Source: Anaerolineaceae bacterium oral taxon 439 | Lineage (GTDB): Bacteria > Chloroflexota > Anaerolineae > Anaerolineales > Anaerolineaceae | NCBI GenBank assembly: GCA_001717545.1 | Contig: CP017039.1 | Span: 1,240,001 to 1,304,000 of the forward strand | DNA: 64,000 bases | Reading direction: 5' to 3' | Part shown: piece after piece, positions 1 through 64,000 of the stretch | Layout: each line of letters opens with the position of its first letter | Numbering within the stretch: the first letter of the stretch is position 1 | Made by a program: the position numbers and the translations under genes | Notes under the pieces: model-generated | Seen by the model: only the letters and a program-made list of their open reading frames with translations | Told to the model about the DNA's origin: nothing | The model's database searches: none

Positions 1-1089
1 TTCGAGCGGCCCCATGACGCCGTCTTTTCCGTAAACGGTAAAATTCAGCCGATAGTCCCAGGGCTGATCTTTATAGATATCGGCGACGTTGGCGCGGACG
101 GCGGCGATCGTCCGGTCGATTTCGCGGATCATGATCGGGTCGCGCGTCCCGGCGATCGAGACGGTTCGGAAGCCGACGGACTGCGCGCCTTCGAGCTTGA
201 TCGTGTAGGGCTTGTCAGCGATGAACTTCGATCCGGAGACGCGGATTCTTCCGCTGCCCTGATCGGTGAAGGAACAGTCTCGTAAGTCAAGATGACCGCC
301 GGGCCCGGGGAGAATATACGGGTTGGTTTTTTCGTAGAGCGTATGCGCCGCGACGGATACCGTCGTGCATTTCCGGACCGGGTTCAGCGCTTCGAGCTCG
401 AACCAATCGTTCGTCAGCTTCCCGAACATGCAGTCCGACCCGCTTCCCGGCGAGGCGCAGATCGCGGCGCACTCAAGGATTTTCCCCAGATGCAGCGCGA
501 GGGCGCGGTCGAAGCCGTCGCGGATCGGCAGCGCGGCGAAGACGCTCGGATCGTAGGAACGGCCGGCGAGGACAACGTCCGGAATCTCTTCAAAGGCGCG
601 GATATACGGCTCGACGCCCATCTGGCCGACGATATGTTCCGAGTTGAGGACGCGTTCTTCGGTCAGCTCCGGCGCGCGGTCAAGCGGCCGGATTTTTCCT
701 TTTTTGAGCGCGTCGGCGACAAAGCTTTTTTCAAATTCAGCGTGGATAACCGCGATTCTGAAATTCAGCGCTTCTTCGCGCGCGATTTCGCGGATAATCT
801 CGAAACACCATGCCAGATGCGGCTCTGCGCCGCTTCCGCCGGCGGTTCCGACGACGACCGGGATTTTCCGTTCGACGCCGGCTTTGATCATGATTCTTAA
901 GTCGCGTTTGACCGCCTGGCGGTCTGTAAACGAGATTCCGGACCCGAGATAGTACGGCCCCGGGTCGGTCGAACCGGCGTCCGCCGCGATCAGGTCGGGT
1001 CCTTTCGCGATCCCGGCTTCGAAGGAGGCGATCGGAAAGCCGTAACCGAGAATCGCGGTCGCGGACAGGATTTTAAATTCGGGTTTCAT
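1..1089 (-). CDS. AtuA-like / DUF1446 family protein, 3' part beyond window
   Basis: An open frame of 363 codons runs from ATG 1087-1089 to the window edge with no stop, so the C-terminus is missing. The N-terminal region carries the family hallmark ADAGSTDPGPYYLG (about residues 36-49) and a GTAGGSGAEPH loop near 81-91, typical of acyclic terpene utilisation AtuA (DUF1446) proteins. A Shine-Dalgarno AGAAGGA precedes the start. It lies 19 nt after methylaspartate ammonia-lyase and is the last visible gene of the glutamate-fermentation operon. Genes of this family are known to me next to glutamate mutase in other anaerobes, but their step there is not established, so the function here is inference by context. 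Confidence 0.75.
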   Translation of the reverse strand, partial: MKPEFKILSATAILGYGFPIASFEAGIAKGPDLIAADAGSTDPGPYYLGSGISFTDRQAVKRDLRIMIKAGVERKIPVVVGTAGGSGAEPHLAWCFEIIREIAREEALNFRIAVIHAEFEKSFVADALKKGKIRPLDRAPELTEERVLNSEHIVGQMGVEPYIRAFEEIPDVVLAGRSYDPSVFAALPIRDGFDRALALHLGKILECAAICASPGSGSDCMFGKLTNDWFELEALNPVRKCTTVSVAAHTLYEKTNPYILPGPGGHLDLRDCSFTDQGSGRIRVSGSKFIADKPYTIKLEGAQSVGFRTVSIAGTRDPIMIREIDRTIAAVRANVADIYKDQPWDYRLNFTVYGKDGVMGPLE

Positions 1090-1108
1090 TGTAAATCCTT
1101 CTTCCCTT

Positions 1109-2353
1109 CTATTTCCGGGCGGCGCGGTAAGCGAGGATCCGCTGCATTTCGTTATAAACGATCATGAAGCCTTCGTCAAATCCCATCCCCGGTTTGGCGA
1201 GCATCTGCGCCGGGGAGGTCGCCATGGCGACGTGGGCCGTAATCTGAGCGGAACGATCGGTCTCGTTGCAGCTTCCTCCCAGATACGCGCCGACGCCTTT
1301 TTCGCGGCAGTACAGGACGGCCTCGGCGGAATTATGCATGGAACCGAGATCGGGGGTCTTAATCTGGATCATGTGGCCGGCTTTGGCGTCGGCGAATTCG
1401 CGGACGTCTTCCAGCGTGTTGCACCATTCGTCGGCGACGAGTTCGACCGGGATACCGCGTTCGTCGAGCGCTGCGGTGAGCGCGGTCAGCGCGTCGCGCT
1501 GGGCGTCATGCGCGCCGTAATCGACCGGTCCTTCGATCCGGAGCCTGAACGGAGCGGCGAGTTCCGCGAGGGAGGCGAGGTAGCCGCTGATCGCCGCCCA
1601 GTCGTTTTTCGGGAAGATTTCGCCGATCGTCCCGTAAACGTCGATATGAAGGACAGGGTTATAGGACGGCGAGACGCGGAGCTCACGGATCCGGTTCGAG
1701 AGCCGCCGGACGTAGGCGGCGAGAATTTCGCCTTTTTCGCCCAGTTTTTCTTTAACGTTGTTGATCAGCGCATGCGGCAGGACGTCCGCCGACTTCAGGA
1801 TCATTTTGTCTGCGTTGAGGTCGCGTTCGTCGCCGGACTGCGCGAAGATGGGGATCGGCCTGTCGGAGACGGTCGTCCCGTATTCCCGCGCTAACGTTTC
1901 GCACATCAGCTCATGGTTGGATTTCGCGATCGCGTCGAGGACCGCCTGGCTCAGGCCGTAACGGATCGCGGTATGGAGCGGCTTCCCGTCAACGCGGATT
2001 GCTTCTATTTCGCGCATCGCGGCGTCGAACGAGGTCCAGTCGCGCCCTTCGATTCTGGGCAGGACTTCGCGTTCGATGAGCGGGAGGAACGTTCTGGCGA
2101 GGAAAACCGGGTCGCGCCCTCCTGCGCCGGAGTATTGAACCGCGGCGCAGTCGCCATATGCGATTTGTCCGTCGGCGAGGAGGAATTGGACGCTGATCGC
2201 TTCGCCGGGGATGCGGATGCGTTCGAATCCGGGCGTGACCGGCGCGCCGGCGTAGCTCATTCCGTCATGCGCCGCGCCTTGTTTGATCGCTTTCTGGTCG
2301 TCGAAGTAGAATCCGGTCCGTCCCGGCGATAAAAAAGTACGTTGAATTTTCAT
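1109..2353 (-). CDS. mal: methylaspartate ammonia-lyase
   Basis: Converts (2S,3S)-3-methylaspartate to mesaconate and ammonia, the second step of the methylaspartate route of glutamate fermentation. It is an enolase-superfamily protein of 414 residues, close to the 413 of the Clostridium tetanomorphum enzyme. The two catalytic residues known there, His194 and Lys331, correspond to His194 (LPHALINNV) and Lys332 (QIKTPDLG) here. The start at 2353 is chosen because AAGGAG lies about 12 nt upstream and the product then begins at MKIQRTF; the longer frame would overlap mutE. It follows mutE in the same operon. Confidence 0.93.
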   Translation of the reverse strand: MKIQRTFLSPGRTGFYFDDQKAIKQGAAHDGMSYAGAPVTPGFERIRIPGEAISVQFLLADGQIAYGDCAAVQYSGAGGRDPVFLARTFLPLIEREVLPRIEGRDWTSFDAAMREIEAIRVDGKPLHTAIRYGLSQAVLDAIAKSNHELMCETLAREYGTTVSDRPIPIFAQSGDERDLNADKMILKSADVLPHALINNVKEKLGEKGEILAAYVRRLSNRIRELRVSPSYNPVLHIDVYGTIGEIFPKNDWAAISGYLASLAELAAPFRLRIEGPVDYGAHDAQRDALTALTAALDERGIPVELVADEWCNTLEDVREFADAKAGHMIQIKTPDLGSMHNSAEAVLYCREKGVGAYLGGSCNETDRSAQITAHVAMATSPAQMLAKPGMGFDEGFMIVYNEMQRILAYRAARK

Positions 2354-2381
2354 GGGATTTCTGGCTCCTTGTTGGGATGGG

Positions 2382-3851
2382 TCAGCGCGGACGACCGACG
2401 AGGCGGCCCTTGCTGATCGCGTAGACGTCGTCAATGACCATCTGGAATGACGCCTGACGTTTTTCATAGGCCGCGCGTTCGTTGATTTTCTGTTTATGGA
2501 AATCGAGAAGTGCGGGCGTCAGCGGGAGCGCGCCGGGATGGAAGATCCGGACCGCGCCGCGGTTATCGCGCGCGGGAAGAAGCTTCCCGGCGTTATACTT
2601 GCTGGGTGCGAACGGGATATCGAGGAATCCGGCCTGGAACGCGCGGACGACGCCGGCGGCGATGCTGCCTTCTCCGATCTCGATGACTTTATCGACGATG
2701 CAGCGGGTTTCTTCCTCGATCAGCGCCTGCTCCTCGCTGAGCGACGCCCTGTCGGGCATCTGGTCGCGCAGCATGGTGATCATCTGTTTAGTAGCGCGCA
2801 GGCCGGCGGCGTTGGCTTCCATCGTGGGAACGCCGATCGCTTCCTGCGGCGTTTTGACGATGACCTTGGTTGCTTTCGAGAGGGCGGCGACGGCTGACCC
2901 CCAGCAGATAACGGCGTAAGCTTTGGCTTCGTCCTGCGGGAAGCCGCCCATCCATTGATGCAGCACGGTGGTAATTTCCGCGTCGGCGTAGCCGAATTTT
3001 TCCATGTACTCTTTCGTCAGTTCGCGAAGCACGATCATCGCCGCGACATCCTGAACCAGGTTCCCGCATTGCCCATAGCCGACGGTCAGATTCCGGACGC
3101 CCTGTTCGGCGGCGAGGAGCGATTCGAGGATCGCGACGGAATGCGAGATGCAGGGGGGAACGAGCGTTCCGGTCAGCGGTCCGTAGGGCTCGCGATTGAT
3201 CTTGATGCCCGCTTCCTGATACAGCCCGGTGAGACGATCGACGTACTGCCAGTCGCGGATCGTTTTTTCGAGAGATACGCTTTTCGCGTAGGGGATATTA
3301 TAGGAAATTCCGCCGCCTTCGAAAGACGTGAACCCGGAGGCGTAGCAGATTTCCGCCAGCAGCCGTGCGTCGGGGGTCCCGTGACGGATCTGGACCGGGA
3401 TATCGAGGAGCTCGACGATTTGGCGGTTGGTTTCGACGCCGTGATTGACGGCGGGATATCCGTTCAGCATTGCGCGCCCGGAGCTCAGCGATTCCTGGAT
3501 CCCGTTTTCCGCTTCGCGGTAGCGGTTTTGGCGGGTGTAGCTGTCGATCGTCGTCGGAAGCAGGTCGGCTTCGCCTTCGTTCTGCAAATAGGTCAGAAGC
3601 TTGATATGTTCGGCGATGAGTGGGACGCCGGCGCGCGGCTGGATTAAGGTGATATGCTGATCGTCGGCGAGTTTCAGCTTTTCCGGAAATTTTTTCGATT
3701 CAGGAAGCTGCTGATGATATTCGAAGGCGTCGTCGAGATCGACGTCGGCGCCGGTTTTCCAGCCGCTCAGGACTTCGCGCCGTTCGACCATGAACGGATC
3801 TAATGGCAGCCGGTTATCCGACAGCTGATGAGAAGGGGTTGTCTCAGGCAT
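2382..3851 (-). CDS. mutE: glutamate mutase, epsilon (catalytic) subunit
   Basis: Large subunit of coenzyme B12-dependent glutamate mutase (methylaspartate mutase E / GlmE), which rearranges L-glutamate to threo-3-methylaspartate with the S subunit. The 489 residues match the family size (about 480). The protein is a TIM-barrel type, with segments such as GGGISYNIPYAKS and GYGQCGNLVQDVAA that I recognise from the family. Its start overlaps the 3' end of mutL by 8 nt, indicating translational coupling. The gene order S-L-E-MAL is the classic glutamate-fermentation arrangement. Confidence 0.94.
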   Translation of the reverse strand: MPETTPSHQLSDNRLPLDPFMVERREVLSGWKTGADVDLDDAFEYHQQLPESKKFPEKLKLADDQHITLIQPRAGVPLIAEHIKLLTYLQNEGEADLLPTTIDSYTRQNRYREAENGIQESLSSGRAMLNGYPAVNHGVETNRQIVELLDIPVQIRHGTPDARLLAEICYASGFTSFEGGGISYNIPYAKSVSLEKTIRDWQYVDRLTGLYQEAGIKINREPYGPLTGTLVPPCISHSVAILESLLAAEQGVRNLTVGYGQCGNLVQDVAAMIVLRELTKEYMEKFGYADAEITTVLHQWMGGFPQDEAKAYAVICWGSAVAALSKATKVIVKTPQEAIGVPTMEANAAGLRATKQMITMLRDQMPDRASLSEEQALIEEETRCIVDKVIEIGEGSIAAGVVRAFQAGFLDIPFAPSKYNAGKLLPARDNRGAVRIFHPGALPLTPALLDFHKQKINERAAYEKRQASFQMVIDDVYAISKGRLVGRPR

Positions 3852-5229
3852 GGATGATTTCCTTTTTCATGATGGAGAGCGCTGATTCGGGATTGATTTC
3901 GGATAGGACGCCCATCGCGGAGAGAATATATTTTTTATCCAACAGGACGTCGACCCGGTTCGGCCGGAGCGAGCTGGGGAATTCCTTCGAATAGGAAGCG
4001 AAGGCGGCGATTTCCCGCGGCGCGGCGGCATGGATCAGCGCGCCGCCGATCAGGACGACGGTTTCGATTGAGCGAAGGTCTTTTCCTTCCTGAATAAAGA
4101 TTTGTCCTGCCGGCGTGTACGATTCTTCGATCGTTCCTGCGTGGCGGATCGTCGCCGCCTGAACCGCCGCGCAGGCGAACGCGTGATCCAGGCGGGCTTC
4201 CCGTTCGTTCCGTGGGAGGAGTCCGTGATTGGCCTGAACCTTGTCCGCCCAGGCGTTGACTTCGTCGACGCTGGTATCCGCGATCCGCGCGATCCGCTCC
4301 GCGCCGGCGGCTTCGAGGATGCCATGGATACTGATCCTCATGCCGATATCGCCTTCGACAGATCGCTTTTCATATGGATCGATCAGGCCCTTCAGGTATG
4401 TATTCGAGTTCTCGGGAGCGCCGTCCGCGATCGAGTAAACGTCGGTCGTCGCTCCGCCCAGATCGACCGCCATGAGCGGGCCGAGGCCGGGGTTTTGATT
4501 GACGCCCTTTGACAGGAGCGTCAGCGCTTTCAGGACGGATACCGGCGTCGGCATGGTAATTTCTCCCATGATGGTTTCCATTCGGCTCAGCCCTTTGGCG
4601 TGAATAATTTGCGAGAGGAAGGTTTTCCGGATCTGATCCTGAACCGGCCGGATATTCAGCTGGTCGAGCCTGGGGAGGACGTTCGGCGTTATCATCGCCG
4701 GTTTCCCGGCCGCGCTCAGGATTTTACAGCATTCGTCCGCCGCGTTCCGGTTCCCGGCGATCAGGATCGGACAGTCGATCCCGGATCGTGCCAGACGTTC
4801 AGCGTTGGTCAGAATGCATTTTTCATCGCCCCCGTCGGTCCCGCCTGTCAGCAGGAACAGGTCCGGGCGTGAGTTGAGGATAAAATCGATATCGCTGCCG
4901 GTTAATTTTCCGGCGAAGACCTTCAGGATTTTTCCGCCGCCGCCCAACGCGGCTAAGCGCGCCGCTTTCGCGGTCAGCTCGAGAACGAGCCCTGAGACGA
5001 TAATCCGAAGCCCGCCCGCTGCGCTCGAACAGGCGCGGATTGTCGGAAAGGCGAGCGGGCCGGCCGTCCGTTCAAGGAGGGCGCGCGCGCTGCGGAGCCC
5101 TTCGCTGATATCGGTTTCGACGGTCGTCGGACTTTGCGCCGTGCCCAGGATTTCTTCCGCGGCTTCGTCGACCGCGACAAGCTTTGTATAGGTGCTCCCA
5201 AAGTCAATTAACAGCGTCGCGTCTCTCAT
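3844..5229 (-). CDS. mutL: MutL/GlmL, glutamate mutase-associated ATPase (ASKHA fold)
   Basis: A 461-residue protein of the GlmL/MutL family encoded between the two glutamate mutase subunits; it is unrelated to DNA-repair MutL. The N-terminal phosphate loop LIDFGSTYTK (residues 7-16) and the internal LMAVDLGGATTDVYS mark the actin/Hsp70/sugar-kinase ATPase fold. The family is thought to act as a reactivase or chaperone for the B12 enzyme. GAGGAG lies 7 nt before the ATG. It overlaps mutE by 8 nt and is separated from mutS by about 27 nt. Confidence 0.9.
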   Translation of the reverse strand: MRDATLLIDFGSTYTKLVAVDEAAEEILGTAQSPTTVETDISEGLRSARALLERTAGPLAFPTIRACSSAAGGLRIIVSGLVLELTAKAARLAALGGGGKILKVFAGKLTGSDIDFILNSRPDLFLLTGGTDGGDEKCILTNAERLARSGIDCPILIAGNRNAADECCKILSAAGKPAMITPNVLPRLDQLNIRPVQDQIRKTFLSQIIHAKGLSRMETIMGEITMPTPVSVLKALTLLSKGVNQNPGLGPLMAVDLGGATTDVYSIADGAPENSNTYLKGLIDPYEKRSVEGDIGMRISIHGILEAAGAERIARIADTSVDEVNAWADKVQANHGLLPRNEREARLDHAFACAAVQAATIRHAGTIEESYTPAGQIFIQEGKDLRSIETVVLIGGALIHAAAPREIAAFASYSKEFPSSLRPNRVDVLLDKKYILSAMGVLSEINPESALSIMKKEIIHA

Positions 5230-5256
5230 TCGCAGCTCCTCAGAACCCGTCCGGCG

Positions 5257-5691
5257 TCAGGCGCTTTCCTCGGCGACCTCGACGCCGAGGTCCTGTTTCA
5301 GGAGGCGAACGCCGTCTTCCGGATCGGTCCCGGGCGGAAAGACGCGGTTGAACCCCATGTCAAGGAAGCGTTTTTCGACGTCTTCGAACTTCTGTTTCCC
5401 AACGACGATATTTCCGCCGATATAGAGGAGGATATCGCCGATTCCCGCTTCGATGCATTTATCGCGCATTCCGCGGCAGTCCAATTCGCCATGGCCGTAG
5501 AGCGAGGAGACGATAATCGCGTCGGCGTTGGTTTCGATCGCCGCGTTAATGAATTCATCCTGACTGACCATGACGCCTAAGTTGATGACTTCGAATCCGG
5601 CCTGCGTAAAAGCGAAATCGAGGATCCGAATCCCGACGGCATGAACATCCGCGCCAATGACGCCTATGACGAGTTTTTTCTTACGTTCCAA
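5257..5691 (-). CDS. mutS: glutamate mutase, sigma (B12-binding) subunit
   Basis: Small cobalamin-binding subunit (GlmS/MamA) of glutamate mutase, 144 residues. The base-off/His-on motif DxHxxG is present as DVHAVG at residues 15-20, so His17 is the predicted lower cobalt ligand. The segment [11 protein letters not shown] follows in the Rossmann-like domain. Translation probably starts at TTG 5689-5691, since AAAGGAAG lies about 6 nt upstream. This gene must not be confused with DNA mismatch repair mutS at the other end of the window. Confidence 0.93.
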
Positions 5692-5712
5692 GGGAGACTT
5701 CCTTTCTTCCTT

Positions 5713-6729
5713 TCAGCCGACAGCGGCTTTTTGTAACTGGATTTCGGTTGATTCGATCAGATTTTTCGCGAACAGCATTGAACCGTGGTCCATCTGATAT
5801 TCGAAGCGGATGACTTTTCCTCCGGCTTGTTCGAATTCCCTGATTTTCTCCTTTTCAGCTTTGGAGCTGAAGCGTTCGTAGTTGCTTGGGACGATAATTG
5901 CGTCGTAGGTTTCGGAACCGGAAATTGGTAAATTGGTTTCGGCGCTGAGATGAATAACGTCCGGCTTGGACTGGATATCGCTGTATTTGTGCATGGCCTT
6001 GAGCATGATCCCGATGAATTCATGGCTCAGTGCGACGAGAGCGATTTTATCGGTCGGGTTGAGCTTTGCGATCGCTGAAATCGTTTCGGCGGTCGGCGAA
6101 AGCGCGAGCGCGTAAACTTTGACGCGGCCTTCGATGGCCTCGTTGATCGACGATTCATGCGTCGTCGTTGTGAAAACGAGATTGAGATCGTCCGGAAGGC
6201 GGTCGGGGAAGCTCAGGATCGTTTCGAGGCCATATTCAAAAATATCGGATTCGTTGAATTCGGCGATCTGATCAGCGATCATGTGCCGGGCCTCGGGGTT
6301 GCAGTCGATAATCCCAATCGTCAGGCTGGCGGTTTCATGCGCCAGCTTCCGGTATTTCAGGTCCAGCAGGATCCGGATATCGGAGAACGAAAAGCCCATC
6401 CGGCCGAGATCCTGAAAAAGGCGGTCGATCGCTTTTTCGGCACGCGCCTGATTGCTGGTGACGAGGGTCCCCGAAGGTTCGCGTTGCTGGGCGGCGCGCT
6501 TCGTATCTAAGACGATCGTTCCCCGCCCCTGGATCATCGTGACATAGCCTTCTTCGGTCAGGACCTTGTATGCCTGCTTGATCGTTCCCGGGCTGAGCGC
6601 TGCCTCCTCGGCCGCGTTCAGGATCGACGGTAACCGGTCGCCAGGTTTTATTTCTCCGCGCTCGATTTTTTCGCGAATCGAGGCGGCGTATTGCGCGTAG
6701 AGACTGATTTTGCTGTGGGTTTCAATCAT
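5713..6729 (-). CDS. GntR-family regulator inside the glutamate-fermentation operon
   Basis: 338 residues. The first 75 or so form a GntR winged helix (GDRLPSILNAAEEAALSPGT, then the wing GYVTMIQGRGTIVL). The remaining 250 residues do not look like the usual UTRA, FadR C-terminal or aminotransferase-like effector domains. They contain alternating strand-helix segments (TIGIIDCNPEARHMI, IALVALSHEFIG, YDAIIVPSNYERF) suggesting a Rossmann-like or periplasmic-binding-like sensor. The gene lies between the hydratase and mutase genes with short gaps, so it is likely co-transcribed and autoregulatory. AAGGA precedes the ATG. A ligand such as glutamate, mesaconate or cobalamin is possible but unproven. 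Confidence 0.8.
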   Translation of the reverse strand: MIETHSKISLYAQYAASIREKIERGEIKPGDRLPSILNAAEEAALSPGTIKQAYKVLTEEGYVTMIQGRGTIVLDTKRAAQQREPSGTLVTSNQARAEKAIDRLFQDLGRMGFSFSDIRILLDLKYRKLAHETASLTIGIIDCNPEARHMIADQIAEFNESDIFEYGLETILSFPDRLPDDLNLVFTTTTHESSINEAIEGRVKVYALALSPTAETISAIAKLNPTDKIALVALSHEFIGIMLKAMHKYSDIQSKPDVIHLSAETNLPISGSETYDAIIVPSNYERFSSKAEKEKIREFEQAGGKVIRFEYQMDHGSMLFAKNLIESTEIQLQKAAVG

Positions 6730-6742
6730 GTTTGCAGATTCC

Positions 6743-7315
6743 TTATGCTGTTATTTTTCTCCAGGCCTTAGGGCCGGTTTCGTATAGGTAATTGCCTGAA
6801 AAATCGGTAATCACGGTCGCCGGAAAATCGCTGAAGATCAGTTTCTGAACGGCTTCGGTCCCAAGCTCCGGAAACGCGATGACTTCCGCGGCGAGGATCC
6901 TTTTTGAGAGGAGGATGCCGGCTCCGCCGGTCGCCGCGAAATAGACAGCCCGGTTCTCGGTCAGGCTTTTTCGGACAGCTTCGCTGCGGTAGCCTTTGCC
7001 GATCACGCCTTTAACGCCCAAACTGAGGAGCTTCGGCGTATACGCGTCCATTCGCGAAGCGGTTGTCGGCCCTGCGGAGCCGATAACGAGTCCGGGCGGC
7101 GCCGGGGTCGGCCCAACGTAATAGATTACGGCGCCGGCGGGATCAAAAGGAAGCGTTCCCCCGCCGTCGAGGAGCTCGATCATCTTTTTATGCGCGGCGT
7201 CTCGGGCCGTGAAAACCGTTCCGCTGATCAGGACGCGGTCGCCCGCGTTCAGGCGCGTCAGTTCCGATAGCGTATCGGCGTCGGTAAAAGGGGCGGTAAG
7301 TCGTATGGGATTCAT
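6743..7315 (-). CDS. class I fumarase-type hydratase, beta subunit (mesaconate/fumarate hydratase)
   Basis: 190-residue C-terminal (beta) subunit of a two-subunit iron-sulfur hydro-lyase. It includes GKGYRSEAV and the glycine-rich GPTTASRMDAYTPKLL segment near residues 84-99, typical of FumA-C-terminal / L-tartrate dehydratase beta domains. Placed with the alpha subunit and methylaspartate genes, the likely reaction is hydration of mesaconate to (S)-citramalate, although fumarate hydration is also possible in this family. The start lies 2 nt after the alpha-subunit stop, indicating tight coupling. Confidence 0.88.
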   Translation of the reverse strand: MNPIRLTAPFTDADTLSELTRLNAGDRVLISGTVFTARDAAHKKMIELLDGGGTLPFDPAGAVIYYVGPTPAPPGLVIGSAGPTTASRMDAYTPKLLSLGVKGVIGKGYRSEAVRKSLTENRAVYFAATGGAGILLSKRILAAEVIAFPELGTEAVQKLIFSDFPATVITDFSGNYLYETGPKAWRKITA

Positions 7316-7317
7316 TG

Positions 7318-8157
7318 TTACAGAGTCCTTGATTCGTGTCGCGCGGCGTGGCAGTTGATATTGACCGCGACGGGCAGCGCGGCAATATGGGTCGGGAGGG
7401 TTTCAATGAAGATCGCTAAAACGGTCGTGCGTCCGCCGAATCCCTGCGGCCCGATTCCGCTTCGATTAGCGGCGTCTTCCAGGTCTTTTTCCATTTGCGC
7501 GATTTTGGGGTCCGGATGGCGCGAGCCGATCGTCCGGAGGAGCGCGCGTTTCGCAGATTCGGCGACTTTATCGAACGAGCCGCCGATCCCGACGCCGACG
7601 ACCATCGGCGGACAGGCGTTCGGTCCGGCGCTGAGAATCGTGTCGAGGATAAAATTCCGGACAGCGTTTTCTCCTTCCGCGGGTTTCAGCATCGCCAGTC
7701 GGCTCATATTCTCGCAGCCGAAACCTTTGGGCGCGACGGTAATTTTCAGTCGGTCGCCGGGAACGATTCGGAGCGTGATCATAGCGGGGGTGTTGTCGCC
7801 GGTATTGATGCGATCGAGCGGATCGCTGACGATCGATTTTCGGAGGTAGCCATCCTGATATCCGCTGCGGACGCCGGCCTGGATCGCTTCGGTGAGATCG
7901 CCGTCGACGTGAACCTCCTGTCCGATGTCGACGAAAACGACCGCCATCCCGGTATCCTGACAGGAAGGAAGGTTCTCAGCCGCGGCCAGACGGTCGTTTT
8001 CCAGGATGTCTTCGAGGATCCCGCGCGCAACGTCGCCGGTTTCAAGTTCCTTCGCCGCGGTGAGCGCGTTGATGACGTCCGTTGGAATATGCGTATTGGC
8101 GTGGATACAAAGGTCGTGGATTGTATTTTCTATTTCTTTTGCAGGAATGATTCGCAT
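7318..8157 (-). CDS. class I fumarase-type hydratase, alpha subunit (mesaconate/fumarate hydratase)
   Basis: 279-residue catalytic subunit of a [4Fe-4S] hydro-lyase. Cysteines likely to bind the cluster occur in SCQDTG, GFGCEN and NINCHAARH. The start is set at 8157 because AGGAG lies about 7 nt upstream and the protein then begins MRIIPAKEI, matching the family; the longer frame would run across the promoter. It is the first gene of the minus-strand methylaspartate operon. With the beta subunit it probably makes citramalate from mesaconate. No citramalate lyase gene is visible in this window. Confidence 0.88.
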   Translation of the reverse strand: MRIIPAKEIENTIHDLCIHANTHIPTDVINALTAAKELETGDVARGILEDILENDRLAAAENLPSCQDTGMAVVFVDIGQEVHVDGDLTEAIQAGVRSGYQDGYLRKSIVSDPLDRINTGDNTPAMITLRIVPGDRLKITVAPKGFGCENMSRLAMLKPAEGENAVRNFILDTILSAGPNACPPMVVGVGIGGSFDKVAESAKRALLRTIGSRHPDPKIAQMEKDLEDAANRSGIGPQGFGGRTTVLAIFIETLPTHIAALPVAVNINCHAARHESRTL

Positions 8158-8211
8158 GAATGCTCCTAAAGAGATAGTTCTTTTCGAATAGAGGCAGTTT
8201 ATTGTTTCTGT

Positions 8212-8243
8212 ATTATAGCTCACTATGACTGATTGGTTGTCAA
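8212..8243 (-). promoter_or_regulatory. candidate promoter of the methylaspartate operon
   Basis: On the minus strand a perfect -10 hexamer TATAAT (8212-8217) lies about 55 nt upstream of the first gene of the operon. A perfect TTGACA occurs at 8238-8243, but the 20-nt spacing is longer than the usual 16-18, so either a different -35 or an activator is used. Low to moderate confidence. Confidence 0.4.
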
Positions 8244-8323
8244 GATCGGCGCAGGATGAATGGCACTTTTTGTTCAGGATAAATGTCATGTGCGGTCAGG
8301 ATAATGAGTTTCAGGAGGCGGGG

Positions 8324-8350
8324 TTGCGTTCTGTGGAAAGGTGGTATAAT
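8324..8350 (+). promoter_or_regulatory. candidate promoter of tRNA-Lys
   Basis: TATAAT at 8345-8350 lies 18 nt before the tRNA. A partial -35 TTGCGT occurs at 8324-8329 with a short 15-nt spacer. Confidence 0.45.
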
Positions 8351-8367
8351 TTTGGCTCGGTAAGACA

Positions 8368-8440
<73 letters not shown>

Positions 8441-8747
8441 CAATATTTGGCCTGATAAATATTGATCGGGCAGTGTTATGTGTGCTTTCGCAGAGGCTCT
8501 GCCCGATCTGACCGGTAGCATATCTTCGGAAACCGAAAGCCCTGAATTTTCAACCTGAGATTTTCTTTACGGAAATATCGATCGCGTCCATCCAACGCCC
8601 AGGGACAGCGCGGGCAGAAATCCTCTGATCTTCGTCTAACTGATCTCTAATACGCCGTTAACAGCGACCGCCTACACTATACTTAGCTGACAGATCATAA
8701 GAATCGTACAGCGCGGCGACTCGCCGCGCTTTGAAGGAGGTCCATCC
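8441..8747. other. 307-nt intergenic region between tRNA-Lys and clpB
   Basis: No coding frame is supported. It contains the inverted repeat at 8464-8508 and, near 8678-8683, a TATACT that could be a -10 element for clpB without a convincing -35. I see no CIRCE-like palindrome. Confidence 0.5.
8464..8508. repeat. 10-bp perfect inverted repeat upstream of clpB
   Basis: Arms GATCGGGCAG (8464-8473) and CTGCCCGATC (8499-8508) flank a 25-nt loop. No T-run follows, so it is not a clear intrinsic terminator. It could end or process the tRNA-Lys transcript, or be a regulatory site for clpB. Confidence 0.55.
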
Positions 8748-11351
8748 ATGAACTTTGAACAATACACTCAGAAAGCAATCGAAGCCGTCAACCAATCGCA
8801 GCAAATCGCGCTCGAATTCTCACATCAGGCGGTCGAACCGGGTCACTTGCTCCTCGCGCTCCTTCGCCAGAGCGATGGGCTCGTTCCGGCGATCCTGACG
8901 CGCGTCGCTGGATCAGACGCCGGGCTGACCGCCGACGTCGAAAAATCGCTTCAGGCGCAGCCGAAAGTCTATGGCGGAAACGCCAGCCTGTCCGCGACCC
9001 AGTCCACGGCGCGCGTTTTCACTGACGCCGAATCGATTGCGAAAAATATGCGGGATGAATACGTCTCCACGGAACATCTCCTGTTAGCGCTCTGCGACAG
9101 CGTCGAAGGCCAACGGCTCAGCCGGTTCGGAATCGATAAACCCGCGATCCTGAAAGCGCTGAAATCGATCCGCGGGTCGCAGCGCGTCACCGGCCGAAAT
9201 CCGGAAGACACCTATCAGACGCTCGAAAAATATGGACGCGACCTGACCGCCGCCGCCCGTCAGGGGAAACTCGATCCGGTTATCGGGCGAGACGACGAAA
9301 TTCGTCGAACGATCCAGATCCTTTCCCGCCGGACGAAGAATAATCCGGCGCTGATCGGGGAACCGGGCGTCGGGAAAACCGCCGTCGTCGAAGGCTTAGC
9401 GCAGCGGATCGTCAAAGGCGACGTTCCGGAAGGACTGAAACAGAAGCGGCTCGTCGTTCTCGACATGAGCGCGCTCGTCGCCGGCGCGAAATACCGCGGC
9501 GAATTTGAAGAACGATTAAAAGCGGTCCTGAAAGAAGTCGCGGAAGCGGAAGGCGAAATTATCCTCTTCGTCGACGAAATGCATACGATTGTCGGCGCGG
9601 GCGGCGGAGACGGATCGATGGACGCGGGGAACATGATCAAACCCATGCTCGCTCGCGGCGAGCTGCACCTGATCGGGGCGACGACGCTTGATGAATATCG
9701 AAAGTATATCGAAAAAGACCCGGCGCTTGAACGCCGATTCCAGACCGTTTTCGTCGACGAACCGTCGGTCGAAGACACGATCAGTATCCTGCGCGGGTTG
9801 AAAGAACGCTACGAGATTCATCACGGCGTTCGAATTACCGACAACGCGGTTATTTCCGCCGCCGTTCTGTCGAACCGTTATATTACCGATCGGCAGCTTC
9901 CGGACAAGGCTATCGACCTGATCGACGAGGCGGCGGCGCGCCTTCGGACTGAAATCGACTCGAAGCCGTCCGTTCTGGACGATCTTGACCGCGATATCAT
10001 GCAGCTCGAAATCGAGAGGCAGGCGCTTCAGAAGGAAGACGACGACGCGTCGAAAGAGCGCCTGACGAAAATTGAAGCGTCGCTGAGCAACCTGAACGAA
10101 GAATCAAAACGATTAACGCTGCGCTGGAAAAGCGAAAAGGACGCAATCGAGGAATTGAAATCGATTAAAGAAAGCCTCGACGCAACGCGCACTCGGATCG
10201 AGCAGGCGGAACGCGACAACAACTTAGAAAACGCCGCCCGTCTTCGCTACGGCGAACTTCCGGAGCTGGAAAAGAGACGCGCCGCGGCAGAGGAAAAACT
10301 GAAAGACATTCAAAAAGACGGCGCGCTTCTCCGCGAAGAAGTTAACGCGGAAGAGATCGCCGAAGTCGTCGGGAAATGGACCGGGATCCCGGTTTCGCGG
10401 CTGATCGAAAGCGAAATGCAGAAGCTGGTCCAGATGGAAAACCGGCTCCACGAACGCGTCATTGGCCAGGATCAGGCGGTCATCGCCGTCAGCAACGCCG
10501 TTCGCCGCTCCCGCGCCGGACTTCAGGACCAGAACCGTCCGATCGGATCGTTTATCTTTCTCGGTCCAACCGGCGTCGGAAAAACCGAACTGGCGCGCTC
10601 GCTGGCAGAGTTTCTCTTCGACGACGACCGCGCGATGGTCCGGATCGACATGAGCGAATATCAGGAGAAGCATACTGTTTCCCGGCTGATCGGCGCGCCT
10701 CCGGGATACGTCGGATATGAGGAAGGCGGTCAGCTGACCGAGGCGGTTCGCCGCCGACCGTATAGTATCGTTCTTTTCGACGAAATCGAAAAAGCGCATG
10801 CCGAAGTTTTCAACGTTCTCCTCCAGCTATTGGACGACGGGCGGCTGACCGATGGGCAGGGACGAACGGTCGACTTCCGCAACACAGTTGTCATTATGAC
10901 TTCGAACGCCGGGTCGGAACTCTGGGCAAATAATCCGGAAGTCAAAATCGGACGAGATTTGCTCAATCAGGTGCTGCAGAAGACGTTCAAGCCGGAATTC
11001 CTGAACCGGATTGACGAAATTATCGTCTTTAACGCGCTGAACGTCGACGACCTGAAGAAAATACTGGCGATCCAGCTTCGCAGCCTTAAAAAACACCTGG
11101 CCGAACGGAAGATCGAACTGATATTGACGCCGGAAGCCGAAGCGTTCCTCGTCAGGGCCGGGACCAATATTGAATTCGGCGCGCGCCCGATCAAGCGCGC
11201 AATCCAGCGCGAGCTTCAGGATCCGCTGGCGATCCGGCTCCTGAGCGGTGAGTTCAAGGACGGCGATACGATCCTTGCCGATTATGACGAGAACGCCGGC
11301 GATGATACGGCGGGGATTACCTTCCGAAAAACTGCGTCGCCCGCCGGATAA
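8748..11351 (+). CDS. clpB: ClpB disaggregase, Hsp100 AAA+ ATPase
   Basis: 867 residues, the normal ClpB size. The order is: N-terminal Clp_N domain (1-145), first AAA+ module with Walker A GEPGVGKT and Walker [10 protein letters not shown], the ClpB-specific coiled-coil middle domain (about 410-530), and a second AAA+ module with GPTGVGKT and a C-terminal D2 domain. It works with DnaK/DnaJ/GrpE to pull proteins out of aggregates in the cytoplasm. A strong AAGGAGG lies upstream of the ATG. Transcribed alone and ended by the hairpin at 11413-11443. Confidence 0.97.
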
Positions 11352-11412
11352 AAACGTTCGGACTTTCCGGGAAGAAAACGGACGGGTAGCAGGGATAATT
11401 TGTAAAAAGATA

Positions 11413-11443
11413 TCAGGGGAGATCAGCGCAAGATCTCCCCTGA
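11413..11443. terminator. hairpin terminator between convergent clpB and response-regulator gene
   Basis: Perfect 12-bp stem, TCAGGGGAGATC and GATCTCCCCTGA, with a 7-nt loop (11425-11431). It sits between two converging genes and is probably bidirectional, although the T-tracts on both sides are weak. Confidence 0.65.
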
Positions 11444-11524
11444 GCCTGTTTATCCCAATTCCCTGTCAGCCGCCGCGTCCTCAACGTTGCGGTTCAAAAA
11501 GCCCTCGATCAAAGCATCCCCAAA

Positions 11525-13033
11525 TTAAAGTCGGCCATATCGCTCACGATATGCTGAGGGAGAAAAACCGGTATATTTTTTAAAAATTTGGCTGAAATAC
11601 TTCGGATTATTCTCAAACCCAACGCGTGCCGCAACGTCAGCGATTCGATCGGCTTCAATCTCCAACAAAAGAGTCTTGGCTTTGGTTATTCGCATTTCGG
11701 TCAAAAAATCTGAAAATTTTGAGCCCGATTCTTTAATAAATCGTCTGCTTATGTAGTCTTCATTCATATACAACACATTATCCGCAATCCATTTCAGAGA
11801 CAGGCGGGAATCGGCAAGATGATTCATTACATAAGCCCTGATCTTATAGCTTATCGCTTTATTTCGTTGTGAGCTTGCTCTCTGCCTTCCAAGGCTCTTA
11901 AATACCATTTCTAATACCATCAAAATCTCATCAACCGAAGACGCATGATTAACGAATTCAATCCATTCAGTTGCCGCTATGATTGAAATAACGTCAATTC
12001 TTGAGAAAGCTGAAATAATCAAAGAAATTGTAAAATGCTTCGCAGACAACAAATCATTAATTCCTGCCAAGCTATTGCGTATACTATCTGGTTGCAAGCT
12101 CGCAATTCCCACATGATCATCAAAAAGAATGGCCATTTCCTTTTGAATACCACTATGCAAATTTTCATCTTTATCAATCGGGAATATCACGTCTGCGCTA
12201 TAGTACACAATTCGGCTGGCTTCCCGGATCTCAGCCACAAAAGCGTTCATTAATTCAGACAGATTTTGAAATTTTGCAGTACACACTTCACAAAAACAGT
12301 CACAGATCCTTATTGATTCAGCCAGACTGGAATAGATTTTCTCTATATCCCCTGACCTTACAAGAAAATAGATATTCTGATCAGCATATACAACGGTTAA
12401 TTCATTGCCTTCTCCGTAGAAACCCATCGCAAGATTGAATATATTACGAGAATCTGTTTCCTTAATACCCTTGACAAAAATCAATTCGCATGGATATCGA
12501 TATAAATCAAGCAAATGCTCATAACGAGCAAGAATCCGCATCAAACGATTTCCTTTACAGTCGCCTAACAAACAATCTCGCAGCATGTTTAAAAAAGTAT
12601 GATGATATATTATTCTTTCAATCTTACGCCTCTTGCCGCCAAAATCGTGCAATCGCGCCCTTTCAAAATCTGCAACGACTGCCTGCATGGCGTCAATAAT
12701 CTGCTGTTCGCTGCATGGTTTCAGCAGATAATGCCTGACGCCAAATCGCATCGCAGCTTTCGCGAATTCAAATTCCCCATATCCAGACAAAATAACAAAT
12801 TGAGTCAGCGTATTTATTTTACGGATTTTTTCTATCAGCTCTATACCCGTGAAGCCAGGCATTTTTATATCCGTCAAAACGATATCAGGGCATTCATCGA
12901 TAATCATGTTATAGGCATCAGAGCCATCTTTCGCCAACCCGATCAGCTCTATTCCGAGGGACTTCCAATCGATCAGAGTAGATATCGATTCGCGTATAAC
13001 GCGTTCATCATCCGCTATCAACAATTTATACAT
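11525..13033 (-). CDS. YesN-type response regulator, REC plus AraC HTH
   Basis: 502 residues. The N-terminal receiver domain has acidic residues DDE (8-10) and the phospho-acceptor aspartate in VLTDIKMPG (near residue 56). A long middle region of unassigned fold follows, then a C-terminal AraC/XylS double helix-turn-helix (about 400-500, ending FSQIFKKYTGFSPSAYRE). This is the YesN architecture paired with YesM kinases for control of carbohydrate uptake. It starts 11 nt after the stop of the kinase gene. It presumably activates the divergently transcribed ABC operon starting at 15009. Confidence 0.9.
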   Translation of the reverse strand: MYKLLIADDERVIRESISTLIDWKSLGIELIGLAKDGSDAYNMIIDECPDIVLTDIKMPGFTGIELIEKIRKINTLTQFVILSGYGEFEFAKAAMRFGVRHYLLKPCSEQQIIDAMQAVVADFERARLHDFGGKRRKIERIIYHHTFLNMLRDCLLGDCKGNRLMRILARYEHLLDLYRYPCELIFVKGIKETDSRNIFNLAMGFYGEGNELTVVYADQNIYFLVRSGDIEKIYSSLAESIRICDCFCEVCTAKFQNLSELMNAFVAEIREASRIVYYSADVIFPIDKDENLHSGIQKEMAILFDDHVGIASLQPDSIRNSLAGINDLLSAKHFTISLIISAFSRIDVISIIAATEWIEFVNHASSVDEILMVLEMVFKSLGRQRASSQRNKAISYKIRAYVMNHLADSRLSLKWIADNVLYMNEDYISRRFIKESGSKFSDFLTEMRITKAKTLLLEIEADRIADVAARVGFENNPKYFSQIFKKYTGFSPSAYRERYGRL

Positions 13034-13044
13034 ACTTCAGATTC

Positions 13045-14816
13045 TCATCCTGGAATCCGGATTCGCGCTACGGCGTGTTCAGCGTCGCTATTGAACAACG
13101 TCAGTCCGTATTCGCCGCCATAAATCAGGCGCAATCGGTGTTGAATATTTAGCAAGCCGATACCAAACCCATGCGGAACGATTTTTCCCTCTTCCAGTCT
13201 TATCAGGATATCGGCTGGAAATTGCGACCCATCATTAATCACCTCAACAATAATATCCTTCCCATCTCGATAACCGCAAACTTCAACAGTACATGAATCT
13301 ATCATATGTTCCATCGCATACGTAATCGCGTTTTCTAATAACGGCTGAATCGTCAGTTTTGGAAAAGATACCCTGAAAAGATCAGGCTCGACAGAAAATC
13401 GATAAATCAGGCGATCTTCAAATCTGAGCTTCTGTATCGTCATATAATGATTCACGATTTCGAGTTCATCTTTCAGCTGAAAATTCGCTTCCGAAGATTG
13501 AAGTGTAATTCGCAACAACGCGCCTAACGATTCAGCCATTCTTGAAATTTCTATCGCGTTTATTACTTTGGCGCGCCAATTAACCGATTCAAGCGTATTA
13601 TATAGAAAATGAGGATTAATCTGGTTCTCCAAAGCTTTCAGCTTCGCGTCTTTATTCAGGATTTCTTTTAAATAGTTTTCCCGGATCAGCTGCTGTATCT
13701 GACCCGCCATAATTTCGAAATGATGCTGCAACTTATCAATTTCATCCATGCTGGAATTTATTTCCGATTCCGGTTTTGACAGGTAAGTCAAAGTATTCCG
13801 CTCAAATAATATCATTTTCTTAACAAGAAGGTCGAATTGTTTGGCAAGCGACTTGCTGAGGAAGACTGAAAAAAGAATTGCGATGACAATCGCCAGGCAC
13901 ACAACAATTATATAAATTTTTGTCATATATCTAATCGCCGTCGCGATCGATCGGTAAGGAATCAGACATTTATATTCCCATGGGATCATTTCAAATATAC
14001 CGTTCACATAAAAATAATGATTTCCAGAACTGCCTGTAAGACCATACGTCGAAACGGTAAAAGCCTTTGAATCCAGGAGAATATTTTCGGGAAGTCCGTC
14101 AGAATGAAAAAAGACGTTGTTTTCATGGCTGACGATAAATTTCGGGTCTTCAGGGAATAAAAACAACTGTGCCGAAGAACTGATCAGCTTTCTGAAATCC
14201 ATTTGGATAATCAGGGTTCCAATATTTTCATAATTGTGATTGTTTACTCGCCTGTTATCCCTTGCGATAAAAAGTCCGAATTCATTGCAATAATCCGTTA
14301 TCCAAACAGGATACCCATCGCCAGACGCAGCCGCTCGCAACACTTCATGATAAACGGGCATCGGGATCCGCTCCTCGCGGCCTGGATAACTTGATATGAT
14401 ATTCTTTTCATCTATAAAGTAAGATACGTTGACGACATGGCTATTCCGCAGGTTATGATGATAATCTGTTATCAGATACGATATCATGTTCCTTGCATTT
14501 TTCAGCTTGACGTCATTTTTCTCATCCGAGAGGACAATTAAATTCTTCTTTATCTCCTTATCGAATTTATCGCACCTGACATCGATTCAACCGCGGAAAG
14601 CTTTTCTGCGACAAAATGAGCCTCATAACGTAAGGAACCCGCAATAGACTGATACAAGAGTTTATTATAAGATTGAGAGATGATACGATATCCCACGAAA
14701 TAGCTCATTGCAAATAACGCGCTGATGATCATAGTCAATATGATTATTTTAATGCATATTGATTTATTTTTGTATATAGCGAACAGGTTTTTAATTTTTT
14801 CATATGCATTTATCAT
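13045..14816 (-). pseudogene. YesM-type sensor histidine kinase, frameshifted
   Basis: Two minus-strand frames together make one kinase. An N-terminal piece (from ATG 14816, SD GAGGTG) has a membrane helix and ends at a stop at 14550-14552. The rest, open from upstream of 14550 down to 13045, has the extracellular sensor, a second helix, HAMP, the His_kinase box with NPHFLYNTLESVNW (predicted phospho-His) and a HATPase_c domain (PLLENAITYAMEHM, GFGIGLLNIQHRL). The frames differ as if one base were missing near 14575-14610. The downstream frame continues upstream of its first ATG with plausible protein (about 30 residues without a stop), which supports a recent indel or a sequencing error. No slippery heptamer was seen. 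Confidence 0.75.
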
Positions 14817-14941
14817 ACTTAAATTCACCTCAGTACGCTGTAAAATCGCGCCTGACTTATTTTATTCGAGATCAGATATTCGTTTGCGGGCGAACAACGG
14901 CAGGAGAACGGTTTTTTATACCCCAAAGTCGGGAAAATATA

Positions 14942-14970
14942 TTGAACACTTCGACGCTGATTCATAAAAT
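14942..14970 (+). promoter_or_regulatory. promoter of the binding-protein/ABC operon
   Basis: TTGAAC (14942-14947) and TAAAAT (14965-14970) with a 17-nt spacer, 38 nt before the ATG at 15009. The imperfect hexamers suit activation by the YesN-type regulator encoded divergently. Confidence 0.6.
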
Positions 14971-15008
14971 AAAGTCATAAGCAATTTCATACCCTAAAGG
15001 AGAAGAAG

Positions 15009-16028
15009 ATGAAAAAATTTTATATCGCATTGATCCTCATTGTCGTTGCCTGTTTTCAAGTCGCAGTCGGCACCGCGCCGGTTTTGGCCAATGCGTCAGA
15101 ACAACAGCAAATCGCGCCCGGCGATTTCAAGATCGTCATGATCGTGAAACAAAGCGATTCGTGGTTCGACGATATGGCCACGGGAATTGAGCAGCTGAAA
15201 AAAGATACAGGCCTGAACGTATCGGTACAGGTCCCCGAAACAGGTGATGCCGCGAGCCAGATCGCAATCATGGAAAACCTGATCGCGCAAGGTGTCGATG
15301 CGATCTGTATCGTTCCAAATGATCCGGAAGCGCTCCTTCCGACGATTCAAAAAGCGAGAGATGCTGGAATTGTCGTTGTAACGCATGAAGCTCCAGGCAT
15401 CGCCGACAGCGTCGACCTTGACATTGAAGCGTTCGTCAATGAAGATTTTGGTGAATTGTTTGGTGAAAACCTTGCCGCAGCAATGGGCGGAAAAGGCGCG
15501 TACGTTGGTTTCGTCGGCGGACTTACGATGGAAACCCATATGGCGTGGTATAACGCCGCCGTTAACTATATTGCCGGGAAATATCCGGAAATGAAAAATC
15601 TCGCCGACGAACCCTTTGAAGATAAGAACAGTGTTGAAGGCGCGTATAACAAAACGCTCGAAATCCTGAAAGCTTACCCGGAAATCAATGGATTCTTTGA
15701 TTGCTCCGCTCATGGCGGCGGAATCAGTCAGGCGCTATCGGAAAAAGGGAAAGCCAATGATATTAAAGTCGTTTCGCTTGCGCTGCCGTCCATGTCCGCG
15801 ACCTATCTGAAAGATGGTTCCATGCAGCATGGCCAGGCTTGGCGCCCAGCCGATGCGGGTTACGCAACCTGCTACGCGGCATATTTAATCGCGTCAGGCC
15901 AAGGCGTTGAAACCGGCTCAGATCTTAAAGCCACAGGATACGATAATATCAACGTGGTTGACAATATTGCCTATGGATTCGCGCCGCTTGAATTTACGGC
16001 AGACAATATAGACGATTATAATTTCTAA
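15009..16028 (+). CDS. sugar-binding protein of rhamnose/AI-2-type ABC importer
   Basis: 339 residues with a Sec signal peptide (positively charged MKKF, hydrophobic stretch, likely cleavage after VLANA near residue 30). Then comes a two-lobe periplasmic-binding-protein-like fold of the Peripla_BP_4 family (RhaS, LsrB, RbsB relatives), with the typical ENLIAQGVDAICIVPNDPEA segment. I see no clear lipobox. It is clearly a paralogue of the binding protein at 53950-54939, sharing LIAQGVDAIC and matching C-terminal endings. AAGGAG precedes the start. First gene of the operon. The ligand is unknown. Confidence 0.88.
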   Translation: MKKFYIALILIVVACFQVAVGTAPVLANASEQQQIAPGDFKIVMIVKQSDSWFDDMATGIEQLKKDTGLNVSVQVPETGDAASQIAIMENLIAQGVDAICIVPNDPEALLPTIQKARDAGIVVVTHEAPGIADSVDLDIEAFVNEDFGELFGENLAAAMGGKGAYVGFVGGLTMETHMAWYNAAVNYIAGKYPEMKNLADEPFEDKNSVEGAYNKTLEILKAYPEINGFFDCSAHGGGISQALSEKGKANDIKVVSLALPSMSATYLKDGSMQHGQAWRPADAGYATCYAAYLIASGQGVETGSDLKATGYDNINVVDNIAYGFAPLEFTADNIDDYNF

Positions 16029-16041
16029 GAATTGACCTTAT

Positions 16042-16080
16042 AAAAGATCTGCCCGGCTTATCATAGCGGGCAGGTCTTTT
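16042..16080 (+). terminator. hairpin with T-tract after the binding-protein gene
   Basis: Stem AAAAGATCTGCCCG (16042-16055) and CGGGCAGGTCTTTT (16067-16080), 14 bp with one wobble and an 11-nt loop. It lies between the binding-protein gene and its ATPase gene, so it likely acts as a partial terminator or 3' stabiliser that makes the binding protein more abundant. Confidence 0.75.
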
Positions 16081-16109
16081 AAATACGTTTCATCCAACAC
16101 GGAGAATAA

Positions 16110-17630
16110 ATGGAACCAATCCTGATTGCGGAAAAAATTACGAAGACCTTTGCCGGCGTCCAGGCATTGAAAAATATCGATCTGAAAGTCAATCGAGGAG
16201 AAATCCACTGTTTAGTTGGAGAAAATGGGTGTGGAAAATCGACGCTGATAAAATGTATTTCAGGCGTATATACGCAAGATTCAGGGTATATCATCCTGAA
16301 TAACAATCGTTACCAAAAGCTAACAACAGGGCAGGCAATTCGAGAAGGCGTGCAGGTAATTTATCAAGATCTTTCACTCTTTCTTCAAATGAGCGTAGCT
16401 GAAAATATCGCGATTGAAAGATTACGCGCGGAAAACAGAAAAATTGTTAATTGGAACGAAGTCTATCGGATCGCAACCGAACAACTGCAAAAAATCGGCG
16501 TTGAGCTCGATTTAGACAAAAAGATCAGCGAGTCCTCAATGGCCACACGGCAACTGACCGCAATCTGCAGAGCGTTAGCGCATGACGCAAAAATCCTGAT
16601 TATGGATGAGCCTACGACTACTTTGACGAAAAAGGAAGTAACCCTTCTTCTCAAAATCGTTCGCAACCTGCAATCAAACGGGATATCGATTATTTTCGTG
16701 AGTCACAAGTTAAACGAGGTATTCTCTATTGCCGACGTTATCACGGTTCTTCGAAATGGCGAAAAAATCGGCGACTTTGATCGAAACGAGCTTGATGAAA
16801 AATCCTTATCTAAACATATAACAGGAAGAGAAATTGACTACCCAAGATACAAAAGAACAATCAAAAACGATACGCCAATCCTTGAAGTCAACCAATTATC
16901 AAGAAATAATCAATTTACAAACATATCTTTCGACCTTCGAAAAGGAGATATTCTCGGATTAATTGGATTGCTTGGTTCCGGGCGCACCGAAATCGCGCTA
17001 TCGCTTTTCGGACTGAATCCAACAAATTCTGGAACGATCAGGGTTGAAGGAAAAAATCTGAAAATTACATCCCCGCAAGCAGCGAAGGCAAACAAGATAG
17101 CGCTCCTGCCTGAAGATCGTTTTTCACAAGGTCTCTTTATGGGGCGAAAAATAACCGAAAACGTATCCGCGACAATTTTAGACCGCATTTCAAAAAGATA
17201 TATCATAGATAAAAAGGAAGAGGATGAAATTGCAGAGGACTGTATCGCAACTCTGAAAATTCGCACGCCATCAAAAGAAACGATTATCAACACGCTCTCC
17301 GGCGGGAATCAACAAAAAACAGTCATTGGAAAATGGATGGAAACAAAACCCTCAATTTTTATCATGGATAGCCCTACGGTAGGAATTGATATCGGATCGA
17401 AAGCTGAGATATACCAACAAATTCACAGCCTTGCTACGGACGGAATGGCATTCATACTTATATCCGATGAAGCGGAAGAAATCCTCGCAAACTGTAACAA
17501 GGTGCTGATTTTACAGGATGGTTCGATAAAGACGGTTTTAGACGAGGAGGATTTGGAAAAGCCAGACGCAAGAGAAACAATTTTAGATATTGTAGGCAGC
17601 AAAGAGGAAAAAAACATCGAACGGGTATAA
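16110..17630 (+). CDS. sugar ABC importer ATPase, duplicated (RbsA/RhaT/LsrA type)
   Basis: 506 residues with two fused nucleotide-binding domains. Domain 1 has Walker A GENGCGKST (about 37-45) and Walker B ILIMDEPTT, but a degenerate signature (SMATRQL). Domain 2 has a degenerate P-loop GLLGSGRTE, a canonical signature LSGGNQQK and IFIMDSPTVGID. Such asymmetric domains are normal in carbohydrate uptake type 2 ATPases. It energises the two permeases encoded directly downstream (gap of 3 nt). Confidence 0.93.
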   Translation: MEPILIAEKITKTFAGVQALKNIDLKVNRGEIHCLVGENGCGKSTLIKCISGVYTQDSGYIILNNNRYQKLTTGQAIREGVQVIYQDLSLFLQMSVAENIAIERLRAENRKIVNWNEVYRIATEQLQKIGVELDLDKKISESSMATRQLTAICRALAHDAKILIMDEPTTTLTKKEVTLLLKIVRNLQSNGISIIFVSHKLNEVFSIADVITVLRNGEKIGDFDRNELDEKSLSKHITGREIDYPRYKRTIKNDTPILEVNQLSRNNQFTNISFDLRKGDILGLIGLLGSGRTEIALSLFGLNPTNSGTIRVEGKNLKITSPQAAKANKIALLPEDRFSQGLFMGRKITENVSATILDRISKRYIIDKKEEDEIAEDCIATLKIRTPSKETIINTLSGGNQQKTVIGKWMETKPSIFIMDSPTVGIDIGSKAEIYQQIHSLATDGMAFILISDEAEEILANCNKVLILQDGSIKTVLDEEDLEKPDARETILDIVGSKEEKNIERV

Positions 17631-17633
17631 AAC

Positions 17634-18632
17634 ATGAAACGAAAATCAGACCAGTACCAAAAAGTTTTGATAGCCATCATCGCGCTCTACTGCGTTTTCG
17701 TAGGCGCTGTTAATCCTGCTTTTTTACAGGTTACCACCATTTTCGATATCGTTCGAACCGCTTCGACTTCGGTAATTCTTGCAATTGGATTGTTAGTCGT
17801 GATGATTTCCGGCGGGATTGACGTTTCCTTCATGGCGATCGCGCTTTTCGGAAGCTATACCACGATAAATATCATGATTTCGTCAGGCATTAATAATTTT
17901 CTCTTCGCCGCAATCTGCTCAATGGCTTTCGGAATTGTATTAGGGGCAATTAATGCCGCCCTGATTAATTGGTTAAAACTCCCGCCGTTCATTATTACGC
18001 TGGGAACGCAGAACCTCTTCCACGGGATCATGACAACATTCATCAGCGATAAATCTTTTGGGGCTGGGGTTTTACCAACGGGACTTCACAAATTTGGAAG
18101 CGGAACGCTCTTCAAAATTCAAACTGAGGATGGGATTGTCGGCTTGACGCTGTCAATCGTTCCCGTTATTCTGGCAATGTCTATAACCTGGTTTTTTCTC
18201 AATAGAACAATGATAGGAAGAGGGGTTATCGCCGTAGGAAACGACGAAGAATCGGCACGCCGCATTGGTTTCGATCCAAATAAAATTCGATTCTTTGTGT
18301 ATATCTGGTCTGGCATTTTAGCCGGGTTAGCCGGAATTATATACGTCGCGCAAATCAATGCTCTATACCCCAATAAAATGATAGGAGGCGAGTTGCCCAT
18401 CGTTGCGGCAGTCGTCATCGGCGGCACAAAAATTACGGGCGGGGAAGGCAATATCTTCGGAGCAATATTGGGGATTCTCATCATCTATATCCTGAACTCG
18501 ACGTTGATCCTGATCGGGCTGTCCTCATCATGGAACGACCTTTTCACCGGTTCAATCTTAGTTGTCGCCATCGCGATCAGTTCTTATCAAGAGCGGCTTC
18601 GGAATCAAAACAACCTTATATTTACGAATTAG
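17634..18632 (+). CDS. sugar ABC importer permease 1
   Basis: 332 residues, about 8-10 membrane helices, BPD_transp_2 (RbsC-like) family. Includes VVMISGGIDVSF near residue 60 and AAVVIGGTKITGGEGNIFGA in the C-terminal third, the characteristic permease loop motifs. It follows the ATPase by 3 nt. Two different permease subunits, as here, are typical of rhamnose and AI-2 systems rather than ribose systems. Confidence 0.92.
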   Translation: MKRKSDQYQKVLIAIIALYCVFVGAVNPAFLQVTTIFDIVRTASTSVILAIGLLVVMISGGIDVSFMAIALFGSYTTINIMISSGINNFLFAAICSMAFGIVLGAINAALINWLKLPPFIITLGTQNLFHGIMTTFISDKSFGAGVLPTGLHKFGSGTLFKIQTEDGIVGLTLSIVPVILAMSITWFFLNRTMIGRGVIAVGNDEESARRIGFDPNKIRFFVYIWSGILAGLAGIIYVAQINALYPNKMIGGELPIVAAVVIGGTKITGGEGNIFGAILGILIIYILNSTLILIGLSSSWNDLFTGSILVVAIAISSYQERLRNQNNLIFTN

Positions 18633-18640
18633 AGAGCGAC

Positions 18641-19633
18641 ATGAAATCATTCAGAGAAAAGCTATTTGAAGATATAAATTTTTCAATCTTGCTTGGGTTG
18701 GTAATAACTGTCTGCGTTTTATCCGCAATCCTTTTCCCGAATCTGATGTTTTCCGAAGCAAATATCAAATCGATGGCATTTCAGATTCCTGAATTCGGAT
18801 TCCTCGCGTTGGCCATGATGCTATCGAATCTCAGCGGTGGAATCGATTTATCCATCATCAATATTGCGAATACGGTTTCAATTTTTTCAGCCTTCACGCT
18901 CAATGGAACCTGGCTGCCCTTGCTTCCCGAATCATTCAGAATTCCTGCGGCCCTTCTTATCGCAATTCTGTCAAGCGTTCTCTTCGGAATATTTAATGGG
19001 ATCCTGATTTCAAAGACTTCCGCCCCTTCATTAATTTCGACGTTAGGAACGATGATCTTGTTCCAGGGGATCGGGATGGCGCTAACGAGCGGCGTAAGCG
19101 TCGGCAATATCGTTTTCTCTTTTACAGAATTCGGGAAAGCCGAGTTTTACGGCGTGCCGGTTATTTTTATCGTTTTTGCGGTGGTTTCAATTTTATTAAC
19201 GATATTCCTGGAAAAGACTAAATTTGGCCGCGAGATTTATTTATATGGAGAGAATAAAGTGGCCGCGAGATTCAGCGGTATCAATACCGGGAAAGTTTGT
19301 GCATGGACATTTATTCTCTCCGCAATATTGTCCGGAATATCAGGATTGATCATCCTCAGCAGAGTTAATTCGGCGAAAGTCGGCTATGGATCGTCTTATC
19401 TACTCCAAACGATGATCGTCTGTGTCGTCGGGGGTATTAATCCGAATGGAGGAAGCGGACGAGTACGAGGGGTCTTTTTAGCTATTATCCTCATGCAGAT
19501 CATGTCCAGCGCGTTCACAATGCTCTCCCTTTCTCCATATACAAAGAAATTAATCTGGGGTTCCGTATTAATCTTAGTATTGGGATTAAATCATCTGATC
19601 GGAAATATAAACGCAAAAACTGAAAGGAAATAA
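18641..19633 (+). CDS. sugar ABC importer permease 2
   Basis: 330 residues of the RbsC-like permease family with the segment MMLSNLSGGIDLSI and CVVGGINPNGGSGRVRG. The start at 18641 avoids a long overlap with permease 1; it leaves an 8-nt gap, although no strong Shine-Dalgarno is visible. Partner of permease 1 in the membrane channel. Homologous to the permease at 50344-51324 in the second importer. Confidence 0.9.
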   Translation: MKSFREKLFEDINFSILLGLVITVCVLSAILFPNLMFSEANIKSMAFQIPEFGFLALAMMLSNLSGGIDLSIINIANTVSIFSAFTLNGTWLPLLPESFRIPAALLIAILSSVLFGIFNGILISKTSAPSLISTLGTMILFQGIGMALTSGVSVGNIVFSFTEFGKAEFYGVPVIFIVFAVVSILLTIFLEKTKFGREIYLYGENKVAARFSGINTGKVCAWTFILSAILSGISGLIILSRVNSAKVGYGSSYLLQTMIVCVVGGINPNGGSGRVRGVFLAIILMQIMSSAFTMLSLSPYTKKLIWGSVLILVLGLNHLIGNINAKTERK

Positions 19634-19639
19634 CTATAA

Positions 19640-20221
19640 ATGGATATAAATACGTTTAAAGACGACTATATAAAATTGTACGAGACCGTTTTGGCCGAGC
19701 ACGAACAAGTTTTTCAAAATCAGAACTTAGACGAGCTCCGGGAAACGATCGAAGAAATCATCAAAGCTGATCGAGTTTTCATCATGGGTGTTGGACGTGA
19801 AGGAATCGCGGCGAGGGGTTTCGCAATGCGTCTGATGCATTTAGGAAAGGAAACACACTGGATCTGGGATGATACGACCCCAGGTATGGGGGAGAACGAT
19901 TTATTTATTGCGGTAAACGGTTCTGGAAAAATAGGCCATATTCATTATGTGGTGGAGCAGGCAAAAAACACAGGAGCCAGAATCCTCGTCGTTACAGGGA
20001 ACCCAAATGAAAAAACGCCATTGCTTGCTGATAAAACGCTATTCGTCCCCGCTGCCGTATTCAATGGAACAGACACGCGGTGTATCGAATCAATTCAACC
20101 CATGGGAAATTTATTTGAGCAGCATCTCTTTTTACTATTTGATATGATCATCATGCTGTCAGAAAAGGATTTGAACCTTTCCCACGAATTAATGGAAAAA
20201 CGCCACAGGAATATAGAATAA
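19640..20221 (+). CDS. SIS-domain isomerase, 6-phospho-3-hexuloisomerase-like
   Basis: 193 residues, one SIS domain with the phosphosugar loop MGVGREGIAARGFAMRLMHLG (first part near 51-58) and VNGSGKIGHI. Length and motifs fit 6-phospho-3-hexuloisomerase (PHI/HxlB), which interconverts 3-hexulose-6-phosphate and fructose-6-phosphate. No hexulose-phosphate synthase is nearby, so it may isomerise a phosphorylated product of the imported sugar instead. Last gene of the ABC operon, 6 nt after permease 2 and followed by a strong terminator. Confidence 0.8.
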   Translation: MDINTFKDDYIKLYETVLAEHEQVFQNQNLDELRETIEEIIKADRVFIMGVGREGIAARGFAMRLMHLGKETHWIWDDTTPGMGENDLFIAVNGSGKIGHIHYVVEQAKNTGARILVVTGNPNEKTPLLADKTLFVPAAVFNGTDTRCIESIQPMGNLFEQHLFLLFDMIIMLSEKDLNLSHELMEKRHRNIE

Positions 20222-20263
20222 CCAAGGCCAGCGTCCTTACCGTTTCCTCGTTCTTCGCATAAC

Positions 20264-20300
20264 TTTTTTCAGGCGTATCTGAAAAATACGCCTGAAAAAA
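20264..20300. terminator. strong bidirectional terminator
   Basis: Perfect 15-bp stem TTTTTTCAGGCGTAT / ATACGCCTGAAAAAA with a 7-nt loop (20279-20285), giving T-runs on both strands. It separates the SIS gene (plus) from the convergent MFS gene (minus). Confidence 0.93.
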
Positions 20301-20336
20301 ATCTCGTCGAATATCCAACTCCCGTTCCACGAATGC

Positions 20337-21593
20337 CTACGCCTGCTCCCCGTCAGCCGCCGCGTCCTGCCTGAACAGGAAGACGCAAACGCACGCCAGC
20401 GCAAAGCAGATCGGCGCATAAACGAACAGCGTCGCATACGTTCCGCTCGAATCGCGCAGTACGCCGAACAGGATCGGGCTGAAAATCGCGGCCGCGAACG
20501 AGAAGAAATAGTAATACCCGGTGAACGTCCCCAGCTCAGCCTCGTCCGCAAAATTCAGCACCATCGGCAGCGAATTAATGTTGACGCAGGCCCAGCCGAG
20601 CCCCGCCAACAGCAGCAGCACGCGGACAACCGTCAGATTCGTAATAAAATTCATCGGCAAAAATACAGCGATCATTCCAATCAGTCCCAGCAGGATCGTC
20701 TGACGCCGGCCAATCCTCGCGCCGATAAACCCTGCCGGAATCGCGAACGCAACGAACGAGACCGAGAAGAACGCCAGCGTCATCGCCGCCTGCCCATCGG
20801 TCAGGCCAAACGTCGTCGTCGCGTACAGCGTAAAGAACGTCTCAACCGCGTTAAAAGCGCAGAACCAGAAGAAAATTGCGAACAGAATCAACCCCAACCC
20901 GCGCCGACGTGTTCGGTCCAGCCGTCGAAACGCGCCGAAGCCCCCGCTCCGAAGCGAATCCAGCTCCGATCCGCCCGCGCCCGAAACCGCCGAATCAGGA
21001 GATTTCTTTTCTTTGACAAAGACGAAAAGAAGAATGACCGCGACCAGCAGCGTTCCGGAAGCCATCTGGAACGTTGCGGCACGTCCATACGCGTCGGCTA
21101 ATTTTCCGCCGACCAGGAACGCCAGAATCGCCGCCAATCCCCCCATCAGGTTGATAATCCCATTGGCCTGCGACCGCTGTTTTTCCGGCGTCAGATCCGG
21201 CATCAGCGCGATCATCGGCGAACGCCAGATCGACATGACAAAATTAAACAAGATAACGATCGCCATCAGCGCGAACAGCGAGCGCATCTGCGGAATCAGT
21301 GCGAATAAAATTCCGCAAACCGGCGCGCCAATTATAATGTAAGGCATGCGTTTTCCGATTGGCGTTCGCGTCCGGTCGCTCAACATCCCGAACAATGGCT
21401 GGAAAATCACGCCGAATATATTATCGATCGTCATGATCGACCCAATCAGCGTCGTTGACGATATAAACCCGCGCAAAATCAGCGGAACGAAACTGTTATA
21501 CACGGACCAAAGCAGCGAAGACGAAAAGAACCCTAACCCAATCAGAAACGTCTTCCGCATATCCAAACGATTTCCGGACTTATCTGCGCTCAT
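20337..21593 (-). CDS. MFS transporter, sugar/cation symporter-like
   Basis: 418 residues with 12 predicted helices. MFS loop motifs are present: FGMLSDRTRTPIGKRMPYII between helices 2 and 3, and PAGFIGARIGRRQ in the second half. These resemble GPH (glycoside-pentoside-hexuronide) and sucrose-type symporters. The start at 21593 has AGAGG 7 nt upstream; a longer start at 21635 lacks a good site. It is downstream of the GDPD gene on the same strand (72 nt gap), perhaps in one transcript. Substrate unknown. Confidence 0.85.
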   Translation of the reverse strand: MSADKSGNRLDMRKTFLIGLGFFSSSLLWSVYNSFVPLILRGFISSTTLIGSIMTIDNIFGVIFQPLFGMLSDRTRTPIGKRMPYIIIGAPVCGILFALIPQMRSLFALMAIVILFNFVMSIWRSPMIALMPDLTPEKQRSQANGIINLMGGLAAILAFLVGGKLADAYGRAATFQMASGTLLVAVILLFVFVKEKKSPDSAVSGAGGSELDSLRSGGFGAFRRLDRTRRRGLGLILFAIFFWFCAFNAVETFFTLYATTTFGLTDGQAAMTLAFFSVSFVAFAIPAGFIGARIGRRQTILLGLIGMIAVFLPMNFITNLTVVRVLLLLAGLGWACVNINSLPMVLNFADEAELGTFTGYYYFFSFAAAIFSPILFGVLRDSSGTYATLFVYAPICFALACVCVFLFRQDAAADGEQA

Positions 21594-21665
21594 GTATCGA
21601 CCTCTTTTCTTTATCATCAAGAATAAATCGTTCAACGGGTTTTCACCGGAAGGAACCCCTTAATT

Positions 21666-22469
21666 CTACCCGGCGCTGGCCTGTTTACCCTTCCATAAAG
21701 CGGTTCCGTCAGAGAACGCTCGAACCGCCGCCGCGGGATCATTCGTAATCACGGCGTCCGCTCCCGCCCTGCGGCAGGCTTCAAAACCGGAGACAGAATT
21801 AACCGTCCATCCGTGAACCGCGATCCCACGCCGGTGCGCCATGCCGACGAACGGGCCGAACCGCGCCAGGCGCCAATGCGGATGCAGCGCGGCCGCGCCA
21901 ATTTCCGCCGCGCGGCGGAAAACACCCCAACTGAAAAACTGAAAGAGTAGTCCAACCTTCGCGCGTGGGTCGAGCCGTTTCATTTTCGCCATCGAATCAT
22001 GATTAAAAGACGAATAGAGAACCCGTTCCGAAAAGCTCCGCTCGTCGACCAGCGCCAGAATTTTCTCCTCCATCCCCGGGTATGCCTCGATCGAATTCTT
22101 CAATTCAATATTAATCGTCAGTCGTGACGGCGCGATCAGTTCAAAAACCTCGTCCAACGTCGGAGCCGTTTCAAACGGCGCATCCGGGCGAAAGGCCGCG
22201 AAATTCAGCGCGCGAAGCTCCGCCAGCGTCATCGCCGCGATCCGGCCATGCTTTCCCGTAACCCGAACCGTATCTTCGTCATGCGTCACGACCAGGCGTC
22301 CGTCCGAACTGAGATGTACATCCAACTCGACGCCATCCGCCCCCGCGTCGATTGCGCCCTGAAACGCGGAGAGCGTATTCTCCGGAAACGACACCGACGC
22401 GCCGCGATGCGCCCAGACTCGCGGCTTGGGCACGCTTCGCGGAATATTCGAAAAACCTGAATCATTCAT
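21666..22469 (-). CDS. glycerophosphodiester phosphodiesterase
   Basis: Hydrolyses glycerophosphodiesters to glycerol-3-phosphate and an alcohol. 267 residues, no signal peptide, so cytoplasmic (UgpQ type). Catalytic signature: AHRGASVSFPENTLSAF (His and Arg, then Glu-Asn), followed by ADGVELDVHLSSDG with the metal-binding Glu and Asp, and VVTHDE with the second catalytic His. All key residues are present, in contrast to the broken copy at 31165-31354. Divergent from upp. Confidence 0.93.
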   Translation of the reverse strand: MNDSGFSNIPRSVPKPRVWAHRGASVSFPENTLSAFQGAIDAGADGVELDVHLSSDGRLVVTHDEDTVRVTGKHGRIAAMTLAELRALNFAAFRPDAPFETAPTLDEVFELIAPSRLTINIELKNSIEAYPGMEEKILALVDERSFSERVLYSSFNHDSMAKMKRLDPRAKVGLLFQFFSWGVFRRAAEIGAAALHPHWRLARFGPFVGMAHRRGIAVHGWTVNSVSGFEACRRAGADAVITNDPAAAVRAFSDGTALWKGKQASAG

Positions 22470-22508
22470 GGGTCAAACCGCAGCCTCCTGCAATTTCAAG
22501 CTATCCAA

Positions 22509-22540
22509 ATTATACCGACTTAAATTTAACGCGATATAAT
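22509..22540. promoter_or_regulatory. divergent -10 elements between GDPD and upp
   Basis: TATAAT occurs on the plus strand at 22535-22540 (towards upp) and on the minus strand at 22509-22514 (towards GDPD). Neither has a good -35 at normal spacing. Confidence 0.35.
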
Positions 22541-22586
22541 AAGAAAAATTCATCAAAGACGAGTCTGTCTGCTGGAAGGATCTTTC

Positions 22587-23216
22587 ATGTCAAAACTCAC
22601 CATCAGCAATCATCCGCTCATTCAGCATAAGCTGTCCATCCTTCGATCCGTCGACACCAACCCGACCATTTTCCGCCAGGTCGTCAATGAGCTTGGCATG
22701 CTGCTCTGTTACGAATCAACGTTCGATCTGCCGATTCGCCCGATCGACGTTGAAACCCCGCTGATGAAAACCAGCGGGCAGGTCATGCGCGAGCATATCG
22801 CGCTGATCCCGATTCTCCGCGCCGGATTAGGAATGGTCGAAGGAATTTGGACGCTGATCCCCAACGCCCATGTTTTTCATATCGGTTTCTACCGAAACGA
22901 AGAAACGCTTCAGCCGGTCGAATACTATAATAAACTGCCAAAAGATCATCCGTTCAACTTAGCGTTCATTTTGGATCCGATGCTTGCGACCGGCGGTTCC
23001 GCGATCGCTGCTATCCATATTGTAAAAAAATGGGGCGCCTGCCGGATTAAATTCATCGGGCTGATCGGCGCGCCGGAAGGCATCGACGCCCTGACCCGGG
23101 CTCATCCCGACGTCGATATTCATCTGGCCGCCGTGGACGAGCGCCTGAACGAACGAGGGTATATCCTTCCCGGCCTCGGCGACGCTGGCGACCGCCAGTT
23201 CGGGACCGTATTCTAA
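22587..23216 (+). CDS. upp: uracil phosphoribosyltransferase
   Basis: Makes UMP from uracil and PRPP (pyrimidine salvage). 209 residues, the standard length. The PRPP-binding loop [17 protein letters not shown] is at about residues 130-146, and the C-terminal uracil-recognition segment [17 protein letters not shown] is intact. GGAAGGA lies a few nt before the ATG. Single gene. Confidence 0.97.
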
Positions 23217-23406
23217 GCGTATTTGCGAGGCATGTAAAAAGCAGCCGATTTTCAACGTGGAATCGCCTTTCAACTGCGCATTGCCACGCTATCTCAGGGA
23301 AGCGGAACAATGCGTAGGGTTTTCACCGAGGTAAGGGCTGAAAAGAATAGCTGGTAAAATATACGCATGCGCTTGACAGCGGTCGTGCGCAAGGAGGCAG
23401 GGAAAG

Positions 23407-23748
23407 ATGAAAGAGGACGGAACGAATCAATTCGAAGGCGAACGCAGCGATGCGGACGAGGTGATCCCACTGGGTCCGGACGCAGCCGAGCCGGAGCCAA
23501 TCCTGACGTTTCCATGCGAAATGCCGATGAGGATTATTGGCGAAAACGATCCGGAGATGATCGCGGATGTCTTGAAAGCGTTCGCCGCTAACGGCGTCGA
23601 GGTCAATGAAGCCGACCTCAAAACGGTTCCCAGCCGAGAGAAAAAATATATTTCAGTGAACTATACGTTTACCGCGCAGTCGCGCGAGCAAGTCGACGCG
23701 ATTTATATCGCACTGACGAAGAATCCACGGATCAGGTGGGTTATCTGA
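23407..23748 (+). CDS. DUF493 (YbeD/UPF0250) family protein
   Basis: 113 residues. Residues about 36-113 match the small ferredoxin-like alpha/beta DUF493 fold: FPCEMPMRIIGENDPEM at the start, KYISVNYTFTAQSREQVDAI in the middle. The acidic 35-residue N-terminus is not conserved. AAGGAGG lies 14 nt before the ATG. Family members may regulate lipoylation or other metabolism; role here unknown. The L,D-transpeptidase gene follows 21 nt later, so the two may be co-transcribed. Confidence 0.82.
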   Translation: MKEDGTNQFEGERSDADEVIPLGPDAAEPEPILTFPCEMPMRIIGENDPEMIADVLKAFAANGVEVNEADLKTVPSREKKYISVNYTFTAQSREQVDAIYIALTKNPRIRWVI

Positions 23749-23769
23749 TCGGCGCTTGCAGATTGAAAA

Positions 23770-24852
23770 ATGAAGAATCGGTTCGATGCATCGCGACGAC
23801 AATTCCTGAAGACCGGTATCGCCGCCGTCGGGGCGGGCGTGTTTTTATCGACGGTTAATTTGAATCCCGCGTTCGCGGACGCGTCGCCGATCGGTACGGC
23901 CGGAAAGCAGGCTCGCGTAGCAATCCCCAGCCTCAGCGTCTATTCCCAGCCATGGGACGAGGCGCGGATCATTTATCAGGCGTTCCGGGACGACCTGATG
24001 AACGTTTACTATGAGGTCGAATCGGATCATGGGCCCGGCTATAATCCGTACTGGTATCGGGTCTGGGGCGGATATATTCATTCAGGTCACGTTCAGCTCG
24101 TCGATACGCGGCTGAATCAGGTCGATTACTCGGTGAACAGCGCGCCGGCGCCGGGCGTCCTCGGCGAAGTCACCGTCCCATTTACGCAGGCGAAGCTCCA
24201 TAACCGGGACGGAAGCTGGCGAAACGTTTATCGCTTATATTATGAATCGGTCCATTGGGTCGTCGGCGTCGAAACCGGACCGGACGGTCGAGCCTGGTAC
24301 CGGCTGAAAGACGAATTCTTTGACGTGGACTCGCTTGATTATTTCATAGCGGCCGATCACATGCGGATTATCCCGACTTCCGAACTGACGCCGGTATCGG
24401 TCGACGTTCCCTGGACCCAGAAGCGGATCGAAATCAAGATCGGGCTTCAGCAGCTTACCGCGTTCGAATACGATCGGGAAATCTTCCGGACGACGGTTTC
24501 GACCGGAATTATCAAGGACGTTCCGGACGGGCAGATTCCGACGGCGACGCCGACAGGAACGTTTAATATTCAAAATAAAATGCCGTCGAAGCATATGGGC
24601 GACGGGAACCTGACCGATGATCCCGACGCGTACGAGCTTCCCGGCGTTCCATGGGTCTCGTTTTTTGAGCCTGTGACCGGCGTCGCGCTCCATGGAACCT
24701 ACTGGCATCGGAATTGGGGACTGACGATGAGCCGCGGCTGTGTGAATATGCGGAACGAAGAAGCGAAATGGCTATACCGCTGGTGCACTCCGCGGACGCC
24801 GACGCTGGCAATCGACACGATCGGACTTGGCACGCAGGTTATCGTTTCATGA
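23770..24852 (+). CDS. Tat-exported L,D-transpeptidase (YkuD domain)
   Basis: 360 residues. The N-terminus ASRRQFLKTG with a hydrophobic stretch and AFA near residue 37 is a twin-arginine signal. Two tandem SH3-like segments (about 45-200) precede a YkuD catalytic domain with HGTYWHRNWG and SRGCVNM; the catalytic cysteine is Cys324. It should form 3-3 cross-links in peptidoglycan, or attach proteins, outside the membrane. The layout resembles Anaerolineae homologues I know, and is the main taxonomic hint. Only 7 nt separate its stop from the convergent hemW stop. Confidence 0.93.
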   Translation: MKNRFDASRRQFLKTGIAAVGAGVFLSTVNLNPAFADASPIGTAGKQARVAIPSLSVYSQPWDEARIIYQAFRDDLMNVYYEVESDHGPGYNPYWYRVWGGYIHSGHVQLVDTRLNQVDYSVNSAPAPGVLGEVTVPFTQAKLHNRDGSWRNVYRLYYESVHWVVGVETGPDGRAWYRLKDEFFDVDSLDYFIAADHMRIIPTSELTPVSVDVPWTQKRIEIKIGLQQLTAFEYDREIFRTTVSTGIIKDVPDGQIPTATPTGTFNIQNKMPSKHMGDGNLTDDPDAYELPGVPWVSFFEPVTGVALHGTYWHRNWGLTMSRGCVNMRNEEAKWLYRWCTPRTPTLAIDTIGLGTQVIVS

Positions 24853-24859
24853 TAAATTC

Positions 24860-26023
24860 TCAGATCAGGTCAACGAAAATCTGATTGCTGACGAACGCGC
24901 AACGCGGATTCAGCCGCGCTCTTCCATCCGCGACGATGATCCGATTCGCGGCGGCATGTTCCCTGATAAAATCGGCGAAGACTGCTTCGGCGCGTACGCC
25001 AAAACGATCAGCAAAGCGGTTCAGATCTACCCCTTCGCGGAGCAGGCGCAGCCCGAAAATCATCGTGTCGCGCATCTCGTCCTCCTGCGACTGCCGCTGG
25101 ATCTCAGCGGCGGCGGGAAACGCTGAGCGGGATTGGCCAGCGCGGTTGATCCTGCGGAGATATGCGGCCGTGTTCAGTACGTTTCGCGTTCGGGTATGAG
25201 CGATAAAGCCATGAGCTGCGGCGCCAAAGCCCAGATACGGATCGAGTTTCCAGTACTGCTTATTATGCCGGCTTTCAAATTCCGGATCCTGGCTCCAGTT
25301 CGAAATTTCGTAGCGGTTCCAGCCGCGCCGTTCGAGGAAATCGACGGCGAAATCGTATCGGTCGGCGAGGAGATCGTCACTCAGTTCGGCGAGCTTGCCG
25401 CTTCGGATCGTCCTGGCCAACGGCGTTCTGGATTCGATCGACATCGCATAAAGGGATAAATGATCCGGGCGAAGCGCGCAAGCGAGTTCAAGCGACTCGC
25501 ACCACGCGGCGGCGCTTTGATTCGGATATCCGAAAATCAGGTCCAAACTCAGATTCTCAAAGCCGGCGTCGCGCGCGGTTTTGACGGCGCAGACCGTATC
25601 AGCGAGGGTATGTCTGCGCCCCATCAGCCGAAGCTCGTCATCATGGCCGGACTGCATCCCGATACTGAGCCGGTTCACGCCCATCTCCCGCAGCACGGCC
25701 GCCCGTTCCGCGGTCAGATCGCCCGGATTCGTTTCAAGCGTAATTTCTGCGTCGTCGGTGAGCTCAAACGCCGAACGGATCGTGGCTAAAATTTTTGCCG
25801 CCTGCGCTGCCGGCAGAAGCGACGGCGTCCCGCCGCCGAAGTAAACCGAATGCACCGGCTCCCGAACAATGAGCCGGTCAGCCGTGATCGTTATCTCGGC
25901 GCAGAGCGCGTCGATGTACGGCGCGATCAGGTCGCCATGTTTCGAAGAAGTCACGAAATCGCAGTAATTGCACCGGGTCCGGCAGAATGGGACATGCAGA
26001 TACAGCGACCATCGTTCCTTCAT
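24860..26023 (-). CDS. hemW: HemW-like radical SAM protein (CPO-III-like)
   Basis: 387 residues. The radical SAM cluster motif CRTRCNYC lies at residues 13-20, followed by YFGGGTPSLL and the HemN/HemW middle region (GMQSGHDDELRLMGRRHT). The short N-terminus before the cluster is typical of HemW, a heme chaperone, rather than coproporphyrinogen dehydrogenase HemN. No other heme gene is nearby. Its ATG is 7 nt after the stop of a transposase remnant on the same strand, so its original upstream region has been replaced or interrupted. Confidence 0.88.
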   Translation of the reverse strand: MKERWSLYLHVPFCRTRCNYCDFVTSSKHGDLIAPYIDALCAEITITADRLIVREPVHSVYFGGGTPSLLPAAQAAKILATIRSAFELTDDAEITLETNPGDLTAERAAVLREMGVNRLSIGMQSGHDDELRLMGRRHTLADTVCAVKTARDAGFENLSLDLIFGYPNQSAAAWCESLELACALRPDHLSLYAMSIESRTPLARTIRSGKLAELSDDLLADRYDFAVDFLERRGWNRYEISNWSQDPEFESRHNKQYWKLDPYLGFGAAAHGFIAHTRTRNVLNTAAYLRRINRAGQSRSAFPAAAEIQRQSQEDEMRDTMIFGLRLLREGVDLNRFADRFGVRAEAVFADFIREHAAANRIIVADGRARLNPRCAFVSNQIFVDLI

Positions 26024-26030
26024 GCGCCAA

Positions 26031-26848
26031 TCATAACATGATATAATCGTAAAATTGACAGTTGGAAAGAAAGAAACAGCCCGATTCAGGCGTAAAAAAG
26101 CCAGAAAAGGGCTGTTTTTCTAATCGCAAGGCGGTAGTAATATTCCCAGCGGAATCCCTCTTTGTCTTCGTGCAGATCGATTTCATCTGCGCCGTGGGAA
26201 CAATCTGGCGGTCAGTTCGGACCCCAAAGGCGTCATGCAGCGCATTCGTCAAATCCGTCCGCGTGTATAGCGGGACAAATCCCTGCCCGGGCACAATTTT
26301 CATATTCATATCTCGAAGCGTGGCGATGATTTCTTCAGAAATAAACCGATGATTCAGCTTCTGCTGAAGGATCTTAAACACAATCAACGCAAGGAAGCAG
26401 GTTTGAAAATGGGCCATGATGCGATCCTTATAAAAGGCCGTATCTTTGAAGATTTCCTCGTCAATTTCATCCAGATGATAAGTCTTATCGCATCCAACTA
26501 ACTGCCAGCCGTCTCTCCCCAAGGCAAATTCTTTCAGGAATTCCTTCAGTTTTTTCAGCGATTGTGTTGTGATAAATTTTTGTCCAAATCGATCGTTGAA
26601 ACTCCTATTTCCCGGCGACCCCAGCCTGCCGTCTGTACAGACGGCGAATTCGTCCAATCCATATTCAAATATGATTTTCCGTTCCAGCGGCTTCAGCGAC
26701 TGCTGTTCATTTTCATCCCGTTGAAGATGGAAAAGGACAACGGTATCTCATCCGCGTCCATAAACAGGCCCATTTGCACGATTGGATTCGGTCGATGCTC
26801 TTTGGATATCCCATATTTGCGGAAGCGTTGATCATCAGATATAATTTA
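26031..26848 (-). pseudogene. IS1634/IS4-type transposase, C-terminal remnant with frameshift
   Basis: The downstream frame (26657 to 26031) encodes the C-terminal half of an IS1634-like transposase, including FQTCFLALIVFKILQQKLN and TRTDLTNALHDAFGVRTD. Upstream, in another frame (26848 to about 26722), lies RPNPIVQMGLFMDADEIPL, which belongs to the same protein. A one-base loss near 26720 breaks the frame, and a stop at about 26849 marks the end of recognisable sequence. The N-terminal half is missing, so the element is dead. No terminal repeats were identified. Confidence 0.8.
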
Positions 26849-26943
26849 GAATTAGTATGCGCTAACTTGCGCGACTGTGCTTTTTGCGATTTGGGTCGAG
26901 AAAGCGCGGAAGCATGAGGCAAGCAGATAAAGGACGATTTGTA

Positions 26944-27735
26944 ATGAACCCGGATTATAAGAATTGGGTCCCGAAGGGGATGATGATTGGGCTGGTCGCT
27001 GGCGCGGCCGCGTTATTGGTTTTGTTGATTCTGTTTGGCGGAATGGGGCTCGGCGTTCAGGGCCTGACGCGGACGATCCTGACGATCATCCTTGGAGTCG
27101 CGTTTCTGGCGATTGCCGCGGCCGCGGTCTGGTCCGTCGCGGCGTACCGGGCGTTTTTATTCAGAGATGAGGACAGCCTGGCGCGAAAAATTATCAGCGG
27201 CGTTGCGAGCTGCGTGAAGCTGCCTGACGGCGGAAAAGGATTGGACGTGGGTTGTGGAAGCGGCGCGCTGACGATCGCCTGCGCTAAGGCGAATCCGGGG
27301 GCGGAAATGTTGGGGATCGATCGCTGGGAAGCGGAATATGTTTCGTATAGCTATGATCTTTGTTATCGAAATTCAGCGGCGGAGGGCGTCAAAAATGCGC
27401 GTTTTGCCAAGGGAGACGCGATAAAGCTTGATTTCCCGGATGAGACGTTTGACGCGGTGACGAGCAATTACGTGTATCATAATATTGGCCTCGTCGATAA
27501 GCAGCAGCTGCTGCGCGAGACGCTGCGCGTCCTGAAAAAGGGTGGAACCTTCGCGATTCATGATCTGATGTCGCCGGTTCGATACGGCGATATGCAAAAG
27601 TTTGTGGATTCTTTGAAGGCGCAGGGGTACGAAAAAGTCGAGTTGATCGATACGACGAGGGGAATGTTCATGTCCCGAAGCCAGGCGCAATGGCTGCTGC
27701 TGGGCGGGTCGACGCTGTTGATTGGGACGAAATAG
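26944..27735 (+). CDS. membrane-anchored class I SAM methyltransferase
   Basis: 263 residues. Two hydrophobic helices occupy about residues 10-75 and are followed by a Rossmann methyltransferase domain with motif I LDVGCGSGALTIACAKANPG, an acidic strand end (MLGIDRWEAE) and DAVTSNYVYHN. It is closest in style to UbiE/type 11 methyltransferases. Start 26944 is supported by AAAGGA about 9 nt upstream. Substrate unknown; a lipid or quinone-like substrate is plausible because of the membrane anchor. Confidence 0.82.
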   Translation: MNPDYKNWVPKGMMIGLVAGAAALLVLLILFGGMGLGVQGLTRTILTIILGVAFLAIAAAAVWSVAAYRAFLFRDEDSLARKIISGVASCVKLPDGGKGLDVGCGSGALTIACAKANPGAEMLGIDRWEAEYVSYSYDLCYRNSAAEGVKNARFAKGDAIKLDFPDETFDAVTSNYVYHNIGLVDKQQLLRETLRVLKKGGTFAIHDLMSPVRYGDMQKFVDSLKAQGYEKVELIDTTRGMFMSRSQAQWLLLGGSTLLIGTK

Positions 27736-27744
27736 CGGAAGGCA

Positions 27745-28572
27745 ATGATTCGTAAGCTGATCTTCTTTGTATTTCTGGCGCTTTTTGCGGGGCGTCCGTT
27801 TGTCGGGCGCGTTGAAGCCGCGGCGGACTACGGCGTTTTTATCGGCGTTGAGGAAGCGGAAATTCTGGACGTTTCGGCTGGGTACCGGACGATCGTTGTC
27901 GACGGGCTAAGCTTTTCGGCGGAGACGATCCGGGCGCTGAAAGCCCGGGGGCAGTTTGTTTATTCGTATATCAGCGTCGGCGCTTTAGAAACCTACCGCG
28001 ATTATTTCGCGCGGTTTGAGGTGTTGAAGCTGGCGCGATATGAGAACTGGCCCAATGAATACTGGGTGGACGTCTCGGATCCAGGCTGGGGCGTGTTCGT
28101 TGTAGACGAGCTCGCGAAAAGTCTGGCTGAAAAGGGCGTCGACGGCTTTTTCCTGGACAATTTCGACGTTTACGCGCTGTATCCGGGCGAAAGAACAGCT
28201 CAGGGGCTGACGCGGATCCTGACCGGGCTGAAAGCGTACGACCTCCCGATCCTGATTAACGGTGGGGATGATTTTGTTGAATGGCTGATCGACGAAGGCC
28301 AGGGAGGCCTGATTTCCGGCGTGAACCAGGAGGGCGTTTTTTCGCGGATTGAAGATTACGAACGCGATCTTTTTGAGGCGCAGCCGCTCGCGGACCGTGC
28401 CTATTTTACCGATTATCTCGAAAGGGTCCGACGCGCGGGGCTGGTCGTTTACCTGTTGGAGTATACGACGGATCCGGCGCTGATCCGCGAGATTCAACGG
28501 TACTGCCGCGACAATGGGTTCGGCGTCTATATTTCGTCGTCGGTTGCGCTTGACGGGCGGGAAGCCCGGTGA
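27745..28572 (+). CDS. GH114-like (TM1410 / endo-alpha-1,4-polygalactosaminidase family) secreted protein
   Basis: 275 residues with a Sec signal peptide (residues 1-26, ending RVEAA) and a TIM-barrel of the GH114/TM1410 type. Family segments include FVYSYISVGALETYRDYF, DVSDPGWG, and DGFFLDNFDVY, in which the acidic residues after GVDGFFLDN are probable catalytic residues. Such enzymes cleave galactosaminogalactan-type or other polymers, but many members are uncharacterised. It begins 9 nt after the methyltransferase stop, so the two are probably one transcript. Confidence 0.8.
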   Translation: MIRKLIFFVFLALFAGRPFVGRVEAAADYGVFIGVEEAEILDVSAGYRTIVVDGLSFSAETIRALKARGQFVYSYISVGALETYRDYFARFEVLKLARYENWPNEYWVDVSDPGWGVFVVDELAKSLAEKGVDGFFLDNFDVYALYPGERTAQGLTRILTGLKAYDLPILINGGDDFVEWLIDEGQGGLISGVNQEGVFSRIEDYERDLFEAQPLADRAYFTDYLERVRRAGLVVYLLEYTTDPALIREIQRYCRDNGFGVYISSSVALDGREAR

Positions 28573-28721
28573 TTCGCGGGAGGCTGTCGACGAACGCGCG
28601 ATTAAAAACTGGCGTCTGACGTAAAACGGCCTTTTTGCTTCTTTTCTTTTTGTTGCCCCCTGGGGAATTGCTGTAAAATAGAGGTGTTAAAAAATTGGGA
28701 AGGAGCGATCGAGAAGAGCGG

Positions 28722-29066
28722 ATGAGCGACGAGATTCGGGGGTTAGACGAGTATCAGGCGCGATGTATCTGGACCGCGAAGGATCAGATGAGTCAGCGCG
28801 ATACGCATATGAGCTGGTCGTTGGCGATCGCGGGCGAGGCCGGAGAGCTGGCGAATCTGACGAAGAAGGTCTTTGTCCATGGACACGCCTATGATCAGGA
28901 TCGCGTCGTCGATGAGCTGGGCGATATTCTCTGGTATATCGCCGTTTATGCCGACGCGCTTGGGGTTCCTCTTTCCGAGGTCGCCGAACGGAATCTTGCG
29001 AAGGTTGCGCGCCGTTATCCGAACGGTTTCTCGACCGAAGCCAGCGTCCATCGGAAGGAATCGTGA
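28722..29066 (+). CDS. MazG-like nucleotide pyrophosphohydrolase
   Basis: 114 residues, an all-alpha NTP-PPase of the MazG/phage-MazG type. The metal-binding [11 protein letters not shown] (EExxE-like) and [15 protein letters not shown] motifs are present. It removes pyrophosphate from (d)NTPs, perhaps non-canonical ones. The ATG at 28722 is preferred over an upstream TTG. Its stop overlaps the GTG of the acyltransferase gene by 4 nt (GTGA). Confidence 0.88.
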
Positions 29067-29632
29067 AATTGCGGATGAGTTGTTTGAAACGCGCGCTGTA
29101 TTGGATAAAACTGAAATTGAGCTTATCGACGCCGGACTTGTCGCTGCTGAAACAGCGGGGATTACGGTTGGGGAAGGACGTGACGATCATGCCGGGAGCC
29201 GTGATCGATCCGTCGCATTGCTGGCTGATCGAGATTGGCGACCGTTCCAGAATTGCGGAAGGCGCGATTCTGTTGGCGCATGACGCGTCGACGCAGCGTG
29301 CGTTGGGTTACGTGAAGGTCGGACAGATTCGGATTGGATCGGACGTGTTTATCGGTATTCGATCGATCCTGCTTCCCGGATCGTCGGTCGGCGATGGGTC
29401 GATTATCGGCGCGGGTTCGGTTGTGACCGGTTCGATTCCGCCGGGCGTTGTTGCGGCTGGCGTTCCCGCGCGCGTAATCATGACGCGGGAAGAATATTTC
29501 GCGAAGGAAGCGGCGCGGCTTGCGGATGGGCCGAGATTCGAGGTCGAGTATACGATTCGCGGCGGAATTACTGACGCGATGAGGAAAGAGATGGCTGAGC
29601 GGATTGGCGACGGAATCGGCTACGTTCGCTGA
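29063..29632 (+). CDS. hexapeptide-repeat (LbH) acyltransferase
   Basis: 189 residues starting at GTG. The left-handed beta-helix contains hexad repeats such as [46 protein letters not shown] and ends [14 protein letters not shown], typical of serine/maltose/galactoside-type O-acetyltransferases. Translationally coupled to mazG by a GTGA overlap. The acceptor is unknown; the N-terminal 40 residues (basic, WIKLKLS) differ from known acetyltransferase classes. Confidence 0.85.
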
Positions 29633-29664
29633 ATCGTTGATTTCATGATATACTTTGATGGTTC

Positions 29665-29738
29665 GGGCGGGTAGCTCAGTTGGTCAGAGCACATCCCTTA
29701 CAAGGATGGGGTCGCAGGTTCGAGCCCTGTCTCGCCTA
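29665..29738 (+). tRNA. tRNA-Val (anticodon TAC)
   Basis: Cloverleaf with acceptor GGGCGGG/CTCGCCT (two G-U pairs), a D arm around AGCTCAGTTGGTCAGAGC, anticodon loop CTTACAA giving TAC, T arm GCAGG-TTCGAGC-CCTGT and discriminator A. CCA is not encoded. It marks the boundary between the housekeeping region and the sialic-acid island. Confidence 0.95.
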
Positions 29739-30037
29739 CTGGAAAATTGAGTGGTTTTACTTTTGATCTTTTTGTGTTTGGAATCGACACTGCCCCGCTT
29801 TAGTCCCAGAACCTTACCACGCCGCAGCCCCAGAAAGGATGCCGGTGAAATTTCTGTGTAGATTGGCGAACCTTTTGAAATGGGCTGCATTGAAGCAAAT
29901 GTCGGTAAACTGATTGCCCTGCGTATGCAATCCCGAGGCTGCTGCTGGTCGGGAACCGGCGCTCAGGCTATTTTTTCACCCGCTTGCGCCTGAAGCTTCT
30001 GGCGTGAACTACCAAAGACGGGTATAATATTGAGCAT
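29739..30037. other. 299-nt region between tRNA-Val and the sialidase-like gene
   Basis: No supportable gene. A minus-strand frame runs through the tRNA and this region but has no recognisable domain. A TATAAT at 30023-30028 lies only 10 nt before the next ATG. I found no repeat of the tRNA 3' end here or near 41940. Confidence 0.5.
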
Positions 30038-31168
30038 ATGAAATATATTTCTGAGTCTGCCCATTTTATGGATTTTCCGATCGGAAATGGAAATCCGCGC
30101 AACAGCGAAGGATCTTTTCTGTCTGTGGATGGAAAGGATGAGATCCTGTTTGCTTATACATCTTTTGTCGGAGAAAAGGCACGTGACTTTACCAAAGCAG
30201 ATATAAAAATCACTCGCTCACACGATGGTGGGCGTACATGGGATACTCCTGTGACTGTGATCCATGCTAATGATTACGACGCAATGAACGTAATGAGCGT
30301 CTCACTCCTGCGCATGCAGAACGGTGATATCGGGATGATCTATCTGATCCGCATGAACTGGCTGGACATGCGGATCGTTATGCGCTACTCTGCTGATAGT
30401 GGTCGGACTTGGGGAGAAACCATTCGCTGTTCAGTGAGAGACGGATATTTTGTCATCAACAATGACCGGGCAATTCGTCTTTCATCGGGCAGGATCATTA
30501 TTCCTTCCGCAGAACATCGGAATCAAATCAATACGGATGGTAAAGTGATTTTTGCCCCGGCAGTGACGACCTTCTTTTATTCAGATGACGATGGAAAAAC
30601 CTGGAATGAATCGCAAACGGAACTGTCTTTCGAGAATATTCCTGTTTGTCGATCAGGTCTGCAAGAGCCCGGTGTTATAGAATTAAAGCCTGGATATCTT
30701 TATGGCTGGGCCCGGACAGATCTCGGGCGTCAATATGAATTTATTTCGGAAGATAACGGTGTTACATGGTCAGAAGCTATACCGTCACGATTCACATCCC
30801 CATTATCCCCGATGTCAATGAAACGTCTTCAGGGCGGGGAGATCATGGCGATATGGAACCCGATCCCGCTGAACAATATCATGAAAGAAAACAAGGCGAC
30901 CGGCGGACGCACACCGCTCGTTTATTCTCTCAGCAAAGATAACGGAATAACCTGGAGCGATCCGATGCCAATTGAGGATGATCCGGATGCAGGATATTGT
31001 TATACAGCGATCCTGCCGATGGATAACGCCGTCCTTCTTGCTTACTGTGCCGGAACGGAAGCGGATCTGGGCAGCTGTCTGAACCGTCTCCGCATCCGTC
31101 GTCTACAACTTTCCTCCGGAACCGGATCATCTGCTGACACGCCGCATTGCATGGGAATCGGTTTTTGA
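30038..31168 (+). CDS. sialidase-family protein (BNR/Asp-box propeller), cytoplasmic
   Basis: 376 residues, a six-bladed propeller of the sialidase superfamily. Five Asp boxes are visible: SHDGGRTW (61-68), SADSGRTW (118-125), SDDDGKTW, SEDNGVTW and SKDNGITW. There is no signal peptide, so it acts inside the cell if active. It may release sialic acid from imported sialosides, or act on another sugar acid. The start has no Shine-Dalgarno and lies 10 nt after a TATAAT, suggesting a leaderless message or a start further in (ATG at about 30068). Neighbouring sialate genes support the role. Confidence 0.8.
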   Translation: MKYISESAHFMDFPIGNGNPRNSEGSFLSVDGKDEILFAYTSFVGEKARDFTKADIKITRSHDGGRTWDTPVTVIHANDYDAMNVMSVSLLRMQNGDIGMIYLIRMNWLDMRIVMRYSADSGRTWGETIRCSVRDGYFVINNDRAIRLSSGRIIIPSAEHRNQINTDGKVIFAPAVTTFFYSDDDGKTWNESQTELSFENIPVCRSGLQEPGVIELKPGYLYGWARTDLGRQYEFISEDNGVTWSEAIPSRFTSPLSPMSMKRLQGGEIMAIWNPIPLNNIMKENKATGGRTPLVYSLSKDNGITWSDPMPIEDDPDAGYCYTAILPMDNAVLLAYCAGTEADLGSCLNRLRIRRLQLSSGTGSSADTPHCMGIGF

Positions 31169-31354
31169 CTGTTTGTTACAGCGGATAATTCTCTGTCATG
31201 GAAAATCACAGCTTCATCATCTCTGGTGTGCTGAATATCAATCTTGATATATTCGATACCTGAATTCAGCAGTCCAGTAAAATTCGGAATTGTATTTTCA
31301 CGCGTTTCAGACAAATGTCCGCGGTGTCCGCCGACCAAAATATGTTTTTTATGA
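31165..31354 (-). pseudogene. glycerophosphodiester phosphodiesterase N-terminal remnant
   Basis: A minus-strand frame (31440-31042) contains a short stretch with the GDPD start signature: ILVGGHRGHLSETRENTIPNF, then IEYIKIDIQHTRDDE and VIFHDREL. Only this 60-residue portion is recognisable. It lacks the rest of the barrel and runs into the 3' end of the sialidase-like gene on the other strand, so it is a gene fragment left by a rearrangement. Confidence 0.65.
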
Positions 31355-31400
31355 AAATTTCCGATTAAATCAATAAACCGCGTTTTTCCCCTGATAAATA

Positions 31401-31438
31401 GAATAGAGTATCTGCGGTAAACCGCGAATACTCCATTC
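31401..31438. repeat. long imperfect inverted repeat
   Basis: Arms GAATAGAGTATCTGCGGT (31401-31418) and ACCGCGAATACTCCATTC (31421-31438) pair over 18 positions with about three mismatches and a 2-nt turn. It lies between the GDPD remnant and the end of the oppF-like gene. No flanking T-run. It may be a rearrangement scar, a mobile repeat or a processing hairpin. Confidence 0.6.
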
Positions 31439-31528
31439 AAAAACCCATGATAAAAGGCATGCGCACTTTGTTTATAAACTTAATAAAGATGAAAAGTGAT
31501 GTAACAACTTTACTCTTCACCTGCCCTG

Positions 31529-32527
31529 CTATTTATAAAGATGGCAGGCACACAGATGCTCCGGATCAATCTTGTCCGGCGAAAGCTGCGGTTCTTCCTG
31601 TTTGCAGATGTCCATGCAGTGCAGGCAGCGTGTGTGGAAGGCGCAGCCAGGCGGTTTGTTGATCGGACTTGGCACTTCACCTTGCAGCACCTGACGCTTC
31701 TTTTCCTGATGGATCACCGGTACCGGGATCGCGGAGAGCAGCGCCTGGGTGTACGGATGCATCGGCTTGTCATATAACGAGCGCTTCCCGGCGATCTCGA
31801 CAATCTTTCCCAGGTACATGACCACGATACGGTCACTCATATACTGCACGACGGAAAGGTCATGTGCGATGAACAAATAGGTCAGGTTCAGTTCCTTCTG
31901 GATCTCCTTCATCAGGTTCAGCACCTGGGCCTGAATGGAAACATCCAGCGCACTCACCGGCTCATCGCAGATGAGGACTCTCGGGTTTACTTCCAACGCT
32001 CGGGCAATGCAGAGACGCTGACGCTGACCGCCGGAAAATTCATGCGGGAAGCGAAGCAGGTAATCCGGCTGGATGTTGACCATCTTCAGCACGGAATCCA
32101 TCATTTTCTCCCGTTCGGCTTTGGAATGAATCCCATGCACCTTCAGCGGTTCTTCGAAGGAGGTATAGATCTTCTTCAGCGGATTTAGTGCGGAGTAGGG
32201 ATCCTGGAAGACCATTTGCACCTGTTTGCGGAAGTCCAGCATTTCCTTCCCATTGAATTTTGTGATATCCCTGAAGTTTCCGTTTCCGTAGTTGTATTCA
32301 ACTGAACCGCCGGTAGGCTTCTGGAGCATCATCATCGTCTTTCCCAGCGTGGACTTGCCGCACCCGGATTCTCCCACGATACCAAGCGTCTCGCCTTTGT
32401 AAACGTCCAGACTTACGTTATCGACCGCTTTCACATGTCCGACCGTACGTTTGAACATGCCCTTTTTGATCGGGAACCACTGCTGGAGTCCCCGGACTTT
32501 AAAGATCAATTCTTTTTCGTTTGGCAT
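31529..32527 (-). CDS. Opp/Dpp-type ABC importer ATPase (OppF-like)
   Basis: 332 residues. Walker A GESGCGKSTLGKT, signature FSGGQRQRLC, Walker B VLICDEPVSALD, and the C-terminal oligopeptide-transporter extension with a cysteine cluster (CAFHTRCLHCMDIC) that in this family can bind an iron-sulfur cluster. Last gene of the five-gene transporter operon. Within a sialate island the likely cargo is sialic acid or a sialoside; the related SatABCD system of Haemophilus ducreyi is a precedent. Confidence 0.92.
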   Translation of the reverse strand: MPNEKELIFKVRGLQQWFPIKKGMFKRTVGHVKAVDNVSLDVYKGETLGIVGESGCGKSTLGKTMMMLQKPTGGSVEYNYGNGNFRDITKFNGKEMLDFRKQVQMVFQDPYSALNPLKKIYTSFEEPLKVHGIHSKAEREKMMDSVLKMVNIQPDYLLRFPHEFSGGQRQRLCIARALEVNPRVLICDEPVSALDVSIQAQVLNLMKEIQKELNLTYLFIAHDLSVVQYMSDRIVVMYLGKIVEIAGKRSLYDKPMHPYTQALLSAIPVPVIHQEKKRQVLQGEVPSPINKPPGCAFHTRCLHCMDICKQEEPQLSPDKIDPEHLCACHLYK

Positions 32528-32529
32528 GG

Positions 32530-33561
32530 TTAGTTAGCCTCCTTGTACTGGCTGAACTTTGTACAGCGAACTCGATGCCCAGGTTCGACTTCGTAGGCAG
32601 GAACATCCTTTGTGCGGCAGTATTCCTTGCACTCTGGGCAGCGATCGGCAAATTCACAGCCAATCTTCAGCGATGCCGGACTCGGCGTTGCGCCGGGGAT
32701 CGTTTCCAGTTTCTGGTCATCCGCAAGCCCAAGCACCGGCACGCTGCGCAGCAGCGCTTTGGTGTAAGGATGGGAGGGGTTTTCAAAGACCTGATCCAGA
32801 GAGCCGAATTCAACGATGCGCCCCATATACATCACACAGACGTCATCCGCCTGCTCGGCGACCAGACCCATGTTATGGGTGATCAGGATGATGGACTTGC
32901 CCATGTTCAGCTGCAGGTCTTTCATCAGTTCCATAATCTGCGCCTGGATCGTCACATCCAGCGCGGTCGTCGGTTCGTCGGCAATGATGATTTCCGGATT
33001 GTTAATCATGGCGATAGCAATCACCACGCGCTGTTTCATGCCGCCGGAAAACTGATGCGGATAGTCATTCAGACGTCCTTCCGGATCGGGGATACCCAGC
33101 TTTTTGAACATTTCCAGGACTTTCGCCATGGCTTCGGACTTTTTCATGCCCTTGTTATGTTCCTGCAAAGCTTCAGCAACCTGATCGCCGACTTTATAGA
33201 CAGGATTCAGGGATGACATTGGATCCTGGAAGACCATGCCCAGATCCGCGCCACGGAGAGAACGCATTTCCCTGCTCTTCGGATCGATCTTGGAGAGATC
33301 AAATTCCGTGATCTTTCCGGCCTTTTCATCCAGACGCCGGTAAACGACCGCGTCCGCATTGAAGCGGGCATTTTGCGGAAGGAGCTTCACAATCGAATGT
33401 ACGGTCACCGATTTACCGCAGCCGGATTCACCGACGATCGCCAGCGTTTTCCCTCGTTTCAGTTGGAAAGAGACATCTTTGACGATGCGGATGGTCTGAC
33501 CGTCAGAAACAAAGGAGGTGTTCAGTTTCCGGACATCTAATACGATATCTTTCTGTTCCAT
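32530..33561 (-). CDS. Opp/Dpp-type ABC importer ATPase (OppD-like)
   Basis: 343 residues with Walker A GESGCGKSVTVHS, signature FSGGMKQRVV, Walker B IIIADEPTTALD and the C-terminal extension containing CEFADRCPECKEYC. It pairs with the OppF-like ATPase, whose start lies 2 nt after this stop. An unusual 15-20 residue insertion follows Walker A (VVYRRLDEKAGKITEF), as seen in some peptide/nickel ATPases. Confidence 0.92.
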   Translation of the reverse strand: MEQKDIVLDVRKLNTSFVSDGQTIRIVKDVSFQLKRGKTLAIVGESGCGKSVTVHSIVKLLPQNARFNADAVVYRRLDEKAGKITEFDLSKIDPKSREMRSLRGADLGMVFQDPMSSLNPVYKVGDQVAEALQEHNKGMKKSEAMAKVLEMFKKLGIPDPEGRLNDYPHQFSGGMKQRVVIAIAMINNPEIIIADEPTTALDVTIQAQIMELMKDLQLNMGKSIILITHNMGLVAEQADDVCVMYMGRIVEFGSLDQVFENPSHPYTKALLRSVPVLGLADDQKLETIPGATPSPASLKIGCEFADRCPECKEYCRTKDVPAYEVEPGHRVRCTKFSQYKEAN

Positions 33562-33572
33562 TTTCTGCCTCC

Positions 33573-34439
33573 TTATTGCTGTTTCGGGTCAAGAACATCG
33601 CGCAGCCCGTCGCCGAAGAAGTTGACGGCCAGCACGAAGATCGTGATGGTTACGCCTGGGACGACCCATAGCCACCAGTAGTTGGAGATCACGTCCAGCG
33701 ACTTTGCCGCGTTCAGGATATTGCCCCAGGTTGGTGTCGCGGAAGGAACGCCGACGCCGATAAAGCTCAGTCCGGCTTCGGACAGGATGAAATGCGCCAC
33801 ATTGACTGTCGTCGCAACGATCACCGGCGACATGACGTTCGGCAGGATTTGCTTGAACATGATGTCCGATTTGGACATACCGAAAGCTTCGCAGACCTGG
33901 ACATAGGTCTCACCCTTCAGCGCGATGAATTCGTTTCGTACCATACGGAAGGTCGTCATCCAGCCGGTGACAGCAAATATGAACAACAGGTTGCCGATGC
34001 TTCGCCCGAATACCGCCCCGAGGATCAGGATCAGGATCATGTTCGGGACCGTCTGGAAGATCTCAGACGTGCGGACGATCAGGGTGTCGATCCACCTGCC
34101 AAAATACCCGGCAATAGCGCCTAAGACAACCCCGATCAGAGAACCGAAGAAAGCGCCGGTTACACCGATGAGGATCGAATAACGTCCGCCATACAAGATC
34201 CGGGAAAACACGTCTCGCCCCAGTTTATCCGTGCCGAAAATATGACCTGCGCTCGGCGGTATGGTTCTCGCGGAGAAGTCCGGTTGATCCGGACGATAGG
34301 ACGTAAAGATCGGAGCGAATACACACATCAGCAAAATGACAAGCATGACGATCATGCCAATCATTGCGAGTTTATTCCGTAAAAACTTTCTTACATTTTT
34401 CTTGAACATGCTGGAGGCATGCGATTTATCGAGTTTCAT
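33573..34439 (-). CDS. Opp/Dpp-type ABC importer permease (OppC-like)
   Basis: 288 residues with an N-terminal OppC_N helix (about 22-45), the periplasmic segment HIFGTDKLGRDVFSRILYGG typical of OppC/DppC, and a BPD_transp_1 domain with the EAA-like loop EAFGMSKSDIMFKQILPNVM. About 6 membrane helices. Lies between the OppB-like permease and the OppD-like ATPase with short gaps. Confidence 0.93.
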   Translation of the reverse strand: MKLDKSHASSMFKKNVRKFLRNKLAMIGMIVMLVILLMCVFAPIFTSYRPDQPDFSARTIPPSAGHIFGTDKLGRDVFSRILYGGRYSILIGVTGAFFGSLIGVVLGAIAGYFGRWIDTLIVRTSEIFQTVPNMILILILGAVFGRSIGNLLFIFAVTGWMTTFRMVRNEFIALKGETYVQVCEAFGMSKSDIMFKQILPNVMSPVIVATTVNVAHFILSEAGLSFIGVGVPSATPTWGNILNAAKSLDVISNYWWLWVVPGVTITIFVLAVNFFGDGLRDVLDPKQQ

Positions 34440-34455
34440 CTTTCTGCCCCCTTTC

Positions 34456-35403
34456 TTATCCGCTGCCCAGCCGTACGCGCGGATCGAGCAGCGCCGTCAG
34501 TACGTCAACGAGGAAGCTTGCGGTCAGGATCGCGGCAGCGACCATCAGCGTCGTCACCATAACGACCGGATAGTCTCCGGCAATGACGGCGTCGGTGATT
34601 ACGGAACCGATGCCGGGCCAGTTATAAACCGATTCGATTACCACGGAACCGCTGATCAGCATCGGCAGACGGAAGCACAGGATCACCAGTACAGGACGCA
34701 AAGCGTTGCGGAAAGCGTGCTTCACGTAAACCTTGGTTTCGGAGATCCCCTTCATACGCGCTGTCTTGATGTAATCGCTGTTCAGCACGCCCAACATATT
34801 ATTCCGGGAGTAACGCATTAAGACGGAGGTCAGGGACAGCGTCAGCGTCAGGCAAGGCAAAATAAAATGCTGAAGCGGTGTTGCGTAAGTCGAATAGCGT
34901 CCCGAGGACGGGAGCCAGCCCATTTTGATGGAAAAGAGCTGAATCAAACAGATTCCGAAGAAGAATTGCGGGATTGCCTGCCCGAGCACGGCGAAAAAGC
35001 GCCCGAGGTAGTCAATAATACTGTTTTGATAGATTGCGGATATGATCCCGATCGTTACTCCGAGGAAAGCGGATACCACCATGGAAACAAGCGCTAACTG
35101 AATGGTTGCAGGGAGACGCTGTTCCAGTATGGAGCCAATGGAGTTGCCGTTGGTAATACTGTAACCGAAGTTCCCGCGTAAAATATCTTCCGTCCAATTG
35201 ACATACCGTATCAGGAAAGGTTTATTCAAACCATACCGTTCACGGAGAAGGTCCAGATTTTCCTGATTGCCTGCCATGTCCGGGGTCACACTATAACTCA
35301 CAGGGTCGATACCGGTCAGCTGCAGCGCGCCATATACCAAAAAGCTGATAAACAGCAACATCGGGATCATCTGAAGGATTTTTTTGAGAATAAATTTAAG
35401 CAA
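34456..35403 (-). CDS. Opp/Dpp-type ABC importer permease (OppB-like)
   Basis: 315 residues, six helices, OppB/DppB family, with the N-terminal LLFISFLVYGALQLTGIDP and EAA-like loop TARMKGISETKVYVKHAFRN. The characteristic LRERYGLNKPFLIRY segment follows the first helix. Second gene of the operon, separated from the binding-protein gene by a hairpin. Confidence 0.93.
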   Translation of the reverse strand: MLKFILKKILQMIPMLLFISFLVYGALQLTGIDPVSYSVTPDMAGNQENLDLLRERYGLNKPFLIRYVNWTEDILRGNFGYSITNGNSIGSILEQRLPATIQLALVSMVVSAFLGVTIGIISAIYQNSIIDYLGRFFAVLGQAIPQFFFGICLIQLFSIKMGWLPSSGRYSTYATPLQHFILPCLTLTLSLTSVLMRYSRNNMLGVLNSDYIKTARMKGISETKVYVKHAFRNALRPVLVILCFRLPMLISGSVVIESVYNWPGIGSVITDAVIAGDYPVVMVTTLMVAAAILTASFLVDVLTALLDPRVRLGSG

Positions 35404-35432
35404 GGGGTGCCCCCTTTCCTTTTTCTAAAAAG

Positions 35433-35459
35433 AACGGGGATGCGCGACACACCCCCGTT
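35433..35459 (-). terminator. hairpin after the oligopeptide-type binding-protein gene
   Basis: Arms AACGGGG (35433-35439) and CCCCGTT (35453-35459); on the minus strand a CTTTTT tract follows. It lies 20 nt after the binding-protein stop and before the permease genes, so it should act as a partial terminator. Confidence 0.6.
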
Positions 35460-35479
35460 TAGATCAGATAAGCTTTACT

Positions 35480-37060
35480 TTATTTCAATTCCCAGTCCTC
35501 AAAGTGGACATTGGTCTTGTACCACGGATTCCCAAAGACAATGCCTTCCGGCAGCTTGACGGCATCTGTGTTGATGAAGACGTTGTTGCCGATGGTATAA
35601 AGCGGAAGTTTGTAGAGCTTTTCTTCTTCCACTTTCTGGAGTTCAACAAGAGCGGCATCCTTTTCTTCCTGAGTGGTCGCTGCGGCATAGGCGTCGATGT
35701 ACTCATCGAATGCGGTATCGCCGCCGAAGACCATGCGGAAGTTTGCATTCGCGGAGTTGTATTCGCCGTACCATTCGCTGATATCGAAGGCGGACAGGCC
35801 TTTATAGCCGATATCGTGGTTGCGGGTCTGAAACAGGTCCTGCGTACCGTTGGAAGTGACGGTGTATTCAGCCTTCATGCCGACCTCGCCAAGGTAATAG
35901 ACGATGGCATCCATGAAGTCCAGAGAAGTCTGGTCGCTGTAATACAGCAGGATGCGAAGGGTGTAGTCGAAGTCCCAGCCGGCATCGACCAACAGCTGAT
36001 GCGCCAGATCCGGATCATAGGCATATTCAGTGCCAATGGAAGCCGGATTCTCAGCAGCCACACCGCTGTTGGAAACATGGGCAAGGCCCGGGAAGAGGGA
36101 TTCGGCAAGGGTTTCGCGATCGATTGCGTGCATGATTGCCTGACGGACGCGGATGTCAGACATCACCGGGTTAGTGTTGCCGTCAACGCCTTCAATGTTG
36201 GCGAGGAAGTAGCGGTAGAACAGGATGTCAACCGGGAACATGGTCATGCCGGGGAGTTTGTTCAGCTCGGCGATGACTGCATTATTATTGGTGTTGGTCA
36301 TGTCGACCAAACCTGCCTGTGCAGCCGTGACCGGATCGGCGACGAAGTTGATAACGATCTTTTCGATCTTCGGCTTCGGCCCATCCCAATATTCGTTCGG
36401 AACCAAGGTGTAGTAGGAGCCGGCAACGAATTCATCCATTCTGTACATACCGCTCATGACCGGGTGGCTCCAGAATTCATTATTGGCGATTTCAAGCAAA
36501 TCCGCATCTTTCAGAATATGTTCCGGCAGGATAGTGAACTGACAGAAGACATTCGGCAGCGTGTTATGCGGGCTGGTCAGCTTGATGGTCAGCTTGTTTC
36601 CGTCAACGCTCAGGCCGGCAAGATCATCAGCGGCGCCTTCACGCCATGCATCCGCGCCTTCGATCTTTGTGAACGTGCTGGTATAGATACCATTGGAGGC
36701 AGCTGCTTTCAGGTTTGCTTTGATCGAAAAGACTACATCGTCGAGTGTGATCTCTTCACCATCGGACCATTTGGCGCCGCCGATGAAATCGATGGTATAG
36801 GTCAGGCCATCATCGGAGACTTCATAACCGCTGGCAAGATCCGGACCGATCGTGGCCATGTCCGGTTCAACGAAGAACAGCGTCCGCCACGTCAGGCCGC
36901 CCAGCATTTGCATGTTCATCCAGGGATAATCGATCTTGTCGCCAAGACCATCGTTTGCGGTGCTGATTAAATGGAAAGCTTTTTCATCCTCAGCAAAGGA
37001 TGGTAAGACGCTGACCATCGCAATTGTGAGAACAACAAATAAAACGATAAGTTTCTTCAT
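35480..37060 (-). CDS. solute-binding protein family 5 (Opp/Dpp type)
   Basis: 526 residues with a Sec signal peptide (MKKLIVLF, cleavage probably after SFA at residue 23) and a large SBP_bac_5 fold: the GYEVSDDGLTYTIDFIGGAKWSDG region, DIRVRQAIMHAIDRETL and LLVDAGWDFDYTL. No lipobox cysteine. Family 5 proteins bind peptides, nickel, or sugars; the surrounding sialate genes suggest sialic acid or sialo-oligosaccharide. Promoter-proximal gene, driven by the near-consensus promoter at 37137-37165. Confidence 0.92.
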   Translation of the reverse strand: MKKLIVLFVVLTIAMVSVLPSFAEDEKAFHLISTANDGLGDKIDYPWMNMQMLGGLTWRTLFFVEPDMATIGPDLASGYEVSDDGLTYTIDFIGGAKWSDGEEITLDDVVFSIKANLKAAASNGIYTSTFTKIEGADAWREGAADDLAGLSVDGNKLTIKLTSPHNTLPNVFCQFTILPEHILKDADLLEIANNEFWSHPVMSGMYRMDEFVAGSYYTLVPNEYWDGPKPKIEKIVINFVADPVTAAQAGLVDMTNTNNNAVIAELNKLPGMTMFPVDILFYRYFLANIEGVDGNTNPVMSDIRVRQAIMHAIDRETLAESLFPGLAHVSNSGVAAENPASIGTEYAYDPDLAHQLLVDAGWDFDYTLRILLYYSDQTSLDFMDAIVYYLGEVGMKAEYTVTSNGTQDLFQTRNHDIGYKGLSAFDISEWYGEYNSANANFRMVFGGDTAFDEYIDAYAAATTQEEKDAALVELQKVEEEKLYKLPLYTIGNNVFINTDAVKLPEGIVFGNPWYKTNVHFEDWELK

Positions 37061-37136
37061 ACAGTTTCCTCCATTATTGGGTTATAAAGAAAAAAATACG
37101 GTTGACCGAGTCCACCCGAATTGGGCTATATAAAGG

Positions 37137-37165
37137 ATTATATCAAGGTCTTTTGTGGGTGTCAA
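37137..37165 (-). promoter_or_regulatory. consensus promoter of the Opp-type operon
   Basis: Minus strand TTGACA (37160-37165), 17-nt spacer, TATAAT (37137-37142). Both hexamers and spacing are perfect for a housekeeping sigma factor. It lies about 77 nt before the binding-protein ATG. Confidence 0.85.
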
Positions 37166-37188
37166 TATAATATATTTTGTTACATTTG

Positions 37189-37251
37189 GAGTCAAAGAGA
37201 CCTGTTTTGCCTGACATAATTCCGAGTCAGCAGAACAGGTCTCTTTGACTC
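37189..37251. terminator. 18-bp perfect inverted repeat downstream of the HAD gene
   Basis: Arms of 18 nt, GAGTCAAAGAGACCTGTT (37189-37206) and its exact complement (37234-37251). Inside the loop a further CTGAC/GTCAG pair can form. It lies 14 nt after the HAD stop and just before the Opp promoter, so it probably ends HAD transcripts. No T-run follows. Confidence 0.65.
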
Positions 37252-37264
37252 ATTTCCCGTTGGG

Positions 37265-38065
37265 TCAGGCGAATTTGCGGATCGTTTTCGCAATACCATC
37301 CTCGTATCCGGGTTCGCAGACGTAATCGGCGACGGCTTTCAGCACGTCCCTGCCGTTACCCATGGCAACACCAAATCCAGCCCATTTCGTCATGACGATA
37401 TCATTGGCGCTGTCCCCGAAGGTCATCACTTCTTCAGCTTTGATCCCGAGACGGATGCAGAGGTTCTGCAGCGCGGAGAGTTTGCTTACATTCGGAAGAA
37501 AAATGTCGGCGGTCACGCCGTTGTCATAAGGTTCCACGCGGTAATCCGTGGGCCAGACGGACAATTCTTTGATCATTTTTTCCCGCACATTGTGATCTGC
37601 CTGGAAGGTAAAGCCGATCGGCATTTTCTTCAGGTGGTAATCCATCATCTCACATTCAACTGTCGGGCAGGCACTGATGCCGATGTTGCTGAAAACCCCC
37701 CGCATTGTCTCCATACGCCGGTAAATACACTTTACATTGTTGAATTTCAGGATCAACCCGGCATCATATTTTACGCAAAGATCCAGAACGCGCTGTGTCT
37801 GCTCAAAGGTGAAGCGTTCCGTATAGATCGAACGGGTCTCGGAATCGAGAATGCTCTGTCCGCTGGCGGTGATAAAATAATCCGCCTGCACTTCCTTCTG
37901 GCAGGGAGTATTCAGTTCTGCATAGGTCCGCGCGGTCGCAAGAGCGATATACATGCCTTTTTCTTTCATTTCATGGATCGCCCCCAGGGAGGAAGGCTGA
38001 ATGCAATTATCATGATAATCCCAAAGCGTACCGTCGACGTCAAAAGCGATCAGTTTGTATTTCAT
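37265..38065 (-). CDS. Cof-type HAD-IIB phosphatase
   Basis: 266 residues. HAD motif I FDVDGTLWDYHDN (about 8-20, nucleophile Asp9), motif III lysine in the middle, and motif IV VMTFGDSANDIVMTKWAG (near 210). The C2-type cap places it in the Cof/YidA group of sugar-phosphate phosphatases. It is divergent from the NanA-like gene and upstream of the Opp operon. A role in dephosphorylating an intermediate of the island's pathway is possible. Confidence 0.9.
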   Translation of the reverse strand: MKYKLIAFDVDGTLWDYHDNCIQPSSLGAIHEMKEKGMYIALATARTYAELNTPCQKEVQADYFITASGQSILDSETRSIYTERFTFEQTQRVLDLCVKYDAGLILKFNNVKCIYRRMETMRGVFSNIGISACPTVECEMMDYHLKKMPIGFTFQADHNVREKMIKELSVWPTDYRVEPYDNGVTADIFLPNVSKLSALQNLCIRLGIKAEEVMTFGDSANDIVMTKWAGFGVAMGNGRDVLKAVADYVCEPGYEDGIAKTIRKFA

Positions 38066-38150
38066 TAGTTTTCTGTTCCTTTCAACTGTTTTGTTCAGAA
38101 AAGGACGATGATTTTAGCATGAAAAATGGCCGCTTAAGGGAAAATGTGAC

Positions 38151-38168
38151 AATTATGCGTTCATAATT
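38151..38168. promoter_or_regulatory. palindrome upstream of the nan promoter, candidate operator
   Basis: AATTATG-CGTT-CATAATT, 7-bp perfect arms with a 4-nt centre, ending 14 nt before the -35 of the nanA-like promoter and lying between two divergent genes. Binding protein unknown. Confidence 0.5.
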
Positions 38169-38182
38169 CCACAGGGACGACA

Positions 38183-38211
38183 TTGACATAAATTGCTCGT
38201 TCCATTACAAT
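38183..38211 (+). promoter_or_regulatory. promoter of the nanA-like operon
   Basis: TTGACA (38183-38188), 17-nt spacer, TACAAT (38206-38211), 43 nt before the ATG at 38255. Confidence 0.82.
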
Positions 38212-38254
38212 ACGGATGAATCGGGAAAAACAGAATACTAAAGGAGTGTCCTTT

Positions 38255-39163
38255 ATGAAAGACCTTACAAAATATCAGGGAATTTTTCCTGCATTCTATG
38301 CCTGTTATGACGAGCAGGGTAATATTTCTCCCGAACGAGTGCGAGCTCTTACCGAATATTTTGTAAACAAAGGCGTTACCGGGCTTTATGTCGGCGGATC
38401 TTCCGGTGAATGTATTTACCATTCCGTAGCGGAACGTAAACTGGTCCTGGAAAATGTAGCGTCTCAGGCAGCCGGACGGATCGTGATCATTGCCCATGTT
38501 GCATGCAACAACACCGCGGATTCCATGGAACTGGCCGCTCACGCGGAAAGTCTCGATGTAGATGCGATTGCGGCGATCCCGCCGATCTACTTTAAACTGC
38601 CCGACCGTGCCATCGCTAAATACTGGAATGACATTTCCTCTGCAGCTCCGCATACGGATTTCATTATCTATAACATTCCCCAGCTTGCCGGTGTGTCACT
38701 GAATAAAGCCCTGCTGCGGACAATGCTGCAGAATCCCAACGTGATCGGCGTCAAGAATTCCTCCATGCCGGTTCAGGATATCGAAGACTGGCGGGATGAA
38801 GGAGTAATCGTCTTCAACGGTCCGGATGAACAGCTGCTGCCCGGTCTGACTGCGGGCGCCGTCGGCGGAATCGGCGGCACTTATGGTTCAATGCCCTGCC
38901 TGTATCTGAAGATCTTCAATCTGGTGAAGGAAGGCAAGGCGGTTGAGGCTCTGCCAATCATGGATGGCTGCAGAAGCGTTATTAATTTGATGTGTTCGGC
39001 AAGGGGGAATCTCTATGCCGTACTGAAGGCTGTAATTCGCATCAATGAAGGGATCGATGCTGGAAGCGTTCGTCCGCCGTTGATGGCTCTTGTGCCTGAA
39101 GATATGGCGATCGTGGAAGAAGCTGCAAGGCGCATTAAGGAACTGGAAGCTAAGTTTTTGTAG
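38255..39163 (+). CDS. N-acetylneuraminate lyase-like aldolase (DapA/NanA family)
   Basis: 302 residues, class I aldolase barrel. GLYVGGSSGE (43-52) fits the NAL-type GG(S/T)GE loop. The Schiff-base lysine is Lys167 in VIGVKNSS and the partner tyrosine is Tyr139 in IIYNIP, aligned with Lys165 and Tyr137 of E. coli NanA. It should split N-acetylneuraminate into ManNAc and pyruvate. The start at 38255 has AAAGGAG 8 nt upstream. First gene of the plus-strand operon that includes nanE. Confidence 0.88.
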   Translation: MKDLTKYQGIFPAFYACYDEQGNISPERVRALTEYFVNKGVTGLYVGGSSGECIYHSVAERKLVLENVASQAAGRIVIIAHVACNNTADSMELAAHAESLDVDAIAAIPPIYFKLPDRAIAKYWNDISSAAPHTDFIIYNIPQLAGVSLNKALLRTMLQNPNVIGVKNSSMPVQDIEDWRDEGVIVFNGPDEQLLPGLTAGAVGGIGGTYGSMPCLYLKIFNLVKEGKAVEALPIMDGCRSVINLMCSARGNLYAVLKAVIRINEGIDAGSVRPPLMALVPEDMAIVEEAARRIKELEAKFL

Positions 39164-39200
39164 ACAGAGACCGGCTGCAGGCAGTCGGAAAGGGGAAAGT

Positions 39201-40649
39201 TTGGATAAATATTTGATGCTCAATCGCAGCTATTTTCAGCCGCAGGGAATGGATAACGTGCGTCTGGTTTTAACGCAGGCCGAAAAGGACACGCAAAACA
39301 ACCCGTTGTTTCATGAAGATTTCTTCTCCGATCCGCCGCGCGGATGGGAAGCTCGATATGATAATTCCTATCCGAATGTGATCTACGACTCGAAATACGG
39401 AAAATACCGCTGTTATTACACGCTGTGTTCAAAGGATAACGATTCAGCAGGGGCTGACAAGGAAGAACGGGCCCGGCGGGATTACTGCCCCTCGCCGACC
39501 CGCATCGCATCACTGGCTTACGCGGAGAGCGATGACGGTATCAATTGGGTAAAGCCAAACCTCGGATTCGTGGAATTTGAGGGCAGCCGGGATAATAATA
39601 TGCTTTTCCGTTTTGCTCACGGGACTGGCGTATTTTTGGATGAAGATGAGACCGATCCGCGGAAACGTTATAAGATGGTGACCAAAGTCGAATACCCGGG
39701 AAAGAAGAATTACATGGCAGTCAACTTCTCGGAAGACGGTGTCCATTGGGGTGAGATGATCAAATGGCCGCGATGGAATCCTCCGGCGGATTCACACAAC
39801 TTACCCTTCCGGGATAAGCAGGATGGCCTGTTTAAAGTCGTTACCCGAATCTGGAAAGACGGAGTGCGCATTGAGGCGATCTGCTCCAGTCCGGATTTCA
39901 TCAATTGGAGCGCACCGCATGAGATCATCCGCGGCAGTGGTTTTGAGAGTCAGGTTTATTCCATGCCGGTCTTCTGGTATGACGGTATTTATCTTGGTCT
40001 TGCATCCATGTTCCATGAAGGCGACCGCTCCGCAGCGAACTTCGACACCGTGGATCTGGAGCTGACGCTGGGGACAACGGCTGAACGATTTGACCGCATT
40101 GCAACGGATCAGTACCTGATTCCGCGCGGGGATGGACATTATCCGAACGGAGATTTCGACTGCGGCTGCATATTCGCCGCACCGCCGCTTGAAATGGATA
40201 ACCGGCTGGTGTTTTATTACATGGGCGGCAACGGTCAGCATACTAATTTCCGGGAGACTTCCTTTGCCCGTGCATTTCTGCCAAAAGACCGATTTGCCTG
40301 CTATGAACCGCGGGATTCCAGACGGGAAGCGACTCTCCCGACACAAACCTTCTACGCTTACGGTGATGATCTGGCGATTCTTGCGGATGTCGCCGAGGGC
40401 GGGAAAATATCCGCCGCGCTCTGCACAAACTGGCGGTCGGAACCTTTTGAAGGCTATGGCTTTGCGGACTGTGTGTTGACCCCACGGGATGATGGATATC
40501 TGACCCTTCGCTGGAAAAAACCGCTGACCGCTCTTGAAAACACCGGTTTTTCAATTGTTTTTCACTTCTCCGGCACGAAGCTTTTTGCGATGAAAGGTGA
40601 AATTACGCCGCAGACCTCGCGTTATTATGAAGGCGCTCCGATACTCTGA
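39201..40649 (+). CDS. five-bladed-propeller glycosidase-like protein of unknown specificity
   Basis: 482 residues from a TTG start with AGGGG 5 nt upstream; an ATG at 39216 is an alternative without a well-placed site. The chain reads like a GH32/GH43-type five-bladed beta-propeller. Repeated patterns include YAESDDGINWVKPNLG, NFSEDGVHWGEM and SSPDFINWS, with acidic residues in NVIYDSKYGKY and YPNGDFDCGC. No signal peptide. I cannot assign a known family member. Its place between nanA-like and yhcH-like genes suggests action on a sialylated or sialate-derived sugar inside the cell. Confidence 0.7.
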   Translation: MDKYLMLNRSYFQPQGMDNVRLVLTQAEKDTQNNPLFHEDFFSDPPRGWEARYDNSYPNVIYDSKYGKYRCYYTLCSKDNDSAGADKEERARRDYCPSPTRIASLAYAESDDGINWVKPNLGFVEFEGSRDNNMLFRFAHGTGVFLDEDETDPRKRYKMVTKVEYPGKKNYMAVNFSEDGVHWGEMIKWPRWNPPADSHNLPFRDKQDGLFKVVTRIWKDGVRIEAICSSPDFINWSAPHEIIRGSGFESQVYSMPVFWYDGIYLGLASMFHEGDRSAANFDTVDLELTLGTTAERFDRIATDQYLIPRGDGHYPNGDFDCGCIFAAPPLEMDNRLVFYYMGGNGQHTNFRETSFARAFLPKDRFACYEPRDSRREATLPTQTFYAYGDDLAILADVAEGGKISAALCTNWRSEPFEGYGFADCVLTPRDDGYLTLRWKKPLTALENTGFSIVFHFSGTKLFAMKGEITPQTSRYYEGAPIL

Positions 40650-40664
40650 TCAGAAAGAGGATTT

Positions 40665-41114
40665 ATGATTTTTTGTAAACTTAAGGCCCTGGATCGTTAT
40701 CAGGGCCTTTCACACAATCTTGATACCGCTCTTCATTTCCTGATGGAGGCAGATCTTAACATGCTCGCAATGGGCAGAAATGTTATCGATGGCGATGCGG
40801 TCTATGTAAACCGTTTTGATTATGACACGGTTGCTGTGCCGATCACTGAAGGACATCTACGCTATATCGATATCCATGTTGTTTTAGATGGCGAGGAAGT
40901 GGTGGCGGTCTCGGATACAACCATGTTGACTGAGATCGAGAGGAAAGAAGATGAGGATTACATCGGTTTTCAGGGAGAACTTCAGAGCCTGAACATACTC
41001 CGGCCGGGAGATGTGCTGATCTGTTTTCCGGAGGATGCTCACAGTCCAAAACGTATTTGCGGATCCGAGTCCTGTCATGTAAAAAAAGCTGTAGTCAAGG
41101 TATTGGCTGATTGA
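40665..41114 (+). CDS. YhcH/YjgK/YiaL family protein (NanQ-type sialate anomerase)
   Basis: 149 residues of the DUF386 beta-sandwich family. RYIDIHVVLDGEEVV (about 66-80) and the C-terminal PGDVLICFPEDAHSPKRI, with conserved His/Glu metal ligands, match YhcH. The E. coli homologue (NanQ) opens and interconverts sialic-acid anomers. It lies 15 nt after the propeller gene and 10 nt before nanE, a context seen in many sialate operons. Confidence 0.88.
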   Translation: MIFCKLKALDRYQGLSHNLDTALHFLMEADLNMLAMGRNVIDGDAVYVNRFDYDTVAVPITEGHLRYIDIHVVLDGEEVVAVSDTTMLTEIERKEDEDYIGFQGELQSLNILRPGDVLICFPEDAHSPKRICGSESCHVKKAVVKVLAD

Positions 41115-41124
41115 TGAAATCCAT

Positions 41125-41832
41125 ATGTATAATATTAATGTTTATAATAAAATTATGCAGAAGCTGGCGGGCGGGATCATCGTCTCCTGCCAATCCAAAG
41201 AGGGGGACCCGACCCATTGCCCGGAATTCATGGCAGCCTTTGCCAAATCCGCTGAGATTGGCGGAGCTGCCGGGATCCGCGCGAACTCCGTGGTTGATAT
41301 CGAAGCGATCAAGAAGATTACGGATCTGCCGGTAATTGGCATCTGGAAGCGCCATTGGGAAGATGACTGGTGGAACATTATGATCACCCCGACATTTGCC
41401 GACTGCCGCGAACTCGAGGATGCCGGCGCGGATATCATCGCTATTGAAACCACCGGACGCAAACGCCCGAATAATGAGGATGTAAAAGAGCTTGTCGACC
41501 GTGTTCGCAATGAATTGAACGTTCCGGTTATGGCGGACTGTCATGACATGGAGGATGCCTTGCGGACTAATGCCGATATCATTGCCCCGACCCTTTCCTG
41601 TGTTGGTGGTGAAGAAGATTATATGCCCCCGTGGGCGCTCTTGGAACGGATGGTGAAGGAACAGTCCCGTCCGGTTATTGCGGAAGGTCATTTCTGGGAG
41701 CCGGCCTGCGTTACACGCGGGTTTGAGATCGGTGTTCACGCCATTGTCATTGGTTCTGCCATTACCCGCCCATGGATGATCACCGAACGCTTTGTCCAGT
41801 TCAGCCCGCAGGGAAAGGCTAAGAAATCATGA
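41125..41832 (+). CDS. nanE: N-acetylmannosamine-6-phosphate 2-epimerase
   Basis: 235 residues, NanE TIM barrel: KLAGGIIVSCQS at 13-24, GAAGIRANSV, PVIGIWKR, and the catalytic lysine and acidic residues in these strands. It converts ManNAc-6-P to GlcNAc-6-P. The ManNAc kinase that should precede this step is only present as a truncated stub directly downstream (ATGA overlap), so phosphorylation must be supplied elsewhere. Confidence 0.93.
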   Translation: MYNINVYNKIMQKLAGGIIVSCQSKEGDPTHCPEFMAAFAKSAEIGGAAGIRANSVVDIEAIKKITDLPVIGIWKRHWEDDWWNIMITPTFADCRELEDAGADIIAIETTGRKRPNNEDVKELVDRVRNELNVPVMADCHDMEDALRTNADIIAPTLSCVGGEEDYMPPWALLERMVKEQSRPVIAEGHFWEPACVTRGFEIGVHAIVIGSAITRPWMITERFVQFSPQGKAKKS

Positions 41833-41945
41833 CCCTCTATGCGTCAGGCGTTAACGCGGCGGCGACCAATCTCCGCTGTGCTCTGGTCAATGAGGGAGGT
41901 GAGATTCTCAAAGAAATACGGGAACGAGCTAAAGGTATCTCTGGG
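41829..41945 (+). pseudogene. truncated ROK-family kinase (NanK-like) stub
   Basis: The frame starts in an ATGA overlap with nanE and its first 35 or so residues resemble the start of a ROK sugar kinase (GVNAAATNLRCALVNEGGEI, where functional kinases have G-[ID]-[DL]-GGT). After about EIRERAKG the sequence becomes antisense to the end of the neighbouring araC gene and no longer looks like a kinase. So at least 250 residues are missing. The junction is probably the right edge of the island. Confidence 0.7.
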
Positions 41946-41975
41946 GCGGTCCAGCTTAAATTGTATGGCTCAGGC

Positions 41976-42926
41976 TCAGCGATTTGTCTGTCTCGTCGCT
42001 TTCGCTTCGGAACGATACTGGCGAGGGGAGACGCCATGCCGCTTCCGGAACATCTTGGAAAAGGCCAGCGCGTCGGTATAACCGATCATATTGGCGATCT
42101 CTGTTATCGAAAATTCAGTCTCACGCAGGAGCGATTCCGCTTTATCCATTCGCAGCTGCATCAGGAATTCCGCCGGCGGCATGTTCGCTTCCTTGCGGAA
42201 TCGAGTCGTCAGATGGGAGCGGTTGATCCCGATCAGGTCTGCGAGCTCGCCGATTCGAAACGGCTGGTTGTAATTCGCGACCATGTATTCAACCGCCTGC
42301 TGGACGTAGGATGCCCCGTTTTTAGCGATCGGCCTGATCGTGGACGGGCCCCAATCCTGATCTGTGGGCCGGTTTGGCTCGGGCTGCTGATCCCCGATGA
42401 TAATCGCGAAAAAACGGAGAAGCTCGGCCGTCCTGAGGAGCTCGTTTGTAAGCGTCTGGCGGCGGGTGTTAAGAATTTTCGTGACGCAGTCTGACAACTC
42501 ATGCGTTCGCTTCACGGTTATAACGTATCGTTTCTCGTTGAAGCCCATCTGCGTCACGCATTCTTCGATCCCATTTCCGCTGAAGGCGATCCAGTCGTAG
42601 TGCCATGGGTCGTCCCAGTCGGCCTCATAGTAAACCCGGTCGCCGGGGTAGATCAGGAACGCCTGATCCTTGTGGACGGGATAGGTTGCTCCTTTGACCG
42701 TGTAGAGACCCTTGCCATTTCTGATGAGATGCAGCAGGTAAGCGGAACGAACGGCAGGTCCGTACGCGTGTCCCGAACGGCAGTCTTCCCGTCCGCAGTA
42801 ATTGACATGATATTTATCAATCCCGACGTATCCGGTATCGCTGTCCGCTGTTTCGGGTATCTTCTTCCGAACTGACCCGGACGATTTTACCTGATTCCCG
42901 GTAAACCGGACCTCTTGCCCGTCCAT
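41976..42926 (-). CDS. AraC-family regulator with cupin sensor
   Basis: 316 residues. The N-terminal AraC-binding cupin (about 30-160) contains GKGLYTVKGATYPVHKDQ and HYDWIAFSG. The C-terminal two-HTH domain (about 210-305) contains FRIGELADLIGINRSHLTTRFRKE and TEIANMIGYTDALAFSKMFR. It is the last gene of the MalEFG-type operon (25 nt after the permease), so it likely senses the imported sugar and controls this operon. Confidence 0.92.
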   Translation of the reverse strand: MDGQEVRFTGNQVKSSGSVRKKIPETADSDTGYVGIDKYHVNYCGREDCRSGHAYGPAVRSAYLLHLIRNGKGLYTVKGATYPVHKDQAFLIYPGDRVYYEADWDDPWHYDWIAFSGNGIEECVTQMGFNEKRYVITVKRTHELSDCVTKILNTRRQTLTNELLRTAELLRFFAIIIGDQQPEPNRPTDQDWGPSTIRPIAKNGASYVQQAVEYMVANYNQPFRIGELADLIGINRSHLTTRFRKEANMPPAEFLMQLRMDKAESLLRETEFSITEIANMIGYTDALAFSKMFRKRHGVSPRQYRSEAKATRQTNR

Positions 42927-42951
42927 TCTCGTTCATCCATTGCAGCCAGGC

Positions 42952-43782
42952 TCAGAGTTTCCCGCCGGTGGTGGCGATACCTTCGATGAATTGCTTCTGG
43001 AAGAGCAGGTACAAAACGATCATCGGCAGGCAGGCAAGCAGCGACGCAGCCATCAGCTGCGGAAAGTTGGCGCCGTATTGTCCCTGCATTTTCGCCAGAG
43101 CGGCGGCGAGCGTCGTCGACGCGTTCCGCGGCGCGGCGATCATCGGCCAGAGCAGGTCTTTATACGCGAAAACGGAAGTGAAGATTCCTAACGCGACCAT
43201 GTTCGACCGGACCAGCGGGAGCATGATATACAGGAAGGTCTGTCCAATGTTGCAGCCGTCCAGTTTCGCCGCCTCTTCAAGATCGCGCGGCAGTCCCATG
43301 AAAGCCTGACGCAGCAGGAAGGTTCCGAACGCTGTGACCAGGCCGGGGAAGACCAGCCCGAACATCGAGTTCAGCGCGTTCAGCTTGCTGATCATGATGT
43401 ACTGCGGAATGACAAAGATTTGCGATGGGACCATCATCTGCAGCAGGACGAGCGAGAAAGCAAAATCCCGGCCTCGGAAGCGCAGCCGCCCGAACGCATA
43501 TCCCGCCATCGTCGCGGTCGCAACAGCGGCGGCGACGCGCCAGAAAATCAGCAGGATCGTATTCTTATATAGAAGCAGGAAGTTCATATTCTCGATAACG
43601 GCTTTAAAAGCATCGAGGCGCCAGACCGTCGGGAAGATCACGAACGGGTCGACGCTTGTCGATTCGGAGACGGTTTTAAACGACGTCAGGATCATCCAGA
43701 GAAATGGAACGAGCATGACGATCGAGAAGACAATCAGGATGACATGAATCCCGACGGACTGACGGACGTGTTTCTTGACCAT
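42952..43782 (-). CDS. carbohydrate ABC importer permease, MalG type
   Basis: 276 residues, six helices, BPD_transp_1. The EAA loop is EEAAKLDGCNIGQTFLYIMLPLVRS, near residue 190. The C-terminus FIEGIATTGGKL is typical of CUT1 MalG-like permeases. It follows the MalF-type permease by 33 nt. The operon has no ATPase, so a shared MsmK/MalK-like ATPase encoded elsewhere is expected. Confidence 0.93.
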   Translation of the reverse strand: MVKKHVRQSVGIHVILIVFSIVMLVPFLWMILTSFKTVSESTSVDPFVIFPTVWRLDAFKAVIENMNFLLLYKNTILLIFWRVAAAVATATMAGYAFGRLRFRGRDFAFSLVLLQMMVPSQIFVIPQYIMISKLNALNSMFGLVFPGLVTAFGTFLLRQAFMGLPRDLEEAAKLDGCNIGQTFLYIMLPLVRSNMVALGIFTSVFAYKDLLWPMIAAPRNASTTLAAALAKMQGQYGANFPQLMAASLLACLPMIVLYLLFQKQFIEGIATTGGKL

Positions 43783-43815
43783 AGCTGGCGAACTCCTTTC
43801 TTTTTATAACGGAAA

Positions 43816-44709
43816 TCAGTTATAGAATACCCATTTTTTCTGCCCGATCATTTGGAAAACCGTGACGACCATGATCACGAGCAGCAATAAAACGACGATT
43901 GTCGAGCCATACCCGCGATTCGCCTGCGTAAAGGAATAACGGTAAAAAAGATACACGAGCGACTGCGTTTTTGTCAGTGCGGGATTGGTGATATCGATGA
44001 CCATGAAGATCAGGTCGAAAACCTGGAGCGCGCCGATGACGCGCGTGATAACGACGAAGAAGATCGTCGGCGAGAGAAGCGGGAGCGTGATATGGAAGAA
44101 CTGACTGATCCCGGTTGCGCCGTCGATCGATGAGGCTTCGTAGAAATCTTTGGGGATTTCCTGAAGCCCGGCGAGGAAAAGGACAATATTATATCCAAGA
44201 ATTGACCAGATCCCGATTACGGCGATGAAGAAGATTGCGTAGCCTGGGTTCGAAATCCAGTTGATATGCGTTCTGAACAGGTTGTTCAGCAGTCCGAAAT
44301 CTGAATTATACAGCCAGCGCCAGACCATCGCGACAGCGGCCGGTGCGGCGATCATCGGAAGGAAGAAGATCGTCCGGTATCCGGCGCGGAATCGGATTTT
44401 TTTATTCAGGAAGACCGCGAGAACGAGCGAGAGCGAAACCGAAAAAACGACTTCGACAACCGCGTATTTGAGCGTATTGATGAGCGCCTGCCAAACGTCC
44501 GCGTCGGCTAAAAGCCGTTGATAGTTCGATAATCCGACGAATATATTTCCGCGTCCGAAATCGCCGGTTTTGAAGAAGCTCTGATAAATTGTTTGAAAAA
44601 TCGGAATAATATTGAGGACGGTAAGCCCGACCATTGTCGGCAGGATAAACAGCCATCCCCAGAAAAATTCTTCCCGCTGCTGACGGGTCGCTTTACGGAT
44701 CGCCGCCAT
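43816..44709 (-). CDS. carbohydrate ABC importer permease, MalF type
   Basis: 297 residues, six helices, CUT1 family, with N-terminal FFWGWLFILPTMVGLTVLNI and EAA loop EASSIDGATGISQFFHITLPLLSP. It forms the channel with the MalG-type partner. An efficient hairpin terminator (44739-44776) lies between this gene and the upstream binding-protein gene. Confidence 0.93.
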   Translation of the reverse strand: MAAIRKATRQQREEFFWGWLFILPTMVGLTVLNIIPIFQTIYQSFFKTGDFGRGNIFVGLSNYQRLLADADVWQALINTLKYAVVEVVFSVSLSLVLAVFLNKKIRFRAGYRTIFFLPMIAAPAAVAMVWRWLYNSDFGLLNNLFRTHINWISNPGYAIFFIAVIGIWSILGYNIVLFLAGLQEIPKDFYEASSIDGATGISQFFHITLPLLSPTIFFVVITRVIGALQVFDLIFMVIDITNPALTKTQSLVYLFYRYSFTQANRGYGSTIVVLLLLVIMVVTVFQMIGQKKWVFYN

Positions 44710-44738
44710 AGATTCCTCCTTTTTGATCTGGATAAAAA

Positions 44739-44776
44739 GGCTCCCGCTCGCAGGCTTCCGCCTGCGAGCGGGAGCC
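44739..44776 (-). terminator. 17-bp GC-rich hairpin with T-run after the binding-protein gene
   Basis: Perfect stem GGCTCCCGCTCGCAGGC / GCCTGCGAGCGGGAGCC with a TTCC tetraloop. On the minus strand it is followed directly by TTTTTAT. It sits 62 nt downstream of the binding-protein stop and 30 nt before the permease start, so it should sharply reduce read-through to the permeases. Confidence 0.92.
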
Positions 44777-44838
44777 TGCGGGGATATGATGGTCGTTCCG
44801 GCCGAAGTCGAATCTCGAATCGACGGAGCCGGGTGCGC

Positions 44839-46089
44839 TTATTCTTCGGCCAGAATCGCGTTCATTTTTGCAGCGATATCTTTCAATGCGTCGGCCATCG
44901 TTTTATTTCCGGTCCAGACTGGGCCAAGGTCCTGCTGGATCATGGTTTCCCAGACGGTCGTGTTTCGCGAGTAGGGACGGATGACGAGCTTCGCGTCCAG
45001 CATGTCTAAATAGGCATGCAGGTCGAAACCCGGAACGCTGTTTTTCCATGCGTCGGAGGTCCCTTTATACGCTGACATCGTTACGCCAAGCTCCGCCTGG
45101 CGCAGCTGCGCCTCTTTTGATCCGAGATATTCAATCAGACTCCAGGCCGCGTCGGGGTTTTTTCCGTTCGCGTCAGCCGCCCACCCGAGCCCGTTATAAA
45201 TCGAAACGCGGGATTCGGGACCGCTCGGCAAAACCGCGACATCGCAGTTTGCGGCGGTATATTCGTTGTCGCGGAACGCCGGAACCATCCAGGAGCCTTG
45301 GGTCACCATTGCGGCTTTTCCCGATTCGAAGAGAACCTGCGTCCCGTTTTCGGAAAGTGTCTGAAGATCCGGGACGGAACCGTCCTGAATCATGCCCTCG
45401 ACAACTTCCATGGCTTCGATTGTCTTCGGATCGTCCATTTTCGACGTTTTCTTGTCGTCGCTGATGACCGACCCGCCGTAGCTGTAGATGAGATTGTAGT
45501 AGCTGTCCTGATTATTGGACGTGTTGATGGCGTAGCCGTATACGCTCCCGTCTTCTCGCGTCAGCTTTTTCGCAGCTTCACGCAGCGTTTCCCAGGTCCA
45601 GCTTTCATCGGGGTAGTCAAGGCCGGCTTCGTCGAAATACGTCTTGTTGTACCAGAGACCGATCGTATCGATATCCTTCGGAATTGCGTAGTGCTTCCCG
45701 TCATAGCTATAAAGGTTGACGATATCGGCGTAATAATTTTCCAGCTTGATGACTTCGCTTTTCGCGATCTGGTCGGTCAGGTCGAGAAGGATCCCGTTTT
45801 CCATGTATTTCTGGGATACGTTTGAATGCATCCAGAAAACATCCGGCAGCGTTCCGCCGGAAGCTCCGGCTTCGAGAACGGTCCAGTACTCGTTCCAGGT
45901 CGTTACCTGGGTCTCGGCTTCAATCCCGCTGACAGCGGTCCATTCGTCGAGAATCTTCTGTATTCCGGACTGCTGATTCGAGTCCCAGATTCCGACGATC
46001 AGTTTCTCCGCGGCGATGGCGGATGAGAAGCTGGCACTGATAAAAAGGATGAGCGCGATGGAAACAAACAACCATGTTTTTCTAAGCAT
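44839..46089 (-). CDS. extracellular sugar-binding protein, family 1 (MalE type)
   Basis: 416 residues with a Sec signal (MLRKTW, hydrophobic core, likely cut after AIAA near residue 27) and the SBP_bac_1 fold (NEYWTVLEAGASGGTLPDVFW, GLWYNKTYFDEAGLDYPD, WSLIEYLGSKEAQLRQAELG). No lipobox. AAGGAG lies just upstream of the ATG. First gene of the CUT1 operon ending with araC. The substrate is probably a mono- or oligosaccharide but cannot be named from sequence. Confidence 0.93.
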   Translation of the reverse strand: MLRKTWLFVSIALILFISASFSSAIAAEKLIVGIWDSNQQSGIQKILDEWTAVSGIEAETQVTTWNEYWTVLEAGASGGTLPDVFWMHSNVSQKYMENGILLDLTDQIAKSEVIKLENYYADIVNLYSYDGKHYAIPKDIDTIGLWYNKTYFDEAGLDYPDESWTWETLREAAKKLTREDGSVYGYAINTSNNQDSYYNLIYSYGGSVISDDKKTSKMDDPKTIEAMEVVEGMIQDGSVPDLQTLSENGTQVLFESGKAAMVTQGSWMVPAFRDNEYTAANCDVAVLPSGPESRVSIYNGLGWAADANGKNPDAAWSLIEYLGSKEAQLRQAELGVTMSAYKGTSDAWKNSVPGFDLHAYLDMLDAKLVIRPYSRNTTVWETMIQQDLGPVWTGNKTMADALKDIAAKMNAILAEE

Positions 46090-46236
46090 ATCTATCTCCT
46101 TGTCGTCGAAAATGTATTTATGATTAGGTATGATAGCATAGCCCCGGAGAATTCTATGGTCAGATTTAAGTTAAATATGGAATAATGTTGTCTGTTTCCC
46201 GCGGCGCAGGGATGGGCGCGGATCTCTGATGAATTT

Positions 46237-46770
46237 TTAAAGCGCGGTCCCTTTTTTCGACATGAAGAATTTCCGCGTGTCCGCGTTTTCCAACGCAAGG
46301 AGTTTCGCTTTCCGGTCGACCCCGCCCGCATATCCGGTCAGGCTTCCGCTCGCCCCGACGACGCGGTGGCAGGGGACGATCAGCGAGATAGGGTTGTGCC
46401 CGACGGCGCCGCCGACCGCCTGCGCCGACATACTGGGAAGCCCTTTTTGCGCGGCGAGCTGAGCCGCGATATCGCCGTAGGTTCTCGTCCGTCCGAACGG
46501 AATCGTCATCAGGATTCCCCAGATGTCTTTCCGGAATTCAGTCGCCGTCAGGACGAGCGCTGGCGTAAAATCCGGGGCGCGGCCGCTGAAATAAAGATCG
46601 AGCCACCGATCCGCCTGATCGAAGATCGGGAGGCTTTTTTCTTCATGGGTTTTCGCGAGTCCAGCGCCGAAATATTTCTGACCGTCGAACCATAGCCCGG
46701 TCAGCGCTGAACCGTCGCTGGCGATCGTTATTCCGCCAAGCGGCGATAAATAATGATGCGTGTAGCGCAT
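46237..46770 (-). CDS. ogt: methylated-DNA--protein-cysteine methyltransferase
   Basis: 177 residues. The active-site motif LIVPCHRVVGASGSLTGYAGG (first part near 133-140) has the acceptor cysteine in PCHRV. The N-terminal domain (YLSPLGGITIASDG) is of the Ogt/AdaB type. It transfers O6-alkyl groups from guanine to itself in a suicide reaction. It lies next to a second, shorter alkyltransferase-like gene on the same strand. Confidence 0.95.
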   Translation of the reverse strand: MRYTHHYLSPLGGITIASDGSALTGLWFDGQKYFGAGLAKTHEEKSLPIFDQADRWLDLYFSGRAPDFTPALVLTATEFRKDIWGILMTIPFGRTRTYGDIAAQLAAQKGLPSMSAQAVGGAVGHNPISLIVPCHRVVGASGSLTGYAGGVDRKAKLLALENADTRKFFMSKKGTAL

Positions 46771-46818
46771 GACGAACCTCTTCAGGACCTTTCATATTTT
46801 TATCAGCTGCCCCGAATA

Positions 46819-47127
46819 TCAGCAGTTCCACCGGTATTTTATCATGTCCACGCAGCCGTTATCCTTAAATCCGACGCCCTCTTCAAGTAGGCGTGTCCTT
46901 TGTTCCGGGAAGCCCGGGGCCAATCTTCCGGCATGGTTCACGACGCGATGGCAGGGGTAGTCGCCGTAATATCCCGCCAGTTTCAGAACGTTTCCGACAA
47001 GGCGCGAATTTTTCGCGCGTCCGATCAGTTTCGCGATCTGGCCATAGGAGGCGACGGAACCAGCCGGAATTTCTTCAACGACTGCAAGGATTTCGTAGAT
47101 CAGCGTTTCATCCAGTCCTTCCCGCAT
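46819..47127 (-). CDS. MGMT/ATL-family alkyltransferase-like protein with Cys active site
   Basis: 102 residues, only the C-terminal DNA-binding domain: YEILAVVEEIPAGSVASYGQIA (helix-turn-helix), RLVGNVLK and YPCHRVVNHAGRL. ATL proteins usually have Trp in place of the cysteine (PWHR), but here PCHR is kept, so it could still accept alkyl groups, or mark lesions for excision repair. It lies between ogt and the lacI-like gene. Confidence 0.87.
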   Translation of the reverse strand: MREGLDETLIYEILAVVEEIPAGSVASYGQIAKLIGRAKNSRLVGNVLKLAGYYGDYPCHRVVNHAGRLAPGFPEQRTRLLEEGVGFKDNGCVDMIKYRWNC

Positions 47128-47143
47128 GGCGACATCTCCGTAT

Positions 47144-48157
47144 TTATCGGGGACGGGTACTGTTCCGGACGATCAGCGTTCCGCCGTGGAGATAATGGCA
47201 GGCGGGTTTGGTCGGGTTTTTAATCCGGCGCGTCAGGATGTCGACCGTCAGATGACCCAGCTGCGACCTGGACACGCGCATCGTCGTCAGCGGGGGGGTG
47301 TTGATCGCGCTGAACGGGATATCGTCGACGCCGATAACCGAAACGTCATCAGGAACATGGAACCCATGCTCCTGAAGCGCGCGGATTGCGCCGATCGCAA
47401 TCGCATCGTTGTCAGCGAAAAACGCGGTCGCGCGGACGGAATCGGCGCGACCGTTGAGGTACTCGCGCATGTCGCTGTAAGCTCCTTCGAGTGTCGGCGT
47501 CAGCGCGATCGTGCGCGTCTCCTTGAGCTGCAGCGCGCTCATGGCCTCTTCGAAGCCCGCTCGCCGTTCGTTGAAGTTCGAGATCGCGACCGCTGAACGG
47601 AGGTGCCCAATTTCCCGGTGCCCGATGCTGAAGAGGTAGCGGACAGCGTTGAACGCGATCGCTTCGTTCGCCATGACGACGCTGTCGATATCGCGAAAGC
47701 GCATGGAATGATCGACGACCGCGAGAGGTCCTTTAATCGTTTCGAGAGCATCGAGGAACGAATCGTCGAGTTCCGAGGCGATCAGGATCATCCCGATCGG
47801 TTTCTGACTGGAGACACGGTCGAGTTCAGTTCTGATCGTCCCGCGGTTGCAGTTGACAATCGTCAGATTGGTACGCTGCATAAGGAAATCCTTTTGGATC
47901 TGATCAATGATTGCGGCGATGAACCCCTGGTTTTCTTCGACGATCATGCCATGTTCAGCGTACTTCAGAAGAAAGACATTCCCGAAAGGCTTCATTTTCC
48001 GCTCTGTCCGAATCGGGTAATTCGCTTCGATCAGGTATTCCTTGACGCGTTTTCGCGTCTCGGCGCTGACACCGTCTTTATCGTTGAGGACGATTGAAAC
48101 GGTAGCGGCGGACACGCCTAAATGCTCTGCGATTTCTCTGAGCGTTATGCTTTTCAA
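47144..48157 (-). CDS. LacI-family repressor of the DhaKL/ABC operon
   Basis: 337 residues. An N-terminal LacI HTH (LREIAEHLGVSAATVSIVLN, residues about 5-24) is followed by a hinge and a periplasmic-binding-like effector domain (DNDAIAIGAIRALQEHGFHVPDDVSVIGVDD). The TTG start overlaps the dhaL stop (ATTGA), so the gene is the last of the operon and translationally coupled. A palindrome at 54974-54994 before the first gene is a candidate operator. An effector such as the imported polyol or its product is expected. Confidence 0.92.
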   Translation of the reverse strand: MKSITLREIAEHLGVSAATVSIVLNDKDGVSAETRKRVKEYLIEANYPIRTERKMKPFGNVFLLKYAEHGMIVEENQGFIAAIIDQIQKDFLMQRTNLTIVNCNRGTIRTELDRVSSQKPIGMILIASELDDSFLDALETIKGPLAVVDHSMRFRDIDSVVMANEAIAFNAVRYLFSIGHREIGHLRSAVAISNFNERRAGFEEAMSALQLKETRTIALTPTLEGAYSDMREYLNGRADSVRATAFFADNDAIAIGAIRALQEHGFHVPDDVSVIGVDDIPFSAINTPPLTTMRVSRSQLGHLTVDILTRRIKNPTKPACHYLHGGTLIVRNSTRPR

Positions 48158-48798
48158 TGATCGGTCTCTTTCATGTCGATAAAAGCTTTGAATCCCTGAA
48201 GAAGGAGATCGGCGACGGCGGCGCCGGGGTCTAAAATATCGCGGGACTGTTCGCCGCGTCCGCCTGCGCGCCCATGTTTCGCGAGCATGCCCTGGGTCGA
48301 CAGGAAGCCTTCGTGGGCAGCGCTTGCCGCGTTGGCCGCGCTGATCCGCGGCGGTTTCCCTTCGGAAACGGAAGCGCGGAGGGCCGCGATCGCCGGAGCC
48401 AGCCCGTCGAGGAAGGTTTTATCGCCGACTTCGGCTTTTCCGCGCGTGCGGACGCCGTCGAAGTAGGCCTGAAAGAAATCGGGAAAGTTCGTGTCGTCGA
48501 TCGATTCGGCGCCTTTAAACGCCTTCCCGATCGCCATCAGCCCGGACGCCATCAGCGTCCCCATTGTCGACGGCACAGCGTTCGACATCGCTTTTCCGGC
48601 AGTATAGGCGGTTTTCCCGAGATCGGTTTCCTCGGAAGTCTGGACCGCTGCCGCGGCGGCCTTGAACCCGTCCGACATTGTCAAGCCTAAATCGCTGTCG
48701 CCGACGACGCCGTCCAGCTTGATCAGGTAATCGGAATTCGCGCTCATCGTATCCGCCCAGATTTGCAGCAGTTTTTTCAGATCAGAAGTCGTAAACAT
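48154..48798 (-). CDS. dhaL: dihydroxyacetone kinase-type DhaL subunit
   Basis: 214 residues, the all-alpha nucleotide-binding domain. The metal-chelating acidic motif is present (GVVGDSDLGLTMSDGF, about 31-46), followed by SNAVPSTMGTLMASGL and ARGKAEVGDKTFLDGLAP variants of the family. With DhaK it phosphorylates a short ketose. No DhaM phosphotransferase is encoded, so ATP rather than PEP may be the donor, as in L- or D-erythrulose kinases of ABC-linked polyol pathways. Confidence 0.88.
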   Translation of the reverse strand: MFTTSDLKKLLQIWADTMSANSDYLIKLDGVVGDSDLGLTMSDGFKAAAAAVQTSEETDLGKTAYTAGKAMSNAVPSTMGTLMASGLMAIGKAFKGAESIDDTNFPDFFQAYFDGVRTRGKAEVGDKTFLDGLAPAIAALRASVSEGKPPRISAANAASAAHEGFLSTQGMLAKHGRAGGRGEQSRDILDPGAAVADLLLQGFKAFIDMKETDH

Positions 48799-48814
48799 GG
48801 CTCTTCTCGCCGTC

Positions 48815-49831
48815 TCAGAACTGATTCTGTTTGAAGAACGGGGTGTCGGCCGGAGCGGAAAGCAGCTCTTTCAGCTCGGCGTCGACTTTCAGCAGCGAAA
48901 TCGAGAACCCGGCCATTTCCATCGACGTCGCGTATTCGCCGATATACGAGTGGAAGACTTTGATCCCTTTTTCCTTGAGGATTTTATCGATCTGGCGGTA
49001 TACGACGTACTGCTCTTCGAGCGGCGTCCCGCCGAGGCCGTTGACGAGGACGGCGACTTCGTCGCCCTGCGCGTACGGAAGGTCGGGAAGAATCTTACTC
49101 ATCATTTCGGCGGCGATTTCGTCCGCGGCGATCATCTTCCCCCGACGCGTTCCGGGTTCGCCATGGATCCCCATTCCGATTTCAAGTTCGTCTTCGGCTA
49201 ATTCGAACGATGGATGACCGACGCGCGGAACGATACAGGGCGAGAGCGCGACGCCCATCGTTCGGACGTTTGCGCAGACTTTTTCGGCGACCGCTTTAAC
49301 CTCGTCGAGCGATTTCAGCTTTGCCGCCGCTGCTCCGGCGCATTTATAGACGAAAAAGATCCCGGCGACGCCGCGGCGCGTATTCTTTTTGCCTTCCGCG
49401 AGCCGTTCGCCCGAAGCGACGTCGTCGCCGGCGACGACGGATTCGACGCGGATATCCGCTTCGAAATCGGCCATCTCAGCCGCCATATCGAAGTTCAGGA
49501 TATCGCCGCCGTAATTCCCATAGATATAGAGAACGCCCGCGCCCTGATCGATCTCTTTCGTTACAGCGAACATCTGCTCCGCGCTGGGCGACTGGAAGAC
49601 GTCGCCAATCGAGCATCCGTCGAGCATTCCGTCGCCGACAAACCCTAAGAAAAGCGGAAGATGCCCCGAGCCGCCGCCGGTCGCGATTCCGACCTTGCCC
49701 GCGTGTTTCCGAGCGTTGACGAGACAATGCAGGTCGCCGTTGACGTACGTGACTTCGTTCGGGTGAGCTGCGTAAATTCCTTCGAGCATTTCAGGAACAA
49801 AATTTTTCGGATCGTTAATAATCTTTTTCAT
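48815..49831 (-). CDS. dhaK: dihydroxyacetone kinase-type DhaK subunit
   Basis: 338 residues, substrate-binding subunit. The substrate-binding histidine that forms the hemiaminal lies in GMGIHGEPGTRRGK (near residue 215), and ATGGGSGHLPLFLGFVG is the glycine-rich loop near residue 45. The start at 49831 has TAAGGAGT about 8 nt upstream; a longer TTG-started frame overlaps the preceding gene. The pair with dhaL, downstream of a sugar importer, suggests a triose or tetrulose kinase. Confidence 0.92.
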   Translation of the reverse strand: MKKIINDPKNFVPEMLEGIYAAHPNEVTYVNGDLHCLVNARKHAGKVGIATGGGSGHLPLFLGFVGDGMLDGCSIGDVFQSPSAEQMFAVTKEIDQGAGVLYIYGNYGGDILNFDMAAEMADFEADIRVESVVAGDDVASGERLAEGKKNTRRGVAGIFFVYKCAGAAAAKLKSLDEVKAVAEKVCANVRTMGVALSPCIVPRVGHPSFELAEDELEIGMGIHGEPGTRRGKMIAADEIAAEMMSKILPDLPYAQGDEVAVLVNGLGGTPLEEQYVVYRQIDKILKEKGIKVFHSYIGEYATSMEMAGFSISLLKVDAELKELLSAPADTPFFKQNQF

Positions 49832-49853
49832 GGCGGGATACTCCTTATAACTG

Positions 49854-50339
49854 TTAGTTTCGTTTGATTTCGATTTGTTCGGACTCGTCGTAGTGAACGA
49901 CAACGACGTCCGTCATGTACGTTCGGACCGGCAGCCCGATCAGGCAGTGCACAATCGGGCGTTCGATCGAGAACGGGCAATAGTGCCAAACGCCGGGAAG
50001 AAGATGCACAACGGTTCCCATCGGGACGATATACGCTTCGGTCCGTTCCGGAACCTTTTCGTTCGAGGCGGGCGCGACATGGATTATGATATCGCCGTCG
50101 ATCGGGACGAGGATCTCTCCGCTGAAATTATGATATTCCGCGGTGTCGACGAGATATTTTTCCGGCTTTCGGACGACGAGCGGCGAAAACCCGAACGGGA
50201 CGCCGCGCGCGACCGGAATTTGCAGCCTGTCCGGATAAAAATCGCCCAGTCCTGATCCGCTCGGCTCGAAAAAGTCTGAATAGGTACCGAACGGTTCGAA
50301 CGCTTCTTTCGACAGCGGTTTCGCGAGGATGGTTTTCAT
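49854..50339 (-). CDS. AllA-like (ureidoglycolate lyase family) cupin protein
   Basis: 161 residues beginning KTILAKPLSKEAFEPFG, a start pattern typical of the ureidoglycolate lyase (AllA, PF04115) family, followed by a cupin core with IPVARGVPFG, ILVPIDGDIIIHVAP and TVVHLLPGVWHYCPF. No purine-degradation gene is near. It sits between a permease and dhaK with 4-22 nt gaps, so in this operon it more likely acts on a sugar acid or keto-sugar, for example as an isomerase or lyase. Start at 50339 has AAAGGA 7 nt before it. Confidence 0.65.
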   Translation of the reverse strand: MKTILAKPLSKEAFEPFGTYSDFFEPSGSGLGDFYPDRLQIPVARGVPFGFSPLVVRKPEKYLVDTAEYHNFSGEILVPIDGDIIIHVAPASNEKVPERTEAYIVPMGTVVHLLPGVWHYCPFSIERPIVHCLIGLPVRTYMTDVVVVHYDESEQIEIKRN

Positions 50340-50343
50340 GAAG

Positions 50344-51324
50344 TTATCCTTTCTTTTGTTCACGGATGATTTTCGGGATGTTCAAAACGGCGAGGACGAA
50401 GATCAGGATCAATCCCCATGCGAACGTTTTGATAAAGGCGTTGATTCGCAGAATGTTAAAAGCGGAAGATACAAGCTGCAGCAGGATGATCGAAAAGACG
50501 ACGCCCTGCGTTTTCCCGTCGCCGCCGTTCGGATCGATCCCGCCCAGAACGACGATCAGCAGCGTCAGCAGCGTATAAGAGGAGCCGTAATCGGATTTCG
50601 CCGAATTATAATGCGAAGCCATCAGGATTCCGGCAATGGCCCCGAGGATCCCGGAGAGGACGTAGGCGCGGACTGTCGTCCGCAGGATATTGATTCCGGT
50701 AAACGACGCGGCGACGGTATTCGTCCCCATCAGGTACAGCTGCCTTCCGAAAACCGTCTGGTTCATTAAGTAGCTCAGCGCGGCGACGATCAGGATAAAA
50801 ACGAGCGCCGAATACGGAATAACGCCGAAAAAGGTCGCGTTCGCGATTTTCGCAAAGGATTCGGGAAGTCCGGTGATCGCCGGCCCTTTGGTAATAATCA
50901 GGCAGAGCCCGGAGAAAACCTGAAGCCCGCTCAGCGTTACCAGCATGGCCGGAATTTTCAAATAACCGATCAGGAAACCGTTGAACATGCCGCAGAGGAC
51001 GCCGACCGCCAGCGCGCAGCAGATCCCGGCGGTAATCGCGGCAGGCGTCCCGCCGAACCTGAGCATGACGACGGCGGCGACGATCCCGGAAAGATTCGCG
51101 ATTCCGACGAGCGACAGGTCGATTCCGCCGGAAACCATCGCGATCATCATGCCGAACGCCAGGATCCCGTATTCGGGAAGCTGGACGAGCATGCTTTGAA
51201 GGTTGGCGTTTCCTAAAAATTTCGGTTTATAAAACCCCATGAACGCGATAATCAGAACGGACAGCAGGAACAGGAGCAGCGTATGCTGATCGAATGATTT
51301 TGTCCAGGATTTCTTTTGTTGCAT
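50344..51324 (-). CDS. sugar ABC importer permease 2 (second module)
   Basis: 326 residues, RbsC-like permease. Contains AFGMMIAMVSGGIDLSLVG and LIVVLGGIDPNGGDGKTQG, the latter matching the equivalent loop of the permease at 18641-19633 (GGINPNGGSGRVRG). The two importers are thus paralogous gene by gene. It follows permease 1 by 16 nt. Confidence 0.92.
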   Translation of the reverse strand: MQQKKSWTKSFDQHTLLLFLLSVLIIAFMGFYKPKFLGNANLQSMLVQLPEYGILAFGMMIAMVSGGIDLSLVGIANLSGIVAAVVMLRFGGTPAAITAGICCALAVGVLCGMFNGFLIGYLKIPAMLVTLSGLQVFSGLCLIITKGPAITGLPESFAKIANATFFGVIPYSALVFILIVAALSYLMNQTVFGRQLYLMGTNTVAASFTGINILRTTVRAYVLSGILGAIAGILMASHYNSAKSDYGSSYTLLTLLIVVLGGIDPNGGDGKTQGVVFSIILLQLVSSAFNILRINAFIKTFAWGLILIFVLAVLNIPKIIREQKKG

Positions 51325-51340
51325 AGGTCCTCCTGTTCGA

Positions 51341-52339
51341 TTAAATTTTAGCCCGTTCCGCGATCCGTTTGGCGCGAATCGAGGTAATCGACGTACCGAA
51401 AACGATAATCATGCCGACGACGAAGGTTTGAAAGTGAGTCGGGACGCCGAGGATAATCAGGTTGTTCTTAACCAGCGAAAGCAGCGCGACGCCGAGAATC
51501 GTTCCGGCGACGGTTCCATGTCCGCCGGTAATCCGGGTCCCCCCGATAACGACAGCGGCGATGACCATCATTTCCTCGCCCATCAGGACTTTCGGATCGG
51601 CGACGCGCATGAGGATCATGTACGTAATCGCGCCGATCCCGGCGATCGCGCCGGAGAGAATATAGACGAAGAAGCGCGTCTTCGTAACGTTGAAGCCGAC
51701 GATATGGGCGGCCTGAACGTCTCCGCCGATCGCGTACATGCCGCGCCCGAGCATCGTATGCCGCAACAGGAAGTAAATCAGGGCGCAGAGGAACACAGGA
51801 ACGAGGATCAGCGCGGTCATCGCGTATTCGTTCCCCGCTTCGTTCGTATAGGTGAAAAGCGAGATCTTATGCATCGTGTCGATTTTTTCAGGGAGATCGG
51901 TATAAATTTTCGTTCCGAGAAACGCGAGCGTCGCGCCGCTGGTAATCGAGCTGACCGCGAGCGTCGCGATCAGCGGCGGGATTCGAAGAATCGTAATCAG
52001 GAACGCGTTCAACGCGCCGAATCCGGCCCCGATCAGGATTCCGAGCGCGTACGTCAGCGGAATCGAATCGATCCCGGTTTCGAGAAGGAAGCGGATCGTC
52101 GCGATCATCGTCAGACAGGAGACGGCGGGAAACGAGACGTCGATTCCGCCCGAAACGATGACGATCATTTCGCATAGCGCAAAGATCAGCGTAACCAGCA
52201 TTGTGCGCAGCAGGTTGATTCCGGTCGCGGGCGAAAGGAACGTCGGGTTCGCGAATCCGATGACGGCGGAGAGCAGGACGATCAGGTAGACGACGATCGC
52301 TTCGTTGCTGAAAAATTTTTGTTTCAGTTTTTCGTTCAT
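51341..52339 (-). CDS. sugar ABC importer permease 1 (second module)
   Basis: 332 residues, RbsC-like, with CEMIVIVSGGIDVSFPA and AAVVIGGTRITGGHGTVAG. It is the counterpart of the permease at 17634-18632 (same length). Lies 15 nt after the ATPase gene. Confidence 0.92.
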   Translation of the reverse strand: MNEKLKQKFFSNEAIVVYLIVLLSAVIGFANPTFLSPATGINLLRTMLVTLIFALCEMIVIVSGGIDVSFPAVSCLTMIATIRFLLETGIDSIPLTYALGILIGAGFGALNAFLITILRIPPLIATLAVSSITSGATLAFLGTKIYTDLPEKIDTMHKISLFTYTNEAGNEYAMTALILVPVFLCALIYFLLRHTMLGRGMYAIGGDVQAAHIVGFNVTKTRFFVYILSGAIAGIGAITYMILMRVADPKVLMGEEMMVIAAVVIGGTRITGGHGTVAGTILGVALLSLVKNNLIILGVPTHFQTFVVGMIIVFGTSITSIRAKRIAERAKI

Positions 52340-52354
52340 CGGCGGATCCTTTTC

Positions 52355-53836
52355 CTAATCGCTCAGCGTCCGGGACAACGCTGTTTCGTCGACGTCTTTC
52401 GCGCAGACCGTCGAAACAGCTTTCCCGTCTTTCATGACGATAATCCGGTTGCAGTTCTGAATCAGTTCGGCTAAATCGTCGGAGATAACGATCACGCCGA
52501 CGCCGTCCGCGGCTAACGTATGAAGATAATGATGAATATCCGCTTTCGCGCCGATATCGACGCCGACCGTCGGCCCGTTCAGGATCAGCAGGCGTGGTTG
52601 GGTATTCAGCCATTTGGCGATGACCATCTTCTGCGCGTTGCCGCCGGAAAGGGTACGGATCGGCGGTTCGGCGCTTTTCGCGTTGCAGCCGATTTTCCGG
52701 ATCCAGTCGATCGTATCGTTCAGCATCATTTTCTGGTCGACTCTTCCGTTGACGAAGTATTTCCGGATCGAGGCCGCGGTCGTATTCTCCTGGATCGAGC
52801 GGTTCAGGAAAAGTCCCTGCGTCAGGCGGTCTTCGGGAACGTAGCCGATCCGGTATTGGATCGCGTCGTCGATCGAGCGGATTTTAATTTCTTCCCCGTT
52901 CAGGAAGATTTTCCCGCTGGTCGTGGGCGCTACGCCGAAAAGCGCGTCGCCGATCTGGCCCCGACCTGAACCGAGAAGTCCGGTTATTCCTAAAACGTCG
53001 CCCTTTCGGAGTTCGAAAGAAACGTCGGCGAATTCGCCGGTCCGCGAGAGGTTTTCTACGCGGAAGATTTCTTCCTCGGAAGGCGCGGGCGCGTAGGTCG
53101 ACTCGCTGATATCCCGGCCGGTCAGGTCGTGGATGAAGCTTTGGCGCGTGTAATTTTCCGCTGGACCGCTGGAAATTTTTTCGCCGTTCCGGAGGACGGT
53201 AATTCTTTCGGCGATATTGAAGATTTCGTCGATTTTATGATTGACGATCATGATCGCCATATCCTTATCGCGCAGGTTTCGGATAATTTCGTTCAGCGCG
53301 TCGACTTCTTTCGCGGTCAGCGACGCGGTCGGCTCGTCCAGGATCAGCAGCTTTGCGTCGTTGATAATCGCGCGGCAGATCGCGACCATCTGCTTATTGG
53401 CGACCGAGAGGCTTTCGACGAGAACCTCCGGGTCGAGCTTCGCGCCGATTCTGTTCATCGCTTCGATCGCTAACGCGCGCGCTTCTCTCCAATTCATCCG
53501 CCTGGCCGCGGTCATGACGGAATGGTTGATCGAGATATTTTCGGCGACGGAGAGATTCGGGAAGATCGCGAAATCCTGATAGATAACCTGGATCCCAGCG
53601 TTAATCGAATCGCGCGGCGTCAGCTTCTGAACCTCGCTGCCTTCGATCCGGATTTGGCCTTTGTCGGGCTGATAAATCCCTGAAATAATTTTGATCAGCG
53701 TCGATTTCCCAGAGCCGTTCTCGCCCGCCAGGCAGTGGATCTCGCCGCTGCGAATTTCTAAATCAACGCCGTTCAGCGCGTGTACGCCGCCGAACGTTTT
53801 ATAGACGTCTTTGATCGTCAGGAAAACATGGGACAC
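52355..53836 (-). CDS. sugar ABC importer ATPase, duplicated (second module)
   Basis: 493 residues. Domain 1 has Walker A GENGSGKSTLIKI and Walker B LLILDEPTASL with a degenerate signature (SLSVANKQM). Domain 2 has GLLGSGRGQ, a canonical LSGGNAQK and an altered Walker B LLILNGPTVGVD, with Asn-Gly in place of the usual Asp-Glu-like pair. This is the common CUT2 asymmetry. The paralogue of the ATPase at 16110-17630. Confidence 0.93.
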   Translation of the reverse strand: MSHVFLTIKDVYKTFGGVHALNGVDLEIRSGEIHCLAGENGSGKSTLIKIISGIYQPDKGQIRIEGSEVQKLTPRDSINAGIQVIYQDFAIFPNLSVAENISINHSVMTAARRMNWREARALAIEAMNRIGAKLDPEVLVESLSVANKQMVAICRAIINDAKLLILDEPTASLTAKEVDALNEIIRNLRDKDMAIMIVNHKIDEIFNIAERITVLRNGEKISSGPAENYTRQSFIHDLTGRDISESTYAPAPSEEEIFRVENLSRTGEFADVSFELRKGDVLGITGLLGSGRGQIGDALFGVAPTTSGKIFLNGEEIKIRSIDDAIQYRIGYVPEDRLTQGLFLNRSIQENTTAASIRKYFVNGRVDQKMMLNDTIDWIRKIGCNAKSAEPPIRTLSGGNAQKMVIAKWLNTQPRLLILNGPTVGVDIGAKADIHHYLHTLAADGVGVIVISDDLAELIQNCNRIIVMKDGKAVSTVCAKDVDETALSRTLSD

Positions 53837-53876
53837 CGGGGACGCTCCTCTTCAATTCGTTGAATTTCGGATAAAG

Positions 53877-53907
53877 GGTGAAACCGACCGGATAAGTCGG
53901 TTCCACC
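53877..53907 (-). terminator. hairpin after the second-module binding-protein gene
   Basis: Stem GGTGAAACCGAC (53877-53888) and GTCGGTTCCACC (53896-53907) pairs over 12 bp with one wobble and a 7-nt loop. It lies between the binding-protein and ATPase genes. Only a short T-tract follows on the minus strand, so attenuation or mRNA protection is as likely as termination. Confidence 0.65.
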
Positions 53908-53949
53908 AGCATATAACCATCAACTTGTCTGGGAGAAAAACTCCGCGGC

Positions 53950-54939
53950 TTAGAAGTCGTACGCCGGATCGTCGACGTTGTCCTTGTTGACGTCGATCCA
54001 AGCCTGCCCGTAGAGGACTTTCCCGTCCAGCGCGAGATTATCGTAGCCTTCGATTCCGAGGTCTAAGCCGTCGGTGACGTCCTTCCCGTCAAGGATATTG
54101 ACGGCGAGCTGAACCATGGCTTTCCCCGCGAGGGCGGGATCCCAGAAACCGATCGTATCGATCGTTCCCTCTCTGATGTACTTGCCGGAGACGGAGACGA
54201 GCGAGGTCCCGACGATCTGGACTTTTCCGGAAAGGCCTAATTCCTGGACGGCGAGCGCTGCGCCGGCGATGTCCGGCATCGCGGATCCCTGGACCCCCAT
54301 GATATTCGGATTGGCGGTCAAAGCTTCTTTGACTTTTTCGTAAGAGATCGTCTGGTCGTCCTTGGTTTCAATCCGATCGGCCGCGAGTTTCATTTCCGGG
54401 AAGTTGGCTTTCTGGTACTGGATCGCCGCCTCGGTCCACTGCATATGCGATTCGGAGGTGAGCCCGCCGACTTCGAGGAGATATTCGCCTTTGCCGTCCA
54501 TGAGTTCGCCCAGTCGCGCCATGAAATGTTCCCCGTAGGCTTCGTTATCGAAAGCTTCGATATCATAATCAATATTTTCCATCCCGGAAGCTTCGTGCGA
54601 AATGACGAGAATTCCCGCTTCGCGGGCCTTTTTCAGGACCGGCTCGAGCGCTTCGGTCGAGAACGGAACGACGCAGATCGCGTCGACACCCTGAGCAATC
54701 AGGTCTTCAATGAACTGCGCCTGAAGCGCGCCGTCGCCTTCAGACGGGCCGGTATAGAAAGCGTCGACGCCGGTTTCCTCGGCGTATTCTTTAACGCCGA
54801 CTTCCATCCGCTGGAACCATGCGATACTGGTAAGCTTCGGGACGACCGCGATTGTGTAATCGCCGTCAGCGAAGACGGGAACGATCGCGAAGACGGTCAA
54901 AACGAGCGCCAGTAAAACTATAACAAAACCCTTTTTCAT
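53950..54939 (-). CDS. sugar-binding protein of rhamnose/AI-2-type ABC importer (second module)
   Basis: 329 residues, Sec signal (MKKGFVIVLLALVLTVFAIV, cut likely after VFA at residue 24), no lipobox. Peripla_BP_4 fold with DLIAQGVDAICVVPFSTEA and ILVISHEASGMENIDYDIEAFDNEAYGEHF, closely mirroring the protein at 15009-16028. The nearby DhaKL kinase and LacI regulator suggest a polyol or tetrose/pentose ligand. First gene of an eight-gene operon. Confidence 0.9.
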   Translation of the reverse strand: MKKGFVIVLLALVLTVFAIVPVFADGDYTIAVVPKLTSIAWFQRMEVGVKEYAEETGVDAFYTGPSEGDGALQAQFIEDLIAQGVDAICVVPFSTEALEPVLKKAREAGILVISHEASGMENIDYDIEAFDNEAYGEHFMARLGELMDGKGEYLLEVGGLTSESHMQWTEAAIQYQKANFPEMKLAADRIETKDDQTISYEKVKEALTANPNIMGVQGSAMPDIAGAALAVQELGLSGKVQIVGTSLVSVSGKYIREGTIDTIGFWDPALAGKAMVQLAVNILDGKDVTDGLDLGIEGYDNLALDGKVLYGQAWIDVNKDNVDDPAYDF

Positions 54940-55220
54940 CTTTATTGCCTTTCTGTTTTTTATAACTTCCGACTAAACAAACGGCTTTTGTTTACTAAAT
55001 CATCCGCTGCGTTAGTCAGTCCGTTTAGTATACCATTGGCGTTTTGTCTCAGAATCCGGGTTTTCACGAAAGAAAAAAAGTAAGGAATAAAGTCACATGA
55101 CCGTCATGAGGATTGTCTTAGTCCCGAACGGGATCCCCAATTAAAAAAGAGGCGGCAACGGCTTCGGAGCTTCCGCGCCGCGCGAGCTTCATCTTCCCGT
55201 TCCGCCGGCCGGGTTTCGTA
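54940..55220. other. 281-nt regulatory region upstream of the second importer operon
   Basis: Between the binding-protein gene and the end of the CrtO-like gene on the same strand. It contains the palindrome at 54974-54994 and a partly related GTTAGTCAGTCCGTTTAGT at about 55011-55029. No well-spaced -35/-10 pair and no gene was found. Confidence 0.5.
54974..54994. promoter_or_regulatory. palindrome, candidate LacI-family operator
   Basis: TAAACAAA-CGGCT-TTTGTTTA, perfect 8-bp arms around a 5-nt centre containing CG, 35 nt upstream of the binding-protein start. Size and symmetry suit a LacI-family site, and a lacI-like gene ends this operon. Confidence 0.6.
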
Positions 55221-55736
55221 TCAGGAAGCGCCCTGCTTCCGGGCCGCTGTCTGGCGCGCGAGCTTCCTGCGGACCGCTTTTTCCAGCTGGATCAGGCGCG
55301 GACGGTTGTATCGCTGGACCCAGATAAACGGCAGCTGGCAGCAGGCGTAAATCGTCGACAGGATCAGGAAGAGCCTGACCCCCTGCGTCCGGTCGGGCGC
55401 GAGGAAGCCGTAGAGAACGAAGACGAAACTGATTGCGCCGAGGAGGAAATGAACCGTTTCGCCGCGGCAGGTATGCAAAACGAAGCGATGGATATAGTCG
55501 GGGTCTTCGAAGCTGCTGATTTTTCCTTTATTGAATCCGCGGTTATTCTGCGGAAGGTAATCTTTCCATCGATGGATTCGAATGGACCTGAAGAATCTGG
55601 CTTCAAAATCGCCGCCGCGGAAAGGGAACTCTTCCGGGTGATAAACGCGGAGCGGAAGAAGGGCGTTGATAACGCGCGCGCCGTTCAGGCTGAGAACGAG
55701 GATAGAGATGAGGTAGAAAAAAAGCGGTTTGATCAC
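55221..55736 (-). CDS. CrtO-like glycosyl-carotenoid acyltransferase family membrane protein
   Basis: 171 residues, about four membrane helices with a central soluble part RIHRWKDYLPQNNRGFNKG, which resembles the conserved K-x-W-K-x-x-L-P stretch of glycosyl-4,4'-diaponeurosporenoate acyltransferase (CrtO, PF18927). A CQLPFIWVQRYNRPRLIQ segment follows the last helices. No carotenoid genes are nearby, so the acyl acceptor is probably another glycolipid. Stand-alone gene. Moderate confidence. Confidence 0.65.
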   Translation of the reverse strand: MIKPLFFYLISILVLSLNGARVINALLPLRVYHPEEFPFRGGDFEARFFRSIRIHRWKDYLPQNNRGFNKGKISSFEDPDYIHRFVLHTCRGETVHFLLGAISFVFVLYGFLAPDRTQGVRLFLILSTIYACCQLPFIWVQRYNRPRLIQLEKAVRRKLARQTAARKQGAS

Positions 55737-55925
55737 GTTTCCCCATATTCTTCCTTTGAAAAAGCATGGTCAAAGAAAGCGTGTTTCGTTGAATTTTTTT
55801 TATCTCGAAAAAAATTATAACGGCAGATTGGCGGAATTAGTATCAACGAACGCGTTTTTCGCGAAAAAAAGGATGACGAAGGGGGAACGCCGCGGTTTCC
55901 CGGGCTCAGGATCGATTCTAAAAAG

Positions 55926-55956
55926 GGGAGCCCCCAGAGTGATCCTGAGGACTCCC
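55926..55956 (-). terminator. terminator downstream of cysteine desulfidase gene
   Basis: On the minus strand GGGAGTCCTCAG and CTGGGGGCTCCC form a 12-bp stem with two wobbles and a 7-nt loop, followed by CTTTTTAG. It begins 18 nt after the stop at 55975. Confidence 0.82.
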
Positions 55957-55974
55957 GTTGCAAGGAGGAGGAAA

Positions 55975-57285
55975 TTATCGATTTTCAGCGAGGGGTTCTT
56001 TCGTTTCCGGGTCGGCGCCGATCATGATCTTTAAGATCTCTTTATCGGTTTCCCTCATGCCGTCGCGCCCAAGCTTCGAGACGCTCGAAATCGTATTTTC
56101 AATTCCATCTTTGACGATTCCGTCGCCGCCGGCGAACCGCTGACGGTTGCGGGTCATGTCAATCGCGAGGTAGGCGCCGTCAATCGAGATCGCGATCTTC
56201 GCGGCGCAGGAGGGCTTTGCCCCATCGCAGACGATTCCCGACGTAATCGCCAGACAGTTGATGACTTCGTTCTTGATAAACTCGTCGCTCTCGCCCATCA
56301 GGTACGCGATCCCTGCGCCGGAGGCGCAGGCGGCGGATACCGCGCCACAGTAGGCGGATAAACGCCCGAGCCCGGCTTTTTGATGCAGCCCCAGAAGGTT
56401 CGCCAGAATCAGGGCGCGGTACAGTTCTTCTTCGGAACTGTTGAGCGTTTTCGCGTGCTCGATAATCGGAACGGAAATCGTGATGCCCTGGTTCCCGCTT
56501 CCGGAGTTGATAACGACCGGCAGCTCGCAGCCGCTCATCCTTGCGTCAGAGCCGGCGGCGGCTTTCGCTTTCGCGCGGACGCGGACGTCGTTTTCATTTT
56601 CGCGCAGGAGGACTTTCCCGATATTCGCGCCCCATTCGCCTTTCAGCCCTTCTTCGGCGATTGCCGTGTTATATTCGATCTGGCGGGCGATTACGTCGCG
56701 GACATCGCCGATTTCGCAGCTTCGCGCGAAGTCGAGGATTTCGTCGACGCACATTTTCCCTGCGTCCTGCGATTCGGTGTAGCCGCAGGCGATCGGTTTT
56801 TCCATCAGGATTTCGCCGTTTTTCTCGATCAGGACGATATTCGTATGTTCGTTGACGATCCGGACGCGAACCGAATCGTCTCCGGCGGTTTCGGTGACGA
56901 TGAGATCGAAGACGATCCCACTGTCGAGAAATTCGGTCGTGATCACCTTCCGCGCGAGATATTCCGCGATTTCGCGTTTTTCTTCGGGAGTGACGTCGCT
57001 GATGACTTCGAGACGCTTCGCGGAATCGCCGGCGATAATTCCGGCCGCGGCGGCGGCTTCGAGGCCTTTGAGCTCGTCGGTATTCGGGACGACGACGGAC
57101 TTGACGTTCTTAATGATATTGCCGCTGGCCTGAAGGAGGACTTTTTCCGGGATTTTCCCAAGGAGTTCGCGCGCTTTCGCGGCGACGTAAGCGACGGCGA
57201 TCGGCTCCGTACAGCCCATCGCCGGTAGAAGTTCTTCTTTTAAGACGCTGACGTATTTCTGGTAACAGTCTGAATTTCGGTCCAT
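55975..57285 (-). CDS. cyuA: L-cysteine desulfidase (CyuA/UPF0597 family)
   Basis: 436 residues, the same length as E. coli CyuA (YhaM). It degrades L-cysteine to pyruvate, ammonia and sulfide with an oxygen-sensitive [4Fe-4S] cluster. Family marks: AMGCTEPIAVA with Cys25, SGSGNQGITISVPI, and GIVCDGAKPSCAAKI with two more cysteines. The start MDRNSD fits the family, but it has no Shine-Dalgarno. An in-frame ATG at 57387 does have AGGA 8 nt before it and would add 34 residues, so the N-terminus is uncertain. Promoter at 57433-57461. Confidence 0.9.
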   Translation of the reverse strand: MDRNSDCYQKYVSVLKEELLPAMGCTEPIAVAYVAAKARELLGKIPEKVLLQASGNIIKNVKSVVVPNTDELKGLEAAAAAGIIAGDSAKRLEVISDVTPEEKREIAEYLARKVITTEFLDSGIVFDLIVTETAGDDSVRVRIVNEHTNIVLIEKNGEILMEKPIACGYTESQDAGKMCVDEILDFARSCEIGDVRDVIARQIEYNTAIAEEGLKGEWGANIGKVLLRENENDVRVRAKAKAAAGSDARMSGCELPVVINSGSGNQGITISVPIIEHAKTLNSSEEELYRALILANLLGLHQKAGLGRLSAYCGAVSAACASGAGIAYLMGESDEFIKNEVINCLAITSGIVCDGAKPSCAAKIAISIDGAYLAIDMTRNRQRFAGGDGIVKDGIENTISSVSKLGRDGMRETDKEILKIMIGADPETKEPLAENR

Positions 57286-57744
57286 GTCGGTTCTATAATA
57301 TTCTCTTCCTGGCTGTGTACGGCCCGATCGAGGCATGACGTTTTCGGCGTTTACGAAGAAAAGCCGTTCGTTTCGAATCAAACGCATTTTCGAATTCCTG
57401 AGCCGCGCCCCGGTTGCCTGCCGCCTGCTGTTATTATATTGAATCGTCCTGATTCTTGCAATCCGGAAAACAGCTCGATTGAAAAAAATCGGCTCAGAAC
57501 TGAAAAAATGTCGCGGAACGTGACGATCGGCGTGAAAAAATATGACGAATGTCCTGACGTTCGCGCGCCTGGAAATAAGATGATCATGTCTCAAAACCGG
57601 ATTCTATGATAAAAATTTATCTATTTCTATGCCGTGAGCAAGGGCGCGGCCTGACTTCAATCGAAAAATATGCTTTGACAGGATTTTCGGAAAAATTTCG
57701 GAATTCCGGCTTTGAGGACAGCTTCAGGAACGGATTTTTGAATT
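57286..57744. other. 459-nt intergenic region upstream of cysteine desulfidase
   Basis: Holds the promoter at 57433-57461 and a 5' leader of about 140 nt with a repeated ATTCGAAA. The part from 57462 to 57744 shows no supported gene or clear terminator for the preceding SMP-30 gene. Confidence 0.5.
57433..57461 (-). promoter_or_regulatory. promoter of cysteine desulfidase
   Basis: Minus strand TTGCAA (57456-57461), 17-nt spacer, TATAAT (57433-57438). Confidence 0.7.
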
Positions 57745-58626
57745 TTAAGGATTGAGCCGAAAGGAGAATGGCGACGGGCCGGTTACGGAAAGCTCGGCGC
57801 GGAAGATCGCGCCTGCTTCGTTTTCCGCTTCGCCCGTCGTGATCATCATCAGATCCCGTGTCCCGCCGCCGAACGAGGGACAGCTGACATGCAGGCCGGC
57901 GACTTCGATTTCAGCCAGTCGTTCGCCGCTTTTCGGATTGAAGCAGGCGACCTTCTTCCCGCCCCAGAGCGCGATCCAAAGGTTCCCGGCGTCGTCGGCG
58001 CAGAGGCCGTCCGGAGCGCCGTCAGCTTCCGGGATCCGGATCATGGCGGTCCCTTCTCCGAGCGTTCCGTCCGGACGGATCGGATAGGCGGAGACCGTTT
58101 GTGTTGGCGTGTCGGCATGATACAGGGTCCCGCGGTCGGGGTTCCACGCCATCCCGTTCGGAATCGTCATTCCGGGCAGGATCTGGAGGATCGTATGGTC
58201 GCGGAGGACGTACAGCGCGCCCATTCCCCGTGCGTTGGGGTCGCTTTGATCGATCGCCATGACGCCGGCGTAAAGCGTTCCGTCCGGCCCGGCTTTCCCA
58301 TCGTTGAAACGCAGCCGCGGGTCGAGGCGCAGCGAAAAATACGGCGCGCAGTCGCCGGAATCCAGGTCGACGATTGTCAGCGTATCGCGGACGCCGGCGA
58401 GGACGCAGTAACCGTCGATCGGGACGATAAAGCCGACGCGGTCGGGCATCGGGATCCGGCGGACGCCGTTTCCATCGTCCGTCCCGTCGGGGCGCCATTC
58501 GCAGACGGCTTTTCCTTCGATATCGACGAAAACGAACGAATCCCGCGCGGCGATCCAAACCGGACCCTCGGCGAGCCGGAATTTCTCGTTCCCGATTCGC
58601 TTGGATGAATAAACGTGCCCGGGCAT
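57745..58626 (-). CDS. SMP-30/gluconolactonase family lactonase
   Basis: 293 residues, six-bladed propeller. LAEGPVWIAARDSFVFVDIEG at the N-terminus contains the metal-binding glutamate, RFNDGKAGPDGTLYAGVM holds the conserved Asn-Asp, and NGMAWNPDRGTLYHADT and EADGAPDGLCADDAGNLW follow. It should open sugar-acid lactones. The start at 58626 lies 4 nt after the SDR stop, so the pair forms an operon in which the dehydrogenase makes the lactone and this enzyme opens it. Confidence 0.9.
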   Translation of the reverse strand: MPGHVYSSKRIGNEKFRLAEGPVWIAARDSFVFVDIEGKAVCEWRPDGTDDGNGVRRIPMPDRVGFIVPIDGYCVLAGVRDTLTIVDLDSGDCAPYFSLRLDPRLRFNDGKAGPDGTLYAGVMAIDQSDPNARGMGALYVLRDHTILQILPGMTIPNGMAWNPDRGTLYHADTPTQTVSAYPIRPDGTLGEGTAMIRIPEADGAPDGLCADDAGNLWIALWGGKKVACFNPKSGERLAEIEVAGLHVSCPSFGGGTRDLMMITTGEAENEAGAIFRAELSVTGPSPFSFRLNP

Positions 58627-58630
58627 GCGT

Positions 58631-59392
58631 TCAGTCGACGAAATCGTTTTCGGCGACGACGGGGAGCGTCGCCGCTCCATCGATCCGCAGGATATTTCCG
58701 GTCATGTAGGCGGCGTTATCGGAAACGACGTACAGGACGGCATGCGCGATTTCTTTCGCGTCCGCGAACCGGCGCAGCGGCAGCTTCGCTTTCGCGTCGG
58801 CGAATTCATCGGTCGAGAGGCGCTCGACCGCCGTATAGCCGGGTTCGATCGCGACGACGCGGATTCCTTTCCGCGCTAACTCCATCGCGGCGTTTTTCGT
58901 GAATTTCGAGACGGCGGATTTCGCGCCGGCGTAAACGGTCGAATTCGGCCAGCAGCCTTCGACATGGTTTGAGGAAATATTGACGATAACGCCCTTTTTC
59001 CCGGCCGCGATCATGCGCCGTGCCGCCAGCTGGGCGCAGAAGAAAACGCCGCGCCAGTCGACCGCTGTGATCCGGTCGAAATGTTCCTCCGTGACTTCCA
59101 GGAACGGCATGGATTCGCTGACGCCGGCGTTATTGACTAAAACGTCGAGCGTCAGCCCGAGCGCGTCGATCCGATCGAACATGGCGCGCAGCTGGCTCAT
59201 GTTCGACAGGTCCGCATGGATCGTGGTCGCTTCGCCGCCGCCCCTGACGATCTCCGCGCAGAGGTCCTCCGCTTCTTTTTTATGGGTATTGTAGTTAATA
59301 ATGACCCGGCAGCCGGATTTCGCCATCTCGAAAGCGACCGCCCGGCCAATTCCGATCGCGGCTCCGGTAACCAGGACGACTTTTTTCGCCAT
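58631..59392 (-). CDS. short-chain dehydrogenase/reductase
   Basis: 253 residues, classical SDR. NAD(P) motif TGAAIGIGR (about 10-18), LVNNAG near 85, catalytic Ser in VNISSNHVEG, but the usual Tyr-x-x-x-Lys reads YAGAKSAVSKF (Tyr then Lys four later), so it is intact. The C-terminal MTGNILRIDGA is standard. Together with the lactonase it may oxidise an aldose (fucose, glucose or similar) to a lactone. Cofactor preference cannot be assigned. Confidence 0.92.
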   Translation of the reverse strand: MAKKVVLVTGAAIGIGRAVAFEMAKSGCRVIINYNTHKKEAEDLCAEIVRGGGEATTIHADLSNMSQLRAMFDRIDALGLTLDVLVNNAGVSESMPFLEVTEEHFDRITAVDWRGVFFCAQLAARRMIAAGKKGVIVNISSNHVEGCWPNSTVYAGAKSAVSKFTKNAAMELARKGIRVVAIEPGYTAVERLSTDEFADAKAKLPLRRFADAKEIAHAVLYVVSDNAAYMTGNILRIDGAATLPVVAENDFVD

Positions 59393-59698
59393 TGTTTTCT
59401 CCGTAATCTCTATAATCCGTTTTTTCGTTTCAGGCGGAATCCGCCGAGGTTTTCAATTATACGGTAGCGGAGTAGATATTGGGCGGGGTAAAGCGAAAAA
59501 TGGTGCTGTCTTTCGAGATTCCGCAGATTGATTCGATCGGAAAAAGGATCGTCGTTTCGTCTTTGGAACGCGGGCGTCGTCGTCAGCTTTTATTTCCGTT
59601 TTTCAGTTTCGCCGCCGCCTGCTTTTATAATAGATACGCTTTTCGCTTTATTGGACGGAGGCGACTTTCAGCTTAAATTTTAAGGAGCCGGAAATTTC
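59393..59698. other. 306-nt divergent intergenic region between SDR and MFS genes
   Basis: Contains a small palindrome GGCGGA-A-TCCGCC (59433-59445), a minus-strand TATAAT at 59456-59461 and a plus-strand TATAAT at 59626-59631, both without convincing -35 boxes. No gene is supported. Confidence 0.45.
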
Positions 59699-60910
59699 AT
59701 GGCGACCGCATTTCTCAGTCTGATTTATCTGCTGTTTATCAGTTTAGGTCTGCCGGATTCGCTGCTTGGGGCGGCCTGGCCGGTCATGCATCTCGAAATC
59801 GGCGCGGCGGAGGATTTCGCTGGTCTGATTTTCATGTGTATTCAGGCCGGAACGATTACGTCCGCGATTTTTGCCAGCCACCTGATCAGGCGGCTGGGGA
59901 CGGAAAGGGTAACGCTGATCAGCGTCGGACTGACCGCTGTCTGCATGATGGGGTTCGGGCTGGCGAAGACGCCCTGGATGCTGATCCTGATTGCGTTTCC
60001 TTATGGTCTCGGCGCGGGGGCGATCGATTCCGGATTGAACGAGTACGTCGCGGAACATTACGAATCGCGCCATATGTCCTGGCTGCATAGTTTCTGGGGC
60101 CTGGGCGCGATGACCGGACCGATCCTGCTGTCGATCCTGCTGACGATAGGGTCGAATTGGCGGAGGGCGTACCTGATGATTTCCGGGATCCAGTTTGTCC
60201 TGACAGCGATCGTTTTCCTGAGCCTGCCGCTTTGGGGAAGGATGGCGGAGCGCGTTCCGAACGAACCCGGGAGCGAAGCGAACGGCGGCGCGAACGGAAG
60301 CCCGATTGGTTCGGACGGAAGGCCGGTTTATCGGCGGAAAGGCTTCTTCGGCGCGTTGTTTTCGATGTTCCTGTATTGCTCTGTGGAACAGAGTTACATG
60401 CTCTGGGGCGCGACGTACCTGATCGCTGCGTTTCGTTTTACGCCGGCGGAAGCGGCTGGATGGATTTCGTTTTTCGTGACCGGGATTACGATTGGCCGGG
60501 CGCTGTCGGGTTTTCTGTCGATGCGCTTCACGAACGGTCAGCTGATCCGCTACGGATCGCTGACGGTTCTCGCCGGGACAATTTGCGTTATTTTGCCGCT
60601 GCCGGCGATGGTGCGCGTAGCCGGTATTCTGGTTGCCGGTTTGGGATGCGCGCCGATCTTCCCGTGCATTATTCATGATACGCCGGTCCGTTTCGGGAAA
60701 CATGACGCGCAGGAGGTCATGGGGTACCAGATGGCGGCCGCTTACGTGGGGTCGCTGACGGTTCCGGCGTTGATCGGCGTGATTGCGACGCGTTTGAACG
60801 AGCTCCTGATTCCCTGGCTGATCCTGATGATTGCGGCTGGACTTTTTATCGCGACGGAGCGGATCGCGATCCGGAAAGCGACGAACGGTTCGCCGGCGCT
60901 TCGGTCTTAA
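59699..60910 (+). CDS. MFS transporter (FucP/sugar-type)
   Basis: 403 residues, 12 helices. Features include LPDSLLGAAWPVMHLEIGA, a GTITSAIFASHLIRRLGTERV loop and a DSGLNEYVAEHYESRHMSWLHSFWGLGA stretch, which is characteristic of the FucP/YfkF-like MFS group with a conserved N-x-x-x-H-x-x-W. TAAGGAG lies 13 nt before the ATG. A sugar or sugar-acid substrate is possible given the divergent SDR-lactonase operon. Confidence 0.87.
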   Translation: MATAFLSLIYLLFISLGLPDSLLGAAWPVMHLEIGAAEDFAGLIFMCIQAGTITSAIFASHLIRRLGTERVTLISVGLTAVCMMGFGLAKTPWMLILIAFPYGLGAGAIDSGLNEYVAEHYESRHMSWLHSFWGLGAMTGPILLSILLTIGSNWRRAYLMISGIQFVLTAIVFLSLPLWGRMAERVPNEPGSEANGGANGSPIGSDGRPVYRRKGFFGALFSMFLYCSVEQSYMLWGATYLIAAFRFTPAEAAGWISFFVTGITIGRALSGFLSMRFTNGQLIRYGSLTVLAGTICVILPLPAMVRVAGILVAGLGCAPIFPCIIHDTPVRFGKHDAQEVMGYQMAAAYVGSLTVPALIGVIATRLNELLIPWLILMIAAGLFIATERIAIRKATNGSPALRS

Positions 60911-60920
60911 AAGAAAGATT

Positions 60921-60960
60921 GTATTCAAAAAATGGCTGCGGGCGGCCGTTTTTTGAATAC
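60921..60960. terminator. bidirectional terminator in the leader of the next gene
   Basis: GTATTCAAAAAATGGC (60921-60936) pairs with GCCGTTTTTTGAATAC (60945-60960), a 16-bp stem with one wobble and an 8-nt loop, starting 10 nt after the MFS stop. It ends only 9 nt before the ATG of the following gene, so it occupies that gene's ribosome-binding region. Confidence 0.82.
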
Positions 60961-60969
60961 AATAAACGT

Positions 60970-63003
60970 ATGAAAAAAGTTTATCGGATCTTTTTCGGCG
61001 GCTGGTTCCCGCTGACGCTGCTGGCGATTTTTACGCTGACCTGGGTTTATCAGGTCCGGTCGGTCGGGTTTTATCTGGACGACTGGCTTTATCTCTCAGC
61101 CTATCATCAGGGCGGGTTCCCGGCGCTTCAGGCGTACGCTTTCGATGACAGCCGGCCTGGGCTGCTTCCGTACGTGATCGGATTGGGATTTAAGCTTATC
61201 GGGTACAACCGGTTGGGGTGGCAGCTCTGGTCGTTATTCTGGCGTTACCTGGGCGGGGTCGGGTTGTGGCTGCTGGTTCGAACGGTCTGGCCGAAGCGCG
61301 GCGCGGTGGCGGCGTTTTCGGCGATCCTCTTCGCGATTTTTCCGTTTTTTAAGCATCAGGCGTTCGCGATTGCCTATAACCAGATTTGGATCCAGGGCGC
61401 GCTGGTTTCGTTTTCGTTCTGGCTGACCGTTCGCGCGCTGCGTTCGGAACGGAGCGGCGATCGGTGTCTCCTGACGGCGGCCGCGATGCTCCTGAGCGCG
61501 GCTCAGCTGCTGATGACGGAGTATTACCTGCCGGTCGAGGCGGCGCGGCTGTTCCTGATTCACTTCGTTTCGGCGGGCGAAAACGGACGCGCGAAAGCCG
61601 TTTTGGCGCTTCAGCGGTACGTCCCTTACGGGCTGCTGCTGGCGGCGTATGGGGTCGCGCGGTTCGCCGTGATGCCGCGCTGGGTCGCGGATCGGAATTC
61701 GCTGAGCTGGATCAGGGAGTTTTCGGGCCCGCTCGACCTGTCGCTCCACATGCTGCAAATGGGGCTGCAGTATCTGACGGAGTCGGTTTGGGGCGTCTGG
61801 TACCGGAGTATCCGTCCGGATCGGATGAACCTGTTGATCCCGTCGCAGCGGATCGCGCTGATTTTCGCGGCGGCGGTTTTCGTTTTCCTGACGGTTTCCT
61901 TTACTTGTGGAACGAAGGACGATCCGGAGGACGCGGAGAGCGATTCCGACGCAGGGGCGATCGTCCGCTTCGGCGCGGCGCTGACGCTGCTGGGGTTCCT
62001 TCCCGGGATGGCGATCGATAAGAACCCGTCGACGACGTTTATTTATCATGATCGGTTCATGATTCCGGCTTTTCTGGGCTTGTCGCTGCTGATCCCGGCG
62101 GCTTTCGCGAAATTCGTGAATAAACGATGGCTGCGGATCATGGCGCTGGCGGGGTTTTGCGCGGTCGCGGTTAATTTTCAAATTGTCAATTCGTTTGATT
62201 ATCGGACCGCATGGAAGAATCAGCAGGATTTCCAGTGGCAGCTGTACTGGCGGGTTCCCGACGCGAAGCCGGGTACGGCGTTTCTCGGCGACGGGATTAT
62301 CGCTTCGTTTCTCGGCGGTTGGGCGGACGGAGCGATGGTTTTGGAGATGTACGGGAAGGGGACGGGGCTGGATCCGACGCCGTACTGGTATTTGGTGGTT
62401 GGCGAGGGCGACTTTGAGCATGAGTTTCAGAACCAGCTTCCGTTAACAAACAAGGTAAAAATTTATAATTTCAGATCTGAGTTCCGAAATAATATCGTGT
62501 TGACCAAGAACGAATGGGACCGCTGTCTCTGGGTCCTGGAGGATTTGGATCGGTTGAATCCGTATATTAGCCCGACTACGAAAAAGCTGATCAATTATCA
62601 GAATCCCGACCGGATTATCTATGATTCCGGGCGGCGGCTGACGCCGGCGATTTTCGGCGCGGCCCGCCCGCGGAATTGGTGCTACGCGTATGCGAACGCG
62701 GCGCGGGCGGTCGCGGTCGGCGACGACGCAGAGGCGCTGCGCTTATATGACGAAGCGGTCGTGGCGCGCTGGGACCCGTTGAAGCCGGTCGAGTTTACGC
62801 CGTTTATCCGCGCGGCGGCGCGAACGGGCGACTGGTCGCTGGCGGCGGAGCTGACCGAGCGGGCCGGCTGGGAGGCGCATATTACGCATGAATATTTTCA
62901 GGCGCTATGGGAGGAGCTGACGGCGGCTGGGGAAGCGTCGCCGGAACGGACGGCGGCGTTCGAACGCGTTCGGCCGCTGATCACGGCGCCGGATGGGAAC
63001 TGA
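60970..63003 (+). CDS. GT-C-like polytopic membrane glycosyltransferase-type protein
   Basis: 677 residues. About ten or more membrane helices fill residues 5-430, with an early extracytoplasmic acidic pair in SVGFYLDDWLYLSAYHQGG, as in GT-C glycosyltransferases (ArnT/PMT-like). The C-terminal 250 residues are soluble (YGKGTGLDPTPYWYLVVGEG onwards). It probably transfers a sugar from a lipid carrier on the outside. No Shine-Dalgarno precedes the ATG; a terminator hairpin does. Function is inferred only from topology. Confidence 0.68.
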   Translation: MKKVYRIFFGGWFPLTLLAIFTLTWVYQVRSVGFYLDDWLYLSAYHQGGFPALQAYAFDDSRPGLLPYVIGLGFKLIGYNRLGWQLWSLFWRYLGGVGLWLLVRTVWPKRGAVAAFSAILFAIFPFFKHQAFAIAYNQIWIQGALVSFSFWLTVRALRSERSGDRCLLTAAAMLLSAAQLLMTEYYLPVEAARLFLIHFVSAGENGRAKAVLALQRYVPYGLLLAAYGVARFAVMPRWVADRNSLSWIREFSGPLDLSLHMLQMGLQYLTESVWGVWYRSIRPDRMNLLIPSQRIALIFAAAVFVFLTVSFTCGTKDDPEDAESDSDAGAIVRFGAALTLLGFLPGMAIDKNPSTTFIYHDRFMIPAFLGLSLLIPAAFAKFVNKRWLRIMALAGFCAVAVNFQIVNSFDYRTAWKNQQDFQWQLYWRVPDAKPGTAFLGDGIIASFLGGWADGAMVLEMYGKGTGLDPTPYWYLVVGEGDFEHEFQNQLPLTNKVKIYNFRSEFRNNIVLTKNEWDRCLWVLEDLDRLNPYISPTTKKLINYQNPDRIIYDSGRRLTPAIFGAARPRNWCYAYANAARAVAVGDDAEALRLYDEAVVARWDPLKPVEFTPFIRAAARTGDWSLAAELTERAGWEAHITHEYFQALWEELTAAGEASPERTAAFERVRPLITAPDGN

Positions 63004-63069
63004 CATATCAGTCCTGCCATAGAAAATATTCCATCCGGCTAAAACGAAGGATACGACGGCTTTTGAAAT

Positions 63070-64000
63070 TTATGACGACGGTTTCCCGAAGCGGACTTTC
63101 CATTCATACAGCAGGTTGATCGCTTCGATCGGCGAGAGGACGTTGATATCGACGCTGTCGAGCGCGTCGACGATCGGGTTCGTCTCCGGAAACAGCGCCA
63201 TCTGAACTTCCGGTTCTTCCCGGGCCGTTTTCGGCGCGGACCCTTCGGCTTCGAGCCGGTTCAGGATTTCGTTCGCGCGATTAATGACCGGTTTCGGGAG
63301 CCCGGCGATCCGTCCGACATGGATCCCATACGAACGATCCGCCGCGCCGGGGATGATTTTATGCAGGAAGACGACGTCGCCGTTATGCTCGCTGACCGCG
63401 ACGTTGTAATTTTTCAGGTTGGGGAGCGTCTCGGCGAGCCGGGTCAGCTCGTGATAATGGGTCGCGAAGAGAGTCCGGGAGCGAAGCTGCGGCGCGTTAT
63501 GAATATACTCGACGACCGCCCAGGCAATCGACAGCCCGTCGTACGTGCTCGTTCCGCGGCCGATTTCGTCTAAGATCAGGAAGCTGCGCGGGGTGGCGTT
63601 GTTGAGAATATTGGCGGTCTCGACCATCTCGACCATGAACGTTGAGAGGCCGGCGTGAATTTCGTCCTGCGCGCCGATCCGCGTGAAAATCCGGTCGACG
63701 ACGCCGATGACGGCGCTGTCGGCGGGGACGAACGAGCCCATTTGCGCCATGAGCAGGATAATCGCGGTCTGGCGCAGATAGGTCGATTTTCCGGACATGT
63801 TCGGGCCGGTTACGACGTGAATCTGTTCAGATTCTTTAAAGCAGATATCGTTCGGAATAAAGCGTTCCCCGTTTTTCATCGTCAGCTCGACGACGGGATG
63901 CCGGCCGCCCTTGATTTCGATTTCGTGTGAATCGTTAATTTCCGGCTTGACGTAATGATTCAGCGCGGCGGATTCGGCGAGCGAGGTCAGGACGTCCAGC
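63070..64000 (-). CDS. mutS: DNA mismatch repair protein MutS, C-terminal part
   Basis: The frame is open to the window edge and its 5' part is outside. Visible: connector/clamp end ([20 protein letters not shown]), Walker [30 protein letters not shown], Walker [15 protein letters not shown] and ATHYHEL, then the C-terminal helix-turn-helix. It recognises mismatches and couples ATP to MutL recruitment. Convergent with the GT-C-like gene, with 66 nt between. An internal ATG at 63879 is not the real start. Confidence 0.97.

Follow-up and report, generated by a model that had tools for sequence, protein, structure and literature searches.

A gene of Anaerolineaceae bacterium oral taxon 439 (39201–40649, + strand; TTG start) encodes a 482 aa protein with a predicted five-bladed propeller, which could not be placed in a named family of the libraries searched and which lies within a sialate operon. 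Positions are those of the window, i.e. the whole 64,000-nucleotide stretch of contig CP017039.1 that was analysed. We tentatively propose, with somewhat less than even confidence, that the protein belongs to an unnamed family and acts as an enzyme in the cytoplasm, where it would turn an imported sialoside into the free sialic acid that is then handled by the YhcH-type protein and the N-acetylneuraminate lyase (NanA) encoded on either side of it; both the cargo of the importer and the action of the enzyme are what we infer. No report of this family in a sialate operon was found in the open-licence literature.

The propeller gene is embedded in a sialate operon

The earlier note had described the gene as co-transcribed between a lyase and an anomerase-like gene within a sialate operon, and the neighbourhood agrees with this description. 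The nanA gene (38258–39163, + strand) ends 37 bases upstream of the propeller gene, a YhcH/YjgK/YiaL gene that reads as NanQ-type anomerase-like in Pfam and NCBIfam (40665–41114, +) begins after a gap of 15 bases, and nanE, encoding ManNAc-6-P 2-epimerase (41125–41832, +), follows after another 10 bases; such short gaps make co-transcription of the four genes likely. NanA is closely related to RgNanA of Ruminococcus gnavus, with best PDB matches to 6rab (E 1.8e-124) and 6rb7/6rd1 (E 1.3e-123), and scores below the NCBIfam nanA equivalog cut-offs. RgNanA itself is given as PDB 6RD1 (PMC10017367). The window YhcH, also below the NCBIfam anomerase equivalog cut-off, is 64% identical to the yhcH product of a related cassette (locus L003, see below). 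What the window holds is a sialate lyase linked to YhcH and to an epimerase, while nanK (ROK kinase) is present as a truncated remnant of about 37 codons (41829–41939, +), recognised by homology to the nanK of G047, a genome of the same genus. This homology breaks off at 41939, where an AraC gene of the opposite strand adjoins the junction; in G047 the intact nanK adjoins a nanE that is 90% identical to that of the window.

On the other side, a divergent gene for a Cof-type HAD hydrolase (37265–38065, −; Pfam, NCBIfam) forms part of the cassette, and beyond it lie the genes of an OppA-OppB-OppC-OppD-OppF oligopeptide-type ABC importer (31529–37060, −), in which OppA was recognised by Pfam and PDB matches and OppB to OppF by eye. 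OppA was compared with the sialic-acid-binding SatA and shows no particular closeness to it, the match to 5z99, which we take to be SatA, standing at E 1.8e-8 and below many peptide binders. A putative BNR_2 sialidase-like protein, with no signal peptide by inspection, is encoded beyond the opp genes as seen from the propeller gene (30038–31168, +). Elsewhere in the same genome (L143, G000:C1:660001-670000), a second cluster of sialate-like content combines a NanA paralog of 41–42% identity with a sugar ABC importer and the beginning of an epimerase gene that looks AGE-type by eye. The R. gnavus nan cluster (RgNanA, NanOx and the SAT2 importer) resembles the window in its lyase, but has SAT2 and NanOx where the window has the Opp-type importer and the propeller protein; a SAT2/NanOx reading of the cassette was dismissed because none of its genes looked NanOx-like by eye.

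The mechanical open reading frame of the propeller gene opens at 39090 (519 aa), overlapping the lyase gene, and ends at 40649. The TTG at 39201, already proposed as the start, is the better choice because a purine-rich stretch (39186–39200, +), which is probably the ribosome-binding site, precedes it, with CGGAAAGGGGAAAG standing directly before the TTG, and because the ATG of the homologs in L003 (MNKYLFLDRS) and L004 (MDKYLLLNRG) aligns to exactly this codon. The window and L003 genes are 78, 84 and 44% identical at codon positions 1, 2 and 3 with 72% of the residues kept, a pattern that points to constraint at the protein level; the gene is real. Inspection revealed no signal peptide, and the protein is presumably cytoplasmic.

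An unnamed family with a five-bladed propeller fold

Searches of Pfam-A, NCBIfam and PHROGs returned no match to the propeller protein at E≤1, neither to PF04041 (GH130) nor to the BNR families of Pfam-A, and phmmer against the PDB sequences gave none at E≤10. Nine homologs compared with Pfam at E≤10 matched no propeller or glycosidase family. The view that the protein is not placeable in a named family thus holds for these three libraries at E≤1, and clear membership in a characterised family, named beforehand as the decisive counter-finding, did not turn up in the libraries searched. Among 30 family members compared with NCBIfam (E≤1), five touch the model for beta-1,2-mannobiose phosphorylase (best E 3.1e-5) and one touches a model for sucrose-6-phosphate hydrolase (E 0.14). 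A 30-member profile (alignment A1 holds 30 sequences out of 57 distinct matching ORFs) matched in the PDB GH130 7fip (E 3.2e-8), GH32 1uyp (E 1.1e-5), the Flavonifractor plautii GalNAc deacetylase 6n1a (E 1.6e-5, a weak similarity in three short stretches) and GH117 4u6d (E 3.1e-5), with sialidase chains marginal at E 0.39 and above. Alignment of the family with 14 GH130 proteins by hhalign gave 98.9% (E 3.4e-17) over 262 columns; this GH130 set consists of the 14 out of 30 loci with an [EQ]D[PA]R motif in the ORF, so that conservation of the catalytic Asp follows from the way the set was chosen.

The AlphaFold2 model (pLDDT 85.1, pTM 0.86; 17 sequences) displays a propeller at about residues 20–370 and a C-terminal beta-sandwich at about 372–470; alignments A2 and A3 comprise 17 sequences, the window's included. 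The best PDB fold match is GH130 7fip (Z 26.9, 277 aligned, 2.7 Å). The F. plautii deacetylase chains 6n1a/6n1b were matched at Z 24.7–24.9 (6n1b: Z 24.9, 295 aligned, 3.5 Å; fold search E 9.3e-10), GH62/GH43 chains at Z about 21–23, and GH32 and GH117 chains were also retrieved. The five-bladed propeller previously read from the letters of the gene is supported by the model and by PDB matches led by five-bladed families, and its kinship with GH32/GH43-type propellers by these folds, by the profile matches to GH130 and GH32 and by the hhalign result. On these models and profiles, we best read the protein as representing an unnamed family in the group of five-bladed propellers to which GH130, GH43, GH62 and GH32 belong. 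When the C-terminal 111 residues were folded alone they again gave a sandwich (pLDDT 91.7), for which the search brought up only weak matches to CBM- or galectin-like sandwiches (Z 5.1 at best).

Several known systems bear comparison. GH130 (PDB 7fip, 9fj8, 5a7v) shares the five-bladed propeller and provides the best fold and the best profile match, but the protein differs from it by the missing PF04041 match, by an H140 that apparently takes the place of the EDPR-motif Asp and by the extra C-terminal beta-sandwich. The catalytic domain of the F. plautii deacetylase shares the propeller as well, with an alignment that runs to residue 463 of the model, but its profile similarity is weak, as given above. 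GH33 sialidases are six-bladed propellers with an Arg triad, a Tyr/Glu pair and an Asp. Sialosides are handled by GH33 and GH181 sialidases, whose six blades contrast with the five-bladed families leading the fold list of our protein, a list from which absence does not exclude a family. In the GH181 enzyme Amuc_1547, the usual sialidase Tyr is replaced by His/Gln (PMC12018670).

Pocket residues appear to depart from the usual acid sets

As we read the DSSP strands, the five inner strands would begin after residues 54–59, 138–142, 197–201, 249–254 and 318–323 of the model. D54, N55, Y57, H140, H199, R216, R223, Q251, Y253, D320, H347 and R351 are identical in 15 of 15 clade rows (of the 22 tree rows, 15 entered the residue table; the 116 aa fragment of G918 was left out of alignment and tree), and in the model these invariant residues sit at inner-strand starts and at the ends of neighbouring strands. 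The catalytic acids of GH43/GH32 are an Asp in blade 1, an Asp in blade 3 and a Glu in blade 4. By strand register these positions appear to fall on Y57 or D54, H199 and Y253, so that the evidence leans towards the three-acid set not being kept in this protein, which has its fold in common with GH43, GH62, GH32 and GH117. The GH32 signature motifs WMNDPNG and EC are also missing from the translation, which sets it apart from that family; an FRD string occurs at 203–205, in the hairpin of blade 3.

The catalytic Asp of GH130 is described as invariant in that family (PMC4599007). The model strand 139–146 would put H140 at this position and D147 in a hairpin loop. In contrast, hhalign pairs D147 with the GH130 Asp, at low column confidence and beside gaps, and this pairing is disfavoured by the DSSP strand assignment. 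The cluster of three acidic residues for which inspection of the central pocket had been suggested thus does not emerge from the strand register, where Y57/D54, H199, Y253 and H140 probably occupy the corresponding positions. Since the pocket-side residues are identical in relatives with non-sialate neighbourhoods, they would define the type of enzyme and not its specificity for sialate.

The cassette in other genomes and its origin

Copies with about 70% identity or more were found, besides the window, in G533 (L003, 72%), G534 (L004, 70%) and G918 (L086, 72% over a 116-residue fragment). L003 and L004, from two Oscillospiraceae MAGs, have the order Opp importer-propeller-YhcH-[NanA]-HAD; gene order and strand differ from the window whereas the content of the cassette is kept. 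OppBCDF lies beside the propeller gene in four of four genomes and OppA in the three that are testable, the G534 contig starting inside OppB and the G918 contig ending inside the propeller gene. Where testable, YhcH follows the propeller gene (3/3), the cassette includes HAD (3/3; two overlapping ORFs in L004) and NanA is adjacent (2/3). G533 has no NanA ortholog (best match 24%), though the propeller protein, YhcH and HAD are present. The NanA of G918 (66%) is encoded alongside an RpiR-type regulator and an AGE-type epimerase, and NagA-like and NagB-like genes accompany them.

NanE was tried as a marker of the cassette and discarded: it was not found in G533, G534 or G918 (E≤1e-10), and G037, G044 and G047, all of the same genus as the window, have NanE and no propeller protein. 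As NanE and the propeller protein do not go together across genomes, both NanE and the remnant of nanK appear to be native to the genus. The sialate cluster of G047 (L160, 3342–10693) was seen to contain an RpiR-type regulator, a sugar ABC importer, another YhcH, a 72% NanA and two genes that look GDSL-type by eye, in a genome that gave no propeller match.

Within the family of the window, none of the other 146 genomes examined (13 of the same genus, many of them incomplete drafts) gave a match at E≤1e-5; within its class, 47 of the 396 sampled genomes have relatives, the window's genome included. In a tree of 22 rows obtained by a quick search with no bootstrap, the window protein groups with L003 and L004 (SH-aLRT 100). 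These three fall inside a five-row group with G633 and G1217 (SH-aLRT 97), apart from the class-mates in the tree; G633 and G1217 were found by searches around the two Oscillospiraceae records, and the G1217 row is long and odd in composition. The lack of matches in the other genomes of the family, together with the grouping with Oscillospiraceae, makes horizontal acquisition the simplest account, apparently jointly with the importer. Plasmid records contained no relative at E≤1e-5. Named records of the family come from Bacillota, Chloroflexota, Poribacteria, Planctomycetota and Hydrogenedentota.

Neighbourhoods of more distant relatives

We searched 38 stretches around relatives of the propeller protein with the window proteins (blastp, E≤1e-6). 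NanA was found in L004 only and NanE in none of the 38, while YhcH was found in L003, L004, L012 and L089. In this survey of homologue contexts, proposed as a check in the earlier note, the sialate link is confined to the ~70% group, and NanA or NanE is present in 0 of the 35 stretches outside it. In two of these 35, a YhcH-type gene adjoins the relative. In L012 (Paenibacillus, 3210–5302) the end of the yhcH-type ORF overlaps the start of a 25% relative, and in L089 (Poribacteria, 8199–10503) the gene shares the strand of a 31% relative and is located 460 bases downstream of it. The recurrence of YhcH at such places is in keeping with an enzyme releasing a reducing sugar, which is not necessarily sialic acid.

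Other relatives have other neighbours. In G633 (49%) the gene stands alone and the genome has its own sialate cluster elsewhere without it, and in G1217 (41%) it occurs with GH39, GH3, NagB-like, two NagA-like genes and a GDSL-type gene just under the Pfam cut-off. At three of six f23 loci (L044 10827–16928; L046 10923–15155; L049 35–4503) the relative adjoins a set of three or four similar genes that share its strand, and the one that was scanned is ADP-ribosylglycohydrolase-like (PF03747). In f41 it comes after sugar ABC permeases among the genes listed, which are longest-ORF calls, a procedure that misplaced several genes in GC-rich loci.

Proposed function and competing explanations

Of the single readings considered for the propeller protein, that it hydrolyses an imported sialoside is the likeliest, and we put this a little short of an even chance. 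The Opp-type importer would bring in a small glycoside containing sialic acid, or an otherwise blocked sialic acid. The propeller protein would turn this compound into free N-acetylneuraminate, most likely by hydrolysis of the glycosidic bond in the central pocket, where D54, H140, H199, D320 and their neighbours would replace the usual acid pair. YhcH would open or anomerise the freed sugar, and NanA would split it into pyruvate and ManNAc. That the family as such consists of new intracellular five-bladed-propeller sialidases or sialoside-processing enzymes with an invariant Asp/His/Tyr/Arg pocket (D54, Y57, H140, H199, R216, Y253, D320, R351) where related glycosidases have their acid pair, working with an oligopeptide-type importer to "import first, desialylate inside", we regard as doubtful. 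Nothing in these results speaks for or against the trans-sialidase or lyase-type activity suggested in the earlier note.

The protein may instead act on the sugar next to sialic acid (e.g. a hexosaminide or galactoside of an imported sialyl-oligosaccharide) or on another sugar taken up by the same importer, in which case the BNR sialidase-like protein or some other source would free the sialate. This is favoured by the other members of the clade, which have identical pocket residues in non-sialate contexts, and also by the BNR_2 protein (30038–31168) as a competing candidate for sialate release, the G533 cassette with the propeller protein, YhcH and HAD but no NanA ortholog, and the YhcH-type neighbours without NanA in L012 and L089. 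However, NanA and YhcH are the immediate neighbours of the propeller protein in the window, and by eye none of the cassette genes was taken for a hexosaminidase or galactosidase; we consider an action on the neighbouring or another sugar unlikely. The protein could also be a metal-dependent deacylase (N-deacetylase or O-acetyl esterase) that, like the F. plautii enzyme, removes acyl groups from imported amino sugars or sialic acids. 6n1a/6n1b are among the closest structures and appear in the profile search, the pocket side is rich in invariant His and Asp (H140, H199, H347, D54, D320), and the 41% relative has NagA-like, NagB-like and GDSL-type genes beside it. The deacetylase propeller presumably holds its metal by a His/Asp/Glu set, but where it has a histidine in blade 4, our protein has Y253 (by eye, with 6n1a fragments aligned); we rate deacylation as quite unlikely. 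Homologs of the 6n1a fragments were found in 0 of 297 genomes by a search run without positive control.

GH130, as the nearest profile and fold, also raises the possibility of an inverting phosphorylase like the GH130 mannoside phosphorylases, whose sugar phosphate product would then be handled by the HAD hydrolase encoded in the cassette. The invariant R216 aligns with a GH130 arginine that we take to be at the phosphate site of these phosphorylases, and H272, which 9 of 15 rows keep, is paired with a histidine of GH130 in the alignment. In the remaining six rows, though, H272 is replaced by Asp or Asn, the position of the GH130 catalytic Asp is probably taken by H140, and we know of no use for a sialyl phosphate of such type; we consider phosphorolysis very improbable.

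In gut bacteria, secreted-sialidase and 2,7-anhydro routes have been described, and import of still-attached sialic acid, if true, would differ from both as they are presented there (PMC10017367). If the propeller protein does process imported sialosides, sialic acid could enter the cell still attached, leaving less for competitors. Because the family is wide and unmatched by Pfam and NCBIfam models, one assay of the propeller protein would help to annotate a large set of proteins. Separately, a Poribacteria genome (G535) contains 21 matches to the propeller protein, a large paralogous expansion.
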